NCBI GenBank assembly: GCA_024637295.1
Contig: JAGXFL010000013.1
Coordinates: forward strand, 62,001 to 126,000
Direction: 5' to 3'
Origin: Sulfuricurvum sp.
GTDB taxonomy: Bacteria > Campylobacterota > Campylobacteria > Campylobacterales > Sulfurimonadaceae
Length of the DNA: 64,000 nucleotides
How positions within the stretch are numbered: the stretch's first letter is position 1; each line of letters starts with the position of its first letter. Of this stretch, positions 1 to 64,000 are shown piece by piece. The translations under genes and the position numbers were made by a program. The notes under the pieces are model-generated. The model did no database searches. It was not told the origin of the DNA and saw only the letters and a program-made list of their open reading frames with translations.

Positions 1-1166
1 CAATCGTTTTCTATGTTTTCTGGGAACTTTCTTTGATTCCAATGCTGTATATTATCGGTGCATGGGGCGGACCGCTTCGTATTTACGCATCGATCAAGTT
101 TTTCTTGTATACCTTTACAGGTTCATTGGTAATGTTGGTTGGTATGTTGTTTATGGCGTATTTCTACTATCAAGCTACAGGTCAATGGAGTTTTTCATTG
201 TTAGAGTGGTATCGATTGATCTTGCCGCTTAATTTCCAACTTTGGCTATTTGCGGCTTTCTTTATCGGTTTTGCGATCAAGGTGCCGATGTTTCCATTCC
301 ACACATGGTTACCGTATGCACACGGACAAGCTCCAACAATCGGTTCTGTCATCCTTGCGGCTATTTTGCTTAAAATGGGAACGTATGCGTTTGTCCGTTT
401 TTCATTGCCATTGTTTCCGGATGCATCCGTGTTTTTCATGTTCCCGATTGCGATATTAGCCATTATTATGATTATCTATACTGCGATGGTAGCTTACGCA
501 CAAGAAGATATCAAACAAGTAGTAGCTTACAGTTCGGTATCGCATATGGGTGTTATCGTTCTTGGTACGTTTGCCCTTAACGTTGAAGGTATCAGTGGAT
601 CGATTTTCTTGATGATCGCGCACGGGGTTGTATCAGGCGCACTGTTCTTGCTGGTTGGTGTCATCTACGACCGTCGTCACACGAAACTGATGTCTGAATT
701 TGGAGGACTTGCTTCGGTAATGCCTCGTTATGCAACGATTTTTGGGATCATGATGATGGCATCGGTAGGTTTGCCGTTAACCATCAATTTTGTGGGTGAA
801 TTTTTAAGTCTTCTTGGATTTTACAAGCAGTCACATGCATTTACACTTGTGGCAGGGACAGCGATTATCGTAGGAGCTATTTATATGCTAAGTGCGTATA
901 AAAAAATGTTTTTCGGCAATGTTACCAAAGATGAGAATAAACATCTCAAAGATGTGAATATGACAGAGCTATTGGCATTAGTACCGTTAGTGGTGATTAC
1001 GGTTTGGCTAGGGGTTTATCCAAAACCACTGCTAGAACCTATTAGTCATAGCGTTGAACCAATTGTTCAATTAATGCATGACAAAGCACAAACAGCAGAA
1101 GCGCAAGCACGTATCCCAAATCTGGCTAATCCAGAAGCTATGAATTCACAAGAGGAGACACGCTAA
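1..1166 (+). CDS. nuoM: NADH-quinone oxidoreductase subunit M (5' partial)
   Basis: This is the C-terminal part of an antiporter-like membrane subunit of respiratory complex I, which couples quinone reduction to ion translocation across the inner membrane. The reading frame is open from base 3, so the gene begins outside the window; a TTG at 33 is not the start. The first visible codons encode FYVFWELSLIP, carrying the conserved transmembrane Glu of NuoM. The lysine-bearing IKVPMFPFHTWLP segment and YSSVSHMG are also typical. About 387 residues and many hydrophobic helices are visible. Its stop overlaps the nuoN start by one base (TAATG), so the two are translationally coupled. Assignment to NuoM rather than NuoL rests on these motifs and on the nuoN neighbour. 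Confidence 0.95.
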   Translation, partial: IVFYVFWELSLIPMLYIIGAWGGPLRIYASIKFFLYTFTGSLVMLVGMLFMAYFYYQATGQWSFSLLEWYRLILPLNFQLWLFAAFFIGFAIKVPMFPFHTWLPYAHGQAPTIGSVILAAILLKMGTYAFVRFSLPLFPDASVFFMFPIAILAIIMIIYTAMVAYAQEDIKQVVAYSSVSHMGVIVLGTFALNVEGISGSIFLMIAHGVVSGALFLLVGVIYDRRHTKLMSEFGGLASVMPRYATIFGIMMMASVGLPLTINFVGEFLSLLGFYKQSHAFTLVAGTAIIVGAIYMLSAYKKMFFGNVTKDENKHLKDVNMTELLALVPLVVITVWLGVYPKPLLEPISHSVEPIVQLMHDKAQTAEAQARIPNLANPEAMNSQEETR

Positions 1167-2671
1167 TGTTAGAGCCCATCCATATTTCTCTAGCGTCACT
1201 GAATATTGCGACATTAGCTCCAATGATTGTTGCTATTGTCGGTGCACTGACAATTTTATGTATTGACTTGATTAAGGGAGGGCTTCACAAGTCTCTCTAT
1301 GTCATGGTAAGTTTGCTATTTTTAATGATAGATTTGGGACTTATTGTTGATTTTGGTAATTTATTTATTCAAAACGGTTCTGTTTCCGGTATGTTTAATA
1401 TGATGCTTATTGACGGTCTTGCTATCTTAGGGCAGATTATTATTGTTGCAGGTTCGATGTTGTTTATACCATTGGCATTAACTTCAAAGCGTTTCCATGA
1501 ATACAACTATCCGGAGTATTTTTCTCTATTCTTATTTATGATCGCAGGCTTCCAGTTTATGGTTGCTACGGACAATCTCATTATGATTTTTGTAGGGCTT
1601 GAAACGGCATCTTTGGCTTTATACGCCCTTATTGCGTTACATAACCGATCAAAATCATTTGAAGCGGCTGTCAAGTATTTTACTATGGGGGCATTGGCCG
1701 CAGGCTTTTATGCATTCGGTTCAATGATCTTGTATGCCATTACAGGTTCAATCGAAATCAATCAGATCGCAGCTGTACTTGGGGCAGATCACTATGCTAA
1801 TATCGGATATGTTCTTTTGGCCATTTCCTTTTTATTAGCAGCGTTTGGATTTAAACTTTCAATGGTCCCTTTTCATACATGGACACCGGATGTTTATGAA
1901 GGGTCAAGCGCTGCAATGGCAGGATACATGTCCATCGTTCCAAAGATCGCAGGTTTTATCGTATCAATGCGTTTGTTTGAATTTTTGGTTCACAGCGGCG
2001 TAGTATGGTTGCAAGTTATTTTATATATTGCAGTAGTGGTGACAATGACAGCATCCAATATTTGGGCTATGGTGCAGACAGATGTTAAGCGTATGCTGGC
2101 ATACAGTTCTATCTCACATGCCGGTTTTGTCATGGCAGCAATATTGATTGGTACGACACAATCGAATACGGCACTCTTTTTGTATTGGGCATTGTTTAGC
2201 TTTACAAATTTAGGTGCATTTACGATGTTATGGGTTAGCCGTCAGAAGAATCTTTTGCCGGGACAAAGTTCAGATCATCCGTTTGAAAAATTTTCAGGTT
2301 TGATCAAAACAATGCCAATGGCAGCGATTATGATGGGGCTATTCATGCTTTCATTAGCAGGGATCCCACCGTTTGGATTGTTTTGGGGTAAGATCTATAT
2401 CATAGCTTCTGCGGTAACGGGTGGCTATACGGTTCTTGCGCTCATTATGGCATTAAACTCAGCACTTGCGGCATATTACTATCTAAAGCTCATTGTTTAC
2501 ATGTTTATGAAAGAGCCTGTTAAGGAATATGGGAAGTATTATCTTGTTAATGCATCACTATCATTAAAAACCATTATCGGGATTGCAGCGGTAGGAACTA
2601 TCTTTGCGGTACTTGCTGTTAATCCACTTTTGAAAGTCATTACATTATTCGTGTATAATAGCGGTTACTAA
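1166..2671 (+). CDS. nuoN: NADH-quinone oxidoreductase subunit N
   Basis: Last antiporter-like membrane subunit of complex I, 501 residues, a normal length for NuoN. It is hydrophobic throughout. The segment GLETASLALYAL holds the conserved membrane Glu, FKLSMVPFHTWTPDVYEGS holds the conserved Lys and the loop that follows, and YSSISHAGFVM is the broken-helix region shared with NuoM. It begins in the TAATG overlap with nuoM. It is the 3'-terminal nuo gene here, because the next gene, 22 bases downstream, is an unrelated TPR protein that may still be cotranscribed. Subunit identity is well supported by motif order and gene order. Confidence 0.96.
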   Translation: MLEPIHISLASLNIATLAPMIVAIVGALTILCIDLIKGGLHKSLYVMVSLLFLMIDLGLIVDFGNLFIQNGSVSGMFNMMLIDGLAILGQIIIVAGSMLFIPLALTSKRFHEYNYPEYFSLFLFMIAGFQFMVATDNLIMIFVGLETASLALYALIALHNRSKSFEAAVKYFTMGALAAGFYAFGSMILYAITGSIEINQIAAVLGADHYANIGYVLLAISFLLAAFGFKLSMVPFHTWTPDVYEGSSAAMAGYMSIVPKIAGFIVSMRLFEFLVHSGVVWLQVILYIAVVVTMTASNIWAMVQTDVKRMLAYSSISHAGFVMAAILIGTTQSNTALFLYWALFSFTNLGAFTMLWVSRQKNLLPGQSSDHPFEKFSGLIKTMPMAAIMMGLFMLSLAGIPPFGLFWGKIYIIASAVTGGYTVLALIMALNSALAAYYYLKLIVYMFMKEPVKEYGKYYLVNASLSLKTIIGIAAVGTIFAVLAVNPLLKVITLFVYNSGY

Positions 2672-2693
2672 GTTTACAATCATAGGGGGAAGC

Positions 2694-5054
2694 TTGAAGC
2701 ATTGGTTACTACTTTCCCTATGGCTGCCTTTAGGTGCTTTGGAACTTTCGATTCAAAGCGGTAAAGAGGACAACAAACCTTACAGCATTTTACATTTGAA
2801 GGATAACAGTAGTTTTATCTGTTCTGAAATACGCAATGATTTTAATGAAATCATACGCGTTCAATGTGAGATGCCCAAGGCTTCCTTAACTGCTTTCCCT
2901 CCTGTTAACAATGCTCATTTTACCGTTGAATATAAATCTTCATCTAGCTCTTATACCATTGTTATCACCCCTAAAACTAAAATAGCTCTATATCCTGATA
3001 GTTTTGATCTGCGTAAGGATGTGCAAGTATACGTTTCAGACGCGAAGCCAATAAAACATTGGAGTGTTATAGGCTATACCGATACGATTCCTTTATTAGG
3101 TTCTGTACAAAAAAATCCAAATGCTCTTAATTTACCTATACGAAGCGCTAAAGAAACGTACCCATACGTCGGAGGATTGGATTTAAAGGGAAATCCGATC
3201 AAGATGCAAAGAGTCCAGGATGTTAATGACTATATGGATCTTAAAAAAGCGTATGAACATGAAGATTATGCCAAAACATTGTCATTAGCGAAAAGGACAT
3301 TAGAAAAGTATCCAAATACGATTTTTAAAAATGAGCTATTACTGTATGAAATTCGCGCATTACATTTTATAGAGGATAATGAGCAACTGTTATTACTCTC
3401 GAAGCAGTTTGTTCGTCAATATTCCGGAGACGCTGGCATGCCTGAGGTCTTGGCGTATACCGGGGATGCATACAGTAAAATAGGTCAGACGAAAGATTCT
3501 GATTATTTTTATAATAGACTGCTGTCTGAGTATTCAGACAGCCCATTTGCAACGCAAGGGCTGTTTCTCAAAGCGCAACAATTAGAAGCGTCAGGAAATG
3601 CGAAACCGGCTTCAAAATTTTATCGTCAAGTACTGGAAAAGACGCAAGACATTGAGTTGGCGTCTGCTGCAGCATTCAGGTTGGCAAGTATAGATGCAGG
3701 ATTTGGTCACTATGACAAGGCAAAAGTCTATATAGAGAAGATCTTACATGCGAACCCGGATTATTTTACAAAGGTACGGGAACAGTCGCTTAAAATAATA
3801 AACGGTTACATTGAAAATAAAGATCCAAAAACAGCGGCAAAAATAACTCTTTGCCTATTGGACAAGAGTACCCAAAAGACGGAAAACCACCAAGATTTAC
3901 TTAAAAACTTAGGATTGCTGTATGCATCAGCGGGGGAAAAAGAAAAAGCATTAAGACGCTTTAACGAGTATTTGAAACTTTATCCATACGGTCCAGGACA
4001 TGATGAGATCAAGCATGCAAAAGATGGACTCTTTTTTGAGAAGACAGAGCCTAAGGGAACAGAAGGAATCAAAAAATACGATGAACTGATCGACAGATAC
4101 GGAAATGATGCGGTGGGACAAAAGGCACTGTATAAAAAAGCGCAACTTTTATACAAAGAGCAAAAATATCAAGACGTATTGGACATTGAAAGTGATCTAC
4201 ACAGACTAAACACAAAAGAGTTTCCTGACATCAATACCATTATAGGACAAAGTGCTATTGGTCTGACTAAGAAGAAGTTGGAATCACTGGAATGTTCAGA
4301 AGCGATGATATTGCATAAAATGTATCGGATTAAATTACAGCCTAAATGGGATGGATTGACGTTTACCTGTGCATTACGAATGGGCAATTTTCCGGTTGCT
4401 AAAAAGATTGCATTGCCACATCTAAAAAGCCCAACGATCACAGAACGCCAAATATGGCTTGCCAGGTTAGCTAAGGTCCATTTTCAACTGGGTGAGTACA
4501 AAGATGCAATACGCTCAGGAGAAGAAGCGGTAACATTACTGGAAGCACAAAAAAATCCATCACAAAATGATATCTATCGGACATTGTTTGATACAGCACA
4601 GCGTCTAGATAATGATGTGAAGATGATTGAATACATGAAGGGGTGCGAGAGTGCCTTTGGCACTAGCTTTGAAGATATTGAACGTTATACGCAAATGGTG
4701 AGTGTCGGATTGAAGCGTAAAGATGAGGCGATTGTCCAAAATTATGCCAAGCGTGTTATTGCACTACAAAATCGTACAAAAACTTACACACAGTCTCCGT
4801 TTATCGAGTTTACATTGGCGCAATCGTTGATCAATCAAGAAAAAAGTAATGAAGCATTGCAAACGCTCAAAACTCTTAATCCGCGAAAATTAACGCCAGA
4901 AAAACGATCGCGTCAACAGTATCTCGTGGGGTCATTAGCGATGAAACTTGGAAAAAAAGAGGAAGCAAAAGCGTCATTTAGGGCAAGTATCAAAACAGAT
5001 CCGAAATCTGCATGGGGAAAACTTGCCAAAGATGCATTGGGATTAGTGCAATAA
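2694..5054 (+). CDS. secreted tetratricopeptide-repeat protein of unknown function
   Basis: A 786-residue protein starting at TTG 2694, six bases or less after a strong GGGGGA ribosome site at 2685-2690. The N-terminus (MKHWLLLSLWLPLGAL) looks like a signal peptide, so a periplasmic or envelope location is likely. Residues about 30-170 form a beta-rich region of unknown family. From about residue 177 to the end there are repeated helical pairs of TPR/Sel1 character (for example DYAKTLSLAKRTLEKYPNT and GKKEEAKASFRASIKTDP). TPR proteins act as scaffolds, and no catalytic motif is visible. It follows nuoN by 22 bases and overlaps the convergent miaA 3' end by 12 bases. No function can be named; a role in envelope or motility complexes is only a guess. 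Confidence 0.85.
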   Translation: MKHWLLLSLWLPLGALELSIQSGKEDNKPYSILHLKDNSSFICSEIRNDFNEIIRVQCEMPKASLTAFPPVNNAHFTVEYKSSSSSYTIVITPKTKIALYPDSFDLRKDVQVYVSDAKPIKHWSVIGYTDTIPLLGSVQKNPNALNLPIRSAKETYPYVGGLDLKGNPIKMQRVQDVNDYMDLKKAYEHEDYAKTLSLAKRTLEKYPNTIFKNELLLYEIRALHFIEDNEQLLLLSKQFVRQYSGDAGMPEVLAYTGDAYSKIGQTKDSDYFYNRLLSEYSDSPFATQGLFLKAQQLEASGNAKPASKFYRQVLEKTQDIELASAAAFRLASIDAGFGHYDKAKVYIEKILHANPDYFTKVREQSLKIINGYIENKDPKTAAKITLCLLDKSTQKTENHQDLLKNLGLLYASAGEKEKALRRFNEYLKLYPYGPGHDEIKHAKDGLFFEKTEPKGTEGIKKYDELIDRYGNDAVGQKALYKKAQLLYKEQKYQDVLDIESDLHRLNTKEFPDINTIIGQSAIGLTKKKLESLECSEAMILHKMYRIKLQPKWDGLTFTCALRMGNFPVAKKIALPHLKSPTITERQIWLARLAKVHFQLGEYKDAIRSGEEAVTLLEAQKNPSQNDIYRTLFDTAQRLDNDVKMIEYMKGCESAFGTSFEDIERYTQMVSVGLKRKDEAIVQNYAKRVIALQNRTKTYTQSPFIEFTLAQSLINQEKSNEALQTLKTLNPRKLTPEKRSRQQYLVGSLAMKLGKKEEAKASFRASIKTDPKSAWGKLAKDALGLVQ

Positions 5055-5936
5055 CCCTTCGGCGATAGGATAGAGTTTTTGGACACTTTGATGCGCTGTG
5101 AGGGTAAACTGATGGGTGTTAAAGGTCTGTTGACGTTTTGCCAGTTGCGCCGTATGGGTAGTGATGAGCTGAGCTAACTCGTTCTTCGTATATTTCCCAT
5201 CCAGATAATCCAGTGTTTCGATCATGCCAATAGCTTTCATGCTGTTAGGACTACGTCCATAAAGCTGTTCACACTCAGCCACTTCATTAATCAGACCATC
5301 AACTATCATTTTTTGGGTACGTAACGCAATTCTCTCTCGCAAATAGCCACGCTCTACATCGATGTTCAGAATAGGGCATTGTACGATAATACTTTTTGGC
5401 GGGTTCATTTCAAACCATTGCGAAGGGGGAACTTTGGTTTGTAAATAAAGATGGAGCATTTTTTCTATTCGATAACGATCGCTCTTCATAATAGCTGCCA
5501 TCGTAGAAGGGTCAATATCGGTTAAGAACCGATGCGCATTTTCTAGATCCTCCAGCCAAACAGCAGTTTGTTCTCGAACGCTCTGGGTAATAAGTGGAAT
5601 AGAGGAAAGGCCATCGAGCATACTTTTGAGATAAAAACTGCTTCCCCCTACGATAATAAGGTTTTTGTCATGTTTTTGAGCATAGAGACAAGCTTGATGG
5701 TATTCCTCGATAAAGGTAAACACGCTGGCTGTTTGACTAGGATCAAGAACATCAATACCAAAATGTTTGACAAGCTGAAGTTCTGATTGAGAGGGTTTTG
5801 CGGATGCAATATTGATCTGGGTATAAATAGACAGAGAGTCAATGGAGAGAATCACCGCATTGCATGTTTGTGCCAACTCAAGCGCAAGATTGCTTTTTCC
5901 TGAAGCGGTAGAACCGATAATCGCCAACTGTTTCAT
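5043..5936 (-). CDS. miaA: tRNA dimethylallyltransferase
   Basis: MiaA transfers a dimethylallyl group to N6 of A37 in tRNAs reading codons that begin with U. The product is later methylthiolated by MiaB, which is also in this window. The P-loop GSTASGKS lies near residue 8. SIDSLSIYTQINIASAKPS matches the conserved substrate-binding segment, and DVLDPSQ follows. Length about 297 residues fits the family. The frame is also open to an ATG at 5945, but a TATAAT box on this strand spans 5949-5944 and overlaps that codon. Transcription would therefore begin at about 5937, immediately before the ATG at 5936, giving a leaderless message. That start also fits the family N-terminus. Its 3' end overlaps the convergent TPR gene. 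Confidence 0.94.
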   Translation of the reverse strand: MKQLAIIGSTASGKSNLALELAQTCNAVILSIDSLSIYTQINIASAKPSQSELQLVKHFGIDVLDPSQTASVFTFIEEYHQACLYAQKHDKNLIIVGGSSFYLKSMLDGLSSIPLITQSVREQTAVWLEDLENAHRFLTDIDPSTMAAIMKSDRYRIEKMLHLYLQTKVPPSQWFEMNPPKSIIVQCPILNIDVERGYLRERIALRTQKMIVDGLINEVAECEQLYGRSPNSMKAIGMIETLDYLDGKYTKNELAQLITTHTAQLAKRQQTFNTHQFTLTAHQSVQKLYPIAEGLLH

Positions 5937-5943
5937 GGATGGC

Positions 5944-5949
5944 ATTATA
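5944..5949 (-). promoter_or_regulatory. -10 box of a probably leaderless miaA transcript
   Basis: On the minus strand the bases read TATAAT, a perfect sigma-70 -10 hexamer. Seven bases separate it from the ATG at 5936, so the start of transcription would coincide with the start codon. No ribosome binding site fits between them. Confidence 0.5.
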
Positions 5950-6013
5950 CCCTACAGGCGGAGGATAACCTTTATGAGGCACTATGTAGAGGTATCACAA
6001 AGAGAAATTACGC

Positions 6014-6019
6014 TAAAAT
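6014..6019 (+). promoter_or_regulatory. -10 box upstream of mqnP
   Basis: TAAAAT in the only gap between the divergent miaA and mqnP genes, about 35 bases before the GTG start at 6054. No good -35 box is seen, which is usual in Campylobacterota. An AAGGAAG ribosome site lies between it and the gene. Confidence 0.45.
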
Positions 6020-6053
6020 AGAACCCAACGATAAAAAATAAATAAGGAAGCCT

Positions 6054-6914
6054 GTGCAACGTATTGCAAAACGACTCCGCGATTTTAATGAGCTGGTGAT
6101 GTTTCAACACTCTGTTTTTTCATTACCCTTTATTTTTATTGCAATGATAGTGGCTTCTGATGGTTGGTTTGGATTCAAATTATTATTTTTAGGTGGTTTG
6201 GCTGCAGTGAGCGCTCGAAATGCGGCGATGGGATTTAATCGCTATATCGATCGATCCTTTGATGCGATGAATCCACGCACTGTTGGAAGACCCAGTGTTG
6301 ATGGACGGTTAAGTGCGGTATCGATCGCTATTTTTACAGCGGTAAATGCTTTGGTGTTTGTAGGGGTATCGTATCTCATTAATGATTTGGCCTTTTATGT
6401 CAGTGTACCGGTACTGTTTGTTTTGTTGAGTTATTCTTATTTCAAACGTTTTAGTTCAATGGCGCATATTGTGTTGGGTATATCATTGGGTCTTGCTCCC
6501 ATTGCCGGTGCAATTGCTGTGAATGCGACCGTACCGCTATGGTCACTTTTTCTCTCGGCAGGAGTGGTATTTTGGGTCGCAGGGTTTGATTTGTTGTATT
6601 CGTTGCAGGACATGGAGTTTGACAAAACGCGCGGCTTGCATTCCATTCCTGCACATTACGGAAGTACGGCAACGCTTCGTATATCGTTCTATTTTCATGT
6701 ATTGACCATTATGTTTTGGGCATTATTTGTTGTAGAAGCCTCACTTGGGCCAGTCGCGTATTTGGCGATTCTTTTGTCAATACTTATGTTAGGATATGAG
6801 CATTATTTGGTTCGTTTGGATTTTACAAAAATAGACAGAGCTTTTTTTACGGTTAACGGATATTTAGGTTTTGTTTTTTTTGGATGTATTATTTTGGATA
6901 AGGTTATAGGATGA
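6054..6914 (+). CDS. mqnP: UbiA-family prenyltransferase, probably MqnP of menaquinone synthesis
   Basis: Integral membrane aromatic prenyltransferase, 286 residues, starting at GTG 6054 after AAGGAAG. The two Asp-rich Mg-prenyl-diphosphate motifs of the UbiA superfamily are visible: NRYIDRSFDAMNPRT near residue 63 and DLLYSLQDMEFDKTRG near residue 180. The spacing is normal, and several hydrophobic helices lie between and after them. In Campylobacterota that make menaquinone by the futalosine route, the UbiA homologue acts as MqnP on the 1,4-dihydroxy-6-naphthoate branch. The presence of mqnC later in this window (51407) supports that choice over UbiA of ubiquinone synthesis. Its stop overlaps the next gene (ATGA), which implies coupling with two uncharacterised genes. 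Confidence 0.85.
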   Translation: MQRIAKRLRDFNELVMFQHSVFSLPFIFIAMIVASDGWFGFKLLFLGGLAAVSARNAAMGFNRYIDRSFDAMNPRTVGRPSVDGRLSAVSIAIFTAVNALVFVGVSYLINDLAFYVSVPVLFVLLSYSYFKRFSSMAHIVLGISLGLAPIAGAIAVNATVPLWSLFLSAGVVFWVAGFDLLYSLQDMEFDKTRGLHSIPAHYGSTATLRISFYFHVLTIMFWALFVVEASLGPVAYLAILLSILMLGYEHYLVRLDFTKIDRAFFTVNGYLGFVFFGCIILDKVIG

Positions 6915-7432
6915 ACGAAGTACATTTGATTGAAGCTGCTTTGGAAATCGAGTTTGATAGAGTGCAAGTCAGTCCCGATGATTTTGAGAAAGAATACGAT
7001 ACGATTGGCGAAAGCGATGACGATGCGATCGGGCAGTGGTTGCGAGTAGCCAAAGCAAAAGGGGAGACAAGCGACAGTGATCCCGTAGTACTGCATCTCA
7101 TCGTAGAACTCTATCGTAAACTGGATCGACTGGAACAGATTATCACTGACAGCGTACCTCAAAACTTTCCTTTGACACAAAAAGAGGCGATTGGACGAAT
7201 TGGATTTGAGCATTTTGAAATCAGCGAGCCATTGCTGGAGCAAGGGGAACACTATTATGGGCGTATCGTTTTACCGCTTCAGAATAAAAAAACAGTCCCC
7301 CTTTATTTTGAGGCACAAAGCACAACCTTGGCTAAGATTGTACGAATGCACTCGCGTGATGAAAAAGAGTGGGGTGCCTATGCGATGTCCAGAGAACGTA
7401 TGAAGATTCGGCAGTTAAAGGGGAATGTATAA
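6911..7432 (+). CDS. conserved hypothetical protein, mqnP-coupled
   Basis: A 173-residue soluble acidic protein with no signal peptide or membrane helix. Its ATG overlaps the mqnP stop (ATGA), so it is translated from the same message. The first half is helical and acidic (residues about 15-45 are rich in Asp and Glu). The second half (about 85-165) looks beta-rich, with alternating hydrophobic residues such as YYGRIVLPLQN, loosely reminiscent of a small beta-barrel such as PilZ, but the PilZ RxxxR and (D/N)xSxxG motifs are not found. The following gene encodes a membrane-anchored coiled coil, and the two may act together. Function unknown. Confidence 0.75.
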   Translation: MNEVHLIEAALEIEFDRVQVSPDDFEKEYDTIGESDDDAIGQWLRVAKAKGETSDSDPVVLHLIVELYRKLDRLEQIITDSVPQNFPLTQKEAIGRIGFEHFEISEPLLEQGEHYYGRIVLPLQNKKTVPLYFEAQSTTLAKIVRMHSRDEKEWGAYAMSRERMKIRQLKGNV

Positions 7433-7433
7433 T

Positions 7434-7943
7434 ATGGGAATAGAACTGGTTGTTATTGGGCTTGCCGTCTTAATCTTGGGGCTGATCTATTATTCGGTGA
7501 ACAAAGAAAATGAGGTAAATACCAAGCTGCGCGCTATTGCTCATGCCGTTGAGGAGTTACATCGTGAGGTGTACAAATTGGATAAGCGTCTAACGCAAGA
7601 GTTGGAGATCATGACATCGCTTCATGAAACCTTACCGGATACCGCGCGTATATCCAATGCTACTATTGATCAGAACATGAGCGAAATCTCTGCGCCGATT
7701 ATGGAATCCTTGGAGCATATAGAAGGGACGTTTACCGCCTACAAAGAAAAGACTGAAAATCGTCTACGTTATTTGGAAGAGCGTATCCGAAACCTTTCAT
7801 TACCGACATCGATTAGTGGTATGGACGATGAAAAAGTGATTAGCCGATACAATCAGGGGATGGAAGTGGATATGATCGCCAAAGAGCTGCGCCTTTCAAA
7901 ACCAGAGGTGGAATTCGTTCTAAAAATCAATCAACTCAGATAG
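7434..7943 (+). CDS. membrane-anchored coiled-coil protein with C-terminal helix-turn-helix-like segment
   Basis: About 169 residues. An N-terminal transmembrane helix (GIELVVIGLAVLILGLIYYS) is followed by a long charged helical region (residues about 25-120) and a C-terminal segment of about 35 residues (RYNQGMEVDMIAKELRLSKP) that reads like a small helix-turn-helix of the kind seen in some DUF2802/DUF6115-type proteins. An ATG at 7425 is in frame, but AAAGGGG at 7417-7423 is correctly spaced only for the ATG at 7434, so I use that one. It sits one base after the preceding stop, in the mqnP operon. Cytoplasmic orientation of the C-terminus is inferred. No function is known to me. Confidence 0.75.
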   Translation: MGIELVVIGLAVLILGLIYYSVNKENEVNTKLRAIAHAVEELHREVYKLDKRLTQELEIMTSLHETLPDTARISNATIDQNMSEISAPIMESLEHIEGTFTAYKEKTENRLRYLEERIRNLSLPTSISGMDDEKVISRYNQGMEVDMIAKELRLSKPEVEFVLKINQLR

Positions 7944-7960
7944 TTATAAGCTTTAAAAGG

Positions 7961-7966
7961 TATAAT
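7961..7966 (+). promoter_or_regulatory. -10 box of the tRNA-Arg gene
   Basis: A perfect TATAAT lies 18 bases before the mature 5' end of the tRNA at 7985, in the right place for a start of transcription near 7973 and a short leader removed by RNase P. Confidence 0.6.
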
Positions 7967-7984
7967 TTCGTTCTCTTTAAATGT

Positions 7985-8061
7985 GCGTCCGTAGCTCAGC
8001 TGGATAGAGCACCGGTTTGCGGTACCGGCGGTCAGGGATTCGAATTCCTTCGGGCGCACCA
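7985..8061 (+). tRNA. tRNA-Arg, anticodon GCG
   Basis: A full 77-base cloverleaf with encoded CCA. The acceptor GCGTCCG pairs with CGGGCGC (one G-U). The D arm is GCTC/GAGC around AGCTGGATA. The anticodon stem is CCGGT/ACCGG with loop TTGCGGT, which puts GCG at positions 34-36. The variable loop has five bases. The T arm is AGGGA/TCCTT around TTCGAAT. GCG reads the arginine codons CGC and, by wobble, CGU. Most bacteria read these with an A34 (inosine) tRNA, so the G34 form is worth noting. The gene stands alone. Confidence 0.95.
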
Positions 8062-8123
8062 CTTACTTTCCTCAAAACACTCAATATATCTTTTCTAAGC
8101 TTAAACTAAAAAACTGTATTAAA

Positions 8124-8198
8124 TGGTTAAATTTTAATCAATATTTAGAACCATTACAGACGATAATTGGCTAAAATTATTTCAGATAAAAATATCTC
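8124..8198 (+). promoter_or_regulatory. narK promoter with shared palindrome, -10 box and start-site dyad
   Basis: The palindrome TGGTTAAATTTTAATCA lies at 8124-8140 (centre 8132). A -10 box TAAAAT begins at 8172, exactly 40 bases after the centre. A second dyad, AGAT-N6-ATCT, lies at 8184-8197 (centre 8190.5) around the expected start of transcription. The same three elements with the same spacing occur before the nrtA-like gene and before cobA. The palindrome is at about -52, which suits an activator. The regulator is unknown; the half-site spacing (TGRT-N9-ATCA) does not fit FNR. Confidence 0.75.
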
Positions 8199-8212
8199 AA
8201 ATAGGAGTACGA

Positions 8213-9490
8213 ATGAAATTCGCCGATTTAAAAAAAGAGGGACACTGGCCTACGCTGTTTTCTGCCTTCTTGTATTTTGACTTTAGTTTTATGATGTGGA
8301 CGATGCTAGGACCGCTTGCTACTGAGATTGGAGAGAGCCTCTCCTCTCGCGGGTTTACGATGAGTGACGATCAGCAAGCAACACTGCTTGCCATCCCTGT
8401 TTTGGCGGGAGCAATCTTGCGCTTAGTATTAGGGATTTTTGTGGATAAAATCGGACCTAAGAAAACGGCTGTCGCAGCACAGATCATTGTTATCGCGACC
8501 CTCTTTATGGCCTACATGAGTGCTGATTCCATTACCTACAATCAGCTGTTAGTTGTAGCGTTAGGTCTTGGTTTTGCCGGTGCATCGTTTGCCGTTGCCC
8601 TCCCACAAGCGGGTCAATGGTATCCGCCACGCCTTCAGGGAACGGTATTGGGAATTGCAGGTGCCGGTAACATCGGTGTGGTGATTGACTTTCTCTTTGC
8701 TCCTAAAATCGCAGAGCTTTGGGGATGGCCTTCTGTTTTCTTGGTTGGCGGCGTTCTTTCATTGCTTGTCCTCATTGCGTATATGTTTATGGCAAAAGAT
8801 GCCCCTGTATCGGTTTACAAACCCAATCCTAAAAAATTGGGCGATTACCTGAAGCTGATGCGTGATCGTGACACATGGTGGTTTAACCTCTTTTATGCCG
8901 TCTCTTTCGGTGGATTTATCGGATTCGCCAACTACATGAAAGTTTATTTGATGAACACCTACCAAGCCGATATGTCTGCGTTTGGAACTGATATCATGAA
9001 CGAGAGCAATGTCAAAGTCGTCGCAGGGTATTTCGGTGCGCTTTGTATCTTTGCAGGGGCAATGCTGCGTCCAGTAGGTGGTGCGGTTGCAGATAAGATG
9101 GGCGGCGTTAAATCACTTTATGTCTTTTTTAGTATGATCGTCGTACTTTCCAGTCTCAGTGCCTTTATCGCATTATCGTTTTGGGCTGCCATCTTGGTGA
9201 TGTTTCTCATCATGGCAAATCTCGGAATGGCAAACGGTGCAGTGTTCCAGCTCGTGCCACAGCGTTTTGGCAAAGACATCGGTGTTATGACGGGCCTTAT
9301 TGGTATGGCAGGTGGTTTTGGTGGAACAGCGTTGATCAAAACCTTCGGCTGGTCGCAAGGGGTATTTGATGGCTATACGGCAGGCTTTGTTATTTTTGCA
9401 GGTATGGTTGTCGTGGCCCTATTGGGAATCAGTTTGGTCAAGACACGTTGGAGAACCACGTGGGGTGCCACTGCTGGTGGGCGGATCTAA
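8213..9490 (+). CDS. NarK-type nitrate/nitrite MFS transporter
   Basis: A 425-residue major facilitator protein with about 12 hydrophobic segments. The start ATG follows AGGAG by about eight bases. The family signature between helices 2 and 3 is visible as GIFVDKIGPKKT (near residue 80), and GLGFAGASFAVALPQAGQWY with GAGNIGVV carries the Gly-rich nitrate signature regions of the NarK/NasA group. NarK proteins carry nitrate inward, with protons or in exchange for nitrite. Being first in a nitrate assimilation cluster and sharing its promoter design with the nrtA-like and cobA operons points to assimilatory uptake. It appears monocistronic. It partly duplicates the ABC importer downstream, perhaps at a different affinity. 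Confidence 0.9.
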   Translation: MKFADLKKEGHWPTLFSAFLYFDFSFMMWTMLGPLATEIGESLSSRGFTMSDDQQATLLAIPVLAGAILRLVLGIFVDKIGPKKTAVAAQIIVIATLFMAYMSADSITYNQLLVVALGLGFAGASFAVALPQAGQWYPPRLQGTVLGIAGAGNIGVVIDFLFAPKIAELWGWPSVFLVGGVLSLLVLIAYMFMAKDAPVSVYKPNPKKLGDYLKLMRDRDTWWFNLFYAVSFGGFIGFANYMKVYLMNTYQADMSAFGTDIMNESNVKVVAGYFGALCIFAGAMLRPVGGAVADKMGGVKSLYVFFSMIVVLSSLSAFIALSFWAAILVMFLIMANLGMANGAVFQLVPQRFGKDIGVMTGLIGMAGGFGGTALIKTFGWSQGVFDGYTAGFVIFAGMVVVALLGISLVKTRWRTTWGATAGGRI

Positions 9491-9524
9491 TCACCGATAC
9501 CTTCAAAATTTAGCTTCTCCTCAA

Positions 9525-9551
9525 GATGTGGCATCTTTGGATGCCATCATC
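9525..9551 (+). terminator. hairpin after narK, weak terminator candidate
   Basis: TGGCATC (9529-9535) pairs with GATGCCA (9540-9546) around a TTTG loop. The stem extends by GATG/CATC past a one-base bulge. There is no clear T-run afterwards, only a pyrimidine-rich stretch, so intrinsic termination is uncertain. It may instead be an mRNA-stabilising 3' hairpin. Confidence 0.35.
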
Positions 9552-9631
9552 GATAACTTTCCTTTCATCTCTTTGTCCACAAAATCACCTACGTCTTGAA
9601 CATTTATGCAAATTTTAAATAAGAAACATAT

Positions 9632-9709
9632 AACTGATTAATATTTAATCAGTTAGTTGCATATATAGTCGATTATTTAGATTACAATTATTTCAGATTT
9701 TTTAATCTT
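9632..9709 (+). promoter_or_regulatory. nrtA-operon promoter with shared palindrome, -10 box and start-site dyad
   Basis: The best copy of the operator is a 10-bp inverted repeat AACTGATTAA / TTAATCAGTT with a 3-base spacer (9632-9654, centre 9643). TACAAT begins at 9683, 40 bases after the centre. The dyad AGAT-N6-ATCT spans 9695-9708 (centre 9701.5), 58.5 bases after the operator centre. The 16 bases from the -10 box through CAGAT differ from the narK copy at only one position. Confidence 0.8.
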
Positions 9710-9725
9710 AAATAGGAGTTTCAAT

Positions 9726-11006
9726 ATGAAAAGTTTACATGTTCTTGGAAAAAGTGTTTTACTGCTCTCTCTTGCAGCATCGGTTGCTATGTCAGCAGTT
9801 GTTGAGAAAAAAGATCTCAAGATAGGGTTTATACCACTTACGGATTGTGCGGCACTCGTAATCGCAAAAGAAAAGGGTTTCTTTGCGAAACATGGTCTCA
9901 ATGTAGAGTTGAGCAAAGAAGCATCATGGGCAAACGTCCGTGACAAGATGACGGTTGGTGAGCTTGACGCATCACACATGCTTGCGGCAATGCCGATCGC
10001 ATCCACACTGGGTGTCGGAAGTACGAAAAAAGAGATGTTGGCCCTCATGGCATTGGGACAAAACGGGGATGCGATTACCGTATCGAACAAAATGTACGAT
10101 GCGATGATGGCAGCCGATTCTGCTGCTACTAAAAAAGGTTCCGCAGCAGCACTCAAAAAAGTGATTGCGGCAAAAACAATGGGTGTTCCTGAGTTTGGTA
10201 TGACGTTCCCTACGGGGACACACAACTACCATATCCGCTATTGGATGGGTGCAGGTGGAGTGAATCCCGATAGTGATATATCACTCAAAGTCGTTCCACC
10301 ACCGCAGATGGTGGCGAACATGACCGCAGGAAACATCGATGGATTTTGTGTAGGTGAACCGTGGAATCAACGTGCGGTCATGGGCAATGTTGGCAAAACA
10401 CTTATTACGGGGTATCAACTCTGGCAAGACGGTCCTGAAAAAGTACTCGGTGTTCAAAAAGCATTTGCCCAAAAATATCCTGAGACGACCAAGCAAATGA
10501 TCGAAGCAGTCATCGAAGCGGGTGTATGGCTTGATGCTTCATGGGAAAACCGTAAAGAGGCATCCGTGATCCTCTCAAATAAATCGTACGTCAATGCACC
10601 TAAAGACGTTATCGACAACTCGATGACGGGAACGTTTATGTTTACCAATGGCGTGAGCACTCCAATGCCAAACTTTAACCGTTTTGCAAAAGGCGGTGCT
10701 TTGTATCCGTACTACTCCCATGGATTGTGGCAAGTGACTCAAATGATCCGCTGGGGCCAATTGGATAAACCTGTCGACATGAAAAAGACAGTTGAGAGCG
10801 TTTATCGTCCCGATTTATTTGCAGCCGCTGCTAAAGAGGTGAAATACCCCCTTCCTGCATCAGGATGGAAAAAAGAGTCCAAATTTATCGATGGTGTGAC
10901 GTTTGATCCGAACAAATCGGTGGATTATATTTTTAATGCTCCGATTAAATCGCCAAAAATGACCAAAGAAGCACTTGCTAAAGTGAATAAATGGAAAGTC
11001 AAATAA
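9726..11006 (+). CDS. nrtA: ABC transporter nitrate-binding protein, NrtA-like
   Basis: A 426-residue periplasmic solute-binding protein with a Sec signal peptide ending near residue 22 (SVAMSA). It lacks the lipobox Cys that anchors cyanobacterial NrtA. LKIGFIPLTDCAALVIAKEK opens the mature domain. HNYHIRYWMGAGGVNPDSD and PPPQMVANMTAGNIDGFCVG with GEPWN are close to the NrtA/CmpA family signatures. The family binds nitrate (NrtA) or bicarbonate (CmpA); nitrate is favoured by the nitrate and nitrite reductase genes that follow. It heads an operon with the permease, ATPase and a porin. The ribosome site is AGGAG, about 9 bases before the ATG. Confidence 0.9.
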   Translation: MKSLHVLGKSVLLLSLAASVAMSAVVEKKDLKIGFIPLTDCAALVIAKEKGFFAKHGLNVELSKEASWANVRDKMTVGELDASHMLAAMPIASTLGVGSTKKEMLALMALGQNGDAITVSNKMYDAMMAADSAATKKGSAAALKKVIAAKTMGVPEFGMTFPTGTHNYHIRYWMGAGGVNPDSDISLKVVPPPQMVANMTAGNIDGFCVGEPWNQRAVMGNVGKTLITGYQLWQDGPEKVLGVQKAFAQKYPETTKQMIEAVIEAGVWLDASWENRKEASVILSNKSYVNAPKDVIDNSMTGTFMFTNGVSTPMPNFNRFAKGGALYPYYSHGLWQVTQMIRWGQLDKPVDMKKTVESVYRPDLFAAAAKEVKYPLPASGWKKESKFIDGVTFDPNKSVDYIFNAPIKSPKMTKEALAKVNKWKVK

Positions 11007-11022
11007 GTAAAAGGAGGCATTT

Positions 11023-11805
11023 ATGCTCTTAAGAACCATCAACATCGTTGCGTTACCGACACTGCTTTTTGGTGTCCTCATCGCTGTATGGTCAACGGTA
11101 GCCAACCAAATTCCAGGCTTCCCACCGCCTATGGAAGTGTGGAACGAATTGCTCGTTGTTCTATCAGATCCGATGTATGACAACGGTGCCGGAGATCAAG
11201 GGATTGCATTGCAACTCCTTAGTTCACTCAAGCGGGTATTTGGTGGATTTGCACTGGCAATCGCTGTGGGGATTCCTGTAGGTTTGCTGATCGGAATGTC
11301 CAAAATGGCGCAAACCGCCTTCAATCCGTACATTCAGATCCTCAAACCGGTTTCCCCGCTTGCGTGGTTACCGTTGGCGCTGTTTGTGTTCAAAGATGTG
11401 GATATGACGGCGATCTTCGTCATCTTTATCACTTCTATCTGGCCGATTATCATCAATACGGCTTTGGGAGTACGCAGTGTAAGTGAAGATTACCTCAATG
11501 TCGCCAAAGTATTGCAACTCACCGCATTTGAGAAAGTGTTTCAGATCATTCTTCCTGTTGCGGTGCCCTTTATCTTTACGGGGATGCGTTTGTCATTGGG
11601 GATTGCATGGTTGGTTATCGTCGCGGCTGAGATGCTCACTGGCGGTCTAGGGATCGGGTTTTGGATTTGGGATGAGTACAACAATCTCAACTATTCCCAT
11701 ATTATCATCGGGATCATTCTCATAGGCGTCGTCGGGTATATCCTCGACACCATTATGGGCTTTATCGCCGATCATTTTGATTATCGAAAGCGAGGCCGCG
11801 TATGA
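11023..11805 (+). CDS. nrtB: ABC transporter permease, NrtB-like
   Basis: A 260-residue inner-membrane permease of the NitT/TauT family with about six hydrophobic segments. The ATPase-contact EAA loop is visible around residues 155-175 (LNVAKVLQLTAFEKVFQIIL), and the conserved segment GMRLSLGIAWLVIVAAEML follows. The ATG comes after AAAGGAGG with good spacing, 16 bases downstream of the binding-protein gene. Its end overlaps the ATPase start by four bases. It forms the channel of the nitrate importer, probably as a homodimer since only one permease gene is present. Confidence 0.92.
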   Translation: MLLRTINIVALPTLLFGVLIAVWSTVANQIPGFPPPMEVWNELLVVLSDPMYDNGAGDQGIALQLLSSLKRVFGGFALAIAVGIPVGLLIGMSKMAQTAFNPYIQILKPVSPLAWLPLALFVFKDVDMTAIFVIFITSIWPIIINTALGVRSVSEDYLNVAKVLQLTAFEKVFQIILPVAVPFIFTGMRLSLGIAWLVIVAAEMLTGGLGIGFWIWDEYNNLNYSHIIIGIILIGVVGYILDTIMGFIADHFDYRKRGRV

Positions 11806-12599
11806 GTGCAAAACCTTTTTTAAACATCGATCATGTCGATAAGATTTTCCCGCTCGGACGTGGCAAAGAGTACGTAGCGTTGCGCGATGTTAAACTTGAA
11901 ATTCGTGAAAATGAGATTGTCTCCATCATCGGGCACTCAGGATGTGGTAAATCGACCCTGCTTAATATGATTGCAGGGCTTGATACCATATCTGAGGGTG
12001 TGATTTTACTCGAAGACCGAGAGATTAATGCCCCAGGCCCTGAGCGTGCAGTGGTGTTTCAAAACCATTCACTTCTGCCTTGGCTTACGGTATATCAAAA
12101 CATCGAGATGGCGGTGAGAAAAGTGCGTGATGATCTCAATGCCAAAGAGGTCAAAGAGCACGTTATGAAATACATAGACCTCGTCAATCTCGATCACGCA
12201 AAAGACAAATATCCCGGTGAAATCAGCGGAGGGATGAAGCAGCGTGTCGGAATCGCACGAGCACTCTCCATCGAGCCAAAAGTGCTTTTGATGGATGAGC
12301 CGTTTGGGGCACTCGACTCACTGACCCGTGCTAATTTGCAGGATCATTTGATGCGTATACAGATGCAAACGGGTAACACCGTCATTATCATCACCCATGA
12401 TGTCGATGAAGCGGTTTTGTTAAGCGATCGCGTCATCATGATGACCAATGGACCGGAGGCGACTATCGGAGAGATATTGGAAGTGAACCTTCCACGTCCA
12501 CGAGAGCGTTTGACTTTACAGCATAATGAAGAGTACCTACGGTGTCGTGGTGCCATTGTGGAGTTTTTATACTCTAAGTTCGCTAAACACGAAGACTAA
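11802..12599 (+). CDS. nrtD: ABC transporter ATP-binding protein, NrtD-like
   Basis: A 265-residue ATPase of the NitT/TauT importers. Walker A is GHSGCGKST (near residue 44), the signature is ISGGMKQRVGIARAL (near 145), Walker B is VLLMDEPFGALD, and the switch His follows in IIITHDVDEA. The protein lacks the extra C-terminal binding-protein-like domain found in cyanobacterial NrtC, so it resembles NrtD and probably works as a homodimer. It overlaps nrtB by ATGA and is followed 26 bases later by a porin gene. Powers nitrate uptake from the cytoplasmic face. Confidence 0.92.
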   Translation: MSAKPFLNIDHVDKIFPLGRGKEYVALRDVKLEIRENEIVSIIGHSGCGKSTLLNMIAGLDTISEGVILLEDREINAPGPERAVVFQNHSLLPWLTVYQNIEMAVRKVRDDLNAKEVKEHVMKYIDLVNLDHAKDKYPGEISGGMKQRVGIARALSIEPKVLLMDEPFGALDSLTRANLQDHLMRIQMQTGNTVIIITHDVDEAVLLSDRVIMMTNGPEATIGEILEVNLPRPRERLTLQHNEEYLRCRGAIVEFLYSKFAKHED

Positions 12600-12625
12600 A
12601 AAACAAAATACATAAGGAAATAGTT

Positions 12626-13876
12626 ATGAAAAAAATTACATTATCAGCAGTTGCCATTTTATCATTGGCCAGTACCTTTACTACAACGCTTAGTGCGGGG
12701 GATGACTTTACCCTCTTTAGCAAGGCAAAAGTCAACGGCGAAGTACGTCCTCGTTATGAATTTGTGGATGATGAGTCAAATACTCGTGATAAAGCCAATG
12801 CATACACCGTTCGTGCAACGATTGGTCTTGAAACAACCTTACTAGGAATTGATGGGTTAAGTATGAAAGTGGATGGAACGACCGTACAAACACTTGGAGG
12901 CACTGGATATGAAGATGCTACTGCTGACGCTAATTTACGCTATGACCGTGTAGCTGATCCAGAGCAAACACGCTTTACCCAAGGGTATCTACAGTATAAG
13001 ATGGGTGCAACTACTCTAAAAGCAGGGCGACAGATTGTCAACTTGGACAACCAGCGTTTCATCGGTTCGGTTGACTGGAGACAAATGCCGCAAAGTCTCG
13101 ATGCGGTATCCGTTACGAATACCTCTATTGCAGGATTGAGTCTATACGGTGCCTATGTGTACGATTACGCGACTGTCTTTAAAGAGGCGACTCAGCACAG
13201 TGAATCTGTTCTTTTGAATGGAAGCTACAAAGTCAACGATATGCTCAAAGTCACAGCCTATGACTATATGCTCTCGCTTGAAAAAAATCAGTTTGCAGCA
13301 GACACTATAGGGCTAGCCCTCAGTGGTGATATTCCAGCAGGAGATGTAAAAATAGGTTACCGTGCTGAATATGCAAAACAAGGTGATGCAACTTTTAAAA
13401 CAACCATGACGAATCTCAAAACCCAAAATGACGCAACCTATTACGATATTGAAGCAACGGCATCAATGATGGGTATTAGCGTAGGTGCCGGATATGAGTT
13501 ATTGAGCGGAACAACAGGAAGTGATGGAAAAACAAAATTCCAAACACCATTGGCAACATTGCATAAGTTTAACGGAACTGCTGATAAATTTCTCACAACG
13601 CCAACAGGCGGGATCGCGGATACCAGTGTTAGTCTAGGTTACGGCGCAAAAGATCTAGGCAATGCGATGATTACCTATCACGACTATAAAACGGATGTAG
13701 CAATGTCTGGGAAAAGTGATCTTGGAAGTGAATTAGATCTTCAATACGCTAATGCGATTCCAGGAGTAAAAGGTCTCAATGGTCTTATTAAAGCGGCTTT
13801 TTATGATGCTGGAGATGTTGCAACATTTACCAGTGATAAAACGGTAGTATGGGCACAAGTCGGTTATAAGTTCTAG
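12626..13876 (+). CDS. outer-membrane porin in the nitrate uptake operon
   Basis: A 416-residue beta-barrel protein with a signal peptide ending near residue 24 (TTTLSAG). Long alternating hydrophobic strands follow, and the C-terminal residue is Phe (WAQVGYKF), the usual barrel-assembly signal. It resembles the OprD/Campylobacterota porins of about 400 residues. It begins 26 bases after the ABC ATPase gene with its own AAGGAA ribosome site, so it is most likely cotranscribed with the nitrate importer and may be a nitrate-favouring channel; substrate choice is inferred from position only. A short GC-rich hairpin follows the stop. Confidence 0.82.
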   Translation: MKKITLSAVAILSLASTFTTTLSAGDDFTLFSKAKVNGEVRPRYEFVDDESNTRDKANAYTVRATIGLETTLLGIDGLSMKVDGTTVQTLGGTGYEDATADANLRYDRVADPEQTRFTQGYLQYKMGATTLKAGRQIVNLDNQRFIGSVDWRQMPQSLDAVSVTNTSIAGLSLYGAYVYDYATVFKEATQHSESVLLNGSYKVNDMLKVTAYDYMLSLEKNQFAADTIGLALSGDIPAGDVKIGYRAEYAKQGDATFKTTMTNLKTQNDATYYDIEATASMMGISVGAGYELLSGTTGSDGKTKFQTPLATLHKFNGTADKFLTTPTGGIADTSVSLGYGAKDLGNAMITYHDYKTDVAMSGKSDLGSELDLQYANAIPGVKGLNGLIKAAFYDAGDVATFTSDKTVVWAQVGYKF

Positions 13877-13881
13877 TATTC

Positions 13882-14457
13882 TCACCCCTTTGGGGTGGTT
13901 AGTCCAGTAAAAAACGCTTGGCACATAGCGATAATTTTCTCTTGTCGGCTTTTGCCTACGGGCTCGTTTTGACGGATTAAATGTACCTTGTCTATCAAGT
14001 CATGAATACCGTTTGGAATAGTGGCTGTCAAATATTTTCGCAGTGCCGAACTCACAGCAGGAGCCCGTCCGGCAGTATTGATCCCCACACACAGATCCCC
14101 CTGCACGATCAGTGCCGGAAAAATGAAACTGCACAATGTGGGAGAATCGACACAATTGACGGGGATTTTGGCTGCAATGCACTTTTCGTATATCTTTTTT
14201 TGTTCATCGATATTATCTAAAGCCGCAATGACTAAAAAACGCTTTTCCAAATCGTTTGGATTATAGTTTCGCTCGATGAAGATCATCGGATAGGTTTTTG
14301 AAAGCATCTGAATTTCCTCATGGACATGGGGAGCGATGACGGTAAGCTTGGGGGAAAACTTAATAAGCTGCTCGATTTTGCGTAATGCTATCTCACCTGC
14401 ACCGATCATCAAACAATCTTGATCTTTCAAATCAACAAACATTGGAAACAGTGCCAT
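13882..14457 (-). CDS. precorrin-2 dehydrogenase / sirohydrochlorin ferrochelatase (CysG N-terminal type)
   Basis: A 191-residue Met8p/CysG-N type enzyme. It oxidises precorrin-2 to sirohydrochlorin with NAD and may insert iron, making siroheme for NirA. The nucleotide-binding loop is MIGAGEIALRKIEQL (near residue 17), and NCVDSPTLCSFIFPA carries the conserved Asp needed for both activities. AAAGGA precedes the ATG by about seven bases. The gene points away from cobA, across the intergenic region that holds the shared operator. A TATTGT at 14484-14479 on this strand could be its -10 box, partly next to the palindrome, so one regulator could control both directions. Confidence 0.88.
   Translation of the reverse strand: MALFPMFVDLKDQDCLMIGAGEIALRKIEQLIKFSPKLTVIAPHVHEEIQMLSKTYPMIFIERNYNPNDLEKRFLVIAALDNIDEQKKIYEKCIAAKIPVNCVDSPTLCSFIFPALIVQGDLCVGINTAGRAPAVSSALRKYLTATIPNGIHDLIDKVHLIRQNEPVGKSRQEKIIAMCQAFFTGLTTPKG
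13883..13897. terminator. short hairpin between convergent porin and siroheme genes
   Basis: CACCCC pairs with GGGGTG around TTT. It sits just after the porin stop and inside the last codons of the opposite gene. No T-run follows on either strand, so its terminator activity is doubtful. A similar CACCC/GGGTG stem with a proper T-run ends the second porin gene at 31406. Confidence 0.35.
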
Positions 14458-14487
14458 TTTTTTATCCTTTAAACTAAGACAATAAAG

Positions 14488-14561
14488 TGATTAAAAAATA
14501 ATCACAAATTTGTTTTACCGAGTGACATTTTACACTATTATTCTTGCAGATAAAAAAGTCT
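14488..14561 (+). promoter_or_regulatory. cobA-nirA-narB promoter with shared palindrome, -10 box and start-site dyad
   Basis: The palindrome TGATTAAAAAATAATCA spans 14488-14504 (centre 14496). TATTAT begins at 14536, again exactly 40 bases after the centre. The dyad CAGAT-N6-GTCTG spans 14547-14562 with its centre at 14554.5, 58.5 bases after the operator centre. This is the third copy of the module and lies in the divergent space between the siroheme gene and cobA. Confidence 0.75.
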
Positions 14562-14586
14562 GAATAAAGATTTCAAGGAAACAATG

Positions 14587-15363
14587 ATGAACGGAAAACT
14601 CTATTTGATCGGTTGTGGTCCCGGTGATGCTGACCTGTTAACCCTCAAAGCAATCAAAACTATTTGTAAACTTGATGTTGCACTAATCGATCATCTCCTC
14701 ACGCAAGAGATCATTGATCTGATCCCACCGCAAACCAAAGTTGTTTTTGTCGGGAAAGAAAAAGGAAAACACAGCTTCCCTCAGGAACAAATCAACACTA
14801 TGATCGCTGAATATGCACACCAAGGATACAGTGTTGGCCGACTCAAATGCGGCGATCCGTACATCTTTGGGCGTGGAACGGAAGAGGCGATTTATGCGAC
14901 TTCTAAGGGAATTGAGACCGAAGTGATTCCGGGAATATCGTCGGCATTATCGGGACCTTTGTCTGTTGGAATTGCTCCGACAGCCCGTGGTGTCAGTACG
15001 GGAGTCTCGATCGTATCGGCACACTTGTCAGGTGATAGGGTCAACCTCTCATGGATTCCAATGCTTGCAGTTGGCGATCATACGACCGTAGTTTTGATGG
15101 GGCTTAGCCGAATACGCCAAATTGTCAAAGAAGCTTTGGAGCAGGGGATCGATCCTCATCTGCCTGTCGCTATTGTCTCCAATGCTACAACCTCGATCCA
15201 AAGTTCCATGGTGACCACACTTTCCCAGCTGGCTACAACGGCCAAAGGGGCACCAAAACCGGCGATCTTAGTCTTCGGCGAAGTGGTCAATCTCTCTGGA
15301 ATACTTCCAAAATACCAATATGAGACGAAGGAGGTACCGTATGACATCGCTAATGCAGGCTAA
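14587..15363 (+). CDS. cobA: uroporphyrinogen-III C-methyltransferase
   Basis: SUMT adds two methyl groups from S-adenosylmethionine to uroporphyrinogen III, giving precorrin-2, the first step of siroheme synthesis. GCGPGDADLLTLKA near the N-terminus, GRLKCGDPYIFGRG (near residue 80) and EVIPGISSAL are the conserved SUMT motifs. About 258 residues, the normal length of a stand-alone enzyme, so the CysG function is split over two genes here. ATG codons occur at 14584 and 14587; AAGGAA at 14575-14580 is better spaced for the second. Its end overlaps nirA, and it is the first gene of the cobA-nirA-narB operon. Confidence 0.93.
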   Translation: MNGKLYLIGCGPGDADLLTLKAIKTICKLDVALIDHLLTQEIIDLIPPQTKVVFVGKEKGKHSFPQEQINTMIAEYAHQGYSVGRLKCGDPYIFGRGTEEAIYATSKGIETEVIPGISSALSGPLSVGIAPTARGVSTGVSIVSAHLSGDRVNLSWIPMLAVGDHTTVVLMGLSRIRQIVKEALEQGIDPHLPVAIVSNATTSIQSSMVTTLSQLATTAKGAPKPAILVFGEVVNLSGILPKYQYETKEVPYDIANAG

Positions 15364-17251
15364 TGAAGTGCGCAGTGCCAAACGCCATAAGACCGAATCG
15401 ATCAAGGACGCTTTTAATGCGGATGAAGCCTGGGATCGTCTGATAGGTTATTCCAAAAACGGCTATGCTTCGATCAGCGAGGATGATAAAGATTTTGTCC
15501 TTAAAAGTTTCGGTATTTTTGATCGTCCTGCTACGCCTGAACGTTTTATGATCCGTGTACGGATTGCCGGAGGTGCTTTGAGTGTTGAGCAGGCTATGGC
15601 AGTCGCTTATGTCGCTAAAACATTTGGACAAGACTACATCGACCTTACTACGCGTCAACAGATCGAACTTCGTTATCTGCGAATCGAGGATATTCCTGAA
15701 GCCTTCAAACGCTTAGAAGATGTAGGACTCACCAGTTATCAGACCGGAGTCGATAATTTTCGCAATATTTTGATCGATCCGCTCGATGCGATGGCCATGG
15801 ATAACATCATCTCTTGCCGCAGTATTATGGAAGGGATTCAATCCATATTTTTGAAAAATCCTGATTGGATCACGACTCTCCCTCGTAAATTCAACATCGG
15901 CATTAACGGATCCCTTTCCAATCGATGCAATATCTTCGGTCAAGACTTCGCTCTCTCGCTCGCCCAAAAAGAGGGTGTGTACGGATTTAATCTGTTTCTA
16001 GGAGGTCGTGTCGGATCGTTAGCGCAAAATGCGGATATGTTTGTTGCACCCAGTGAAGCGGTGAAGGTATTTGTGGCGGTAGCTACCCTTTTTAAAACCT
16101 ACGGTTTCCGTGATAATCGTAATAAAAATCGTCTCAAATTTCTCATCGAAGCAGTTGGAATCCAGGAGTTTCGAGCGGCTATCGAAGAACAGCTTGGGCA
16201 CTCAATGGCGACAGCGGGAGAGTCTTTAACGGCATTGGAAGGGGGAGACCATTACGGAAAAATAACCCTTAAAGACGGTTCATTTGCCCTTTATTCTGCG
16301 GTACCTTCGGGTGTTTTTAGCGGAACAGACCTCCATTATGCGGCCCAGATCGCCCAAACACAAAACGGTACGATTCGTCTGACGATAGAACAAAACCTGA
16401 TCATCACAGGTATTCATGATGAAGAGAAGGCTCTTCAATCACCGTTATTTGTCAAATATCCAAATCGTCCTTCACCATATATGGCAAACCTCATTGCGTG
16501 TGCAGGCAGCGAACATTGTCCTTTTGGTGTTATACCGGGTAAACCCGATGCGATCACCATGAGCGAGTATCTCGAACGTACCGTACCGATCGAAGATGCC
16601 AAAATACGTCTCTATTGGTCAGCTTGTATCAAAGGATGCGGTGTACACGGTGCGGGAGATTTAGGGTTTGTCGGGTGTAAAGTAGCGAAAAACGGTAAAA
16701 CAGTGCTGGGAGTCGATATATTCATCGGGGGGACACTTAGCGGCGAGGGGGGTGAGGGTCATCTTCTTCTCAAGGGAATCGTCCTAGATGAAGCCCGTGA
16801 ATACGTAGCTCAACTGATGCGCCAATATCGTGATCTAAAAATTTCCAAAGAGAGTCTGGAGCAATTTATTCATCGTTTGCAAAATCGTTACAGTAACTAT
16901 GCGATTGGATTTTTAATGCGATGGAACCGACTTATGGAGCAAAACGCACTTGAATCTCACCTGTATTTTAATCTAAAAACGCATGGGGGAAGTCATCAAG
17001 AGGGCGATGAAATCTACGATTTTGGATTGGCACTGGTGCAATCGATAACCAAAACAAAAGCCTATGAGGTCGAAGATCCGTTTGTTGAAGGGAAAAAACC
17101 TTATAGCTTTGATAAAAAATCGTTGGATGTACGGTATGCTCCTTATAAAGAAATTATCGAAAAAATGGTTCAGCCCAATCCGATGCTTCGGTATCAAGTC
17201 TTTACAGAGATTGTAAACGATATCGAGAAAACAATCCATGAAAGCCAATAG
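15341..17251 (+). CDS. nirA: siroheme-dependent nitrite reductase (NirA type)
   Basis: Reduces nitrite to ammonium with six electrons, probably from ferredoxin, in the cytoplasm. Two ferredoxin-like/siroheme repeats are visible. The [4Fe-4S]-siroheme cysteines are in CAGSEHC (C-x5-C) and CIKGC (C-x3-C), followed by a Gly-rich GGTLSGEGGEG segment. The frame opens at 15320, but AAGGAGG at 15328-15334 fits ATG 15341, giving 636 residues. This is longer than typical NirA (about 500-560), with roughly 110 extra residues at the C-terminus that I do not recognise. A sulfite reductase is the alternative, but flanking cobA and narB favour nitrite. Confidence 0.9.
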   Translation: MTSLMQANEVRSAKRHKTESIKDAFNADEAWDRLIGYSKNGYASISEDDKDFVLKSFGIFDRPATPERFMIRVRIAGGALSVEQAMAVAYVAKTFGQDYIDLTTRQQIELRYLRIEDIPEAFKRLEDVGLTSYQTGVDNFRNILIDPLDAMAMDNIISCRSIMEGIQSIFLKNPDWITTLPRKFNIGINGSLSNRCNIFGQDFALSLAQKEGVYGFNLFLGGRVGSLAQNADMFVAPSEAVKVFVAVATLFKTYGFRDNRNKNRLKFLIEAVGIQEFRAAIEEQLGHSMATAGESLTALEGGDHYGKITLKDGSFALYSAVPSGVFSGTDLHYAAQIAQTQNGTIRLTIEQNLIITGIHDEEKALQSPLFVKYPNRPSPYMANLIACAGSEHCPFGVIPGKPDAITMSEYLERTVPIEDAKIRLYWSACIKGCGVHGAGDLGFVGCKVAKNGKTVLGVDIFIGGTLSGEGGEGHLLLKGIVLDEAREYVAQLMRQYRDLKISKESLEQFIHRLQNRYSNYAIGFLMRWNRLMEQNALESHLYFNLKTHGGSHQEGDEIYDFGLALVQSITKTKAYEVEDPFVEGKKPYSFDKKSLDVRYAPYKEIIEKMVQPNPMLRYQVFTEIVNDIEKTIHESQ

Positions 17252-19289
17252 CACCGTCCTAACAGGCTGCCCGTTTTGTGGTACTGGATGCGCACTCAAT
17301 GTTGAGTGTAGTGAAAACGGATACAAAGTCAAAGGAGACAAAACAAATCCCTCTACCCAAGGGGATTTATGTTTCAAACCGATCCAGATGGCAAAGGCGC
17401 TCGATGCGCATCGTCTGACCTCCCCTCTTTACCGCAAAGATAAAACAAAACCTTTTGAAGAGATATCATGGGAAGAAGCAATCACCCTAATAGCCCAAAA
17501 TATTTCTGATCTTCCAAGAGAAGAACTTTATTTTTATCTTTCAGGACAGCTTCTTACCGAGGAGAGCTATCTTTTTACAAAACTCATCAAAGGGCATTTA
17601 GGGATCAACAACGTAGATGCAAACTCCCGCCTTTGTATGGCGACTGCTGTAGTCGCCCATAAAATGGCATTTGGAAGTGACGGTCCTGTAGGCAATTATT
17701 CTGATATTGATGATGCCGATGCTATTGTTATCAGTGGTTCTAATCCTGCTTGGGCACATCCGGTAATCTTTCGCCGAATAATGGCCCGTAAAAAAGCCCA
17801 TCCGGAGACAAAAATCATTGTCATTGATCCGATATATACCGAGACAGCCGAAAAAAGTGATCTATGGATCGGTCTCTGTAGTGGAAGTGATACGACCCTT
17901 TACAACGCCCTTTTAGCAGAGATATATAGACGTGGCAGATGTGATACCGCCTTTATAGATCGTGCTACCGAAGGGTTTGAAGACGTCATCAATACTGTTT
18001 TGGATGTCCCGTTCGCCCAATCGATCACTTCGTGTGGGCTTTTAATCGAGGATGCAGAGGTACTTATTGAGTTGTTTGCTTCTCAAAAAAAGATACTTGG
18101 ATTATGGTGTCAGGGACTTAATCAAGCCGTAGACGGAGTTATGCGCAATCTTGGGTTTATCAACCTTTTTCTAGCCACTGGACGTATAAATGCGCTAAAA
18201 GGGTCTCCTCTATCACTTACAGGTCAACCCAATGCTATGGGAGGGAGGGAAGTCGGGTATTTATCCAATGGGCTTCCGGGATACCGTGATGTACGTAATT
18301 TGCAGGATAGAACGGTATGTGAAGACCATTGGAACCTTCCGAAAAATACGATTTTTCCTATGCCCGGTATCACCATCACCGATGCTATTGATGCTATAGT
18401 AAACAATGAGATCAAATTTTTATGGGTTGCGTGCACTAACCCGCTGCTGACCCTTCCTGATTTTAACAAAACACAGCGTGCACTTAAAAACTCGAACCTC
18501 TTTTTAGTTGTCCAAGATTGTGTCCTTAGTGAAACGGCATCTCTCGCCAATCTCGTTTTGCCAACACTTTCATGGGGAGAAAAAGAGGGAAGCATGACCA
18601 ATTCAGAACGCTTTATCAAACGGGTACGTCCTTTTAAATCCGGCCCTGATGAAGCCAAAAGTGACAGCGTTATTATTTGCAACGTTGCACAGAAGCTTGG
18701 ATTTAAAGGTTTTGATTACTCTGACTCCAAAGCCATATTTAATGAGTATAAAGAACTCACAAAGACTCGGCTTTGCGATCAAAGTACTCAAGAGTATGAG
18801 TCCCTTTCGTACCAATGGGGAGGCAAATACCTCTATGCGGATGAGTACTTTGCCACACCAACAGGCAAAGCACAATTTCATCCAATCATTTCTTCTTTTC
18901 CATCTCCGGATACTAACACATTTGTATTGATTACCGGTCGGACAAAAAAACAATGGCATACGATGACCCGTACTCAACACGTTCCTGAACTTTTAAGAGC
19001 AGAAGAACATCCCTATCTTTTGATGAACTCTGAGGAAGGAGCTAAGATGGGAATACAGGAGGGAGACATCGCCGTTATCAGTAATCATCTAGGGGATCTT
19101 GAACTACCGGTACGTTTTGGAAAACTTGCCCCTAGACATTTGTTTGCGCCGTTTGGTTATGGGAAAACGCCTATTAATACGCTCGTTCCTGCAATCAGTG
19201 ATCCTTTTTCATTTCAAAGTGCACTTAAATCAGCACGTGTTACAGTCAGAATAAAAAATAAAATGGCCGCAATTTTATTGATGCATTAG
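17238..19289 (+). CDS. assimilatory nitrate reductase catalytic subunit (NarB/NasA type)
   Basis: A 683-residue cytoplasmic molybdopterin oxidoreductase without a Tat signal, which fits an assimilatory rather than a periplasmic enzyme. The N-terminal [4Fe-4S] site is CPFCGTGC plus the Cys in DLCFKP. NSRLCMATAV carries the Mo-ligating Cys near residue 132. LTGQPNAMGGREVGYLSNG is typical of NarB/NasA, and the C-terminal domain binds the pterin (FVLITGRTKKQWHTMTRT). It has no extra C-terminal [2Fe-2S] domain, so it resembles ferredoxin-dependent NarB. Its ATG overlaps the nirA stop by 14 bases. No dedicated electron donor is encoded nearby. Confidence 0.92.
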   Translation: MKANSTVLTGCPFCGTGCALNVECSENGYKVKGDKTNPSTQGDLCFKPIQMAKALDAHRLTSPLYRKDKTKPFEEISWEEAITLIAQNISDLPREELYFYLSGQLLTEESYLFTKLIKGHLGINNVDANSRLCMATAVVAHKMAFGSDGPVGNYSDIDDADAIVISGSNPAWAHPVIFRRIMARKKAHPETKIIVIDPIYTETAEKSDLWIGLCSGSDTTLYNALLAEIYRRGRCDTAFIDRATEGFEDVINTVLDVPFAQSITSCGLLIEDAEVLIELFASQKKILGLWCQGLNQAVDGVMRNLGFINLFLATGRINALKGSPLSLTGQPNAMGGREVGYLSNGLPGYRDVRNLQDRTVCEDHWNLPKNTIFPMPGITITDAIDAIVNNEIKFLWVACTNPLLTLPDFNKTQRALKNSNLFLVVQDCVLSETASLANLVLPTLSWGEKEGSMTNSERFIKRVRPFKSGPDEAKSDSVIICNVAQKLGFKGFDYSDSKAIFNEYKELTKTRLCDQSTQEYESLSYQWGGKYLYADEYFATPTGKAQFHPIISSFPSPDTNTFVLITGRTKKQWHTMTRTQHVPELLRAEEHPYLLMNSEEGAKMGIQEGDIAVISNHLGDLELPVRFGKLAPRHLFAPFGYGKTPINTLVPAISDPFSFQSALKSARVTVRIKNKMAAILLMH

Positions 19290-19370
19290 TTTTCACTTTA
19301 TGTATCAATTTTGGTTATATTAATATTAGTATTGTTAGAATTGGGTAACTTTAAGATAAGAGGGTTACTT

Positions 19371-20252
19371 ATGATTAAAAAAATCTTGTTATTAGTACTC
19401 GCACTTTTGATGATTTCGTGTTCTTCCCCTTACGATAAACCTCTTAAAATCTCTGCAACAACCTGGATTGGCTACACCCCTTTGTTTTATGCAAAAGAGA
19501 AAGGTTGGCTTGAACCATTGAACATTAAAGTCACGAATGTCGTATCATTGGCAGAAAATATGGCTTTGTATCAATCCGGCAATTTTGATGCGTATGTCGG
19601 AACACAGTACGAATACAGTGTTCTCTCGTACAAAGAGAGTTCTTTGCACGCCGTGATGATGTTTGACCGTTCCTACGGGGGCGATGTAGTGATGGGCAAC
19701 GTCTCTATCAATGATCTAAAAAATACAAATACTGCGATCGATGTGTACTTGGAAATGGATTCGATCAATATCACCTTACTCAACGATTTCCTGAAAAAAT
19801 ATAAATTAGAAGCAAAAAAACTTAACCATATTAATAAGGATCAGGCCTATATCGCTACGCTTAACGAATCCGATATGAAAAATCCGACTCTGATTATCAC
19901 CTATTCTCCCTACGATAATTATTTGACTAAAAATGGTTTTAAAGAGCTTGCCTCTACCAAAGAAAGCCTTGATTTGTTGGTTGTCGATGCGATGTTTACG
20001 ACGGATAAAGTATATGATGAACATCAGAAGCAGTTTGTGGAACTAAAAAAATTGGTCGAAAAATCATTAAGTGCGTTAGAAGCCAATCCAAAAGAGTATT
20101 ATGAAACTGTAAAAGCGTATCTCCCCGAAACCAGTTATGAAGAGTTTCAACACTCTTTGGAAGATATTGTTTGGATCAATAAAACGATTTCTCCTCAGCT
20201 GCAAGAGCGGTTGAATCAAGCAGATTTCCCTATTCGAAAAGTGATCCAATAA
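19371..20252 (+). CDS. substrate-binding lipoprotein, NitT/TauT-type, paired with GGDEF-EAL protein
   Basis: A 293-residue solute-binding protein with a lipoprotein signal (LLVLALLMISCSS), so it is anchored at a membrane facing the periplasm. KISATTWIGYTPLFYAKEKG opens an NMT1/SsuA-like fold related to the NrtA family. The frame is open from 19311, but AGAGGG fits the ATG at 19371, which also starts the lipoprotein signal. No permease or ATPase accompanies it. Instead the next gene, one base after its stop, encodes a membrane GGDEF-EAL protein with a periplasmic domain. I infer a sensory role, presenting a ligand (possibly nitrate or another small anion) to that protein. Confidence 0.8.
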   Translation: MIKKILLLVLALLMISCSSPYDKPLKISATTWIGYTPLFYAKEKGWLEPLNIKVTNVVSLAENMALYQSGNFDAYVGTQYEYSVLSYKESSLHAVMMFDRSYGGDVVMGNVSINDLKNTNTAIDVYLEMDSINITLLNDFLKKYKLEAKKLNHINKDQAYIATLNESDMKNPTLIITYSPYDNYLTKNGFKELASTKESLDLLVVDAMFTTDKVYDEHQKQFVELKKLVEKSLSALEANPKEYYETVKAYLPETSYEEFQHSLEDIVWINKTISPQLQERLNQADFPIRKVIQ

Positions 20253-20253
20253 T

Positions 20254-22233
20254 ATGGTTATTCATAGATTTATCCTTATAATTACGCTGTTGTTTACCCT
20301 GTCGATTTATACTTTATTTGGCTACTATTTTTTTAAACAAGAAGAGGCTATGGCTTCGGTAGTGTTAAAAACGCTCAACAGCAATCTCTCTGAGACGAGC
20401 TATCAACTATCGAAAAACATGAGTACCAAAGAAGACATTGTCGTATCCCGCCCTATCTTGGATCGAATCGCCGCCAGTCAATCTTACATCAGTGCGATTG
20501 TCGTTCTTGATGCTGCTAAAGTCGTATTAAGTACGGATCCCCATTATGGAGTCCAATCTGTCTATGCAAATAATCTTTCTTTTGAGAGTGATTACAAAAC
20601 ATTGACGGAAAAAAAATTCCTAGAGCAAGAGATCCGGTTTTATGTTGGAAACCATCTCGAAACACTCACTCTTGTGTATGTGCTTGATCATCATGAGATT
20701 CAAACCCATTTTATTCAAAATCAGAAAGATTTTTTAACTTATTTTGGATTGCTACCCATCTTTTTATTGTTTGTTATGTTTATGCTGTTACGACGTTTTA
20801 TCTCTGTTCCTCTGGAAAGACTGCGTCAATTTGCCTATTATCAGAGTGCTATTCCAAGTGCATTTAAAGTTCGTGAGCTTGAATCAATCCGCTATTCGAT
20901 GGTCCAGACTTTTGCTCGATTGGAAGCCGAAAAAAATGAGCTTTATTTGATCGCGCGAACCGATGCGTTAAGTGGATTGGCAAATCGAAATTCCCTAGAA
21001 GAGTATCTGGAGAAACTCATTTCCGCCTCAGAGAGGGCAAATAAAGAGTTTGCTTTTCTTTTTTTGGATGTTGACCATTTTAAAAGTGTCAACGATTCCT
21101 TGGGACATAATGTAGGGGATGAACTTTTGCAAAATGTTGCAGGGGTTATTCAAAAAGTGGTACGGCCAAACGATATCGTAGCACGTATCGGTGGGGATGA
21201 ATTTGTTATTGTTCTTCAAGACTATTCGTCGTATTTAGAGCTTTCGAATATCATAGAGAGAATACAAAAACAGCTGACACGTCCATGGCTTATACAAAAC
21301 AATCCAATACATATCAGCAGCAGTATAGGGATCGCATTGTATCCCAATGACGGAAAAGATTTGGTGACCTTGATGAAGCATTCCGATATTGCTATGTATC
21401 AAGCGAAGAAACAAGGGCGCGCACAATATCAGTTCTTTACACAAGAGTTAAATCAAAGTATTCAATATACTATTATGTTGGACAAAGAGATGAAATGGGC
21501 TCTTGAACATGATGAATATGAACTCTATTATCAACCAAAGATTGACTTGAAGAGCGGTAAAATAGTGGGGGTAGAAGCGTTGATCCGATGGAACAGTGCT
21601 GAACGTGGGATGATTACTCCTGATAAGTTCATTCCGCTTGCAGAAGAAAATGGCTTTATAATCAAGCTTGGGGAGTGGATTATAGACGAAGCCCTCAATC
21701 AACATTTACGGTGGAAAGAAAAAGGGATCGATATCGTTATTTCCATCAATATATCGACAAAGCAATTGCTGTATAGTGATTTTGTCAATACACTCATAGA
21801 AAAGTTTGAAACCAAACACATCGATCCCGCAAGTATTGACATCGAGATTACGGAATATATGTTTATTGATGCCAATAAGGAGAGTCATGCAATCTTAAAA
21901 GCAATCAGCGACTACGGTATCACCATTTCGTTGGATGATTTTGGAACGGGATACTCTTCACTATCGTATTTGAAAAAATTTCCTATTGATTATTTGAAAA
22001 TCGATAAGACATTTTTGGATGATTATGATACGGAAGATGGAGCCACTTTTATTGAGACCATTGTAAAAATGGGACAAATCTTGAAGATAAAAGTAGTCGC
22101 CGAAGGGGTTGAGCAAGAGGCTCAAGTTGACTTTCTAAAAGAGATAGGGTGCGATCAGTATCAAGGGTATTGTTTTTCTAAACCACTTCAAGCAGCTGCT
22201 TTTGAGAGAATACATTTTAGTTCCGTTGTATAG
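20254..22233 (+). CDS. membrane GGDEF-EAL protein (c-di-GMP turnover)
   Basis: A 659-residue protein: helix 1 (about 7-28), a periplasmic region (about 30-155), helix 2 (about 163-180), then GGDEF (about 230-390) and EAL (about 405-650) domains. The synthase motif IGGDEFV is intact, with an inhibitory RxxD (RPND) exactly five residues before it. The phosphodiesterase motifs are also intact (VEALIRW, DDFGTGYSSL, VVAEGVE), so it could make and break c-di-GMP. It has no visible ribosome site and starts one base after the binding-lipoprotein gene, so the pair is almost certainly cotranslated. The periplasmic part is a plausible docking surface for that lipoprotein. Confidence 0.93.
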   Translation: MVIHRFILIITLLFTLSIYTLFGYYFFKQEEAMASVVLKTLNSNLSETSYQLSKNMSTKEDIVVSRPILDRIAASQSYISAIVVLDAAKVVLSTDPHYGVQSVYANNLSFESDYKTLTEKKFLEQEIRFYVGNHLETLTLVYVLDHHEIQTHFIQNQKDFLTYFGLLPIFLLFVMFMLLRRFISVPLERLRQFAYYQSAIPSAFKVRELESIRYSMVQTFARLEAEKNELYLIARTDALSGLANRNSLEEYLEKLISASERANKEFAFLFLDVDHFKSVNDSLGHNVGDELLQNVAGVIQKVVRPNDIVARIGGDEFVIVLQDYSSYLELSNIIERIQKQLTRPWLIQNNPIHISSSIGIALYPNDGKDLVTLMKHSDIAMYQAKKQGRAQYQFFTQELNQSIQYTIMLDKEMKWALEHDEYELYYQPKIDLKSGKIVGVEALIRWNSAERGMITPDKFIPLAEENGFIIKLGEWIIDEALNQHLRWKEKGIDIVISINISTKQLLYSDFVNTLIEKFETKHIDPASIDIEITEYMFIDANKESHAILKAISDYGITISLDDFGTGYSSLSYLKKFPIDYLKIDKTFLDDYDTEDGATFIETIVKMGQILKIKVVAEGVEQEAQVDFLKEIGCDQYQGYCFSKPLQAAAFERIHFSSVV

Positions 22234-22286
22234 ATTTTAATGTATTCTTCTGTTTATTAAGACGGTTTTTATAAAAGGGCAACGGT

Positions 22287-23963
22287 ATGTCAGATATTGA
22301 AATAGCACAAAAAGCAAAGATGAAATCCATCATACATTTGGCAAAAGAGAGTTATGGGATCCCTCATGAACACCTAGATCCTTATGGGCATTATAAAGCC
22401 AAGCTTTCATTGGAATACATCGATAAACTTTCTCATGACACGCAAGACGGAAAGCTGATTCTAGTGACTGCAATCAGTCCGACTCCTGCGGGTGAGGGGA
22501 AGACGACGACAACCGTAGGGCTTGGCGATGCGATGAACCGTTTGGGAAAAAAAACGATCATTTGTTTGCGTGAGCCTTCATTGGGGCCATGTTTTGGTCT
22601 AAAAGGGGGTGCGGCAGGAGGAGGGTATGCTCAAGTCGTCCCTATGGAAGACATCAATCTTCATTTTACGGGAGATTTTCATGCGATAGGGGCTGCACAT
22701 AATCTATTGGCAGCATTGATCGATAATCATATTTATCATGGAAATGCACTGGGTATCGATGCACGCCGTATCAAGTGGAAGCGTGTCATGGATATGAACG
22801 ATCGTGCTTTGCGCGAGATAACAGTAGGTCAAGGTGGGGCGGCTAATGGTTATTTGCGAGAAGATGGTTTTGATATTGTCGTAGCTTCGGAAGTGATGGC
22901 AATATTGTGTTTGGCCACAAATAGAGTAGACCTAAAAGAGCGTTTAGGACGTATCATTGTAGCTTACAAATCGGATAAAACGACCCCTATATATGCCAGT
23001 GATCTAAAAGCGCATGGAGCAATGGCTGCCTTGTTAAAAGACGCACTCAAACCCAATATCGTTCAAACACTTGAAAACAACATCGCGATTGTGCATGGAG
23101 GCCCTTTTGCGAATATTGCGCATGGGTGTAATTCGGTCATGGCAACGACGACTGCATTAAAACTAGCCGATTATGTGGTGACTGAAGCTGGATTTGGAGC
23201 TGATCTTGGGGCAGAGAAGTTTTTGAACATCAAATGCCGCAGTGCAAAACTTTCCCCTTCAGCAGTGGTATTGGTTGCCACGATTCGTGCGTTAAAATAC
23301 CATGGGGGGATTGAAAAAGATCATCTGAATCAAGAAAACCTAGAAGCGTTGGAAGCGGGCTTCGCAAATTTAGAACGTCACTTACACAATATTAAAGTCC
23401 ATTATGGATTGCCCGCTGTTGTCTGCATCAACCATTTTACATTTGACACGGATGCAGAGACCAAATTGCTTACAGACAAATGTAAATCACTTGGGGTTGA
23501 GTGTTTTATCTCTAAACATTGGGCGCAAGGGGGAAAAGGGGCTGAGGAGCTGGCAATGGCAGTCTCTAAAATTGCGGACACTCGGATGCCTGAATTTAAC
23601 TATCTGTATGACATAAAATTGCCTTTGTGGGAAAAGATCGAAACGATTGCTACCAAGATATACGGGGCAGGTGGAATAACAGCCAGTGCTACCGTGCGCG
23701 ATGAGATTGCAAGGCTGCAGGAGAAGTACGGAGATCTGCCGATCTGTATGGCAAAGACCCAAATGTCATTTTCTACTGATCCGAGTTTACGCGGAGCGCC
23801 AAGTGGTCATACAGTGGAGATCAGTAAAGTCAAATTGGAAAACGGTGCAGGTTTTATTGTGGCTATTGCAGGTGATATGATGACAATGCCGGGTCTTCCT
23901 AAGTTGCCAACGGCAGAGCGTATTGATATTGATGATGCAGGGGTCATTACAGGACTTTTTTAA
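22287..23963 (+). CDS. fhs: formate--tetrahydrofolate ligase
   Basis: Joins formate to tetrahydrofolate with ATP, giving 10-formyl-THF for purine and Met-tRNA formylation. The ATP loop is [20 protein letters not shown] (near residue 66), and [20 protein letters not shown] is the family signature that follows. 558 residues is normal. It starts 53 bases after the GGDEF-EAL gene. Its last four bases overlap the convergent YdcF-like gene. Single-copy one-carbon gene; nothing unusual in its motifs. Confidence 0.96.
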
Positions 23964-24706
23964 AGGTATCCTTTTAGTCTTCCCCACGTAAGTCCCAAGT
24001 ATTCGTGAAAAGCGGCTTCTGAACGTTCCAATCCGCTTGATGAAGGAAATTGCCAAAGACCGCTATCCCCTTTTATTTTAAAATCTGTAGGTGCAGGGAT
24101 GGCATCAATACCCGCTTTACGAAAAAGTGCCACTGCTCGAACCATATGCGAGGCTGAGGTCACGACTATGAGAGGTTGATCCCGAACAATTTTCTTGGAT
24201 GCTATGGCTTCTTCCTGGGTATCTTGAGGTGCTTCCAGTAGAATAATATCTGCAGGATCGACTCCTAGAACAATTGCCATTTGAGCGTTTTTACGTGCAT
24301 TGGAAATAGGGTCTTCTCCACCATAGCCGCTAAAGATAAGTTTCATATTTGGATATGCTTTATACAGTGAGACCCCTTCATTGATTCGTGCCAATGAAAC
24401 AAGACTGATTTGGGAAGAGAGTGGAAGACGTGAAATTGTAGTGTGTCCACATCCCAGTACATGGATGTAATGTGGATGGGTATTGGTGAGTTCAACTTTT
24501 GAATAGACATTCTCTAATGGCGAAAGTAGCAATGATGAAAAAGGGGAATAGGAGAGAATACTGATCCATAGGAGTGCGAAAAGGAAAAATTGTTTGGCGC
24601 GTTTAGCGTTACCGCGTTGCCAAAAATAAAATCCTATTCCCATTAAAATGAAGAATATGGGAAAAGGCATCAAAAAAGTCGAGATGAGTTTTTTGAAGAA
24701 AAACAT
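23960..24706 (-). CDS. DUF218 (YdcF/ElyC/SanA-like) membrane protein
   Basis: A 248-residue protein with two N-terminal transmembrane helices (about 10-28 and 38-55), then a DUF218 domain (about 78-230). The conserved segments [36 protein letters not shown] and [19 protein letters not shown] are visible and match the ElyC/YdcF group, linked in E. coli to envelope and peptidoglycan precursor maintenance. The exact reaction is not established. It is the last gene of the nadD-rsfS transcript, abutting rsfS with no gap. Confidence 0.85.
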
Positions 24707-25036
24707 TTAGGCTTTGTTTTTGCGTGCTGCTATTTCGCGTAAAAAGCTTTCCAAATCGTAGATACTGCGATACTGAGGAGTTAGGATATGGACGAGAATA
24801 TCTCCCAAATCGACAGCGATCCAGTCACCGCTTTCGTCAATACCTAAAAATTGCTCTTCTGGTTTTAAATTCTTTTTCAAGTGGTCGAGCAATGCAAAGG
24901 TATGACGCTCTCCCAGTGAAGTCGCTATAACAACGTAATCTGCAAAATAATCGCTTCCTTGAAGATCAAAGACTTCGATACTTTCGGCTTTGTTCATGTC
25001 TAAAACATGACTGATTTTTTCAATTCTTGGGTTCAT
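24707..25036 (-). CDS. rsfS: ribosomal silencing factor RsfS
   Basis: A 109-residue RsfS/Iojap/YbeB protein, which binds ribosomal protein uL14 and blocks joining of the subunits when nutrients are short. DYFADYVVIATSLGERHTFA (near residue 30) and DWIAVDLGDILVHILTPQYR (near 67) are the family signatures. It starts inside the last 17 bases of nadD, the common nadD-rsfS arrangement, and abuts the DUF218 gene downstream. Confidence 0.93.
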   Translation of the reverse strand: MNPRIEKISHVLDMNKAESIEVFDLQGSDYFADYVVIATSLGERHTFALLDHLKKNLKPEEQFLGIDESGDWIAVDLGDILVHILTPQYRSIYDLESFLREIAARKNKA

Positions 25037-25562
25037 TGTGTTCCTTGTAGTAAGTAATAATATCGTTTTCGAGTGTTTCTTCGAGACCCAATGATGTAAA
25101 TCGGTCTCTAAAATGGGTTGAACGTCTCTCTTCGTTCACTTCTAAGATCAACATTCCCGGAGGAATGGCAATATTATCGCGTGTGGCAACTACAAAAACA
25201 ACTTTTTGACAAAGCTTTTCGTAGTTGTACCATTGCGAAAGAGAAGAAAGGTTGTCGGCTCCGATGATCAGATAGAGCATTTCATTTTCGGGTGCAAAGT
25301 GTTCAACGGTTTCAATCGTAGGGACACTGCGGTGCATCTTGACTTCAAAATCACTGACTTCGATTCTCTCATAGGGTTCAAAAATCTTTTTCAACCACTC
25401 AATGCGCATGGCACCATCGGCACAAGCAGATGTTTTAAATGGGTTACGAAAATTGGGAACAATAATAAGTCGATCAATATCCAAAACATCAAGAGCCTTG
25501 AGCGCAACATGCACATGACCGATGTGAGGTGGATCAAAACTTCCGCCATAAAGTGCTAGCAA
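25020..25562 (-). CDS. nadD: nicotinate-nucleotide adenylyltransferase
   Basis: Makes deamido-NAD from nicotinate mononucleotide and ATP in the cytoplasm. GGSFDPPHIGHVHVA carries the nucleotidyltransferase HxGH motif, and ERRSTHFRDR near residue 145 corresponds to the second conserved motif (STxxR). 180 residues fits the Campylobacterota form. It heads a three-gene operon with rsfS and the DUF218 gene, divergent from gap. A TATAAT on its strand at 25595-25590 is a likely -10 box. Confidence 0.93.
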   Translation of the reverse strand: MLALYGGSFDPPHIGHVHVALKALDVLDIDRLIIVPNFRNPFKTSACADGAMRIEWLKKIFEPYERIEVSDFEVKMHRSVPTIETVEHFAPENEMLYLIIGADNLSSLSQWYNYEKLCQKVVFVVATRDNIAIPPGMLILEVNEERRSTHFRDRFTSLGLEETLENDIITYYKEHNEPKN

Positions 25563-25589
25563 CGTTTGCCTTAACTTATTTTAATCGAA

Positions 25590-25613
25590 ATTATAACCGA
25601 TTTTTGGTAAAAT
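25590..25613. promoter_or_regulatory. divergent -10 boxes for nadD (minus) and gap (plus)
   Basis: The minus strand reads TATAAT at 25595-25590, about 28 bases before the nadD ATG. The plus strand reads TAAAAT at 25608-25613, about 34 bases before the gap ATG, which has an AGAGGG ribosome site. The two promoters point away from each other within 85 bases. Confidence 0.5.
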
Positions 25614-25646
25614 CCCCTTATTACAGTAGAAGAGGGAAATAGTTTT

Positions 25647-26663
25647 ATGGCGCTAAAAATCGCTATCAATGGATTTGGTCGAATCGGCCGTTGTGTGACA
25701 CGCTTGATAGCTTCACGTGATGACGTTGAGCTCGTAGCGATCAATGACATGGCCTCGATTGAGATGATGGTGTATTTGTTGCAAAATGATTCCATTCATG
25801 GCCCTTTTGACAAAGAGGTATCGGTCGTCGATGGGCGACATCTGAAAATTGGTTCCAAAACAATTACTGTTTTTTCCCAAAAAGATCCTAAAAATCTCAA
25901 TTTCGGTAGTTGTGCTGCGGATGTTGTCTTGGAATGCAGCGGTCTGTTTTTGACTGCTGAGTCAACATCTCATCATTTAGAAAAAGGGGTGAAAAAAGTA
26001 ATCATCTCTGCCCCCAAACAAGATGAGACGACACCAACCTTTGTCTTGGGTGTCAATCATCATTTGTATGAAGGTCAGGCAATTATTTCCAATGCATCCT
26101 GCACGACGAACTGTCTGGGACCTATTGCGAAGATCATCGATGAAGCGTATGGGATTGAAAAAGGGCTGATGACAACGATTCATGCTTATACGAACGGTCA
26201 GGCGATTATTGATTCTGCCCATGGTACGGATATGCGCCGTTCACGAGCAGCTGCAGTCAGTATGATTCCTACAACGACAGGTGCTGCAAAGGCCATATCA
26301 TTGGTTTTACCTTCATTGGAAGGGAAGCTTCACGGGCAAAGCGTACGGGTTCCAACTCCGGATGTATCGATGGTAGATCTAAATGTTCTGGTAAGCCAAA
26401 ATGTCACCAAAGAAGAGATCGTAGCACGGTTTAAAGAGCATGCAAATGGTTCAATGAGAGGGATATTGGAGGTAGATGAACGTTATCGTGTATCCCAAGA
26501 TTTTGTGGGATCGAGTTATAGCGCTATCGTTGCAGCTGATTTGGTTCAGGTTATTGATGGGAATATGGTTAAAATCATGGCATGGTATGACAATGAATGG
26601 GGCTATTCGAATCGTTTGATTGAGATGGCATTATATATTACAAATTTTGAGGAGCAAAAATGA
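25647..26663 (+). CDS. gap: glyceraldehyde-3-phosphate dehydrogenase
   Basis: Interconverts glyceraldehyde 3-phosphate and 1,3-bisphosphoglycerate. [14 protein letters not shown] is the NAD(P)-binding loop, SNASCTTNC holds the catalytic Cys, and [13 protein letters not shown] is the conserved C-terminal segment. 338 residues. It is the first gene of gap-pgk-tpiA-fabI, and its stop overlaps the pgk ATG by four bases. In an autotroph this operon would run in the gluconeogenic direction, which is an inference. Confidence 0.96.
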
Positions 26664-27853
26664 AATTATTGAGTATAAAAGAGTGTGATTTGCATGAGAA
26701 AAAAGTTTTTATTCGATGTGATTTCAATGTTCCCATGGATGAGTTTGGCAATATAACGGATGACCGTCGAATCCGTTCAGCACTTTCAAGTATCAAATAC
26801 TGTCTTGATCAGGAGTGCGCGATTATCTTAGGATCCCATTTTGGTCGTCCAAAAGCAGGTGTGTTTAGCCAAGAAGATTCTCTTGCGCCTGTTGTGCTTC
26901 GGCTTCAGCAACTCTTGAAAATGGATGTTAAACTGGCTAAGGATGTGGTAGGCGAAGATGCGCATAAAATGGCACAGGAACTAAAGCCGGGTGAAGTATT
27001 GGTTCTTGAAAACTTGCGGTTTGAAAAAGGTGAGACTAAAAATGATCCCCAGTTTAGTGCGGCATTAGCATCTTTGGCAGAGGTGTATATCAATGATGCA
27101 TTTGGCGTAAGCCACCGTGCACATGCATCGGTTGAGGGAATCACGCAGCATTTTGACCGAGAACATAAAGCGGCAGGATTTTTATTGCTCAAAGAGATCG
27201 AGTTTTTTGATACATTATTAGAAACTCCTGCACGACCGTTTGCAGCAATTGTTGGCGGTAGTAAAGTCTCCGGTAAGCTCGAAGCATTAGTAAATCTATT
27301 GCCTCGCGTGGATAAGGTCCTCATTGGTGGAGGGATGGCATTTACGTTTCTCAAAGCAATGGGGTATGATGTAGGAAACTCTTTGGTAGAAGATGATTTG
27401 ATTGATGAAGCATCTAAAATCATGGAAGAAGCTAAACGATTGGGGGTAAAATTTTACCTTCCTGTCGATGTAGTTGCTGCTGAAACTTTTAGTGCCGATG
27501 CAAGTAGTCATGCCGTAAGTGCACAAGAGATCCCTTCTGGATGGATGGGATTGGATATTGGTCTTGCCAGTATTGAACTGTATCGAGAAGTTTTAGAAGA
27601 CGTTAAAACGATTTTATGGAATGGGCCTATGGGCGTGTATGAGATGGAGCGTTTTGCAAAAGGGTCCAATAAAATAGCCCATTTTTTAGCTGATTCTAAT
27701 GCAACGACCGTTGTAGGCGGTGGAGATACCGCAGATCTGGTTCAGCGTATCGGGTTGGATGAGGAGATGACCTTTATCTCTACGGGCGGTGGAGCATCGT
27801 TAGAGTTGTTAGAGGGCAAAGTGCTTCCCGGTGTTAAACCTTTGATGAAATAA
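26660..27853 (+). CDS. pgk: phosphoglycerate kinase
   Basis: Transfers phosphate between 1,3-bisphosphoglycerate and [23 protein letters not shown] (near residue 19) is the substrate-binding signature, VGGSKVSGK and [10 protein letters not shown] are typical, and GGGDTADLV near the C-terminus is the nucleotide-binding loop. 397 residues, standard for bacteria. It overlaps gap by ATGA and precedes tpiA by about ten bases. Confidence 0.96.
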
Positions 27854-27862
27854 GGAGTGGTC

Positions 27863-28573
27863 ATGATACTGTGTGCCAATTTTAAAGCCAATAAAACGCG
27901 CCAAGAGACACGAGCGTATATGGCCGTAGTGGAATCATTTGTCGCAGCCAATGAGATTGAAGATACCGTGATGGTATTTCCCCCTTTTACGGCATTGGAA
28001 CACCTTTCCCGTAATGTCCTCATAGGAGTGCAAAATGCATATCCTGCACAAAACGGTGCCTATACGGGAGAGATAACGCTTGAGCAACTCGATGAGTTTG
28101 GGATCAAAACTATTTTGATCGGTCATAGCGAACGTCGCCATGTTTTGGGTGAAACACAAGAACAGATTGCCGCTAAATTTCGTTTTTTTGCTGAAAATGG
28201 ATTTGTTATCATCTATTGTGTCGGTGAACCTATAGAAGTACGTGAACTTGGGGACAAAGCCTTGATGCAGTATGTAGACGCACAGTTTGAAGGAATCGAT
28301 TGTAATTACACGGATTTGATTATTGCGTATGAACCGGTATGGGCAATCGGTACGGGTCTTACACCTACTACAGATCAAATTGTTACCATGCATTCGGCAT
28401 TGCGTGCTAAAACTTCAGCACCACTCTTATATGGAGGCAGCGTAAAGGTTGATAATGCGCAAAGCATTATGGAATTGGATAACGTTGATGGCGTGTTAGT
28501 GGGTTCAGCATCACTGGGCGCTAACGATTTTTGCGAAATGATAGCTCTTGCGGCAGAGTTAAAACAAGTATAA
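27863..28573 (+). CDS. tpiA: triosephosphate isomerase
   Basis: Interconverts dihydroxyacetone phosphate and glyceraldehyde 3-phosphate. ANFKANKT holds the N-terminal catalytic Lys, GHSERRH the catalytic His region, and AYEPVWAIGTG the catalytic Glu and flexible loop. The TAAGGAG at 27851-27857 fits ATG 27863 rather than the in-frame GTG at 27857, giving 236 residues, the short form usual in this phylum. Confidence 0.95.
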   Translation: MILCANFKANKTRQETRAYMAVVESFVAANEIEDTVMVFPPFTALEHLSRNVLIGVQNAYPAQNGAYTGEITLEQLDEFGIKTILIGHSERRHVLGETQEQIAAKFRFFAENGFVIIYCVGEPIEVRELGDKALMQYVDAQFEGIDCNYTDLIIAYEPVWAIGTGLTPTTDQIVTMHSALRAKTSAPLLYGGSVKVDNAQSIMELDNVDGVLVGSASLGANDFCEMIALAAELKQV

Positions 28574-28584
28574 AGGAAAGATGA

Positions 28585-29409
<825 letters not shown>

Positions 29410-29419
29410 TCTTCTCGTC

Positions 29420-29836
29420 TTATTTTCCAATCACAGGCAGTGCATTGACTGCATCAATATGAGAGGCCTCTTTAGGCTTTCCTGCATTCATCTTCGCTTT
29501 ATTCTCGTTATACACTTTCCATTTATCGGCATAGCTTTGTAATGTAAACGGCTTTTCATCCGTCACAACCGTTGTATCTGTTGGGGTAGTAGGAACAGTT
29601 AAACTACCTTCAGGCGTAGAAGAGGAGACAGCTGATGTCCCAGTCGTAGTATTGGGAATCCAATCTTCTTTTAGCCAAGAATCCAATGAATTTTGCATTG
29701 TACCACCCTTTGATACTGAGGTAGTATTCGGTGATACACTATTTAAGGAACTGTTTTGAGAGGGAGAAACAGCACTAAGTGAGGTGGACCCAACGAGGAG
29801 AAGAGAGGTTAAAAAAAGTGGTGATGATAAATGCAT
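29420..29836 (-). CDS. small exported Ser/Thr-rich protein of unknown function
   Basis: A 138-residue protein with a clear signal peptide (SSPLFLTSLLLVGSTSLSA, cleavage near 22). A low-complexity Ser/Thr/Pro/Asn-rich stretch (about 23-95) follows, then a short charged tail (about 97-138: SYADKWKVYNENKAKMNAG). The tail looks like a small helical domain. No family is recognised. Its promoter region holds a TGATTTAAATTTAATCA palindrome like the nitrate promoters, with TATAGT on this strand exactly 40 bases from the palindrome centre. That suggests it belongs to the same regulon. Confidence 0.65.
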   Translation of the reverse strand: MHLSSPLFLTSLLLVGSTSLSAVSPSQNSSLNSVSPNTTSVSKGGTMQNSLDSWLKEDWIPNTTTGTSAVSSSTPEGSLTVPTTPTDTTVVTDEKPFTLQSYADKWKVYNENKAKMNAGKPKEASHIDAVNALPVIGK

Positions 29837-29877
29837 AGGAATACATCCTTTTTTCTAAATATTTAAGACTAATTTGT

Positions 29878-29931
29878 ACTATAGCATAAATCAATCAAAA
29901 AATTTAAAAGCAACTGATTTAAATTTAATCA
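29878..29931 (-). promoter_or_regulatory. fourth copy of the nitrate-type palindrome with -10 box facing the small exported protein
   Basis: TGATTTAAATTTAATCA spans 29915-29931 (centre 29923). On the minus strand TATAGT starts at 29883, exactly 40 bases from the centre, matching the three nitrate promoters. The second dyad (AGAT-N6-ATCT) is missing. On the plus strand no -10 box occurs at the same distance, so the target should be the small exported protein and not the porin. Confidence 0.55.
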
Positions 29932-30001
29932 CAAAAATATCAAATTCCATGATATAGGGGCTTCTTCGAAAATAATGATAAGTAAAAGAGAATAATATTA
30001 T

Positions 30002-30034
30002 TACAGCGTTATTTAAGAAATACAGCGTTACAAT
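30002..30034 (+). promoter_or_regulatory. tandem TACAGCGTTA repeats and -10 box before the porin gene
   Basis: TACAGCGTTA occurs twice, at 30002-30011 and 30021-30030, 19 bases apart. A TACAAT -10 box (30029-30034) overlaps the end of the second copy. Two direct repeats about two helical turns apart on one face of the DNA are typical of response-regulator sites. The regulator is unknown. The porin start at 30096 follows with an AAGGAG ribosome site. Confidence 0.45.
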
Positions 30035-30095
30035 GTTTTTTGACGAAACAATATCAGGGTAAAACCCAAAGTCAAGCTATGCTTAAGGAGAATGA

Positions 30096-31388
30096 ATGAA
30101 ATTAGTTAAAATGAGTCTTGCAGCTGCTGTGTTGCTAGGTGCGAGCGCATTCGCAATCGATAATGTAAAAGTGAGTGGTGACGCTAAACTTTTCTACAGT
30201 ACAGATAATATGGAGAAGGCTGTTGGAACAGCAAAAGACGGTTTATTTGGTCAAACAAACAGTGTTGGTGATACGGCACTTCGTATTGGTGCAACGGGCG
30301 ATTTGACAAAAAATGTTTCTTTTGGTGCAACATTATATGCAGTTTCCACTCTTGGTCTAGAAAACAATCTTGTATCACAAACATGGACTGGTGCTCGTAC
30401 TGGTGTAAAAGACAATGCATGGATGGGTGAGCTTTGGATGGCTGCAACTGCTGGTAAGACGACAGCAAAAGTGGGTCGTATGGAGCTTGATACACCGTTC
30501 GCATTTTCTGAAAAATGGTCAACGGTTCCAAATACATTCAATGCAGCAGTATTGATTAATACAGACATTCCTGATACTACCGTAGTAGGTGCATGGGTTG
30601 GTCAAGGAAATGGACTTAATCCGGTTGGGACTGAGAACAACAACACAGTAGGCTGGGACTACATGGGTAATGATTTCACAACATTTGGTTCTCGTGGTGC
30701 GTATGCAGCAGGAGTTATTAATAACTCATTCAAACCATTGGTTGCACAAGCATGGTATTACAATGTAACAGACGTAGCAGATGCGTATTGGTTGCAAGCG
30801 GATTGGGATTGCCAGTTGGTTGACGGTGTAAAATTGGGTGTTCAGTATGCAAATATGGATCCTAAAGCTATGTTGAATGCTCAAAAAGATTCTACTGCGT
30901 ATGCAGCTAAAGTAGCTTATAGCGGTGTTAAGGACTTAACATTGACGGCTGCGTATTCAAGTGCAGACAAAGACAATGGAGCATTGCGCATCGCAAACGT
31001 AGGAACGGCTAATACTATGGCTGTAAAGGATTATGCTACTGCTAATGGTAAATTCGCTGCGCAGTCAAAATTGTACACTGAAGCGTGGTGGAATTTTGGT
31101 TACGTAGGTCAAGCAGGTGCGGATGCTGTTATGCTATCTGCAGCGTATGATGCAGGTTTTGCACAGCTTTTTGCGCAATTTACGGATATTGATATGAAGT
31201 CAGCTACTGCGACTACTACGACAAATGTGACAGAAGTAACGGTTACAGCTACTAAATCATATGGACCATTGGATACTACGTTAGCGTATATCTCAACGGC
31301 TGCAGATGATCAAAATACTGTACTTGCTGGTGCTAATAACGGTAAACGTTACGATACCGTTCAAGCGTACCTTACGTTTAAATTCTAA
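30096..31388 (+). CDS. major outer-membrane porin-like protein
   Basis: A 430-residue exported barrel protein. Signal peptide cleavage is expected near residue 20 (GASAFA). Many amphipathic strands follow, and the C-terminus is AYLTFKF with a terminal Phe. It resembles porins of Campylobacterota in size and layout, and differs clearly from the porin at 12626. It has its own promoter with tandem repeats, a strong AAGGAG site and a strong terminator, which fits an abundant monocistronic product. The substrate is unknown. Confidence 0.83.
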   Translation: MKLVKMSLAAAVLLGASAFAIDNVKVSGDAKLFYSTDNMEKAVGTAKDGLFGQTNSVGDTALRIGATGDLTKNVSFGATLYAVSTLGLENNLVSQTWTGARTGVKDNAWMGELWMAATAGKTTAKVGRMELDTPFAFSEKWSTVPNTFNAAVLINTDIPDTTVVGAWVGQGNGLNPVGTENNNTVGWDYMGNDFTTFGSRGAYAAGVINNSFKPLVAQAWYYNVTDVADAYWLQADWDCQLVDGVKLGVQYANMDPKAMLNAQKDSTAYAAKVAYSGVKDLTLTAAYSSADKDNGALRIANVGTANTMAVKDYATANGKFAAQSKLYTEAWWNFGYVGQAGADAVMLSAAYDAGFAQLFAQFTDIDMKSATATTTTNVTEVTVTATKSYGPLDTTLAYISTAADDQNTVLAGANNGKRYDTVQAYLTFKF

Positions 31389-31405
31389 GAGTTATTTATT
31401 ACTCT

Positions 31406-31438
31406 TTCACCCTTCGGGGTGAATACTTCTTTTTTTTA
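31406..31438 (+). terminator. strong intrinsic terminator after the porin gene
   Basis: TTCACCC pairs with GGGTGAA around a TTCG loop closed by C-G, an extra-stable UUCG tetraloop. After a few bases a run of eight T residues follows. This is the clearest intrinsic terminator in the window. Confidence 0.85.
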
Positions 31439-31452
31439 TTTCTCCCTTCCGA

Positions 31453-31458
31453 TATAAT
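31453..31458 (+). promoter_or_regulatory. -10 box giving a probably leaderless oppB-like transcript
   Basis: A perfect TATAAT ends only six bases before the ATG at 31465. Transcription should begin at or next to the A of the start codon, and there is no ribosome binding site between the box and the gene. Confidence 0.5.
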
Positions 31459-31464
31459 CTTTTT

Positions 31465-32418
31465 ATGAAATATTTACTCCGCTCTTTGTCCTATACTTTT
31501 TTGATGTTACTGTTGATCTCTCTGTTATCCTTTGGGGCGATACACATGGCACCTAACAGTTTTATGGGGGGCGAACTCAATCCCAATATGACGCCTGAAG
31601 CGATTGCACAGCTTAAAGCAATTTATGGTCTTGATAAACCACTTATCCGTCAATACAGTGATTGGATAGTTAATCTAGTACAGCTTAATTTCGGTATCTC
31701 ATTCGTCAGCGGTGCACAAGTCAGCTCAGTTGTGGCTGAACGTCTTCCTGTGACACTGTGGATGAATATTATTGCACTGGTGGTGACTTTTGTCTTGTCA
31801 TTGTGGATGGGGATAAAAGCTGCGATGTCGCATGACAAGAGTGGTGACCATGTCATAACTCAAATCTCATTACTTAGTTTTGCGATGCCTTCGTATTATT
31901 TGGCATTGGTACTGATGATGGTGTTGAGTGTTACGCTTGGGTGGTTTCCTATTGCAGGCTTGCATTCACTCGAGCCGCCGCAAGGGCTTGAGTATTATCT
32001 GGATATGGCGTGGCACCTTGTTTTGCCTATTGGGGTAATGGTGTTTGTAGGGGTGGGAAGTTTAGTATTGTATATTCGCTCATTAACGCTTGAGATTCTC
32101 AAAAGTGATTATATCTATTTTGCCCGTGCACGAGGTATTGATGAGTCAAAACTGATCCGGTATTTTATTCTTCCCAATCTGCTCCCTCCGATTGTGACGA
32201 TGCTAGGGCTTTCATTGCCGGGTCTTATCGGAGGATCGGTGATATTGGAATCAATTTTTGGAATTGAGGGGATGGGGCAGCTTTTTTATATGAGCGCTAT
32301 GAGTCGTGATTATCCGGTGATTATGGGAATTTTGATGATGAGTGCGTTTTTGACACTCATCGGCAATCAGATTGCCGACGTAGTACTGTTAAGGCTTAAC
32401 CCATTTGTGAAACGGTAA
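31465..32418 (+). CDS. orphan OppB/DppB-type ABC transporter permease
   Basis: A 317-residue inner-membrane permease of peptide/nickel importers. The N-terminus has the family layout, one helix then GLDKPLIRQYSDWIVNLVQL and FGISFVSGAQV. The EAA loop reads ARARGIDESKLIRYFILPN, and GGSVILESIFGIEGMGQLF is the typical C-terminal signature. About six helices are seen. No binding protein, second permease or ATPase lies next to it, so its partners must be encoded elsewhere. It ends four bases before the convergent nusA. Substrate unknown. Confidence 0.88.
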   Translation: MKYLLRSLSYTFLMLLLISLLSFGAIHMAPNSFMGGELNPNMTPEAIAQLKAIYGLDKPLIRQYSDWIVNLVQLNFGISFVSGAQVSSVVAERLPVTLWMNIIALVVTFVLSLWMGIKAAMSHDKSGDHVITQISLLSFAMPSYYLALVLMMVLSVTLGWFPIAGLHSLEPPQGLEYYLDMAWHLVLPIGVMVFVGVGSLVLYIRSLTLEILKSDYIYFARARGIDESKLIRYFILPNLLPPIVTMLGLSLPGLIGGSVILESIFGIEGMGQLFYMSAMSRDYPVIMGILMMSAFLTLIGNQIADVVLLRLNPFVKR

Positions 32419-32422
32419 GGGA

Positions 32423-33544
32423 CTAATTTCCAAAAAGTGCTTCGAGAGAACCGATACCCTCTTTTTTGTCTTCAGATGAAGTTGCACTATCACCTTGCTC
32501 TTTGAGCTCGATGATGTAGCCTGTCAGCATGGATGCAAGACGAATATTGATTCCACTTTTTCCGATCGCTTTTGATTTTTGATCACTTGGCAACGTGATG
32601 ATGGCTTTTTTCTCATCACCCTCACCTTCGGTGATGGACACAGAGCTGATAATAGCAGGGCTCATCGCGCGTGAGATAAATAGCTCAGGGGAAGCACTGT
32701 ACTCGATACAGTCTATATTCTCTCCACATAACTCTTCACTAACAGCATTGATGCGCACACCACGAACACCAACAGTTGCCCCAATAGGATCGATTTGCGG
32801 TCGGATAGTATAAAGAGCAATTTTTGCACGCTCACCTGGAATACGGGCACATTTTTCGATGATAACGATACCGTCTTTGATCTCAGGTACTTCGAGGGCA
32901 AGTAATTCTTCAAGGAACTTTGGAGAAGTACGTGAAAGCTCCATACCTATTCCTGTATTTTTGTCGACTTGGACACGGCGAACGATGGCACTTACGACAT
33001 CACCGACTTTGAACTTTTCACCTTTGATACGGTTTTTCATCGGCAATACGGCACGAATCTCATCGATTTCAATGGTCGTGTTTTGGTCATTGTCTACGCG
33101 GGTGACACGGCCTGATACGATTTGATTGATCTTGCTTTTGTATTTATCGTAGAGATCGTTTTCAACAAGACGCTGTATGTGAAATTCGATTTCACGGTGC
33201 AGCGTTGCAAAGGCACTACGGCCATAGGTCTCAATATCATGTTCCATTTGGAGTTGATCACCGATCTCTGCTTCATCATCGATCTCACGTGCTTCAGTGA
33301 TGCTCATGTAAGCACCGGCTGACTCACTTTCTAATTCAGGCGATTCATCAGCAATGACGGTGATTACTTGGCGTAATTTGACCCCTTTGGTCTGATCATC
33401 AATATCCGCTTCAAAAGCAAAAGTCGGATTAATGATCCGTTTTGCTGTTTGGACAAAAGAGGTTTTAATAGCCTCTTTAACATTGTCACGGCTGAGCCCT
33501 TTTTCGTTGGCTATTGAATCAATAATGTCTAGAATATTTTCCAT
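32423..33544 (-). CDS. nusA: transcription termination/antitermination factor NusA
   Basis: RNA polymerase-associated factor for pausing, termination and antitermination. The N-terminal polymerase-binding domain (about 1-125), an S1 domain (about 130-195: GRVTRVDNDQNTTIEIDE) and two KH domains (about 230-350, with VGVRGVRINAVSEEL and KAIGKSGINIRLAS) are present. At 373 residues it lacks the C-terminal acidic repeats of E. coli NusA, as is normal in this phylum. It is not in the usual rimP-nusA-infB setting. Confidence 0.94.
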   Translation of the reverse strand: MENILDIIDSIANEKGLSRDNVKEAIKTSFVQTAKRIINPTFAFEADIDDQTKGVKLRQVITVIADESPELESESAGAYMSITEAREIDDEAEIGDQLQMEHDIETYGRSAFATLHREIEFHIQRLVENDLYDKYKSKINQIVSGRVTRVDNDQNTTIEIDEIRAVLPMKNRIKGEKFKVGDVVSAIVRRVQVDKNTGIGMELSRTSPKFLEELLALEVPEIKDGIVIIEKCARIPGERAKIALYTIRPQIDPIGATVGVRGVRINAVSEELCGENIDCIEYSASPELFISRAMSPAIISSVSITEGEGDEKKAIITLPSDQKSKAIGKSGINIRLASMLTGYIIELKEQGDSATSSEDKKEGIGSLEALFGN

Positions 33545-33662
33545 GCGGATGTCCTCATTGGGGGTATATCATAAAAAAATAAAGAGTAAATGGGAAGCTT
33601 TTTTATGAAGGAATAGAATTATACAATAGATTCACTTAATGGGATATTTATTGAAACACGGA

Positions 33663-33668
33663 TATAAT
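33663..33668 (+). promoter_or_regulatory. -10 box of the HP0268-like/miaB operon
   Basis: TATAAT with start of transcription expected near 33675. The first gene starts at 33712 after an AAGGGG ribosome site. Confidence 0.5.
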
Positions 33669-33711
33669 CCCCTAATAATCAAGAACTCAAATAAGCCAAG
33701 GGGTAGACACA

Positions 33712-33954
33712 ATGGAACTTAAAGTAGCACGCAACGATCACGATGCTAAACCGAAAAAAATCGACCTCAAAAAGATGACGGAAATGGTTGAAAAAAGCAA
33801 TTCATTGATTTTTTATTTTGACCGTGAAAATTCTCATAAAGATCTTTTAGCATTGCAAGATCATTTTGAAGGTATGGGAAAAAGCTTTTACATGCGGGAA
33901 GTTCGTTTTGGACTTTCTGCAAATGAGTACATGTATGAGGTACACATTCTCTAA
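33712..33954 (+). CDS. HP0268-like small protein (possible nuclease)
   Basis: An 80-residue protein of the same length and character as Helicobacter pylori HP0268, a Campylobacterota-restricted protein reported to have nicking endonuclease and ribonuclease activity. [20 protein letters not shown] and [20 protein letters not shown] are the recognisable parts. As in H. pylori, where HP0269 is the miaB homologue, it lies directly before miaB; here the stop overlaps the miaB ATG by one base. The assignment is from memory of the family and gene order, not a search. Confidence 0.8.
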
Positions 33955-35255
33955 TGTCTAAAAAGCTTTTTATCGAGACTCTGGGATGTGCGATGAACGT
34001 TCGCGATTCGGAGCATATGATTGCTGAGCTTAACGCATCAGAAGGGTATGAACTAACGACGGATGCTCGTGAAGCCGACCTTATTATGATCAATACCTGT
34101 TCGGTTCGTGAAAAACCGGTGCATAAACTTTTTTCAGAATTAGGTGTTTTCAATCGACTCAAAAAAGAGGGTGCAAAAATCGGTGTGTGTGGATGTACAG
34201 CATCACACTTGGGTAAAGAGATCATTAAAAAAGCACCCTTTGTCAATTTTGTATTGGGTGCTCGCAATGTCTCGAAAATAGCCGATATTGTGCACAAAGA
34301 CAAGGCGGTAGAGATTGATATCGATTACGATGAATCTCAATTTGCTTTCAAAGATTTTCGTTCCAGCGGACACAAAGCGTATATCAATATCTCCATCGGG
34401 TGCGATAAGCAATGTACGTTTTGTATTGTCCCTAAAACGCGTGGAGATGAGATCTCTATTCCCTCAGATTTGATCGTCTCAGAAGCGGCTAAAGCTGCTG
34501 AAAACGGTGTCAAAGAGATCTTTTTATTGGGTCAAAATGTGAACAATTATGGGCGTCGTTTTTCGGGTGAACATGAAAAAGTCAACTTTACAGAACTGCT
34601 GCGCCGTGTGAGTGTGGTGGAAGGCGTTGAGCGTATCCGATTTACCTCACCGCATCCGTTGCACATGGATGATGAGTTTATCGAAGAGTTTGCTAAAAAT
34701 CCTAAAATTTGTAAATCGATGCACATGCCGCTTCAAAGCGGATCAACAGAAATCCTCAAAGCGATGAAACGCGGATATACCAAAGAGTGGTTTTTGAACC
34801 GCGTAGAAAAATTGCGCTCAATGGTTCCGGATGTGAGTATCAGTACCGATATAATCGTCGCCTTTCCAGGTGAGAGCGATGAAGATTTTGAACACACGAT
34901 GGATGTGGTGCGAAAGGTACGTTTTGAGCAGGTATTTAGTTTTAAATATTCGCCTCGACCACTAACAGAAGCGGAAGCATTTACGAACGTTGTTGATTCA
35001 GAAGTGGGGTCCGAGCGTTTAAGCACTCTTCAAGCCTATCATGACTCTATTTTGGATGATCTCAAGGTAGTTAATCTTGGCAAAATCGTGGAAGTCTATT
35101 TTGAAGAATTGCGCAGTGACGGTTATGTCGCCGGACGCAGTGATAACAACATCATGATAAAAGCTAAGGGAAGCGAAGAATGGCTGGGTAAAATTGCCAA
35201 CGTAAAAATTACGGAGGTTTCCCGTATGGTTCAATACGGAGAGATACTTGCGTAA
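33954..35255 (+). CDS. miaB: tRNA-2-methylthio-N6-dimethylallyladenosine synthase
   Basis: Radical-SAM methylthiotransferase that adds a methylthio group at C2 of i6A37 in tRNA, the step after MiaA. The N-terminal UPF0004 domain supplies three Cys ligands (TLGCAMN, NTCSVRE, VCGCTAS), the radical-SAM cluster is [16 protein letters not shown], and a TRAM domain lies at the C-terminus. 433 residues. It overlaps the HP0268-like gene at its start and the acyltransferase-like gene at its end, so the three form a coupled unit. Confidence 0.95.
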
Positions 35256-35874
35256 GCGTTTTTTACGCGCGCTTGCACTTACTCTTGTCCCATTTATCGG
35301 GGCGCTTCTTATCCGTCTGATTTATTTCACTTCACGAAAACATTTTCACATGCCTCAAACGGTTCCTCAAGAGCCAGTTATTTTTGCATTTTGGCATGGC
35401 GATTTACTTCTTCAGCCCTATCTTTATTATCAATTTCGAAAAACTCCCAAAGCAAAAGTCCTTATCAGTGATCATTTTGACGGTCAGATCATTGCCCGTA
35501 TCATGACCTTTTTTCGTTTAGGTACGATTCATGGTTCAACAACGCGGGGCGGTGCAAAAGTACTGATTCAAGGACTTAAGTCACTTTCAGAAGGTTACGA
35601 TATCGGAATCACTCCTGATGGTCCAAAAGGACCTCGTTATACAGTGAGCGATGGAGTCGTTGTCATGGCACAAAAACGCAAAACAAAGGTGATCGTATAC
35701 AGTTGTGTCCCCTCGTCGTTTTGGCAGTTGGGTAGTTGGGACAGTTTTGTGATCCCTAAACCTTTTGGTGTATTGAATTTTTATGCCTCTGAGCCTATTG
35801 ATTTGGAAGGGATGGAGATGGATGTGGCAAAAGAGCATTTGCGCCAAATCTTGATGATTCATGCCTTGCCATGA
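35248..35874 (+). CDS. DUF374 / lysophospholipid acyltransferase-like protein
   Basis: A 208-residue protein with an N-terminal hydrophobic helix (about 7-25). [15 protein letters not shown] carries the His of an acyltransferase-type motif, [15 protein letters not shown] follows, and [17 protein letters not shown] matches DUF374 proteins, related to LpxL/PlsC acyltransferases. It probably adds an acyl chain to lipid A or a phospholipid at the inner membrane, but the reaction is unproven. It starts at TTG 35248 within the end of miaB. In H. pylori the gene after the miaB homologue is of the same kind, to my recollection. Confidence 0.82.
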
Positions 35875-36716
35875 TAGATTTACACTATCAAAAAGAAGCC
35901 TTTCTTAAACATTGTGAGGAATTTAGAGGGTATTCCCCTCTGACAGTATTTAGTTATGACGAATCGATTAGAGAGATGATCGAATATGCTGATATAGAGT
36001 ACGCGGGTCAAGAAATTTATATTAATCTGATCCCTTTACGAATAAAGATCGCGTCCCTTAAAGCCAAAACAATTGCACGAAAACTTAGTGCCATCCGCAG
36101 TTTTGTGAAATACCTTCGACTTGAAGGAAGGTCAATTCATTTGAAGGGAGATGATAGTATCAAGGTTCCTAAGACACTTCCTAAACCTGCTTCCCATGAA
36201 CATATTCTTAGTGCACTCTCACATGCCCCTTTAATGGAACGATTGGCTATTTTAATGCTTTACACGATGGGATTGCGTATCAGCGAATTGGTAAATTTGA
36301 AAACACAGAACATAGGGATGCAATGGTGCAGGGTAATGGGCAAAGGTTCAAAAGAACGTGATGTCCCTGTATTGACGCATGTGCATGAAGCGATAAAACA
36401 GTATAAAGATCAAATGGGAACAGGGGAATTTCTCTTTGAATCAAACGGAGAAAAATTAAGCGAAAATAGTCTAAGATACTCCATTATGAAGGTTTTTAAA
36501 GAGGTAGGGCTTCATGTCACTCCTCATCAGCTTCGACATGCGTACGCAACGGAATTATTAAACAATAATGCCCGAATTGCCGATGTTAGCGAATTGCTCG
36601 GTCATTCGAGTATGGCGACCACACAGATTTATACTAAGTTGGGAAATGCGTTGAAAATGGATCATTACCTTAAGTCGCATCCTTTATGTCAAAAAACAGA
36701 GGACAAAGAGTGCTAG
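35871..36716 (+). CDS. Xer-type tyrosine recombinase
   Basis: A 281-residue site-specific recombinase. N-terminal SAM-like domain about 1-95; catalytic domain about 105-270. All catalytic residues are visible: Arg in GLRISELV, Lys in GKGSKERDV, His and Arg in TPHQLRHAYATELL, His in LGHSSMATTQIYTK, where the last Tyr is the nucleophile. Campylobacterota use a single Xer enzyme (XerH) for chromosome dimer resolution, and this could be it. It lies in a tight row of housekeeping genes and no att sites or phage genes are near, which argues against a mobile element integrase. Confidence 0.85.
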   Translation: MIDLHYQKEAFLKHCEEFRGYSPLTVFSYDESIREMIEYADIEYAGQEIYINLIPLRIKIASLKAKTIARKLSAIRSFVKYLRLEGRSIHLKGDDSIKVPKTLPKPASHEHILSALSHAPLMERLAILMLYTMGLRISELVNLKTQNIGMQWCRVMGKGSKERDVPVLTHVHEAIKQYKDQMGTGEFLFESNGEKLSENSLRYSIMKVFKEVGLHVTPHQLRHAYATELLNNNARIADVSELLGHSSMATTQIYTKLGNALKMDHYLKSHPLCQKTEDKEC

Positions 36717-37753
36717 AGCGACTGTTTCAAAAAATATTTGTCTCCATTGTCCCTGTTGCAGATGGTCATGAAGTTTTGACGGTTGCTTTGAAGAATAAAA
36801 AGATTCTTTACAAGGAGCAGCGCCATTTTGAGGGAAATGAACCTTCTGCTGTAATGAACCGATACATTCAAGAAGTCGTTGATGCTTCTCCCATCTATTA
36901 TATCAGTACTATAAATACCAAGTCACATCAAGGTGCTTATGAGGGTTGCCTCAATAATGGAAAAACACAACACAGAGATGATACCCGTGTCAGCGAAGTT
37001 TGCCGTAATAAAAAATGGACTTTTTATGCCTCATTGGACGACTTGCATTCTTTGACGTATGAATATCATGTGGTTGGGCTTGATTTTATTTTTTCTCCAT
37101 TTTCCATTCTAGAGTACTCCTTTGCCGATAAGATGAAAGATGTGTTTGCCCTTTATGCTTTTTCAATGCCAGGTCTATTTACGGTAGCAATTTTTGATGG
37201 CGATAGGCTGGAATATGCGTATCATTATGCACATAATAAAGCCCCAGAAGGATCAGAGGAGATATTAGAAGCTTCAGCTAGTAACTTTACGTCCAATATA
37301 GTTGAAGAGGAAGAGGATAAAGACGGATTAATTAATTTGGATGATATTGAAGGGCTTGAAGATCTTGATATTATTGATGATCTGGACTCATTGAGTGATA
37401 TCGATGATCTTAACGAACTTGAAGAAGTGCATGAGTTTAGCGAGGATATGCCTACGACGGAAGAGAAGCGTTTGAGCAAAGAGAACTCTTTTATGATTAA
37501 AGGGGATATGGACAGCTCTGCAGAAGATTATCAGCGCTTTACCTACATTCAAAAAACACTCAATCAGTTTTACAGTATGGAAGAGTGTCAAGGCCGCTTT
37601 ATTGAAACGGTGTGTATTGCAGATTCACAAGGTGCAAGTGAAGAGTTAAAACGTTATTTGGAAGAAGAACTCTTCTTGAATGTTTTGGTTAGAAAAATAG
37701 ATGTGATTGAAACGATTAGTGCACTTGCAATGCAAGAGGAGGAGGGGCTTTGA
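36710..37753 (+). CDS. PilM-like hypothetical protein of a secretion/competence trio
   Basis: About 347 residues. The frame is open from 36686, but AGAGGA at 36698-36703 fits the GTG at 36710 (MLERLFQKIF). No signal peptide or membrane helix. Two domains are split by a highly acidic linker (about 195-250, repeats of Leu-Asp-Asp-Ile type). Sequence similarity to PilM or GspL is not obvious. The suggestion rests on size, soluble character and the next two genes, which look like PilN and PilO. Walker or actin-type ATP motifs are not visible, so it may be a divergent, non-ATP-binding scaffold. Confidence 0.55.
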   Translation: MLERLFQKIFVSIVPVADGHEVLTVALKNKKILYKEQRHFEGNEPSAVMNRYIQEVVDASPIYYISTINTKSHQGAYEGCLNNGKTQHRDDTRVSEVCRNKKWTFYASLDDLHSLTYEYHVVGLDFIFSPFSILEYSFADKMKDVFALYAFSMPGLFTVAIFDGDRLEYAYHYAHNKAPEGSEEILEASASNFTSNIVEEEEDKDGLINLDDIEGLEDLDIIDDLDSLSDIDDLNELEEVHEFSEDMPTTEEKRLSKENSFMIKGDMDSSAEDYQRFTYIQKTLNQFYSMEECQGRFIETVCIADSQGASEELKRYLEEELFLNVLVRKIDVIETISALAMQEEEGL

Positions 37754-38277
37754 AATACAGTTTAATTACCCCTCGCCGCAAAAAAGTGATTAGCGGTGAA
37801 CTTCAGCTTTCTCTTTTTTTCTTCATGGTAAGCATCGTCATGGTCGTAGGGACGTATCTTTTTTTAAGTTACAAAACCTATGAGTTTAAATCCGAGCATG
37901 CAAGTATCGGAAAAAGAATAGAGACTCTAAATGGCAATACGCGTTTGTTGGAACATGATATTGAAAATGTTGAGATGTCCGTTCGGACGCATGAAAGTAT
38001 CGCAACGAATAATATTGTAATGAAAGAGAGTATTCGTAATCTATTTGATTTAGTGCCGGATAAGATAACATTGACACGTGCAGAACTTGGGGCTAACTCT
38101 TTGGTTCTCTCCGGTATTACCCCAAGCAAAGAGACCTATGAATTTTTATTGCAGGCCCCTTTACGTTCTATTTTTCATCGAACGTATACGAGTTATTATC
38201 CAGCTCAAAAAGGTTGGTATGGTTTTACATCAACAAATTATTTGGATGATGACACTCCTGTGGAGGTGATTGAATGA
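37750..38277 (+). CDS. PilN-like single-pass membrane protein
   Basis: A 175-residue protein starting at TTG 37750 in the TTGA overlap. A short basic N-terminus (TPRRKKV), one transmembrane helix (about 20-40) and a heptad-like coiled coil (about 45-90) precede a small alpha-beta domain (about 95-150, KITLTRAELGANSLVLSGIT), which is the layout of PilN/GspL C-terminal ferredoxin-like domains. With its neighbours it would form the inner-membrane alignment complex of a type IV pilus or type II-like competence machine. Inference from architecture only. Confidence 0.6.
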   Translation: MKYSLITPRRKKVISGELQLSLFFFMVSIVMVVGTYLFLSYKTYEFKSEHASIGKRIETLNGNTRLLEHDIENVEMSVRTHESIATNNIVMKESIRNLFDLVPDKITLTRAELGANSLVLSGITPSKETYEFLLQAPLRSIFHRTYTSYYPAQKGWYGFTSTNYLDDDTPVEVIE

Positions 38278-38795
38278 AGCATCCTAAAAACTATCGGACT
38301 TTGTATTTAGTGCTGATTTCCTTCTTCTTATTTACAAGTATTGTGATGTTTTCTCTCTTTTTTTTGATTCCCAAAGGGAAAGAATACCGCTCTCTGCGAT
38401 TGGAAAGTAAAAAAGAGCAGCAGATGATTGCACGGGCACAAGAAGAATATGACAGAGTCAATGAAAAGTTAAAGAAGTTAAAGCATGAAAATGCCCATAC
38501 GATGACAGCATTTCATACAATATTTGATCCGAAAAAATTTACAAAAATAAATCAAGCAGATTTTGAAGACCTCTATTTAACAGAGATAGAGATGGCAGAT
38601 CATAATGGTTCATTTAAAGTATATGAAGTAAATGCTACAACTAAAATCACGTCACCGCAAGTATTTTATCAGTTTCTTGAAAAAATAAATAAGAGCGATT
38701 GGATTATAGGGGTTAATTTCCCGATTTACTTTGAGCGCGATGAAGACCGAATCAAATCATCGTTTACGATGAAGGTTCATCGAAGTACTATTTAA
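38274..38795 (+). CDS. PilO-like single-pass membrane protein
   Basis: A 173-residue protein: one transmembrane helix (about 12-33), a coiled coil (about 38-75), and a C-terminal small domain (about 90-170) with FKVYEVNATTKITSPQVFYQ. This matches PilO/GspM layout. It overlaps the previous gene by ATGA. In Campylobacter jejuni, as I recall, the transformation gene ctsT lies next to proC and fliW, the same genes that follow here, which supports a DNA-uptake or pilus role. Confidence 0.6.
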   Translation: MKHPKNYRTLYLVLISFFLFTSIVMFSLFFLIPKGKEYRSLRLESKKEQQMIARAQEEYDRVNEKLKKLKHENAHTMTAFHTIFDPKKFTKINQADFEDLYLTEIEMADHNGSFKVYEVNATTKITSPQVFYQFLEKINKSDWIIGVNFPIYFERDEDRIKSSFTMKVHRSTI

Positions 38796-39552
38796 AGCTT
38801 TTCGTTTTTTCGTATGCCAAATGGATAGCTTCCATGCATCCGTTACGCACACCTGACTTCTCAAGTGCTCCATAACCTGCAGCTGTCGTTCCCCCTGGGC
38901 TCATCACTTTGTCTTTAAGCAATGCAGGATGAGAGTTTTGTATCTGTACGCCAAATCCTTCAAAAAGTCCTCTCATGAGTGTCATGGCATCATCTCGTTT
39001 GAGCCCTTCACGTACTGCACCATCCGTTAAGGCCTCTGCGATAAGGGCGAGATAGGCCGGTCCGCTTCCCGCAAGTGCGGTAGCAATATCAAGCTCTTTT
39101 TCACTTCCAAGCCACAGTGTCTTCCCAATAGAAGAAAACAAGACGATTGCTTCTTCTTGTAATGAAACATCGCCGACAAGTGCCGTCATGGACAAACCGA
39201 TTTCAGCAGCGAGATTGGGCATAGCACGTACATAACTTACTGCACTGATGCAATGTAATGATGATAGAGGTGTTCCTGCCAGTACAGAATATAGGGCTCT
39301 TGCTTTTCCATGTAATCGAGTAGAGATCTCCGGAAGGTTATAAGGTTTTACGCATACGATAATGGTTTTTCCCTCACAGGTAGATTCCTCATACAATGCT
39401 TTTTGAACACTGCTTTCAAGTGAAGTTTCAAACTGATCTAACGCTTCTTGCGTGCGTCCGATGATTTCCAAAGAGTAGTTGTTTTTGAGCCCTTTTGCGA
39501 TGGAAAGAGCCATTTTTCCATTTCCAATAAGGGTAATAAGAGGCTTACTCAT
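38788..39552 (-). CDS. proC: pyrroline-5-carboxylate reductase
   Basis: Last step of proline synthesis. LIGNGKMALSIAKGL is the NADPH loop, and VMSPGGTTAAGYGALEKSG near the C-terminus is the family signature. The frame opens at a GTG at 39561, but AAAGGTGG fits the ATG at 39552 (MSKPLITLIG), giving 254 residues. It overlaps the end of fliW by eight bases and converges on the PilO-like gene with an eight-base overlap. Confidence 0.93.
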   Translation of the reverse strand: MSKPLITLIGNGKMALSIAKGLKNNYSLEIIGRTQEALDQFETSLESSVQKALYEESTCEGKTIIVCVKPYNLPEISTRLHGKARALYSVLAGTPLSSLHCISAVSYVRAMPNLAAEIGLSMTALVGDVSLQEEAIVLFSSIGKTLWLGSEKELDIATALAGSGPAYLALIAEALTDGAVREGLKRDDAMTLMRGLFEGFGVQIQNSHPALLKDKVMSPGGTTAAGYGALEKSGVRNGCMEAIHLAYEKTKSFK

Positions 39553-39934
39553 TGGATCCACCTTTGAGATAGTTGCGAATCGGTTCAGCGATCGTAAAAT
39601 CAGGACGGTTATCCAGGATGATCTGTGCCATTGTTTGATTATCGGTATTGAAAATCAGCGGAGCGATAAAATTAATAGTTGATTCTTCAATAGAAGTGTT
39701 TAAGATAACGATAGCATAGATAAGCAAGTTACTGGTTTCATTGATTTGCATAGCCGCTTGTAAAGAGGTAGGGATATCAAAAGAGTATTCGCGTAAAACA
39801 TAAGGATTGATAAGTGTAAAAGAGGGACCATCACCAATACTTTCCAAGCGCATAAAAATATCATCAATTTTTTGAAGTTCCATGTGAGTCACGGACTCGA
39901 AACCTAGAAGGGGAAGTTGTAGTGTAAACTGCAT
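39545..39934 (-). CDS. fliW: flagellar assembly factor FliW
   Basis: A 129-residue flagellin-binding protein that antagonises CsrA, and so links flagellin level to its translation. LPLLGFESVTHMEL opens the domain, and FTLINPYVLREYSFDIP (near residue 39) and NFIAPLIFNTDNQTMAQII are typical. It is directly upstream of proC with an overlap, the same pair found in Campylobacter. Its presence implies a flagellated cell. Confidence 0.92.
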   Translation of the reverse strand: MQFTLQLPLLGFESVTHMELQKIDDIFMRLESIGDGPSFTLINPYVLREYSFDIPTSLQAAMQINETSNLLIYAIVILNTSIEESTINFIAPLIFNTDNQTMAQIILDNRPDFTIAEPIRNYLKGGSNE

Positions 39935-40057
39935 AATAGCCTCGTCAGATTAAGGATTGTCCACGATTTTAACACAGGAACTATAAAAAAGTCACATGAA
40001 CGGGATATTCTTCTTGGCTAGAGGGTAAATATCTTCTTTATATTAATTTCTTTTTGG

Positions 40058-40063
40058 TAAAAT
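40058..40063 (+). promoter_or_regulatory. -10 box before bamD
   Basis: TAAAAT in TTTTTGGTAAAATGG, about 34 bases before the bamD start. The same TTGGTAAAAT context occurs before gap (25603-25613). The 161-base gap between fliW and bamD shows nothing else recognisable. Confidence 0.45.
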
Positions 40064-40096
40064 GGTTCTAACTTAACAGAAAATGGACACGATGAA

Positions 40097-40921
40097 ATGA
40101 TGATGCGAATCGTAATTATGGCAGTAATGGGCATACTCTTTTTAGGCGGATGCGGAAAAGATATGGATGAATACAATAAGCCTGCCGATTACTGGTACTC
40201 AAAGATGATTACGGCAGTTTCAGACGGTAATTTGGAAAAAGCGGACGGTTATTTTAGTTCATTGCAAAGTGAACATGTCGCGTCTCCGTTATTGAATGAA
40301 GCGACGTTGATCATGGCACAAGCACACATGGCGTACGAAGAGTATTTGCTGGCAGAACATTTTTTAGATGAGTATAATCGCCGTTACGCAACGCAAGCCG
40401 GGAAAGAGTATGCTGAGTTTTTGAAAATAAAATCAAAATTTTTGGCACTTCCTAATCCTGGACGTGATCAAGGATTGATCGATGAGACGTTAAAGGGGGC
40501 TATTGATTTTAAAGCGAGTTACCCTAATTCTATTTACATGCCATTGGTTACGACGATGGAAACACAGTTAGAGTTGGCAAAAGCTACGTTAAACGCTCAA
40601 ATCGCAGGGTTATACGATCGATTAGGAAAACCAAAAGGGGCAGTTGCTTATCGCAACATTGCACCTGTTACATGGATTGCTCCTTCCGAAGTACAATCAG
40701 CACAAGTATCGTGGTACCGTGAGATGTTTGAAGGCGATGGAAGCAGTAGCTGGTACGCATTTATGATTCCAAAAACGCGCAGTGTTGTCTCAATGGACGA
40801 CAATGATACCTTTGTTCCGGTGGTAACACCGTATGAAAAATCGCCAAGTGATACTAACACTACGATACTGGGAACGTCAAAAGAAAAATCGTGGTACGAT
40901 TATTTAATTCCTTCTTTTTAA
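40097..40921 (+). CDS. bamD: outer-membrane protein assembly lipoprotein BamD
   Basis: A 274-residue lipoprotein of the BAM complex, which inserts beta-barrels such as the porins in this window. The signal ends in the lipobox LFLGGC. Five TPR-like units follow (for example ADYWYSKMITAVSDGNLEKA and AYEEYLLAEHFLDEYNRRY). The C-terminal 70 residues repeat a WY(A/D)(F/Y)(M/L)IP pattern twice, an unusual tail beyond the normal TPR core. It is followed by lon, a neighbourhood conserved in Campylobacter. Confidence 0.85.
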   Translation: MMMRIVIMAVMGILFLGGCGKDMDEYNKPADYWYSKMITAVSDGNLEKADGYFSSLQSEHVASPLLNEATLIMAQAHMAYEEYLLAEHFLDEYNRRYATQAGKEYAEFLKIKSKFLALPNPGRDQGLIDETLKGAIDFKASYPNSIYMPLVTTMETQLELAKATLNAQIAGLYDRLGKPKGAVAYRNIAPVTWIAPSEVQSAQVSWYREMFEGDGSSSWYAFMIPKTRSVVSMDDNDTFVPVVTPYEKSPSDTNTTILGTSKEKSWYDYLIPSF

Positions 40922-40958
40922 ACACTTAAGATATATTTAGTTAATAGGATTTTTTAGA

Positions 40959-43382
40959 ATGCAACTTAGTAATTACAGCCCGTTTCCGACTACCCTACCT
41001 GTTATTGTAGAGGATGATCTTTTTTTATACCCTTTTATGATTTCTCCCATTTTTTTAAACGATGAGAAAAATATAGCCGCTGCTGCAGAGGCTATTGAAA
41101 AAAATTCATTGGTCATTGTATGTCCGGTTAAACCGGAGCACGAAGGACAGCGTGAAGGTTCGTCGGTTTATGATGCCGGAGTCATCGGTTCAATTATGCG
41201 TAAAGTGGTACTTCCTGATGGACGCATCAAGATATTGTTTCAAGGTCTTGCTCGTGGTCATGTTACACAGTTTAATCATGATGATCCATTGCGTGCAGAT
41301 GTCGATATTATCGCCTCTGAGCAGGTCAGCAATTTAAAAATGGACGCTATTCTCGAAGTATTACGGGAAAAGGTACGGGCGCTTTCCCAGGTAAGTAACT
41401 ATTTTCCTGCAGACTTATTGCGTACCATTGAAGAAAATCACGAGTACAACCGCATCATCGATCTTATCTGTAGTTCTATAAAGCTCAAAAAAGAGAATGC
41501 TTATGCCCTTTTTGTCGAGCGTGATCCGGAAAAGCGCTTTTTGATGCTGATTGATGAACTCATCGAAGAGACGGAAGCTAACAAGTTGCAAAAAGAGATC
41601 CGTTCTAAAGTGCATACGCGTATTGAAAAAGTGAACAAAGAATATTTTCTAAAAGAGCAGCTTAAGCAGATACAAAAAGAGTTGGGTACCGATACACATC
41701 GCGATGAAGAGATCGAAGAGTTTCGTAAAAAGCTCGAGAGCAAAAAAGCGAAAATGCATGAAGACGCCTACAAAGAGATCAATAAGCAGTTAGAGCGTTT
41801 TGCCCGTATGCACCCTGAAAGTGCGGATGCCGGTATGCTTCAAACCTATCTGGAATGGGTCTTGGATATCCCTTATGGTGAAGAGTCTAAAAAAGCTCTC
41901 AATGTTCATGAAGTCGAAGCACAGCTTAACAAAGATCACTTTTCACTTCGTAAACCAAAAGAGCGCATTTTGGAATATTTTTCCGTAAAAGAGCTTTTGG
42001 AACTACGTGGGATGGGAGATAAAGAGGGTCGCGGAGCAATTTTATGTTTTGTTGGCCCTCCTGGTGTGGGTAAAACGTCTTTGGCAAACTCCATTGCCGT
42101 AGCATTAAAACGACCATTGGTCCGTATCGCTTTGGGTGGATTGGAAGACGTCAATGAACTGCGCGGACATCGCCGTACCTATGTTGGTGCAATGCCAGGA
42201 CGCATGGTGCAGGGATTGATCGAAGCTAAAAAGATGAATCCGGTTATCGTTTTGGATGAGATCGATAAAGTAGCCAAGTCCAATCGCGGTGATCCGACTG
42301 CCGTATTGCTTGAAATATTGGATCCGGAACAAAACAGCCATTTTAGAGATTATTACCTCAACTTCAATTTGGATTTGAGTAAAGCCATCTTTATCGCTAC
42401 GGCCAATGATGTGGGACAGATTCCTGGACCGTTACGCGACCGTATGGAATTCATACCGGTGAGTTCCTATACACCGCAAGAGAAATTTCAGATCGCGAAG
42501 CAGTATTTGATCCCGCAGGAACTGAAAAAACATGGTCTTAAATCCTCAGAACTTTCGATTTCTAAAACAGCTCTAGCTGATGTGATCGAGAAGCATACGA
42601 GAGAAGCCGGCGTGCGTAATCTTCGCCGCCGTATCGCGGATATTGTTCGTAAAAGCGCCAAGCGAATTTTAGAAAATTCAAATGCTGAGAAGATCAATGT
42701 AACGATCAAAAATCTCAAAGACTTTTTGGAAAAGACGGTTTTTGAGATCGAGAAGACCGATCATGTCAATCGTATTGGTGTCGTAAATGGGCTTGCATGG
42801 ACCGCTGTCGGTGGTGATGTGCTCAAAATCGAAGCAATACGTATCAATGGAAAAGGGATATTGCAGCTCACCGGTAGTTTGGGTGATGTTATGAAAGAGT
42901 CTGCGCGTATTGCACTCTCTGTGGTTAAAACGCTCATCGACAACGGTAAGGTAACAGTGGATCACTCAATCATCCCTCTTAGTGCCGTTGAACGTGAAAC
43001 CAACATTGTAGTGGACGCAAGTGAAGTGTATAAACGCTTTGATCTGCACATTCATGTACCTGATGGGGCAACTCCCAAAGATGGTCCAAGTGCGGGAATC
43101 GCGATGTGTACCGTGATTGCTTCGATTCTTGCGAATAAAAAAGTGCGTGCGGACATCGCGATGACAGGAGAAGTATCTCTTAGCGGAAATGTACTTCCTA
43201 TCGGCGGACTCAAAGAGAAGCTTATAGCCGCACATCGTGCGGGAATGGTGCTGGCACTTATTCCGCAAAAAAACTATGAGCGTGATTTGAGCGATATTCC
43301 TGATGAAGTGAAAAATGCGTTGGAAATCGTGGGTGTTAGTCGAATCGAAGAGGTACTTGATCGCCTTTTAATCGAAGTATAA
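40959..43382 (+). CDS. lon: ATP-dependent protease Lon
   Basis: An 807-residue AAA+ serine protease that degrades misfolded and regulatory proteins. N-terminal LON domain about 1-200; Walker [11 protein letters not shown] (near 370); Walker [10 protein letters not shown]; the proteolytic domain includes DGPSAGIAM with the catalytic Ser, and a Lys about 43 residues later in the [11 protein letters not shown] region. Normal length. Convergent with tilS, the two coding regions overlap by 47 bases, an unusually long overlap. Confidence 0.96.
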
Positions 43383-44352
43383 TCTCTAGCGCTTGGGGAT
43401 GTGTGGCGAAATAGCCGCGCATTTTCGGCTCAATTTTTGCATTTCTGCACATGTCTTTGAACTTTTTATCCATCGTTTCTTCTACGATATACGGAACAAT
43501 AAACGTATAAGCTTCTTCGATGGTCACACAGTAAGTTCGACCAACTATGAGCGATGGTACCTGTTTTAGAAACTCTTTTTCATGTCCGCTCATGACATGT
43601 CCCATAGACTTTAAGATGTTATCGATTGCAACGATCAGGGAATGGTGATTTTTGGGATTTTTAAAATAATAAAACTCATTTTTCTGCTCAACCGTGACAC
43701 TTTCAATAAGTGCCGCATTGTCTTCTTCTAGATACCGAAAGCTGCGCTTGATAGCATCACGGTACTCTCTCATCAAAGGGGTACTGAAACGCTGTCTAAA
43801 GAGATTGCGCGTATAGCGTTCATCGGTATTGCTCTCATCGATAAAATGGGGAAGATGATGTTGGGCCAAATACTCTTCGATACTTTCACGGTCGTGTTCC
43901 AGTAAAGGGCGAATAAGGGTGATTCCTTCTCTGGAATCGATCGAACGGATTCCCAACAGTTCAGGCAGTCCTGAGCCGCGGCAAAACTGCATCATGAGCC
44001 ATTCTAGCCGGTCGTTAAGTTGATGAGCGGTGAGAACATAGCTGTAATCATGTTTCTCTACCAGATACTTTAAAAAGGTGTAGCGTTCTTCGCGGGCGCG
44101 GTGTTCGAAGTTTTTCCCCTCAAGACGACATGAGTGGGTGTAGCAGTGAAGATTATGGGTAGACGCGAGGTCTTGGGCACTTTGAGATTCATCATCACTG
44201 GAGGGTCTGGTATGGTAGTTGACGTGGGCAATATCAAATAAAATATTATGAGCACGTAGAAGATGAAAAAGGGCCGTAGAATCAACACCGCCTGAGAAGG
44301 CCAGGAGAACTTTCCCTTTTTTGAGAAGGTCTAGGTGTAAAAGATTAAGCAT
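43336..44352 (-). CDS. tilS: tRNA(Ile)-lysidine synthase
   Basis: Attaches lysine to C34 of tRNA-Ile(CAU) so that it reads AUA. The PP-loop is AFSGGVDSTALFHLL (near residue 18), and GHR-type HQLNDRLEWLMMQF follows. 338 residues is the short form seen in this phylum, lacking the long C-terminal extension of E. coli. It starts inside the end of rimO (eight-base overlap) and its 3' end runs 47 bases into the opposite lon gene. Confidence 0.92.
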   Translation of the reverse strand: MLNLLHLDLLKKGKVLLAFSGGVDSTALFHLLRAHNILFDIAHVNYHTRPSSDDESQSAQDLASTHNLHCYTHSCRLEGKNFEHRAREERYTFLKYLVEKHDYSYVLTAHQLNDRLEWLMMQFCRGSGLPELLGIRSIDSREGITLIRPLLEHDRESIEEYLAQHHLPHFIDESNTDERYTRNLFRQRFSTPLMREYRDAIKRSFRYLEEDNAALIESVTVEQKNEFYYFKNPKNHHSLIVAIDNILKSMGHVMSGHEKEFLKQVPSLIVGRTYCVTIEEAYTFIVPYIVEETMDKKFKDMCRNAKIEPKMRGYFATHPQALEIILRLKGDQVPLRFD

Positions 44353-45661
44353 CGCCCATGATCGTGGCTAGGGGGTGCTTGTCGGTTACTTCTGTAATAC
44401 GGGCACGATAGATCTTTCCGTAGGTCAATTCTTCGTCGGTTTCACGGTCATTGACGTAGATCTCACCGTCTACATCCGGTGCCCAAAGCAATGCGCGTGC
44501 GCTGAGTAGGAATTCGTGCTCATCGCTCTCACCGTCGATAATGAGAGAAATCTCGGTTCCGATAAGTTTATTCAAACTTTCAATTTCCACTTTGGAAGCG
44601 ATTTTACCGAGTTTTTTAGCCCGTTCGTTGATGGTTTTGGCAGGGATTTTTTCTCCCATGGTGTAGGCGCTTGTCCCCTCTTCATCAGAGTAACTAAACA
44701 CGTTCATGCGATCAAATCCAAAAGTTGCGGCAAATTCAGCCATCTCATCAAACATGGCTTGCGTTTCAAGCGGGTGACCCACGATGAAGCTCGTGCGGAC
44801 AAAAGAGTTTGGCAATGCACGCATGGCATTGAGTAGTTCCACGGTTTTGTCTTTTCCAAAGCCGCGCTTCATGATACGCAGCATCTCGTCATTGATGTGC
44901 TGGATAGGCATATCGAAATAGTTGTGAAATATTTTTGAATCCCCGATGGTTTTAATCAGTTTCAGGGTTGTCGTAGATGGGTAAAGATATAAAATACGGG
45001 CACTCTTTATGCCATCGATGAGTTCGATGCGTTTGATGAGATGAATTAGCCCCTCGGGGATGTTTTGATCCCGCAGATACGAACTGGAATCTTGAGAGAT
45101 AAAGGTGAAATCGTAATAGCCTTTTGCTACCAATCCTTCTACCTCACGGGCTACGCTGTCGAGATTACGAGAATTGAGTTTGCCTTTGAATGAGGGAATC
45201 GCGCAAAAACTGCACTGCTGATTGCACCCCTCGGAGAGTTTGATATACGCATGGTACGTCGAACCTGTTACTACGCGCTCGGCGCCGTCGATGAGATAGA
45301 CCTCAGGGGTAAAACGGCTTTGCTTGAGAGCGAGAAGTTCATCGATTTTATCGTAATCGCCGACACCTGTGAAAATGTCTACTTCGGTGAGTTCTTTGGC
45401 CAAATCATCCTGATAGCGTTCACTCAAGCATCCTGCCATAACCAAAACGGAATCTTTTTTGCGTCCTGCATTGAGGTTAAATACGGTATTGAGCGACTCT
45501 TGTTTGGCCGCATCAATGAATCCACAGGTATTGACGATGATGACATCGGCTTCGGTGCTCGTATCCGTCATTTCATACTCTTGCAAGCGCCCCAGCATGA
45601 CCTCGGTATCAACGAGATTTTTGGTACAACCCAGTGAAACGATGTGAAGTTTTTTAGACAT
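44345..45661 (-). CDS. rimO: ribosomal protein uS12 methylthiotransferase RimO
   Basis: Radical-SAM enzyme that methylthiolates a conserved Asp of ribosomal protein S12. VSLGCTKNLVDTE is the RimO form of the N-terminal Cys motif, which separates it from MiaB. The radical-SAM cluster is GCNQQCSFCAIPSFKG, and a TRAM domain lies at the end. 438 residues. A TATAAT on this strand at 45695-45690 is a probable -10 box. It is cotranscribed with tilS. Confidence 0.95.
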   Translation of the reverse strand: MSKKLHIVSLGCTKNLVDTEVMLGRLQEYEMTDTSTEADVIIVNTCGFIDAAKQESLNTVFNLNAGRKKDSVLVMAGCLSERYQDDLAKELTEVDIFTGVGDYDKIDELLALKQSRFTPEVYLIDGAERVVTGSTYHAYIKLSEGCNQQCSFCAIPSFKGKLNSRNLDSVAREVEGLVAKGYYDFTFISQDSSSYLRDQNIPEGLIHLIKRIELIDGIKSARILYLYPSTTTLKLIKTIGDSKIFHNYFDMPIQHINDEMLRIMKRGFGKDKTVELLNAMRALPNSFVRTSFIVGHPLETQAMFDEMAEFAATFGFDRMNVFSYSDEEGTSAYTMGEKIPAKTINERAKKLGKIASKVEIESLNKLIGTEISLIIDGESDEHEFLLSARALLWAPDVDGEIYVNDRETDEELTYGKIYRARITEVTDKHPLATIMGDA

Positions 45662-45676
45662 TAACCAACCCTTGGA

Positions 45677-45695
45677 TATTATTAGTGCAATTATA
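45677..45695. promoter_or_regulatory. divergent -10 boxes for rimO (minus) and msrP (plus)
   Basis: TATAAT on the minus strand (45695-45690) faces rimO, and TATTAT on the plus strand (45677-45682) faces msrP. The intergenic space is only 52 bases, so the promoters overlap face to face and may interfere with each other. Confidence 0.4.
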
Positions 45696-45713
45696 GCTTA
45701 CTAGAGGTCTCTC

Positions 45714-46640
45714 ATGCTTATACGTAAAAATTACAATAAGATCGGATCATCTGAAATTACGGATGAATCTATCTATTATCAAAGACGTGATCTTATGAAG
45801 CTAGCGGCTTCTGCTGTAGCACTGGCAGGAACACCGCTGTTTGCGGCGTTAAGTTATGAGCGAGAAAGATCTAATCGAGGGTTGGAACTCACCTCCTATG
45901 ATCAAATTACGACCTATAATAATTTTTACGAGTTTTCAACGGACAAAGCAGACCCGGCTAAACTGGCTAAACATTTTAAATTCAAACCGTGGACATTGAA
46001 CATCGGGGGAGAAGTGCAAAAAAAGATGACACTGGACATCGATGGGCTTCTCAAACTGATCCCCTCGCAAGAGCGGATTTACCGTTTCAGGTGCGTTGAG
46101 GGGTGGTCGATGGTGGTGCCTTGGGTCGGTATCCCTCTTGCATCGGTGCTTAAACATGCAGGATTGACATCAAAGTCTAAATTTGTCGAATTCAAAACAC
46201 TGTTTGATCCTAAACAATTTCCAGAACAAGGAGAAAGTTTTGGTAACATTTCGTTTCCTTATCGTGAAGGATTACGCATCGATGAAGCGATGAATCCGTT
46301 GACACTTTTGGCGGTGGGACTCTACGGCAAAGAGCTGTTACCGCAAAACGGTGCTCCGATTCGTTTGGTGGTTCCGTGGAAATATGGGTTTAAAAGTATC
46401 AAAAGTATCGTGAGTATTAATCTTAGAGAGCGTCAGCCGCATTCAACATGGAACGATATGGCACCCCATGAATATGGCTTTTTTGCCAATGTAAACCCTA
46501 TGGTCGATCATCCGAGATGGTCACAAGCACGCGAACGTCCATTGGGGAAATTTTTTAAACAAGAGACATTGATGTTTAACGGATATGAAAAAGAAGTGGC
46601 ACATATGTATAAAAATATAGATTTACGTAAGTTTTTTTAA
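45714..46640 (+). CDS. msrP: protein-methionine-sulfoxide reductase, molybdopterin subunit MsrP
   Basis: Periplasmic molybdoenzyme that repairs oxidised methionine in envelope proteins. A twin-arginine signal is present (QRRDLMKLAASAVALAG, near residue 24). YRFRCVEGWSMVVPWVGIPL carries the Mo-ligating Cys. 308 residues. The downstream gene, 12 bases later, encodes the haem membrane partner MsrQ, giving the usual msrPQ pair. Electrons come from the quinone pool or flavin through MsrQ. Confidence 0.93.
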   Translation: MLIRKNYNKIGSSEITDESIYYQRRDLMKLAASAVALAGTPLFAALSYERERSNRGLELTSYDQITTYNNFYEFSTDKADPAKLAKHFKFKPWTLNIGGEVQKKMTLDIDGLLKLIPSQERIYRFRCVEGWSMVVPWVGIPLASVLKHAGLTSKSKFVEFKTLFDPKQFPEQGESFGNISFPYREGLRIDEAMNPLTLLAVGLYGKELLPQNGAPIRLVVPWKYGFKSIKSIVSINLRERQPHSTWNDMAPHEYGFFANVNPMVDHPRWSQARERPLGKFFKQETLMFNGYEKEVAHMYKNIDLRKFF

Positions 46641-46652
46641 AAGAGGTTTTGT

Positions 46653-47255
46653 TTGCGAGTTTTGATTTGGATAGGGGCACTGTTGCCGCTTGCTTATGCG
46701 GCATTGCGCTTTAGCGTAGCGTTTCACCCACATTGGCTTCATGATGTTTTGGTATTTTTGGAAGGGTATATTCATCTGATATTGACGAGAACACCTACGG
46801 ACCCATTGAAGTTTTTGAGTGATCTGGTCGGGAACAGCGCTTTGTGGATGTTGGCACTAACACTGTTAGTCACACCGTTACGCAGTTACATCGGGGTAAA
46901 TCTACTCAAATACCGCCGTCTTTTGGGATTGTTTGCCTTTTTTTACGCATTGATTCATGCGCTCTTGTTTGTCGGTGTTGATCAACAGTTTGATCTGTTT
47001 GGTGTACAGCATGAAGTGATCACCAAACCGTTTATTGCGTTTGGGATGGGTGCTTTTGTGATCTTGTTGCTCATGGCTTTGACGTCGAGTAAAAAACTGT
47101 ATGCCAAGTTTCGATCATGGCATAAGCTGGTCTATATCGCAGTGGTACTTATCGCGATTCATTATCTCATGAGTCATAAAACGGTAACTCTCACGCATGT
47201 GGCTGTTGTGGGGACACTTATTTCATTGTTGGCATTGCGATTGGTGAAGCGGTGA
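46653..47255 (+). CDS. msrQ: haem-binding membrane subunit MsrQ
   Basis: A 200-residue ferric-reductase-like membrane protein with about six helices that passes electrons to MsrP. Starts at TTG 46653 after AAGAGG. Conserved residues are visible in NSALWMLALTLLVTPLRSY, RRLLGLFAFFYALIHALLF (haem His) and SWHKLVYIAVVLIAIHYLM (haem His). Its stop overlaps the next gene's GTG by four bases. Confidence 0.9.
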   Translation: MRVLIWIGALLPLAYAALRFSVAFHPHWLHDVLVFLEGYIHLILTRTPTDPLKFLSDLVGNSALWMLALTLLVTPLRSYIGVNLLKYRRLLGLFAFFYALIHALLFVGVDQQFDLFGVQHEVITKPFIAFGMGAFVILLLMALTSSKKLYAKFRSWHKLVYIAVVLIAIHYLMSHKTVTLTHVAVVGTLISLLALRLVKR

Positions 47256-48409
47256 AACACTACGACGTCATCATCTTGGGAGCAGGGGCGAGTGGACTTA
47301 TGTGTGCGGCACAGTTGCGTGAAAAGAGTTTGTTAAAAGTTGCAATTATCGATGGCAACATGAAACCCGCACTCAAACTCAAAGCCTCAGGCGGAGGGAA
47401 ATGCAATCTCACGAATGTAGAAGTAGATGCGAGCCATTTTTTGGGAGAGGAAACGTTGGTGTCCAATGCGCTAAAGGTTTTTTCAAAAGAGGCACTTCTG
47501 CACTATTTTCATAACGGCGGACTGCGTCCCGTCATTCGTAAAGAGCGATACTATTTTTGTCCCAAGAGTTCCGATGAGGTTATCTCGATCTTGATCGGAA
47601 AATCACAGGGATGTGAAATGATTATGGGGCATAAGATTGTGAGCGTTAATGGAACTTCACCTTTTATCGTCACAACGGACAAAGCAAAATTTAGCGCATC
47701 AAAAGTAGTGGTAGCCACGGGCGGTGCGAGTTACAAAGAATTGGGTGCCAGTGACATAGGGCTTAAAATCGCGCAAGAATACGGGCATACTATTGTCCCG
47801 TTTGCTCCCGCATTGGTAGGTTTGACGCTTCAACCTAAAGAGTTTTGGATGAAAGAATTAAGCGGTATCAGTTTCCCTGCTCGTATTTGTGTAGGCCAAA
47901 AGGTACTGGATGAAGATCTGCTTTTTGCCCATAAAGGGATCAGTGGTCCCGTTGTCCTTTCTGCCTCGTTGTATTGGCATCGTGGGGAGATCGCCATCAA
48001 TTTTTGTCCGAATTTCGATTTGACTGCGTTAAAAAATGAGAAAAAATTACTCAGTACCGCTTTACCATTGCCCAAACGGTTTATCAAAGCATTTTTGGAT
48101 GCGATTGCGTTGGAAGACAAACCGTGTAATCGTTTAAATCCAGAGGAATACGAGAAACTAGCGAAACTGCAAAGTTATACAATGGCACCCTCAGGGACGT
48201 TTGGACTCAGCAAAGCCGAAGTATGCCGTGGCGGGGTAGCATGTGATGAACTGCAAAGCCAAACACTGCAAAGCGTAAAAATAGAAGGACTTTATTTCAT
48301 CGGGGAGACGGTGGATGTGACCGGTGAGCTTGGCGGGTATAACTTCCAGTGGGCATTTAGCTCAGCAGTGGTGTGTGCCATGAGTATAGTTAAAAATAAT
48401 TTCAAATAA
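47252..48409 (+). CDS. HI0933/YhiN-type FAD-dependent oxidoreductase
   Basis: A 385-residue flavoprotein. LGAGASGLMCAAQL is the FAD-binding loop, and SGGGKCNLTN (near residue 47) is the family hallmark. GAHK-type FAHKGISGPVVLSAS and a C-terminal VTGELGGYNFQWAFSSA follow. The family's substrate is not established. It starts at GTG 47252 overlapping msrQ by GTGA, so it belongs to the msrPQ transcript, perhaps only by position. Confidence 0.88.
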   Translation: MKHYDVIILGAGASGLMCAAQLREKSLLKVAIIDGNMKPALKLKASGGGKCNLTNVEVDASHFLGEETLVSNALKVFSKEALLHYFHNGGLRPVIRKERYYFCPKSSDEVISILIGKSQGCEMIMGHKIVSVNGTSPFIVTTDKAKFSASKVVVATGGASYKELGASDIGLKIAQEYGHTIVPFAPALVGLTLQPKEFWMKELSGISFPARICVGQKVLDEDLLFAHKGISGPVVLSASLYWHRGEIAINFCPNFDLTALKNEKKLLSTALPLPKRFIKAFLDAIALEDKPCNRLNPEEYEKLAKLQSYTMAPSGTFGLSKAEVCRGGVACDELQSQTLQSVKIEGLYFIGETVDVTGELGGYNFQWAFSSAVVCAMSIVKNNFK

Positions 48410-48412
48410 TGA

Positions 48413-48418
48413 TATAAT
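48413..48418 (+). promoter_or_regulatory. -10 box before the NDH-2-like gene
   Basis: A perfect TATAAT just after the preceding stop codon. The next ATG (48453) lies about 35 bases downstream with an AAGGAA site, so the gene has its own promoter. Confidence 0.5.
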
Positions 48419-48452
48419 CTTTTCAAATAGCACTGAGTGTCAAGGAATCGTC

Positions 48453-49682
48453 ATGAATCGTAAGCGCGTTATTATCGTGGGTGGGGGTTATGCCGGCGTG
48501 GAAGCCCTCAAAATATTGGCACCTTCAGGTGAGTGTGATATTGTCCTAATCGATCAGCATCCTTACCACTATTTGCAGACGGAAGCTTATGAATTGATTG
48601 CCAATGAGTGTTCCATGACACGTGTCATGATTGATTTGGTTGCGTTGTGTCTGAGTTACGGTGAACATGTGACCTATATCAAAGATACGATACGAGAAAT
48701 CGATTATGAGTCAAAACGAATAATCGGACAAATATCCGGGCATTCGTATGATTACATGTTACTGTGTACAGGAAGTCGCACAGCTTACAACGGTGCAACT
48801 GAAGGGCTACGTCAACATTCTCATGGCGTGAAAACCTTGCAAAGCGCTCTTTCGTTTAAACAACAATTTGAACAGCGCCTCTACTCTCGATTGGAGAGTG
48901 AAGGGGGTTGGTGTGCTGAGCCTTTTAATATCGTGATTGGCGGCGGGGGTTTGAGCGGTGTTGAGATTGCAGCTGAGATGGCACACTATATTCGAATTTT
49001 TCACAAAGATAATACTTTGACCTGCGACAACATCCATATCTTTTTGATTATTCCGCATGAGACGGTTTTGGAGGGGATGGAAGAATATCTGATCAAACAT
49101 GCGACTAAACGGTTGTTACAGCTTGGGGTTAAGATTATCAACCACTCCCGCATCACATCGGTCGAAGAACATGCATTGATTATTAATGGAAGCGAAGCAG
49201 TCTGTTTTGATTTTATGATCTTCACAGGAGGAATCGTTGCTTCGACTTTGACTGTAGGGATGAATGTAGCTAAAAATAAGAAGTCACAATTAATCGTCAA
49301 TGAGTACATGAGAGTTTCGGAATATGAAGGGGTTTTTGCCGCGGGTGACATTGCAGAATTACGTGATCCTGAAGGAAAACTGGTTCCTCCAACGGCACAA
49401 GGGGCAGAAGCCAGTGGAATAAGTGCTGCCAAAAATATTTTAGCACTCATCCAAGGAAAACCGATGATTCGTTCCAATATTCGACTCAAAGGGATGATGA
49501 TAGCATTGGGTGGAGGATATGCGAGTATTTCACTCTTGGGATGGATGCGCTTTAGCGGTATGATTGGATATGCCATCAAGACAATAATCATGCGCGGATA
49601 TCGTTATCTGCTTCACCGTCAATGCGCTAAAGGGGTAGAACGAATACCTCAAAGTAAACGTAATTGTCGAATGCGATTTTAA
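48453..49682 (+). CDS. NDH-2-like NAD(P)/FAD-dependent oxidoreductase
   Basis: A 409-residue two-dinucleotide-binding flavoprotein. FAD loop VGGGYAGVEALKIL at the N-terminus, NAD loop GGGGLSGVEIAAEM near residue 167, and GVFAAGDIAE near 290 for the FAD pyrophosphate. The layout matches type II NADH dehydrogenases, which feed electrons to quinone without pumping. A sulfide:quinone reductase is less likely, because the redox Cys pair expected in that family is not evident. A C-terminal hydrophobic/basic helix may attach it to the membrane. Confidence 0.8.
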   Translation: MNRKRVIIVGGGYAGVEALKILAPSGECDIVLIDQHPYHYLQTEAYELIANECSMTRVMIDLVALCLSYGEHVTYIKDTIREIDYESKRIIGQISGHSYDYMLLCTGSRTAYNGATEGLRQHSHGVKTLQSALSFKQQFEQRLYSRLESEGGWCAEPFNIVIGGGGLSGVEIAAEMAHYIRIFHKDNTLTCDNIHIFLIIPHETVLEGMEEYLIKHATKRLLQLGVKIINHSRITSVEEHALIINGSEAVCFDFMIFTGGIVASTLTVGMNVAKNKKSQLIVNEYMRVSEYEGVFAAGDIAELRDPEGKLVPPTAQGAEASGISAAKNILALIQGKPMIRSNIRLKGMMIALGGGYASISLLGWMRFSGMIGYAIKTIIMRGYRYLLHRQCAKGVERIPQSKRNCRMRF

Positions 49683-49694
49683 TCTAATCGCAAG

Positions 49695-49700
49695 TACAAT
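49695..49700 (+). promoter_or_regulatory. -10 box before kdsA
   Basis: TACAAT about 28 bases before the kdsA ATG, with an AGGAG ribosome site between. It would drive the long kdsA-ribH-nusB-mqnC-peptidase-recG transcript. Confidence 0.45.
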
Positions 49701-49727
49701 ACGTCCACAAACACATAGGAGCTTTAT

Positions 49728-50525
49728 ATGATATTGATGGCGGGACCATGTGTGATCGAGAGTGAAGAAAATCTTTTCAGAATTGCAAAAGAGTTAGAAC
49801 ACTACCACAACGATGAACGTTTTGATTTTTATTTCAAATCGAGTTTCGATAAAGCGAACCGCACTTCTTTGGACAGTTACCGAGGGCCTGGATTGGAAGA
49901 AGGGTTACGACTGCTTCAAAAAGTCAAAGATGATTTTGGCTATAAGATCGTTACGGATGTTCATGAAAGTTATCAGGTCCCAATTGCTGCAGAAGTTGTG
50001 GATATGCTTCAAATTCCTGCTTTTTTGTGCCGTCAGACCGATTTACTCGTGGCTGCGGGAAAAACCGATAAAATTGTGAATATCAAAAAAGGGCAGTTTA
50101 TGACTCCCAGCGATATGCAATACTCGGTGATGAAAGTCCTAAAAACACGCGGATGTGATGAGCTTAGTTATGAGGCTTCAAAGAAAAATGGGGTTCTTTT
50201 GTGTGAACGCGGTTCGAGTTTCGGGTATGGAAACTTGGTAGTGGATATGCGATCATTGCACATTATGCGTCAATTTGCACCGGTCATTTTTGATGCAACC
50301 CACTCGGTGCAGATGCCTGGTATCGGTGGCGGTAAAACAGGGGGAGACAGTTCGATGGTTCCTCATCTTGCACGTGCAGCAGCAGCTGTTGGAGTCGATG
50401 GATTTTTCTTTGAGACCCATTTTGATCCGACATGTGCTTTGAGTGACGGCCCAAATATGCTAACATTAGAGCAACTAAATGTGCTCACCCAGACATTATT
50501 AAAAATTGATGCAATAAAAGGATAA
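49728..50525 (+). CDS. kdsA: 2-dehydro-3-deoxyphosphooctonate aldolase (KDO-8-P synthase)
   Basis: Condenses phosphoenolpyruvate with arabinose 5-phosphate to make KDO 8-phosphate for lipopolysaccharide. [12 protein letters not shown] is the N-terminal signature, [12 protein letters not shown] and RGPGLEEGL follow, and [11 protein letters not shown] with the C-terminal FFETHFDP are conserved. 265 residues. It is five bases upstream of ribH, first of a tightly packed operon. Confidence 0.95.
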
Positions 50526-50530
50526 AAAAT

Positions 50531-51001
50531 ATGAAAGTAATTGAAGGAAATCTTAGAGTTCGTGCTGAGAAAAAAGTAGCTATTGTAAGTACACGTTGGA
50601 ACCATTTTATAGTGGATAGATTGGTTGAGGGAGCAAAAGATGCTTACTCAAGACATGGTGGCAATGATAACGATTTGACGCATGTTCTTGCCCCTGGGGC
50701 TTTTGAATTGCCGATGGTGATCGATCAGCTTTTAAACAGTGGAAAATACGATGCGGTGTGCGCATTGGGTGCAGTTATAAGAGGATCGACTCCTCATTTT
50801 GACTACGTCTCTGCTGAGGCTACCAAGGGAATAGCAACCGTGAGTTTGAAGCATAAAAAACCGGTCTCATTTGGTCTTTTAACGACGGATACCATTGAGC
50901 AAGCTATAGAGCGTGCAGGGACAAAAGCGGGTAACAAAGGGTTTGAAGCGATGACGGTAGTGATCGAATTGCTTGATCTTTATGAAGCGATGGAGGGGTA
51001 A
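50531..51001 (+). CDS. ribH: 6,7-dimethyl-8-ribityllumazine synthase
   Basis: Penultimate enzyme of riboflavin synthesis, usually a 60-subunit shell. [36 protein letters not shown] and [15 protein letters not shown] are diagnostic. 156 residues. Its stop overlaps the nusB ATG (TAATG), the common ribH-nusB pairing. Confidence 0.96.
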
Positions 51002-51399
51002 TGGCGACACGACATCAAGCCCGTATGGCCGTTGTAAGTTTGCTGTATGCCTATGATCTTGGAAACCAGAGTATTCTTGACTTTAGTGATGAAATTCTTG
51101 AAGAAAAAAAGATACGTAACAAGCAGCGTGATTTTGCTCTTGATTTGTTTAAGGGGGTAGTGGAACATTTAACACCGGTTGATGAAGCGATTGATAAACA
51201 TCTCAAAGATTGGGATTTTGATCGTTTGGGTTCCATTGAGCGTGCGACATTACGTTTGGGTGCTTATGAGATCATGTTTGGGGAACTCGATTCTGCGGTG
51301 ATCATCAATGAAGCGATCGAAGTGACCAAAGCATTCGGGAGTGAACAATCGCCTAAATTCATCAATGGTGTTTTAGATGCCATCGCAAAAGATAAATAG
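51001..51399 (+). CDS. nusB: transcription antitermination factor NusB
   Basis: Binds boxA RNA with S10 for rRNA transcription. 132 residues, all helical. ARMAVVSLLYAYDLGNQ, RATLRLGAYEIMFGELDSAV and VINEAIEVTKAFGSEQSPKF are family motifs (shown in part). Directly downstream of ribH with a one-base overlap. Confidence 0.95.
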   Translation: MATRHQARMAVVSLLYAYDLGNQSILDFSDEILEEKKIRNKQRDFALDLFKGVVEHLTPVDEAIDKHLKDWDFDRLGSIERATLRLGAYEIMFGELDSAVIINEAIEVTKAFGSEQSPKFINGVLDAIAKDK

Positions 51400-51406
51400 G
51401 TATTCA

Positions 51407-52453
51407 ATGCGACTAACCAAGGAACAAGCGTTAGACCTTATTCGCAACGGCGATCTAAAAGAATTGGGGAAAATGGCAACCGCACGCAAGCGAGAACTTC
51501 ATCCTCAGGGGATCACGACATTTGTAGTCGATCGCAATATTAACTATACCAATGTATGCTGGGTGGATTGTAAGTTTTGCGCTTTTTATCGCAGCCCAAA
51601 AGCCGATGATGCCTATGTCCTGACATTTGAAGAGATTGATCAAAAAATCGATGAACTGTTGGAAATCGGCGGTACACAGATATTGTTTCAAGGCGGAGTT
51701 CATCCGAAGCTCAAGATCGAGTGGTATGAAGACCTTGTAGAACATATTCATACGAAATATCCGACGATAACAATCCATGGTTTTTCATCAATTGAACTCG
51801 ATTACATTGCCAAAGTCTCTAAAATCACCATTCAAGAGTGCTTAGCACGTCTTCATGCAAAAGGGTTGGCATCCATACCGGGTGCAGGTGCCGAAATACT
51901 CAGTGACCGTGTCCGAGATATCATCGCACCTAAAAAAATTGACAGTGACGTATGGCTGCATGTTCATCGTGAAGCGCACAAACTTGGTATTATGTCCACA
52001 GCGACGATGATGTACGGTACAGTGGAGACCGATGAAGAGATTATTGAACATTGGAATCTTATTCGTGATTTACAAGATGAAACGGGCGGTTTTCGTGCGT
52101 TTATCATGTGGTCATTTCAGGGGATGAATACTCAGTTGATGGAAGAACACCCAGAGATCGAAAAACAGTCATCAAACCGTTATTTGCGTTTGTTGGCCGT
52201 GTCACGCCTTTTCTTGGATAACTTTCAAAACATACAAAGCTCGTGGGTGACACAAGGGCCGTATGTAGGTCAAATGGCGCTGCTGTACGGTGCCAATGAT
52301 TTGGGTTCGACCATGATGGAAGAAAATGTAGTACGCAGTGCAGGTGCCGGTTTTCGTATGGCAAAAGAGGAGATGATCCGTTTAATACGTGATATCGGAG
52401 AGATACCTGCGATTCGTAACACCGCTTATGAGACGCTAGAGAAATTTGCGTGA
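51407..52453 (+). CDS. mqnC: cyclic dehypoxanthinyl futalosine synthase (MqnC)
   Basis: Radical-SAM cyclase of the futalosine menaquinone pathway. The cluster motif is NVCWVDCKFCAFYR (C-x3-C-x2-C, near residue 50). GGTQILFQGGVHPKL and LASIPGAGAEILSDRVR are typical of MqnC, and the latter helps separate it from MqnE. The frame is open from 51377, inside nusB, but the AATAGG site and the family N-terminus favour ATG 51407 (MRLTKEQALDLI), 348 residues. Together with mqnP at 6054 it shows that the cell makes menaquinone by this route. Confidence 0.92.
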   Translation: MRLTKEQALDLIRNGDLKELGKMATARKRELHPQGITTFVVDRNINYTNVCWVDCKFCAFYRSPKADDAYVLTFEEIDQKIDELLEIGGTQILFQGGVHPKLKIEWYEDLVEHIHTKYPTITIHGFSSIELDYIAKVSKITIQECLARLHAKGLASIPGAGAEILSDRVRDIIAPKKIDSDVWLHVHREAHKLGIMSTATMMYGTVETDEEIIEHWNLIRDLQDETGGFRAFIMWSFQGMNTQLMEEHPEIEKQSSNRYLRLLAVSRLFLDNFQNIQSSWVTQGPYVGQMALLYGANDLGSTMMEENVVRSAGAGFRMAKEEMIRLIRDIGEIPAIRNTAYETLEKFA

Positions 52454-53736
52454 AGTATTTTTTAGCAACGATTTTATTTTTAGGGCAGGCACTGATGGCA
52501 AGTACTTTGGAATACATAGAAGTCAAAGGGGTTAAAATCCCTTTTATTCACGAAGAGGACAAACGTCTTCCTCTCATATCAATGCAGCTGGTCTTTACAG
52601 GTAGCGGCAGTATTGATGAGGGTAAAAGTGCAGGGTTGGCCCGTATCAGTGCCAAAATGATGAATGAGGGAACACTCAAACGCGGAGCGGTCGGTTTTGC
52701 AGACGCACTGGATGCCCGAGCAATTCAGCTCAGTACTAATGCCGGTAACGAGTCGTTTGTTATTGAATTGGGAACGCTCAAAGAAGAGTTCGATACAGGG
52801 CTCTCTTTATTGTCTGAATTGCTCAAAGAACCAAATCTGACAAAAGAGACACTGGAAAAAGTCAAAACGAGAGCCCTGAGTGATATCGCGCGTAAAGAAG
52901 CTGATTTTGATACGCTAGCCTCCGATGAGCTAAAAGCGATTTTATTTGAGGGAACCCCGATAGCCACCCCTAATATCGGAACCAAAGAATCGATTAGTGC
53001 GTTAAAGCTTGAGCAAATAAAAAGCTTTTTATCGGAACATCGTGTTTTATCCAATGCATTGGTCGTTATCGGTGGGGATATAGATGCATCAGAGGCTAAA
53101 GTAAAAGTGGCAAAATTATTGAGTGATTTTAGCGTAGGAACCAAGACAAAAGAGCGTTATTATGAACCGCGAAAAACACCTAAAGAGTCGATTTTAAAAC
53201 GCCCTAATACTGAGCAAGCCTATTTGTATTTTGGAGCCCCTTTTGCGATGCGTGAAGGAGACCCTGAGTTTTATAAATCACGTGTTGCCATGTTTGTCTT
53301 GGGATCAAGCGGTTTTGGCAGTCGTATGATGGAAGAGATTCGCGTGAAACGGGGATTAGCATACTCTGCTTATTCGCGTTTAGGTGTGGCTAAGACCAAT
53401 ACCTATTTTAGCGGATACCTCCAGACGAAACTTGAATCACAGGAAGAAGCGAAAAAAACCGTTGCTGAAGTGATCGATACGTTTGTCACGAGTGGAGTCA
53501 CTCAAGCTGAACTCGATCAAGCGAAAAAATTCATGCTGGGTTCAGAGCCGCTTCGTGTAGAGACCCTTTCACAACGTCTTGGAAGAACCTTTAGCGAATA
53601 CTACAGTGGCAAACCTTTGGGAGATTCACTGACACAGCTCAAACAAATCGGCGAGTTATCGTTAGCTGATTTGAATGACTTTATCAAACGCCATGGTGAA
53701 ATCCGCGATCTCAGCTACGCCATTGTCACCAAGTAA
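52450..53736 (+). CDS. exported M16-family peptidase-like protein, zinc motif lost
   Basis: A 428-residue protein with a signal peptide (FLATILFLGQALMAS), starting at GTG 52450 in a GTGA overlap with mqnC. The M16 fold is clear (GKSAGLARISAKMMNEGT near residue 60, GSSGFGSRMMEEIRVKRGLA near 280). Where active members have HxxEH this protein has ARISAK, so it cannot bind zinc in the usual way. It may be the non-catalytic partner of another M16 protein, or a periplasmic chaperone-like subunit. Location: periplasm. Confidence 0.87.
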   Translation: MKYFLATILFLGQALMASTLEYIEVKGVKIPFIHEEDKRLPLISMQLVFTGSGSIDEGKSAGLARISAKMMNEGTLKRGAVGFADALDARAIQLSTNAGNESFVIELGTLKEEFDTGLSLLSELLKEPNLTKETLEKVKTRALSDIARKEADFDTLASDELKAILFEGTPIATPNIGTKESISALKLEQIKSFLSEHRVLSNALVVIGGDIDASEAKVKVAKLLSDFSVGTKTKERYYEPRKTPKESILKRPNTEQAYLYFGAPFAMREGDPEFYKSRVAMFVLGSSGFGSRMMEEIRVKRGLAYSAYSRLGVAKTNTYFSGYLQTKLESQEEAKKTVAEVIDTFVTSGVTQAELDQAKKFMLGSEPLRVETLSQRLGRTFSEYYSGKPLGDSLTQLKQIGELSLADLNDFIKRHGEIRDLSYAIVTK

Positions 53737-55504
53737 CGACGAAACAGCCAAGTTCCGCACGTTAGGTGTTAGTAGTGTCACAGCACTGGCTTTGATAGCT
53801 CCTGTTTCATTTGAAGATCGACGTCTCAGCCATGAACTAACCCATAACAGTACGTGTGTTATCGATGCGACGGTCGAGCACATCGTGAGAACTCCTAAAA
53901 CCCTCAAAATCACTTTTTTTGTCCATAATTTGGATGCGACTCTTGAGGGGGTAATCTTCCAGCCTCGACCTTATATGATCCATCAGTTTTCCAAAGGATC
54001 ACGCGGTTTTTTTAGTGGCAAAGCAGTGTTAGAGCAGGGACGTTGGCAGATAATACAGCCTCTAAAGATAACGGGTGTTGGTTCCATTATTCCTGTTTAT
54101 AAAACTGCTTTGCGTGCTGATGTCATGCGCCGTTTGGTGCAGATATCAATTACCGTTGATGCCTTATGTGCTGAGGGAATTCCTCAACCAATCGCACAGG
54201 CACTTTTTGACATACATTTTCCAAAACAGCCAAAACCACTGACTGAAAAACAGCTTCATGCCCTTAAATTTGCCGAATTATATGATTATATGGGGCGTTT
54301 GCGACATAAACGACGATACCATCCTACACAGTATCGCGCGCGCGGTGATATCGCTCAATGGATGGATAGTCTCCCCTTTAAACTCACGCAGGATCAGCAA
54401 AATGCGATTTCGGATATTGCAAATGATCTTAGAGCACCCAATGCTGCACGCCGTATGATCGTAGGTGATGTCGGTTCGGGAAAAACGATGGTCATCTTTG
54501 CCTCGGTCGTATTGATGCAGCCGTATCGCTCGCTTTTGATGGCACCAACAACGATCTTGGCCAATCAGCTTTTTGAAGAAGCGCAGAAATATTTACCGCA
54601 CCTAAAAACCGTGCTGGTAACCAGCGCAACGAAGAAGGGGTCTTTGGACGGATACGATTTTATCATAGGTACGCACGCGGTCCTTCACAGACCATTACCC
54701 GAGTGTGCTCTTGTGATGGTGGATGAACAGCACCGATTTGGAACGGCTCAACGCCATGCTCTTACGAAACTTACCGACAATGAGGCACCTCCCCATTTCT
54801 TGCAGTTTTCAGCCACGCCAATCCCACGTACTCTTGCGATGATCGAATCATCGCATATTGACGTCAGTTTGATTGTACAAACACCGTTTGTCAAAAATAT
54901 TGCTACGAAGATAGTCCATAAAAATGATTTTACGGCACTATTGGAACATATCAAAGCTGAAATCAATCAAGATCATCAAGTGTTGATCGTCTATCCGCTG
55001 GTTGAGCAAAGTGAGAGCATCAACTATCAAAGCATCGAGGAAGCACGAGATTATTGGGAGAGCAAATTTGAGAATGTCTACGTAACACACGGCAAAGACA
55101 AAGAAAAAGAGCAGGTTCTGATCGATTTTCGTGAATCAGGCTCGATTTTACTCGCAACTACCGTTGTTGAAGTAGGGATTTCCCTCTCGCGTCTCTCCAC
55201 AGTGGTGATCGTGGGTGCAGAGCGGTTGGGATTATCGACGCTTCATCAACTACGCGGACGGGTCAGTCGTACGGGTTTACAGGGGTATTGTTATTTATAC
55301 ACCAATACAACAGGAAAAAATGAGCGTTTGGAATCGTTTGGGACATGTGTTAGCGGTTTTGAAATAGCTGCATTGGATTTAAAATTTAGAAAAAGCGGTG
55401 ACCTGTTAGAAGGAAGAGTGCAAAGTGGAAACAAGTTTCGTTGGGTTGATATGGCAGATGATGAACTAATTGTGGCAGAGGTCAAGGAATTCCTTAATCT
55501 CTAA
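53675..55504 (+). CDS. recG: ATP-dependent DNA helicase RecG
   Basis: Branch-migration helicase for stalled forks and recombination. OB-like wedge domain about 60-150; Walker A GDVGSGKTM (near 267), the DExH box MVDEQHRFGTAQ, QFSATPIPRTLAM, and the RQxxGRxGR-type HQLRGRVSRTG. At 609 residues it is the short Campylobacterota form. ATG 53675 lies 62 bases inside the peptidase gene. ATG 53693 is an equally good start, and no ribosome site decides between them. Confidence 0.93.
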   Translation: MTLSNAMVKSAISATPLSPSNDETAKFRTLGVSSVTALALIAPVSFEDRRLSHELTHNSTCVIDATVEHIVRTPKTLKITFFVHNLDATLEGVIFQPRPYMIHQFSKGSRGFFSGKAVLEQGRWQIIQPLKITGVGSIIPVYKTALRADVMRRLVQISITVDALCAEGIPQPIAQALFDIHFPKQPKPLTEKQLHALKFAELYDYMGRLRHKRRYHPTQYRARGDIAQWMDSLPFKLTQDQQNAISDIANDLRAPNAARRMIVGDVGSGKTMVIFASVVLMQPYRSLLMAPTTILANQLFEEAQKYLPHLKTVLVTSATKKGSLDGYDFIIGTHAVLHRPLPECALVMVDEQHRFGTAQRHALTKLTDNEAPPHFLQFSATPIPRTLAMIESSHIDVSLIVQTPFVKNIATKIVHKNDFTALLEHIKAEINQDHQVLIVYPLVEQSESINYQSIEEARDYWESKFENVYVTHGKDKEKEQVLIDFRESGSILLATTVVEVGISLSRLSTVVIVGAERLGLSTLHQLRGRVSRTGLQGYCYLYTNTTGKNERLESFGTCVSGFEIAALDLKFRKSGDLLEGRVQSGNKFRWVDMADDELIVAEVKEFLNL

Positions 55505-55512
55505 TCCAATTT

Positions 55513-56049
55513 TTAATACAGTCCAAATTTACCGTCATTGCGTTTGTACATAACACGCATTTTCCCCTCATTGTCCATAAAGACTTCAAACACTTTGGTA
55601 CTTTCTTTGAGTTTCTCGATAATTTCTCCAACCTCTTGAGGTTTATAGAGGATGAGTTCTGTTGGTACGATCTCATCTTCCATCCCCTCGCTCATGGCAT
55701 GCAGGTCTACAGGAATTGCAGCGGCAGCTTTGGCCTCATTGATCCCGACATGGCGATGGTCGCTTTCTCTGTCATGTAGGCGGCGAAGTGCTTTTTGAGC
55801 ACGATCGATGGCGATGTCTACTGCGGCATACAAATCATCATTGCGTTGTGTGATAACGATGGTGTTTTTACCGGCTATATTAATGGTAAATTCGACACTG
55901 ACCCCTTTTTTGCGTTCGTTCATTGAGGTCACAGCATTGACACTGATGAGATCGAGATGATATTTTTCGAGTGAATCTATTGAATGGAGGATATGTTCTT
56001 TATTGGCGTCACTAAGTTCAATATGGCGTCCGACGAGAGAGATGTTCAT
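55513..56049 (-). CDS. hpf: ribosome hibernation-promoting factor, long form
   Basis: Binds the decoding centre and pairs ribosomes in stationary phase. N-terminal HPF domain about 1-100 (ISLVGRHIELSDANKEHI; AVDIAIDRAQKALRRLHDRE), and a C-terminal dimerising domain about 120-178 (ELILYKPQEVGEIIEKLKES; EVFMDNEGKMRVMYKRNDG). The frame opens at 56058, but AAGGTGA fits the ATG at 56049, which gives the family start MNISLVGRH. Convergent with recG, eight bases apart. A TATAAT on this strand at 56090-56085 is the likely -10 box. Confidence 0.93.
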   Translation of the reverse strand: MNISLVGRHIELSDANKEHILHSIDSLEKYHLDLISVNAVTSMNERKKGVSVEFTINIAGKNTIVITQRNDDLYAAVDIAIDRAQKALRRLHDRESDHRHVGINEAKAAAAIPVDLHAMSEGMEDEIVPTELILYKPQEVGEIIEKLKESTKVFEVFMDNEGKMRVMYKRNDGKFGLY

Positions 56050-56084
56050 GGGTGTCACCTTGTGTGTAAAGTATAGGAATATTG

Positions 56085-56090
56085 ATTATA
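56085..56090 (-). promoter_or_regulatory. -10 box of hpf
   Basis: TATAAT on the minus strand, about 35 bases before the hpf ATG, with an AAGGTGA ribosome site between. Confidence 0.5.
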
Positions 56091-56235
56091 ACACACAAAT
56101 AACAAACGTCAAGATAGAGGTAAAAAAAAATGAGAAGTCATAAAAATAAATAGTAATCTTAATTTCTTTTTAATATTCTTAGGAATAAACTGATGCCAGT
56201 TGTGCTCTTTCTCATTAGCATCATGTGAGATGATT

Positions 56236-56352
56236 GGGATAGGGCTTGAAAATCTGGATTTTTTGGTCGATATAGTGTGATTCGTACTGTTTGTATTATA
56301 CGTATACGCTACCGAGCCCTAATTGTGCAGTGCCCTAAAAATCCCTAGGAGG
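56236..56352 (+). promoter_or_regulatory. structured 5' leader of the adhesin-prepilin operon
   Basis: Two mutually exclusive pairings are possible. AGGGCT (56241-56246) can pair with AGCCCT (56315-56320), closing a 68-base loop. Alternatively GGGAT-AGGGC (56236-56245) can pair with GCCCT-AAAA-ATCCC (56332-56345), which ends two bases before the AGGAGG ribosome site (56347-56352). Switching between them could open or mask translation of the 1655-residue protein. CGATAT at about 56268 resembles a sigma-28 -10 element. If transcription starts there, the 5' arm would be lost. The rest of the 298-base gap shows no gene. Confidence 0.35.
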
Positions 56353-56357
56353 ATGAA

Positions 56358-59300
56358 ATGAAATCTTTTAAACTGTTTTCACGGCTGATGGCTGTATTTG
56401 GGATACTGATAATGATGTCTGCATCTGCTTTTGCTGATACTGAAAATAATGACAACTGTTCACAAAAAGAACTGATTTCTGCAATGAATAATAAAACAGG
56501 TAGTTACAGTAATACTACGTCAGGGCAAGTTTCTGATGGAGATGACGATTATTATTATTTCACGGTAACACAAACAGGGCAGTTGTCAGTCTCATACACT
56601 TCAAATGCCAATTCAGACTTGTACATACAAATAGGTGGCACGTGTTTGACCTCTGCTACGCGATATGTAAACAATGCTAAAAGTTATACGGGAACATTGT
56701 CGGTGACAGCGGGTCAAACTGTTTTTGTGAGAATCGTCGATAATTCAGGCTCTAAATCTCCAAATTACACTTTAGCACTATCGTATGCTCCACCACCATC
56801 AGCGGATTTGGGGATTACTAAAACTGTGAGTAATGCAGCACCTAATCCCGGGGATACAGTTACGTTTACGCTGACAGGGATTAATAATGGTCCTACAGCA
56901 TCGCAAATAACGATGACAGATACGCTTCCCGCAGGATACACACTGGGGACAGTTACTGAATCTATCAGCAATTTTAGCTGTAGTAACGTAGGTCTTGCGG
57001 TTACCTGTAGTGGAACGCACAGTTTTAATGCCGGAGATACAGCGGTTGTAACGATAGCTGCAACGGTGCCTGCGGGAAGCAATACCAATACGGCATCGAT
57101 TACCTCTAATAACGGTGTTACCGATAATGTTGCCGGGAATAATTCATCGTCAGTCACGGTGAGTACGGTAGCAGCAGCCCCTATCATTACGGCAGGACAG
57201 ACTTTTAACGCTCCGGTTAATTTTGACCTTGGACTTATTGTCGGCACGGTAGCGACAACTGGGGGAATACCGACAGGATTTACGATCTTGAGCGGGAACA
57301 GTTCAGGATATTTTACGATTGACAGCAGCGGACATATCATTGTCCCAAGTCAAACAACCATAGGAGCAAGTGGAACGGTTTATACCCTTGGTATCAGGGC
57401 TACGAATGCTACGGGAAGTGATGACAAGAACGTTACGATAAATGTGACAGATACTCCTGTAGTGGCAGCCAACTACCGAGATTTTACCCTTCGTAAACAG
57501 ATGTATCTAAAAGGAAATATGAAGACAATCGGAAATACGGTTCTGGTGGCTCCTACTGGCACGCCTAATTGTTCTACCTATACTAATGGCGCTTATCTTA
57601 CAAACTCAACAGCAGCCAATGGGGATACGACCTTATGCGGATACAGTGTCGATGGGACACAGTTGAACAGCACGACCTCCGAGCTTGCACTTCCTGCAGG
57701 GGCTAAGGTAGTATGGGCAGGATTGTATTGGCAAGGGATGATGAAAACGGCTATTGACACCAATATGATCGTTAAAATACGAAAAGATAATGGTTCATAC
57801 GTTGATATTGCACCCAATTATCTCAATTATGCTGATAGCGGATACAACTACGATAGCTCAAATGGGATCAGTTACTCTGCTGTGACCAATATTACCTATT
57901 TATTTGGTCAAGATAAATGGAATGAGGGTAATTATACAGTAGCGGGTATTCCGGTAATTGAAGATGGAAAGGGAAGTGGGCTAGGAACGTATGGTGCATG
58001 GAGTCTAGTCGCTATCTATGAAGATTCTGTGGATGTATTTCGCAGTTTTTCAGTCTTTGACGGATGGAAAAAGGTGACCAGTTCTGCGGATGCGATTATC
58101 CCAATCAGCGGGTTTTATACACCAAACCGTGCATTAAGTTCCAGTGCTGCAAAAGTGTCTGTTTTCGCAGCAGAAGGGGATCTGCCTTATACAGGAGATC
58201 AGTTAATCACTAAAAACTACAATACAAATACCAATGTAGCGTTGCAAACGCTTACAAGTAACAGTTTCAATTCTCAAATTACGGGGGGTGGAGTACGTAC
58301 TCCAAATGCGACCAATAACTTTGGGATCGATATTCAATCGTTTGATATAGGAACTTTGTTAAAACCGAAGCAAACCGATATGACGTTTACGTTTACCTCT
58401 AGTTTAGATGTCTATTGGCCATCAATGATTGCCCTATCTACGGAGCTGGTTGCACCACAATTGTGTTATGACTATTCGTTTAAACAAGACGGCCATTATC
58501 TTAAGGCAGATAACAACGGAACACAGCTTCCAATGATGAGTGGAATCATCAGTGATTCTACAATTGACACTTCAATCTATGTACGTAGTAATGAAGCGGA
58601 TATTTTAGCTCAAGGGATCTCTTTTTACAGTGATGTCAACGATTCCGTCTTCCAGTTTATTCCCGGTACGGTTGAGACATCTAATATTAATGGTTCAAGC
58701 CTGATCCCACGTACCAATACAACAGGTGCCTGTTCGTATGATGATAATGTTACGACTCCTATAGGGTGTAGTAATGGTTCCGATATACGTATTGGAATTG
58801 GTAGAGATGCTACCGGATATTCTCGCTATGGAAACGGTTCGTTGTCAAACAGTGAATACGTGTATGCAAAATTCAGTATGGCACCTATCGGGGTTGCAGG
58901 ATTGGCAGATGTCAATCAGTCACTAGGTTTTCATCTCAATTATTATATTGTTCCAAAAACAGGGGCTAATCCTATTCCGTATAATTATGAGTTTGGAACG
59001 GATATTCCACTATGTCCTCCATCATCAGGCTATGAACCTGCATGGGGGACATTTAATGTCGCAGAGCATGGAGCAACCCTTCTTGGAAGTGGATTGCCGA
59101 TCAATAATCTTCGCACTAAGGTATCGCGCAACCCATTTGCAGTGGATGTGGTAGGCTATGGTAAAGATGGCTCCGGTAAATATACGATCAAACCGACTGC
59201 TAATATCAATACAACTTTATTGGTCGAAATTATTGATAGCGGTCCGTATCATGATGCTAATGCAACGTGTGCGAATCCATCTGCAGCGCTTTCTCAGCCT

Positions 59301-61325
59301 ATATATGTACCGGTAAGCCTATCTAATAGTGTAGCGACAGCATCGGTTCCAGTTCAAAGCACCGTATTTCATAATTTTGCGGTTCAAAACGGAGCATTTC
59401 GTATCTGGTATTTTGATGATGCTAACGGGTCATTGATCCAAAACTGGACGGCGACGACGTCTGATCCTTCCACGCGATTGAATCTGACAAGCATTAACGG
59501 TCTGTATAAAAGCGGGACACATACGGTATGTGCAACGCAATGTGCCACTTCGACATCTGTTGCTTGTTTTGACTGTATTAAAGCCAATTACGCAAAACCA
59601 TTGTGTTCACGAGATAATTTTGCCGTACGTCCGGAATCGTATGATGTACGGCTGTTTGATATAGAGCAAAATAGTACGGCAGTTGTCAAAGATGCAACTA
59701 AAATTGCTTTGTCGGAACAATATCATTACACTCCTGCATATGCAACGTCAACGAGCCGTATAAATCTTGCAGCGGGGTATAACTATCGTTATGATATTAA
59801 TGCAACAGGTCATGATACTGATTTATCGGGTGTACCTAGTTATACTCGTTACTTTAATGGAGCAACCAATCCGTATAATGCAACGATGATTTGGGAACCG
59901 ATGTCTGCTAAAACCGGATGTAATGATACGAGTGGGTTGCCGTTGACTTTTTACATGGCACATGGTCAAGTTAGTAAATTGGAGCAAAATCAATCGCAAG
60001 TGGGTGAATATCGATTGAATATCATAGATCCAACATGGACTGAAGTGGATTGGGATAGTACTTTAACGGCTCATCACCTTGCAACCAATGGATTTGATGC
60101 CGATCCTCTCGATTGTATCACCACGACGACATCAACGGTTTTGTCTGGCGGTAAAGTAGGATGTACGATCAGTACCAGTGAAGATTCTGTTACTCCTCAT
60201 ATTAATGGGTCGCAGATGTATAAAGATCACTTAGTGACGCTTAAACCGGCTAAATTTGACCTCTCTACAATCATTTACAGTATTGGGATGAATGCGACAC
60301 CGATCATAACCGGTGGAGCAGGATTTGTATACGATTCGAATCTTAGTATTACGAACGATATGCCAATGGCGGTTCGCTCTGCGGGGAGCATCAAAGCATT
60401 GGGATATGATAATGCAACTTTGAGTAATTTTGTGACGCAGTGTTATGCTGCTGATATCAATGTGTCTATTTCGCATAATGCGCCTGATGCTAACGCTACA
60501 TTTAGTTTTATAGGGCGCATTGACAGTAATGCGACCTATGATGCAACTGCTTTACCTGCACAGACGATAGGTGCAACTCAATTTGCAAAAGCAGACAATG
60601 GTGTAACTAATCCGACCATTAGACTAAATGTCAATCGGGATGTGAGAGTGCCTCAGTTACCGATTAATGTCCATTATAATGATCTGAATGTATCGTGTTC
60701 TAATCTGGCAGATTGCAATGTAAGTGCGATGTCGTTGAGTACACCGAATACAGCAACAGGAACTGATGTGATGGATTTTAATGTGAGCCATGTTTATGGA
60801 CGAGTGATCCCAAGCAATGTTCGTGTTATGGGGCTTATTGCATTTGAAACACTTGCTCGTTATGAGGCTTATATGACGCCAACACTATTAGGAACTGGGT
60901 TAATCGCTGATCCAGTAGATGCGACATGGTTTGTTAATACCCTCCATACCGAGGCAGAGTATGGAGATGCAACGGTAGGTTATGTGGATCCAACTGCTGG
61001 ATCGTCGCTTCCAACTGGAACATCATCGTATGCTGCAGGGATAGAAACGTACCGCTTTAATCCTTATACTACTCGTCAAGGATACAAAGGGCATATCAAT
61101 ACTGAGGGATGGTTGTGGTATAACACAAATGCATTAGCGTATATCGATCCCTCAGCAGGAGCTTTGAGCTGTTTGACCCATCCGTGTTTTGATATCACTT
61201 TTGGGCGATTGATCGGTAACACCGGCAGTGCAAAAACAGAATCTGAAGCGCATAAGGCAAACAAGAAGACATCAACAGGCACAGGGTGGAGCACTACGAG
61301 TGAATACGCTCCTGCAATTCGATGA
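56358..61325 (+). CDS. giant exported MshQ/DUF11-type surface protein, putative pilus-associated adhesin
   Basis: A 1655-residue exported protein with a signal peptide (cleavage after ASAFA, residue 26). Order of parts: a PPC-like beta domain (about 27-143), a DUF11 domain (about 146-270, ADLGITKTVSNAAPNPGDTV), a cadherin-like stretch (about 275-367), a large region starting NYRDFTLRKQMYLKG (about 372-700), a Cys-rich segment near 1050-1085, and a C-terminal part beginning NFAVRPESYDV (about 1088), which reads like the DUF6701 region of MshQ-type pilus proteins. No sortase or autotransporter anchor. The stop overlaps a prepilin gene, so it is probably carried or exported by a pilus-like machine. 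Function as an adhesin is inferred. Confidence 0.75.
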   Translation: MKSFKLFSRLMAVFGILIMMSASAFADTENNDNCSQKELISAMNNKTGSYSNTTSGQVSDGDDDYYYFTVTQTGQLSVSYTSNANSDLYIQIGGTCLTSATRYVNNAKSYTGTLSVTAGQTVFVRIVDNSGSKSPNYTLALSYAPPPSADLGITKTVSNAAPNPGDTVTFTLTGINNGPTASQITMTDTLPAGYTLGTVTESISNFSCSNVGLAVTCSGTHSFNAGDTAVVTIAATVPAGSNTNTASITSNNGVTDNVAGNNSSSVTVSTVAAAPIITAGQTFNAPVNFDLGLIVGTVATTGGIPTGFTILSGNSSGYFTIDSSGHIIVPSQTTIGASGTVYTLGIRATNATGSDDKNVTINVTDTPVVAANYRDFTLRKQMYLKGNMKTIGNTVLVAPTGTPNCSTYTNGAYLTNSTAANGDTTLCGYSVDGTQLNSTTSELALPAGAKVVWAGLYWQGMMKTAIDTNMIVKIRKDNGSYVDIAPNYLNYADSGYNYDSSNGISYSAVTNITYLFGQDKWNEGNYTVAGIPVIEDGKGSGLGTYGAWSLVAIYEDSVDVFRSFSVFDGWKKVTSSADAIIPISGFYTPNRALSSSAAKVSVFAAEGDLPYTGDQLITKNYNTNTNVALQTLTSNSFNSQITGGGVRTPNATNNFGIDIQSFDIGTLLKPKQTDMTFTFTSSLDVYWPSMIALSTELVAPQLCYDYSFKQDGHYLKADNNGTQLPMMSGIISDSTIDTSIYVRSNEADILAQGISFYSDVNDSVFQFIPGTVETSNINGSSLIPRTNTTGACSYDDNVTTPIGCSNGSDIRIGIGRDATGYSRYGNGSLSNSEYVYAKFSMAPIGVAGLADVNQSLGFHLNYYIVPKTGANPIPYNYEFGTDIPLCPPSSGYEPAWGTFNVAEHGATLLGSGLPINNLRTKVSRNPFAVDVVGYGKDGSGKYTIKPTANINTTLLVEIIDSGPYHDANATCANPSAALSQPIYVPVSLSNSVATASVPVQSTVFHNFAVQNGAFRIWYFDDANGSLIQNWTATTSDPSTRLNLTSINGLYKSGTHTVCATQCATSTSVACFDCIKANYAKPLCSRDNFAVRPESYDVRLFDIEQNSTAVVKDATKIALSEQYHYTPAYATSTSRINLAAGYNYRYDINATGHDTDLSGVPSYTRYFNGATNPYNATMIWEPMSAKTGCNDTSGLPLTFYMAHGQVSKLEQNQSQVGEYRLNIIDPTWTEVDWDSTLTAHHLATNGFDADPLDCITTTTSTVLSGGKVGCTISTSEDSVTPHINGSQMYKDHLVTLKPAKFDLSTIIYSIGMNATPIITGGAGFVYDSNLSITNDMPMAVRSAGSIKALGYDNATLSNFVTQCYAADINVSISHNAPDANATFSFIGRIDSNATYDATALPAQTIGATQFAKADNGVTNPTIRLNVNRDVRVPQLPINVHYNDLNVSCSNLADCNVSAMSLSTPNTATGTDVMDFNVSHVYGRVIPSNVRVMGLIAFETLARYEAYMTPTLLGTGLIADPVDATWFVNTLHTEAEYGDATVGYVDPTAGSSLPTGTSSYAAGIETYRFNPYTTRQGYKGHINTEGWLWYNTNALAYIDPSAGALSCLTHPCFDITFGRLIGNTGSAKTESEAHKANKKTSTGTGWSTTSEYAPAIR

Positions 61326-62056
61326 GTAAAGGAATGAAATTGCGTCCGGCGATGGCTATGATCGAGCTTATTTTTGCCATTGTCATTATTGCTATTACGG
61401 TCATCACTATTCCGGTCATGGTTAATATAGCAGGTGAATTAAGTAAGCGAATGATGATCGATGATGATGTCATGACACGCTTGAGCAGTCAAATGATTGA
61501 TAAATTTCAGGCACGCTGGGGTGGAGAATATACAGGTGTTGATGAAAACGACTCGACACCGATTTATATTTCAGATATCAATACTACAGCTGACTTGAGA
61601 TGTTCACGCTCTATGCCTACTTTGCCAGTAACATGGTATCGTATAAATCCTGATTCGACCGCTGAATGCAATGTAACGCAAGTACCAAAAGCGATACCAG
61701 CGGCATCTACCGTAGATGGTGGAACTGCCAATGGAAATGTTGCAGGCGGTCTTGAGATGCTTAATGCGGGTACGGAGACACTCAACGTTATTACCTCTAC
61801 AGGTCAGTCCGTTGATATCAATGCAACCTATAATGTCCGCTATGTTGACTCAACGGTTGCACTAGCTGGTAATACCGCTACGGCAGTCTGGAGACTAGGT
61901 TCGTCCGGTACTATTACGGCGGATAACGGCGGTTCTTTAGGTACAGCAGCAGCGAATAGAACCCATTTAAAGCGCGTTGTGGTTCGTTTTTGGAATTCGG
62001 CATTGAATGTTGATACGACATTGAGCTTTTTTAAATCGAACAAAGGGAGCAATTGA
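61322..62056 (+). CDS. prepilin-like protein 1 (type IV/pseudopilin)
   Basis: A 244-residue protein with a type IV prepilin N-terminus: a basic leader (MSKGMKLRPA), then MAMIELIFAIVIIAITVITI, with Glu at position +5 after the predicted cut. The residue before the cut is Ala instead of the usual Gly. The C-terminal 200 residues form a variable beta-rich domain with two Cys. It overlaps the giant protein by ATGA with no separate ribosome site, so translation is coupled. It resembles a minor pilin or large pseudopilin rather than a major subunit. Confidence 0.78.
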   Translation: MSKGMKLRPAMAMIELIFAIVIIAITVITIPVMVNIAGELSKRMMIDDDVMTRLSSQMIDKFQARWGGEYTGVDENDSTPIYISDINTTADLRCSRSMPTLPVTWYRINPDSTAECNVTQVPKAIPAASTVDGGTANGNVAGGLEMLNAGTETLNVITSTGQSVDINATYNVRYVDSTVALAGNTATAVWRLGSSGTITADNGGSLGTAAANRTHLKRVVVRFWNSALNVDTTLSFFKSNKGSN

Positions 62057-63012
62057 TGAGACCATTACGACGCGCCTTTACGATGATCGAGCTGTTGTTT
62101 GTTATTGTCATTCTTGGGATTGTCGGCGGGATTGCACTTGAAACCATACGACAGTATTATGAGGGGATCTTTCGTACCAAAACCTATACGCAGCGTATCA
62201 GCGAAGCGGATCATATATTAGATCAACTCACTAAATATTTTGAAAATGCTATTGATATGTCCATTGTCAATATGGATATGGATGCTGCGGACAATGCGCT
62301 TGCCGGGGCATGTGCAGGTGAATTGGCTGCTGAAGCCGAGAATGTGGCCCATGATTATACGACGGTATTTGTTGGAGTTGACACCGATAGTTTGCGTACA
62401 ACCGGAAGACCTGGGTGGAGTGAAACGGTACGTCCTAATCCATTTTTGGGCACATCACTCATATCCAATGATGCTAATTTTACAGCTGCTAATGATGTTA
62501 TAACCGCTTTGTACCCAGCATCCGATCTTCAAAATTCAGCAATATACAATGTAGACGCATCCTATACAGATACATGCACCCATTATTACGCGAACAATGG
62601 AAATGCATACTACACGATTCCGGTGGGAGGTGTTAACTATGGAACTAATACATTGACTCTTACGGATAATTTTGTTTCGCATGGATTTGCCTACACATCA
62701 GGGCCAAGTGCTGATAAAAAATATCTTCTTCGTACCGGGTACGCATTTAGAGTCCTAAATACAGGTGAGTTTGTGATGTTTTCGAACTTTCGGCCATGGC
62801 AAGGGCAAGCTTACAGTGGGGGTAAAAGAAGTACTTTGGGGGAAAATGTTGCCAGCTTTTATGCCGATTATAATAACACAAATTATTTTAATAGCAGAGG
62901 AACACTTTGGCGTTTAAAAGTATGTATGCGAGGGCTCGATTCCAATCTAAGCAGCAGCGATGCGGCAGCACAAGAGATCTGTCGTGAAAGGAAAGTGCAT
63001 GTACGTTACTAA
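62056..63012 (+). CDS. prepilin-like protein 2 (type IV/pseudopilin)
   Basis: About 318 residues with leader MRPLRRA and helix FTMIELLFVIVILGIVGGIA, Glu at +5, and again Ala before the cut. A TTG at 62053 is in frame, but AAGGGAG fits the ATG at 62056, which overlaps the previous stop (TGATG). At over 300 residues it is large for a pilin, like GspK- or PilW-type minor subunits that sit at the pilus tip. The C-terminus is Cys-containing (CMRGLDSNLSSSDAAAQEIC). Confidence 0.78.
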   Translation: MRPLRRAFTMIELLFVIVILGIVGGIALETIRQYYEGIFRTKTYTQRISEADHILDQLTKYFENAIDMSIVNMDMDAADNALAGACAGELAAEAENVAHDYTTVFVGVDTDSLRTTGRPGWSETVRPNPFLGTSLISNDANFTAANDVITALYPASDLQNSAIYNVDASYTDTCTHYYANNGNAYYTIPVGGVNYGTNTLTLTDNFVSHGFAYTSGPSADKKYLLRTGYAFRVLNTGEFVMFSNFRPWQGQAYSGGKRSTLGENVASFYADYNNTNYFNSRGTLWRLKVCMRGLDSNLSSSDAAAQEICRERKVHVRY

Positions 63013-63457
63013 GCGAAAAGGTTTCGCGATGATATTGGCTATATTTATTATCGTACTTGTGGCATTAGGCGGAGTATTGTTGTTAGGAAATGCATCTCTT
63101 GGAACAAAAACAGCCGGTGACAATTACTTTCGGGCCCAAGCAGAACTTCTAGTCGATAGTGCTACGGAGTTTGCCGTTATGCGGGCACAGGATTTTAATA
63201 CAACAGGTGCGAATTGTCTCAACAATGTGAATATAACGGTGCAAGATGCTTCTGGAGCAGCTGCGTACGATGTCAATGTGACGATTCAATACTCGTTTAA
63301 AGCTGCTGCACCTGTTAACAATCAATGCAACACATTGGCTACGTTAACGGGTAATCCAACCATGATGCTCATTGATACGACAGTAACAACCAATGCAGCT
63401 GCAAACTTCTCAACGGAACCGATACGTGTACATAAGAGATCTTGGCAGAAGCTATAA
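62999..63457 (+). CDS. prepilin-like protein 3 (PilX-like)
   Basis: A 152-residue protein with leader MYVTKRKG and helix FAMILAIFIIVLVALGGVLL. The cut would follow Gly, but position +5 is Leu, not Glu, as in PilX/GspK-type tip proteins. The frame opens at 62960; GAAAGGAAA fits ATG 62999 and gives a normal leader. It overlaps the end of prepilin 2 by 14 bases. Two Cys in the small C-terminal domain. It is the last gene of the adhesin-prepilin operon. Confidence 0.75.
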   Translation: MYVTKRKGFAMILAIFIIVLVALGGVLLLGNASLGTKTAGDNYFRAQAELLVDSATEFAVMRAQDFNTTGANCLNNVNITVQDASGAAAYDVNVTIQYSFKAAAPVNNQCNTLATLTGNPTMMLIDTTVTTNAAANFSTEPIRVHKRSWQKL

Positions 63458-63471
63458 ATAATAAAGATGAT

Positions 63472-63492
63472 TCTACGGAGTATTTCCGTAGA
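63472..63492. terminator. hairpin between prepilin operon and response regulator gene
   Basis: TCTACGGA pairs with TCCGTAGA around GTATT. It lies between convergent genes. A T-rich stretch follows on the minus strand side but no strong T-run on the plus side, so it may end the response regulator transcript better than the pilin one. Confidence 0.45.
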
Positions 63493-63502
63493 TAAAGAAG
63501 CG

Positions 63503-63880
63503 TTAAATAGTAAGCTGAGAAATTTTAGCGATAACGTCTTTTTCACGAACCGGTTTCATCAAAAAACCGTTTGCTCCACATTCCAGTGCTTCAGTTTTTT
63601 TGGTCTCATCGGTTGTTAGGATGATGACCGGAAGCTGACGCAGTGATTCGTCGGATCTGACAGCTTTGAGCATCTCAATACCCCCCATTACCGGCATAAT
63701 GATGTCCAGTAAGATGATGTCGATGTCGTCTTGAGATTTCAAAATACCAATCGCGTCTGCACCATTTTTAGCTTCTACTACCTGGTACACATTAGGAGAT
63801 TTCATCAGTATTGTTTTGAGTAGTTTTAGATTGATGAAATCATCATCAACTGCGAGTACTTTTAGTTTGTTATCAACCAT
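63503..63880 (-). CDS. CheY-like single-domain response regulator
   Basis: A 125-residue stand-alone receiver domain. VLAVDDDFINLKLLK holds the acidic pocket, ILLDIIMPVMGG (near residue 56) the phosphorylation Asp, ILTTDET the switch Thr, and FLMKPVREKD the conserved Lys. There is no output domain, so it acts by protein contact, as CheY does. It converges on the prepilin operon and follows another gene on the same strand. A partner kinase may be just outside the window. Confidence 0.9.
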   Translation of the reverse strand: MVDNKLKVLAVDDDFINLKLLKTILMKSPNVYQVVEAKNGADAIGILKSQDDIDIILLDIIMPVMGGIEMLKAVRSDESLRQLPVIILTTDETKKTEALECGANGFLMKPVREKDVIAKISQLTI

Positions 63881-63894
63881 ATAATATTCCTAAT

Positions 63895-64000
63895 CTAGAT
63901 AAATTTTTCAAATACGAGACGTAATAGATCTTTATTGACGATATTTTTGATCATCTCATGGACGTACATGGCGTCATTTTCGTCTTCTTTTGCATTTGGA
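63895..64000 (-). CDS. 3' end of a gene of unknown function (5' part outside window)
   Basis: On the minus strand an open frame enters at base 63999 and ends at a TAG at 63897-63895, giving about 34 residues (ending MIKNIVNKDLLRLVFEKFI). It lies 14 bases upstream of the response regulator gene on the same strand, so an operon is likely. Too little is visible to name it. Confidence 0.5.
   Translation of the reverse strand, partial: PNAKEDENDAMYVHEMIKNIVNKDLLRLVFEKFI

Follow-up and report, generated by a model that had tools for sequence, protein, structure and literature searches.

The two genes examined here quite likely encode the two parts of one receptor, in which a substrate-binding lipoprotein (SBP) would control a membrane enzyme of c-di-GMP metabolism through a direct contact. 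They lie within a stretch of 64,000 nucleotides from Sulfuricurvum sp. (contig JAGXFL010000013.1, positions 62,001 to 126,000; termed here the window). Such a sensor is probably widespread in sulfur-oxidising bacteria, where it would set the level of c-di-GMP, a biofilm messenger. By analogy, it is best read as an NspS-MbaA-like sensor that makes use of a different family of binding proteins.

The features of the locus are collected in Table 1. A preliminary description, made from the sequence of the window alone, had placed the pair directly after a nitrate reductase gene and had the GGDEF-EAL gene starting one base after the lipoprotein's stop. Both particulars are borne out: the stop codon ends at 20252, the partner's ATG is at 20254, and the SBP gene lies 82 bp beyond the end of a molybdopterin nitrate-reductase-type gene (17238-19289). 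The accompanying statement that the lipoprotein has no transporter partners holds for the paired SBP, though another ABC transporter, of the Nrt type and equipped with an SBP of its own, is encoded in the window (9726-12599). The 5' region of the pair is conserved in relatives that have no nitrate genes at this place; a general scan for promoters and terminators gave no clear excess over shuffled sequences.

Table 1. Features of the SBP/GGDEF-EAL pair and of the adjoining nitrate block (window positions).
Feature	Position	Strand	Evidence
Substrate-binding lipoprotein (SBP), 293 aa, SsuA/TauA-type fold	19371..20252	+	ORF; AlphaFold model (pLDDT 95.7); PDB fold matches
Membrane GGDEF-EAL protein, 659 aa	20254..22233	+	ORF; Pfam GGDEF and EAL above cut-off
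Codons of periplasmic sensor domain (residues ~30-158), PAS/Cache-like, flanked by two hydrophobic helices	20341..20727	+	Model (pLDDT 91); WalK extracellular domain, Z 10.6
Codons of GGDEF domain, with GGDEF (residue 313) and I-site RxxD (residue 304) intact	20956..21423	+	Pfam; motif check
Codons of EAL domain, catalytic residues intact	21496..22185	+	Pfam; motif check
5' region of the pair, with TAGAAT promoter-like block	19307..19370	+	blastn; alignment
Nitrate assimilation block: MFS transporter, nrtABC, porin, cobA/nir-like genes, nitrate reductase	8062..19306	+	Absent here in L091, L092
tRNA-Arg (gcg), left edge of the nitrate block	7985..8061	+	ARAGORN

Matches to the SBP were found in 84 of 228 genomes of the window's family, and their neighbourhoods were fetched. 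Genes were called by a longest-ORF method of our own and domains were identified by phmmer with pieces of protein P0002 and two kinase pieces, so that partner domains were not in every case assigned by curated models. The window and the family loci together contain 97 SBP genes, of which 81 score at least 140 bits. Two of these 81 lie at a contig end. Of the remainder (n = 79), 76 are followed on the same strand by a gene that matches GGDEF, EAL or kinase, and of the three exceptions two (L058, with a masked ORF, and L061, which is frameshifted) still encode GGDEF/EAL, the third (L051) being cut by the contig end. The spacing to the same-strand neighbour is between -4 and +3 nt in 73 of 78 cases, most commonly an overlap of 4 nt (48/78). 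Below 140 bits the association with signalling genes mostly persists to scores of about 33 bits, in the form of two-component loci that include response regulators; the lowest-scoring loci, L123-L125 (25-29 bits), encode ABC-transporter-type SBPs, and two others, L121 and L122, fit neither pattern.

A scan of named genomes gave 80 loci, including ones in Thiomicrorhabdus, Hydrogenovibrio, Colwellia, Halothiobacillus, Methylotenera, Gallionellaceae, Sulfurovum, Aliarcobacter and Nautiliaceae (since several of these genomes are bins from metagenomes, an individual name may be mistaken), and in a sample of the phylum 45 of 397 genomes have an SBP match. Named loci identical to loci already in the set were counted once, and L058, L061 and L051 were assigned by hand. 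Left out were L121 (34 bits) and L122 (30 bits), whose next gene is non-signalling (in L121 the SBP gene itself comes after a GGDEF gene, with a 4-nt overlap); the low-scoring L123-L125; SBP fragments shorter than 240 aa (L074, L126, L127); and loci for which the caller returned no SBP ORF, namely L160, L179 and L199 among the named loci and L062 among the family loci (in L062, tblastn finds both the SBP and an EAL-type match behind it). The 117 distinct SBPs that make up the final set span Campylobacterota, gammaproteobacteria and betaproteobacteria. In 113 of them the next gene encodes a membrane signalling protein (96 c-di-GMP enzymes and 17 histidine kinases). The other four are unreadable, the partner being cut by the contig end in L166, L192 and L200 and the contig ending after the SBP gene in L092; none of the 117 has transporter genes directly after the SBP gene. 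The pairing is real and strongly conserved. Measured against the two settings that the preliminary description had itself named as speaking against it, predominantly unrelated neighbours or a complete ABC transporter, these counts favour the pair. The two-part sensor proposed in the preliminary description is thereby upheld in so far as it posits a dedicated pairing of the SBP with a c-di-GMP enzyme (113/117 with a signalling partner), but not in its suggestion of nitrate as the ligand.

Gene adjacency could also reflect mere co-expression, with the SBP serving an ABC importer encoded elsewhere. SBP genes located away from transporter genes are known, as an overview describes (PMC9602780), and adjacent pairs without contact exist: in an account of Pseudomonas aeruginosa (PMC11113362) no interaction was seen at two sbp-kinase loci, AgtS binding neither AgtB nor PA0602, so that such neighbours need not be functionally linked, a caution for the receptor reading too. 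Against this, every one of the 113 readable relatives keeps an adjoining membrane signalling protein, in several bacterial classes and through changes in the type of output; a remote importer is therefore very improbable.

Within the partner protein, Pfam places GGDEF (residues 235-390) and EAL (residues 415-644) domains, both above cut-offs. As the preliminary description had it, the protein has a periplasmic region, and its GGDEF, I-site and EAL motifs are intact, from which it is predicted to be a bifunctional enzyme that both makes and degrades c-di-GMP. The modelled periplasmic domain consists of a PAS/Cache-like sheet with long helices at its sides; its fold comes closest to the extracellular domain of WalK (with a Foldseek E of only 0.01), and the periplasmic domain of LuxQ is also among the matches (Z 8.2). 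Across 46 partner N-termini, E208 is the sole invariant residue, with D70, P186 and L187 close to invariance. Divergence is about 2.2-2.4 times as great in the periplasmic domain as in the SBP (in 35 window-type pairs the mean distance is 1.64 for the domain and 0.73 for the SBP). This faster divergence, together with the invariant residues of the SBP, suggests that it is the SBP that recognises the ligand, while the receptor domain would recognise the SBP. Among partners shorter than 720 aa (n = 65), GGDEF is intact in 63, the I-site in 55 and an EAL-, EGL-, ESL- or ECL-x-R motif in 64; in longer partners (n = 28) GGDEF is mostly degenerate (GSDEY in 15) and EALxR is present in 25. EAL is the most widely kept output domain among the c-di-GMP partners, which makes the loss or gain of c-di-GMP breakdown the likeliest common output.

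The proposed mechanism is as follows. A lipid anchor would hold the Venus-flytrap lipoprotein at the membrane on its periplasmic side. Binding (or loss) of the ligand would change the shape of the lipoprotein and thereby its docking on the PAS/Cache-like periplasmic domain. The signal would then pass through the two membrane helices and a linker, switching the GGDEF-EAL protein between synthesis and breakdown of c-di-GMP, in one direction or the other, with attachment polysaccharide and motility as the probable targets. The spacing of the two genes, the pairing in 113 of 117 relatives and the exchange of outputs argue for such a receptor, and hints of the process come from the pga genes at L093 and the mot/fli genes at L112. 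Coevolution between SBP and periplasmic domain was assessed by a mirror-tree partial correlation, given the cytoplasmic domains: this is 0.46 in the 35 window-type pairs and 0.07 in 28 other pairs, where it is null (112 of 500 permutations reach that value), so that coevolution going further than common ancestry is no general feature of the pairs. The genome of the window has 25 EAL matches, so that the pair would be one among the cell's many inputs to c-di-GMP.

On a tree of the 117 SBPs the label of the partner, kinase or c-di-GMP enzyme, changes at least 4 times, two of these changes being forced by well-supported branches, as compared with 16 for shuffled labels (a quick tree, built with no mixture model and flagged by the program for long branches). 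This shows that the output module of the SBP receptor has been exchanged during evolution. Proteobacterial SBPs stand among campylobacterotal ones on the same tree, which makes transfer between phyla likely.

The SBP itself has an N-terminal hydrophobic stretch ending in MISCSS, which provides a lipobox-like cysteine. By sequence it matches the Pfam family NMT1 (PF09084) only marginally (E 0.081; 13.3 bits, under the cut-off of 20.5), and its best NCBIfam relative, TIGR03427 ('putative urea SBP'), scores 26.4 bits, far under the cut-off of 333.9; a sequence search of the PDB returned no credible relative, the matches being ankyrin repeats, myosin and ribosomal proteins. An AlphaFold model built from an alignment of 55 relatives, however, has high mean confidence and matches SsuA (Z 21.6, rmsd 3.5, 262 residues), TauA (Z 20.0), CmpA (Z 18.0) and NrtA (Z 16.8). 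Thus the protein has an NMT1/SsuA-type fold, though its NMT1 sequence score is below the cut-off, and the earlier label 'NitT/TauT-like' is right in the sense of a fold. The best curated and fold matches are of the NMT1/SsuA/TauA type, and no PotD/NspS-type protein is among the matches listed, an absence that carries no weight in itself (NspS belongs to the PotD-type polyamine binders). Profile comparison between the SBP family and NrtA of the window gave an alignment of just 34 columns. Residues W32, G34, P37, T78, S101, D105, E128, P180 and D206 are invariant in the 117 SBPs, and W32, T78, S101, D105, E128 and D206 lie mostly within or just past strands of the model.

Three observations could be taken to favour a nitrate or nitrite sensor, which would tie c-di-GMP to nitrate supply: the SBP gene closely follows the nitrate reductase gene, its fold class includes NrtA, and NrtA occurs in three genomes of the window's nearest SBP clade (its own, G072 and G076). 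The location of the pair is explained otherwise. L091 and L092, whose SBPs are 80 and 84% identical to that of the window, follow the window colinearly as far as 8061, where the tRNA-Arg gene ends, and again from 19307 (L092) or 19416 (L091); in other words, the nitrate block of about 11 kb (8062 to ~19306) is absent between the tRNA-Arg gene and the pair, although nrtA is present elsewhere in both genomes. In L103, a more distant locus from another genus, the genes upstream of the pair are those of the relatives without the block, which favours insertion in the window's lineage over loss in the other lineages. The nrt genes of G076 are found on a separate contig and have 90.5% DNA identity, as compared with ~80% for the genes flanking the block. 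Thus the pair adjoins narB because the nitrate block is sited between the tRNA-Arg gene and the pair, which is independent of the nitrate genes.

Co-occurrence points the same way. NrtA is present in 7 of 25 window-type genomes and in 47 of 203 others (p 0.62), and in 25 of 84 genomes with any SBP as against 29 of 144 (p 0.11), differences that are not significant in counts uncorrected for relatedness. The paired SBP is, moreover, no component of an nrt operon: the window's nrtABC has its own NrtA, and the pair exists without adjacent nrt genes. As regards the pocket, NrtA balances the charge of nitrate by K269 and H196, according to one structural account (PMC8786288), and roles of its nitrate-site residues are treated in a second (PMC13204499). 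Aligned to 2g29 (numbered by chain index with an offset of 29), the window's NrtA keeps W102, H196 and K269 and has Asp at Q155, whereas the column of the NrtA lysine is occupied by D206 in 117 of 117 SBPs, in what is an alignment of very distant proteins. The pocket aspartate alone is not decisive; taken together with synteny and co-occurrence it makes nitrate unlikely, and the nitrate reading of the preliminary description was rejected on these three grounds, its probability being slight indeed.

A possible association of another kind concerns phosphorus. When window-type SBPs are defined as those scoring at least 300 bits to P0001 (25 loci, leaving 72 others), pstS, pstC or pstA occurs within the flanking sequence retrieved for 8 of the 25 (L093, L095, L101, L102, L104, L106, L108 and L109) and of none of the 72 (Fisher p 7e-6, uncorrected for relatedness), with phoU, ppk2, PhoB-like and PhoR-like genes near some of the eight. 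Phosphate genes (pst/phoU/ppk2) are the sole recurrent neighbours of the pair. They could mean that the window-type SBP senses phosphate or a phosphonate and ties c-di-GMP to phosphorus supply, and the second-best fold match of the SBP is a TauA that holds 2-aminoethylphosphonate. This reading is nevertheless rather unlikely: the window and the annotated Thiomicrorhabdus loci L153, L154 and L157 are without phosphate-gene linkage, the identical invariant pocket occurs in clades that are never pst-linked, no invariant Arg or Lys is among the listed columns, and the link to pst may reflect phosphate-controlled expression rather than phosphate binding.

As single cases, a pgaB-pgaC-pgaD run leads into the pair at L093 (PgaC/PgaD are described as c-di-GMP effectors; PMC12564702) and a motA-motB-fliP run does so at L112. 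The two genes before the pair at L113 and L114 match those of L112 in length. Many other neighbourhoods are housekeeping (pyrD, rlmN, proS, prfB, ilvE), and the housekeeping character of most of them counts against the receptor reading in that it names no process.

The ligand is probably a cation or a polar molecule such as a polar amide, as favoured by the chemistry of an acidic pocket. More specifically, and more tentatively, the SBP may sense, by the same receptor mechanism, a small cation or amide akin to the ligand of TIGR03427 (urea, guanidine or an amine). TIGR03427 is its best curated relative; L083, L085 and L086 (the three scanned among the nine most remote of the signalling SBPs) reach 89-106 bits against it; T78, D99, S101, D105, P180 and D206 are common to the SBPs and to L123 and L125, which are true TIGR03427 members; and the candidate pocket residues are acidic and aromatic. 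Yet E128 and W32 differ in L123 and L125, the scores of L085 and L086 are better for the sulfonate family TIGR01728 than for TIGR03427, whose ligand is in turn no more than a curated guess, and the pocket residues are placed by strand ends of a model rather than by a bound structure. Despite the shared pocket candidates, the TIGR03427 members differ in their setting: in L123 and L125 the next gene, of 274 aa, has no signalling match and does not encode a receptor. By eye, the 274 aa product of L125 resembles an ABC permease.

Among known systems, the likeness is closest to NspS-MbaA, a periplasmic binding protein acting with an inner-membrane GGDEF-EAL receptor; in Vibrio cholerae, as one account has it, the loaded binding protein shifts the bifunctional receptor from breakdown to synthesis of c-di-GMP (PMC8967002). 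The system is reported from Sinorhizobium meliloti as well. The same principle is seen here, an SBP gene adjoining a membrane GGDEF-EAL gene without a transporter of its own, but the components differ: the SBP is of the SsuA/TauA type and lacks a sequence relative in the PDB, its family pairs with histidine kinases too, and the partner has GGDEF and EAL where MbaA, according to the same account (PMC8967002), has SGDEF and EVL. With the histidine kinases that are stimulated by SBPs, the family shares the pairing found in 17 of 113 readable relatives. LuxP acts on LuxQ and TorT on TorS; their binding-protein family and receptor domains are different from those described here. NrtA and CmpA, oxyanion SBPs of cluster F-I, are alike in general fold, but the SBP family lacks the nitrate lysine and has invariant acidic residues instead. 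Stimulation of c-di-GMP enzymes and kinases by SBPs is treated as a recognised general mechanism in one overview (PMC9602780), and a 2022 census names SBP_bac_3 as the only studied PBP-clan domain in c-di-GMP networks (PMC8846402). A literature search, mostly outside subscription journals, found no description of this SBP family with a signalling partner and none of NMT1 with GGDEF. The arrangement is of a known kind; what is apparently undescribed in the papers covered is the family of binding proteins, together with its signalling-only role, its distribution over more than one phylum and its exchange of outputs.

It is conceivable, as a speculative extension, that this signalling-only lipoprotein family, with one invariant acidic pocket, is a kind of portable input cartridge of Campylobacterota and Pseudomonadota that live as chemolithotrophs, by which the same chemical cue is wired, depending on the lineage, to c-di-GMP enzymes, to pure phosphodiesterases or to histidine kinases, and in one clade has been built into the phosphate regulon, so coupling a nutrient cue to attachment by PNAG. 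More generally, the locus illustrates that the adjacency of a gene to a metabolic cluster can be an accident of insertion. Because c-di-GMP and kinase outputs have been exchanged, the rule by which the lipoprotein docks on its receptors can be tested by comparison. Few SBP-driven c-di-GMP receptors have known inputs; given 113 readable natural pairs and one invariant pocket, finding a single ligand would probably explain a sensor common to many sulfur-oxidising bacteria of vents and groundwater.

Where the membrane signalling protein encoded directly after the substrate-binding lipoprotein (SBP) relative is at least 720 aa long, as at loci L049, L059 and L066 of other genomes, its EAL motif is as a rule intact and its GGDEF motif mostly degenerate, reading GSDEY in 15 of 28 such partners; in clades with these partners the SBP often lacks a lipobox and seems to be anchored by an uncleaved N-terminal helix. 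The partner at L035, L041 and L042 is a histidine kinase roughly 1450 aa long; response regulator and ParA/MinD-like ATPase genes lie upstream at L035. The N-terminus of the L082 kinase resembles, by eye, a second, fused binding-protein domain (SBP_bac_3-like); this looks like one receptor with two binding proteins.

A tRNA-Arg(gcg) gene immediately precedes the nitrate assimilation block of the window, for which no integrase was recognised in the ORF list. In the related genome G076 the nrt genes occupy a different place, and their DNA identity to the window exceeds that of the genes flanking the block, which may be mobile or recombining.

Coordinates of neighbourhood features
Feature	Location	Remark
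Nitrate assimilation block, tRNA-Arg(gcg) at left edge	window 7985-19306	11 kb
SBP, then kinase with putative fused binding-protein domain	L082 1676-4615	SBP_bac_3-like by eye
pgaB-pgaC-pgaD, SBP and GGDEF-EAL genes	L093 9115-15360	

Within one genus (L112, L113 and L114), motA-motB-fliP, annotated at L112 and matched in length by the genes at L113 and L114, directly precede the SBP and GGDEF-EAL genes. At L093 this pair directly continues the pgaB-pgaC-pgaD run, ahead of which lie pstS and ppk2; a path from phosphate through c-di-GMP to PNAG is possible for this cluster.

Follow-up and report, generated by a model that had tools for sequence, protein, structure and literature searches.

The four-gene operon studied here probably, with a chance that we put at roughly three in four, encodes the tip or priming complex of an MSHA-type pilus, the "Cts" pilus, whose genes are split: an MshQ-like giant protein and three minor pilins are encoded together and the machine is encoded elsewhere. 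The cassette is real, conserved and largely explained; it is not a new system but a variant of the known MSHA-type/Cts pilus. The sequence-only reading had proposed a free-standing accessory module, in which atypical prepilins carry a very large MshQ-type exported protein and rely on remote machinery. The pairing of minor pilins with such a protein and the dependence on remote machinery have held, the free-standing nature has not: the operon looks instead like one half, the conserved tip, of an MSHA-type machine that C. jejuni, in its own version, uses for DNA uptake.

An ORF read of the window (the whole analysed stretch of 64,000 nucleotides, G000:C6:62001-126000) verified the four ORFs (Table 1), with successive overlaps of 4, 1-4 and at most 53 bases. 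In the window the cassette is flanked by HPF/RecG on one side and by a response regulator on the other, and FliW lies about 17 kb away. There are no pilus machinery genes at the cassette locus. No sigma-54 promoter was found upstream of the giant gene, and promoter and terminator scans of the locus gave matches at chance level only.

Table 1. Features of the cassette (positions in the window)
Feature	Position	Strand	Basis or remark
Ribosome binding site AGGAGG of the giant gene	56347..56352	+	sequence read
Giant exported MshQ-type protein, 1655 aa	56358..61325	+	ORF and relatives
Signal peptide MKSFKLFSRLMAVFGILIMMSASAFA of the giant	56358..56435	+	judged by eye from sequence
Variable N-terminal part of the giant, aa 27-367	56436..57458	+	DUF11 at 56805-57161
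Conserved core of the giant, aa ~368-1077, no known sequence family	57459..59588	+	Ig-like beta-sandwich near aa 697-880
C-terminal part of the giant, aa 1078-1655	59589..61322	+	divergent DUF6701 (MshQ type), Ig-like chain
PP2, PilV/GspI-type minor prepilin, 244 aa, putative CtsT counterpart	61322..62056	+	
PP3, PilW/GspJ-type minor prepilin	62056..63012 (62053 alternative)	+	318 aa from ATG 62056, 319 otherwise
PP4, PilX/GspK-type minor prepilin without Glu5, 165 aa	62960..63457	+	likelier start ATG 62999, behind AAAGGAAAG

A search of 200 genomes of the order with the single giant sequence found it in 83, and a profile search found its core in 90 of the 200; when the profile was run on 298 genomes of the phylum, the core was present in 104. 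Close relatives were on contigs labelled Sulfuricurvum. The order giant-V-W-X, with overlapping or abutting genes, recurred in about 40 loci of many genera, thus the claimed arrangement of a giant and three prepilins in four overlapping genes is not due to chance. A frequent context was Lon-BamD-FliW-(ProC)-giant-V-W-X-HPF (gene names in the neighbourhood comparison were assigned by eye), and the kinds of genes that flank the cassette in the window recur near other loci. In family f16 (L077, L079, L094, L105, L109) giant relatives are single or form tandems of as many as three, and no minor pilins adjoin them. In L085:4788-15365 two tandem giants are followed by one minor-pilin set, as if tip proteins had been duplicated for exchange.

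Judged from their sequences, the three prepilins are of the ordinary minor-pilin types PilV/GspI (PP2), PilW/GspJ (PP3) and PilX/GspK (PP4). They had been called atypical, and two of them large; their sizes are, in fact, normal for V/W/X-type minor pilins. Family-wide scans assigned PP2 to PilV/GspI, PP3 to the GspJ-like TIGR02599 and PP4 to GspK, mostly with scores below the curated cut-offs. The N-terminus of PP3 matched the Pfam family N_methyl, as did 32 of the 35 members of its family. PP2 has AMAMIEL in its prepilin N-terminus, and PP4 has GFAMILAI, which, like the GspK/PilX type, lacks Glu5; weak matches to GspK were seen in 31 of 35 members of the PP4 family. Past the N-terminal helix no solved structural relatives of the prepilins were found. 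In another family a fourth, H-type pilin follows PP4, and its homologue here (E 4e-31) lies as an orphan on contig C7. Two loci (L078:5511-5936 and L083:5828-6304) contain an extra prepilin between PP3 and PP4, apparently a fusion or a partial duplicate: its N-terminal ~60 residues resemble major pilins and its C-terminal ~70 residues the end of PP3.

The first ~367 residues of the giant vary across the family. Pfam recognized the predicted DUF11 domain at aa 150-268; the PPC and cadherin-like domains that had also been proposed were below the reach of Pfam in this protein, but such domains are found in that part of the relatives, whose N-termini are mosaics of He_PIG, Big_9, cadherin-like, Calx-beta, PA14, DUF11 and PPC modules. 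The core (aa ~368-1077) is conserved within the giant family and was rightly described as being of unknown family, since none of the Pfam families matched it consistently and PDB sequences did not match at all. Its structure model was beta-rich (pLDDT 78.8), and the segment of aa ~697-880 resembled Ig-like domains of streptococcal adhesins and pilins with a middling score (Z up to 8.8, 3.0 A, 132 residues). An enzyme in the core, which had been named as a possibility that would speak against the adhesion module, was considered and rejected: Pfam and PDB sequences gave no match and the structural search returned only Ig-like or adhesin folds with middling Z values, the absence of other folds being no proof.

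The C-terminal 578 residues were modelled as a chain of Ig-like domains (pLDDT 83.5), which could be superimposed on FdeC with a Z of 9.6 (rmsd 6.5 over 289 residues). HMMER did not detect DUF6701 in the giant's own sequence, thus the proposed MshQ-like end could be confirmed only through relatives: PF20419 (DUF6701) matched 7 of 44 aligned giant C-termini (best 2.5e-23), and the family profile of the C-terminal part matched the DUF6701 protein encoded on contig C5 of the same genome (HHalign 1.2e-41, 441 columns). By these family comparisons the C-terminus of the giant belongs to the DUF6701 (MshQ-type) group. The profile of the core did not match the same C5 protein (0.13). The comparison with PilY1 can be maintained at most at the functional level, as there was no Pfam match to the PilY1/PilC domain in the giant or in its aligned relatives.

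The genome contains three clusters with an ATPase and a secretin, on contigs C3, C5 and C12. The pilin-less C3 cluster encodes PilMN, PilO, a small protein, a secretin, an AAA protein, two small proteins, an ATPase and a platform protein, and in its gene order resembles mshI-J-K-L-M-N-E-G, the first of the described msh operons (PMC4624765). It is colinear and homologous with the cts-like clusters of f11 genomes (L144, L145 and L149; of these, only L145 showed the AAA (ctsP) gene), the published order of the cts cluster being ctsRDPXEF (PMC10893306). The machinery that the operon had been predicted to borrow from elsewhere thus has a matching candidate on another contig of the genome. A strong C3-type platform was present in 88 of the 90 giant-bearing genomes among the 200, the two exceptions being incomplete (75 and 76%), and also in 61 genomes without the giant core; a C5-type platform was present in only 27 of the 90 (platform types were sorted by score with a threshold that would miss the T2SS-like C12 type, and the counts are raw genome counts, not corrected for phylogeny). 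Several Sulfurimonadaceae-like genomes have the C3-type platform only.

A second MSHA-type locus, on contig C5, is complete and includes a DUF6701 protein and prepilins of its own; its proteins are homologous to members of the cassette (HHalign 6e-34, 4e-26 and 1.2e-41). The presence of such homologues in the same cell raises the question whether the cassette is an alternative tip set for the C5 machine. We find this quite improbable: 63 of the 90 giant-bearing genomes lack a C5-type platform, C5 already has a tip set, and in this genome its extension ATPase is in two frames, by a real frameshift or an assembly error (L063 (G000:C5:40000-59000) 4476-6151, minus strand). The C12 cluster is T2SS-like with prepilins of its own, three of which are near-identical and in tandem (L065 (G000:C12:36000-55000) 7167-9303). 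A filamentous prophage is suggested by a fourth secretin gene, which has integrase-like, Zot-like and small coat-like genes as neighbours (L067 (G000:C6:140000-158000) 9477-16941, minus strand).

PilT-like ATPases and ComEC are also encoded in the genome. The former bear on another alternative, in which the minor pilins would form a pseudopilus like that of type II secretion and the giant would be its secreted cargo, not a tip protein. The pilins do resemble GspI, GspJ and GspK, and the giant does have a signal peptide, but the C3 cluster is an MSHA-type set including the AAA protein, PilT-like ATPases are at hand, and among the MSHA-type homologues complete pilus loci include DUF6701 proteins, thus we regard the pseudopilus as very unlikely. 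The cassette (on C6) and the C3 locus are physically unlinked in this genome. Because machine, probable major pilins (on C5) and cassette are on separate contigs and do not form the single cluster typical of MSHA, we did not file the cassette as an MSHA locus.

A connection with natural competence came from the neighbourhoods. In loci L116-L120 (one genus, family f11) Lon-BamD-FliW-ProC are followed by prepilins of ~98, 242 and 144 aa, and there is no giant. In C. jejuni proC is cj1076, and ctsT is cj1077 with 100 aa (PMC8308473). Because a proC gene followed by a ~98-aa prepilin fits cj1076-cj1077, we read L116-L120 as the ctsT locus and call these genomes, by gene content, C. jejuni-like. 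Profile comparison matched the CtsT-like protein with PP2 (1.2e-12, owing in part to the common prepilin helix), the second f11 prepilin with PP3 (1.2e-19, full length) and the third with PP4 (7e-18, full length), each being the best match of its row. By these matches ctsT would be the counterpart of PP2, and the next two genes those of PP3 and PP4, and the C. jejuni-like ctsT locus appears to be the same cassette minus the giant. The position of a CtsT-type prepilin after proC/fliW is shared by many relatives. The giant is kept in the sister genus (L123-L126), L121 has the pilins only, and in g46 and the Helicobacter-like genomes the cassette is absent from the place by Lon-BamD-FliW-ProC; we infer that the C. 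jejuni-like genomes lost the giant. That the prepilins belong to an already described locus had been named beforehand as an outcome that would speak against the accessory module, and this has come about in part, ctsT being a known competence gene. In the literature searched we found no paper connecting the ctsT locus with MshQ-type proteins, and none on Cj1078/Cj1079 or DUF6701.

Since the giant-less cassette appears to be the ctsT locus in C. jejuni-like genomes, PP2-PP4 are probably DNA-uptake parts in this organism too. The giant itself is not tied to uptake, as it is absent where the competence role is known. It is possible, if rather doubtful, that the operon is a pure surface-attachment tip as in MSHA, with no role in DNA uptake here, and that competence was derived in the Campylobacter lineage. 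The N-terminal mosaic of adhesin-type modules, the adhesin-like Ig folds, the description of MshQ as a putative adhesin (PMC7096442) and the lack of the giant where competence is known would all agree with this, but both the pilins and the machine have their homologues, in colinear order, in the cts system, and ComEC is present.

We return to the tip complex of the split Cts pilus, for which the following mechanism can be envisaged. Once processed by the prepilin peptidase, the three minor pilins (V/I, W/J and X/K, in role like MshD-O-P) would assemble into the priming complex, at which growth of the pilus would start; the H-type orphan on C7 may be the fourth minor pilin. The Sec pathway would export the giant, which, as MshQ and PilY1 suggest by analogy, would ride the priming complex outward to the tip. 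By its domain types and its likeness to MshQ, itself a putative adhesin only, it may act as an adhesin through its Ig-like chain and its variable N-terminal modules, which would do the gripping. The C3 cluster would be the machine, the major pilins would probably be the pair on C5 (98.3-99.4 kb), and PilT would retract the pilus. The same pilus might also take up DNA, as suggested by the link to ctsT.

A further step, which we offer as tentative, is that the giant was an ancestral part of the Campylobacter uptake pilus and was lost later: across Campylobacterales one split MSHA-type pilus would attach and take up DNA through an exchangeable giant tip, and the ~700-aa core of this tip would represent a new domain family. 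Of this pilus, C. jejuni-like species would have kept the uptake part only.

These results offer an explanation for an orphan operon whose giant is present in nearly half of the sampled Campylobacterales, and they name its probable machine. CtsT, catalogued as a putative periplasmic protein, would be identified as a minor pilin, the first of the three in an MSHA-type tip complex. Two predictions follow: transformation should require the two genes after ctsT, and a giant tip protein missing from C. jejuni-like species should be present in free-living relatives. The link between the orphan operon, the MSHA-type tip and the Campylobacter competence locus is the valuable and directly testable part of this work.

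It is instructive to compare the cassette with the systems that it resembles. In the fimU-pilV-pilW-pilX-pilY1 set of Pseudomonas aeruginosa V, W and X minor pilins are encoded with a large tip protein and the machine is elsewhere, as here; the giant, however, has no PilY1 (PilC) domain, and the H/FimU-type pilin is encoded apart. The mshB-A-C-D-O-P-Q genes of Vibrio cholerae are similar in that minor pilins adjoin a large DUF6701-type protein, and the order of the machine genes is like that from mshI to mshG. The differences are that the giant comes first here, not last, that the cassette is apart from both the machine and the major pilins, and that the conserved core of the giant was not found in the DUF6701 protein of the MSHA-type locus on C5. 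The ctsT locus and ctsRDPXEF of C. jejuni differ in that C. jejuni-like genomes have no giant, the CtsT-like protein has ~98 residues and PP2 244, and the cassette of the window is not beside FliW. The two systems share the position after FliW/ProC in related genomes, the three pairwise pilin profile matches and a colinear, homologous machine at a separate locus.
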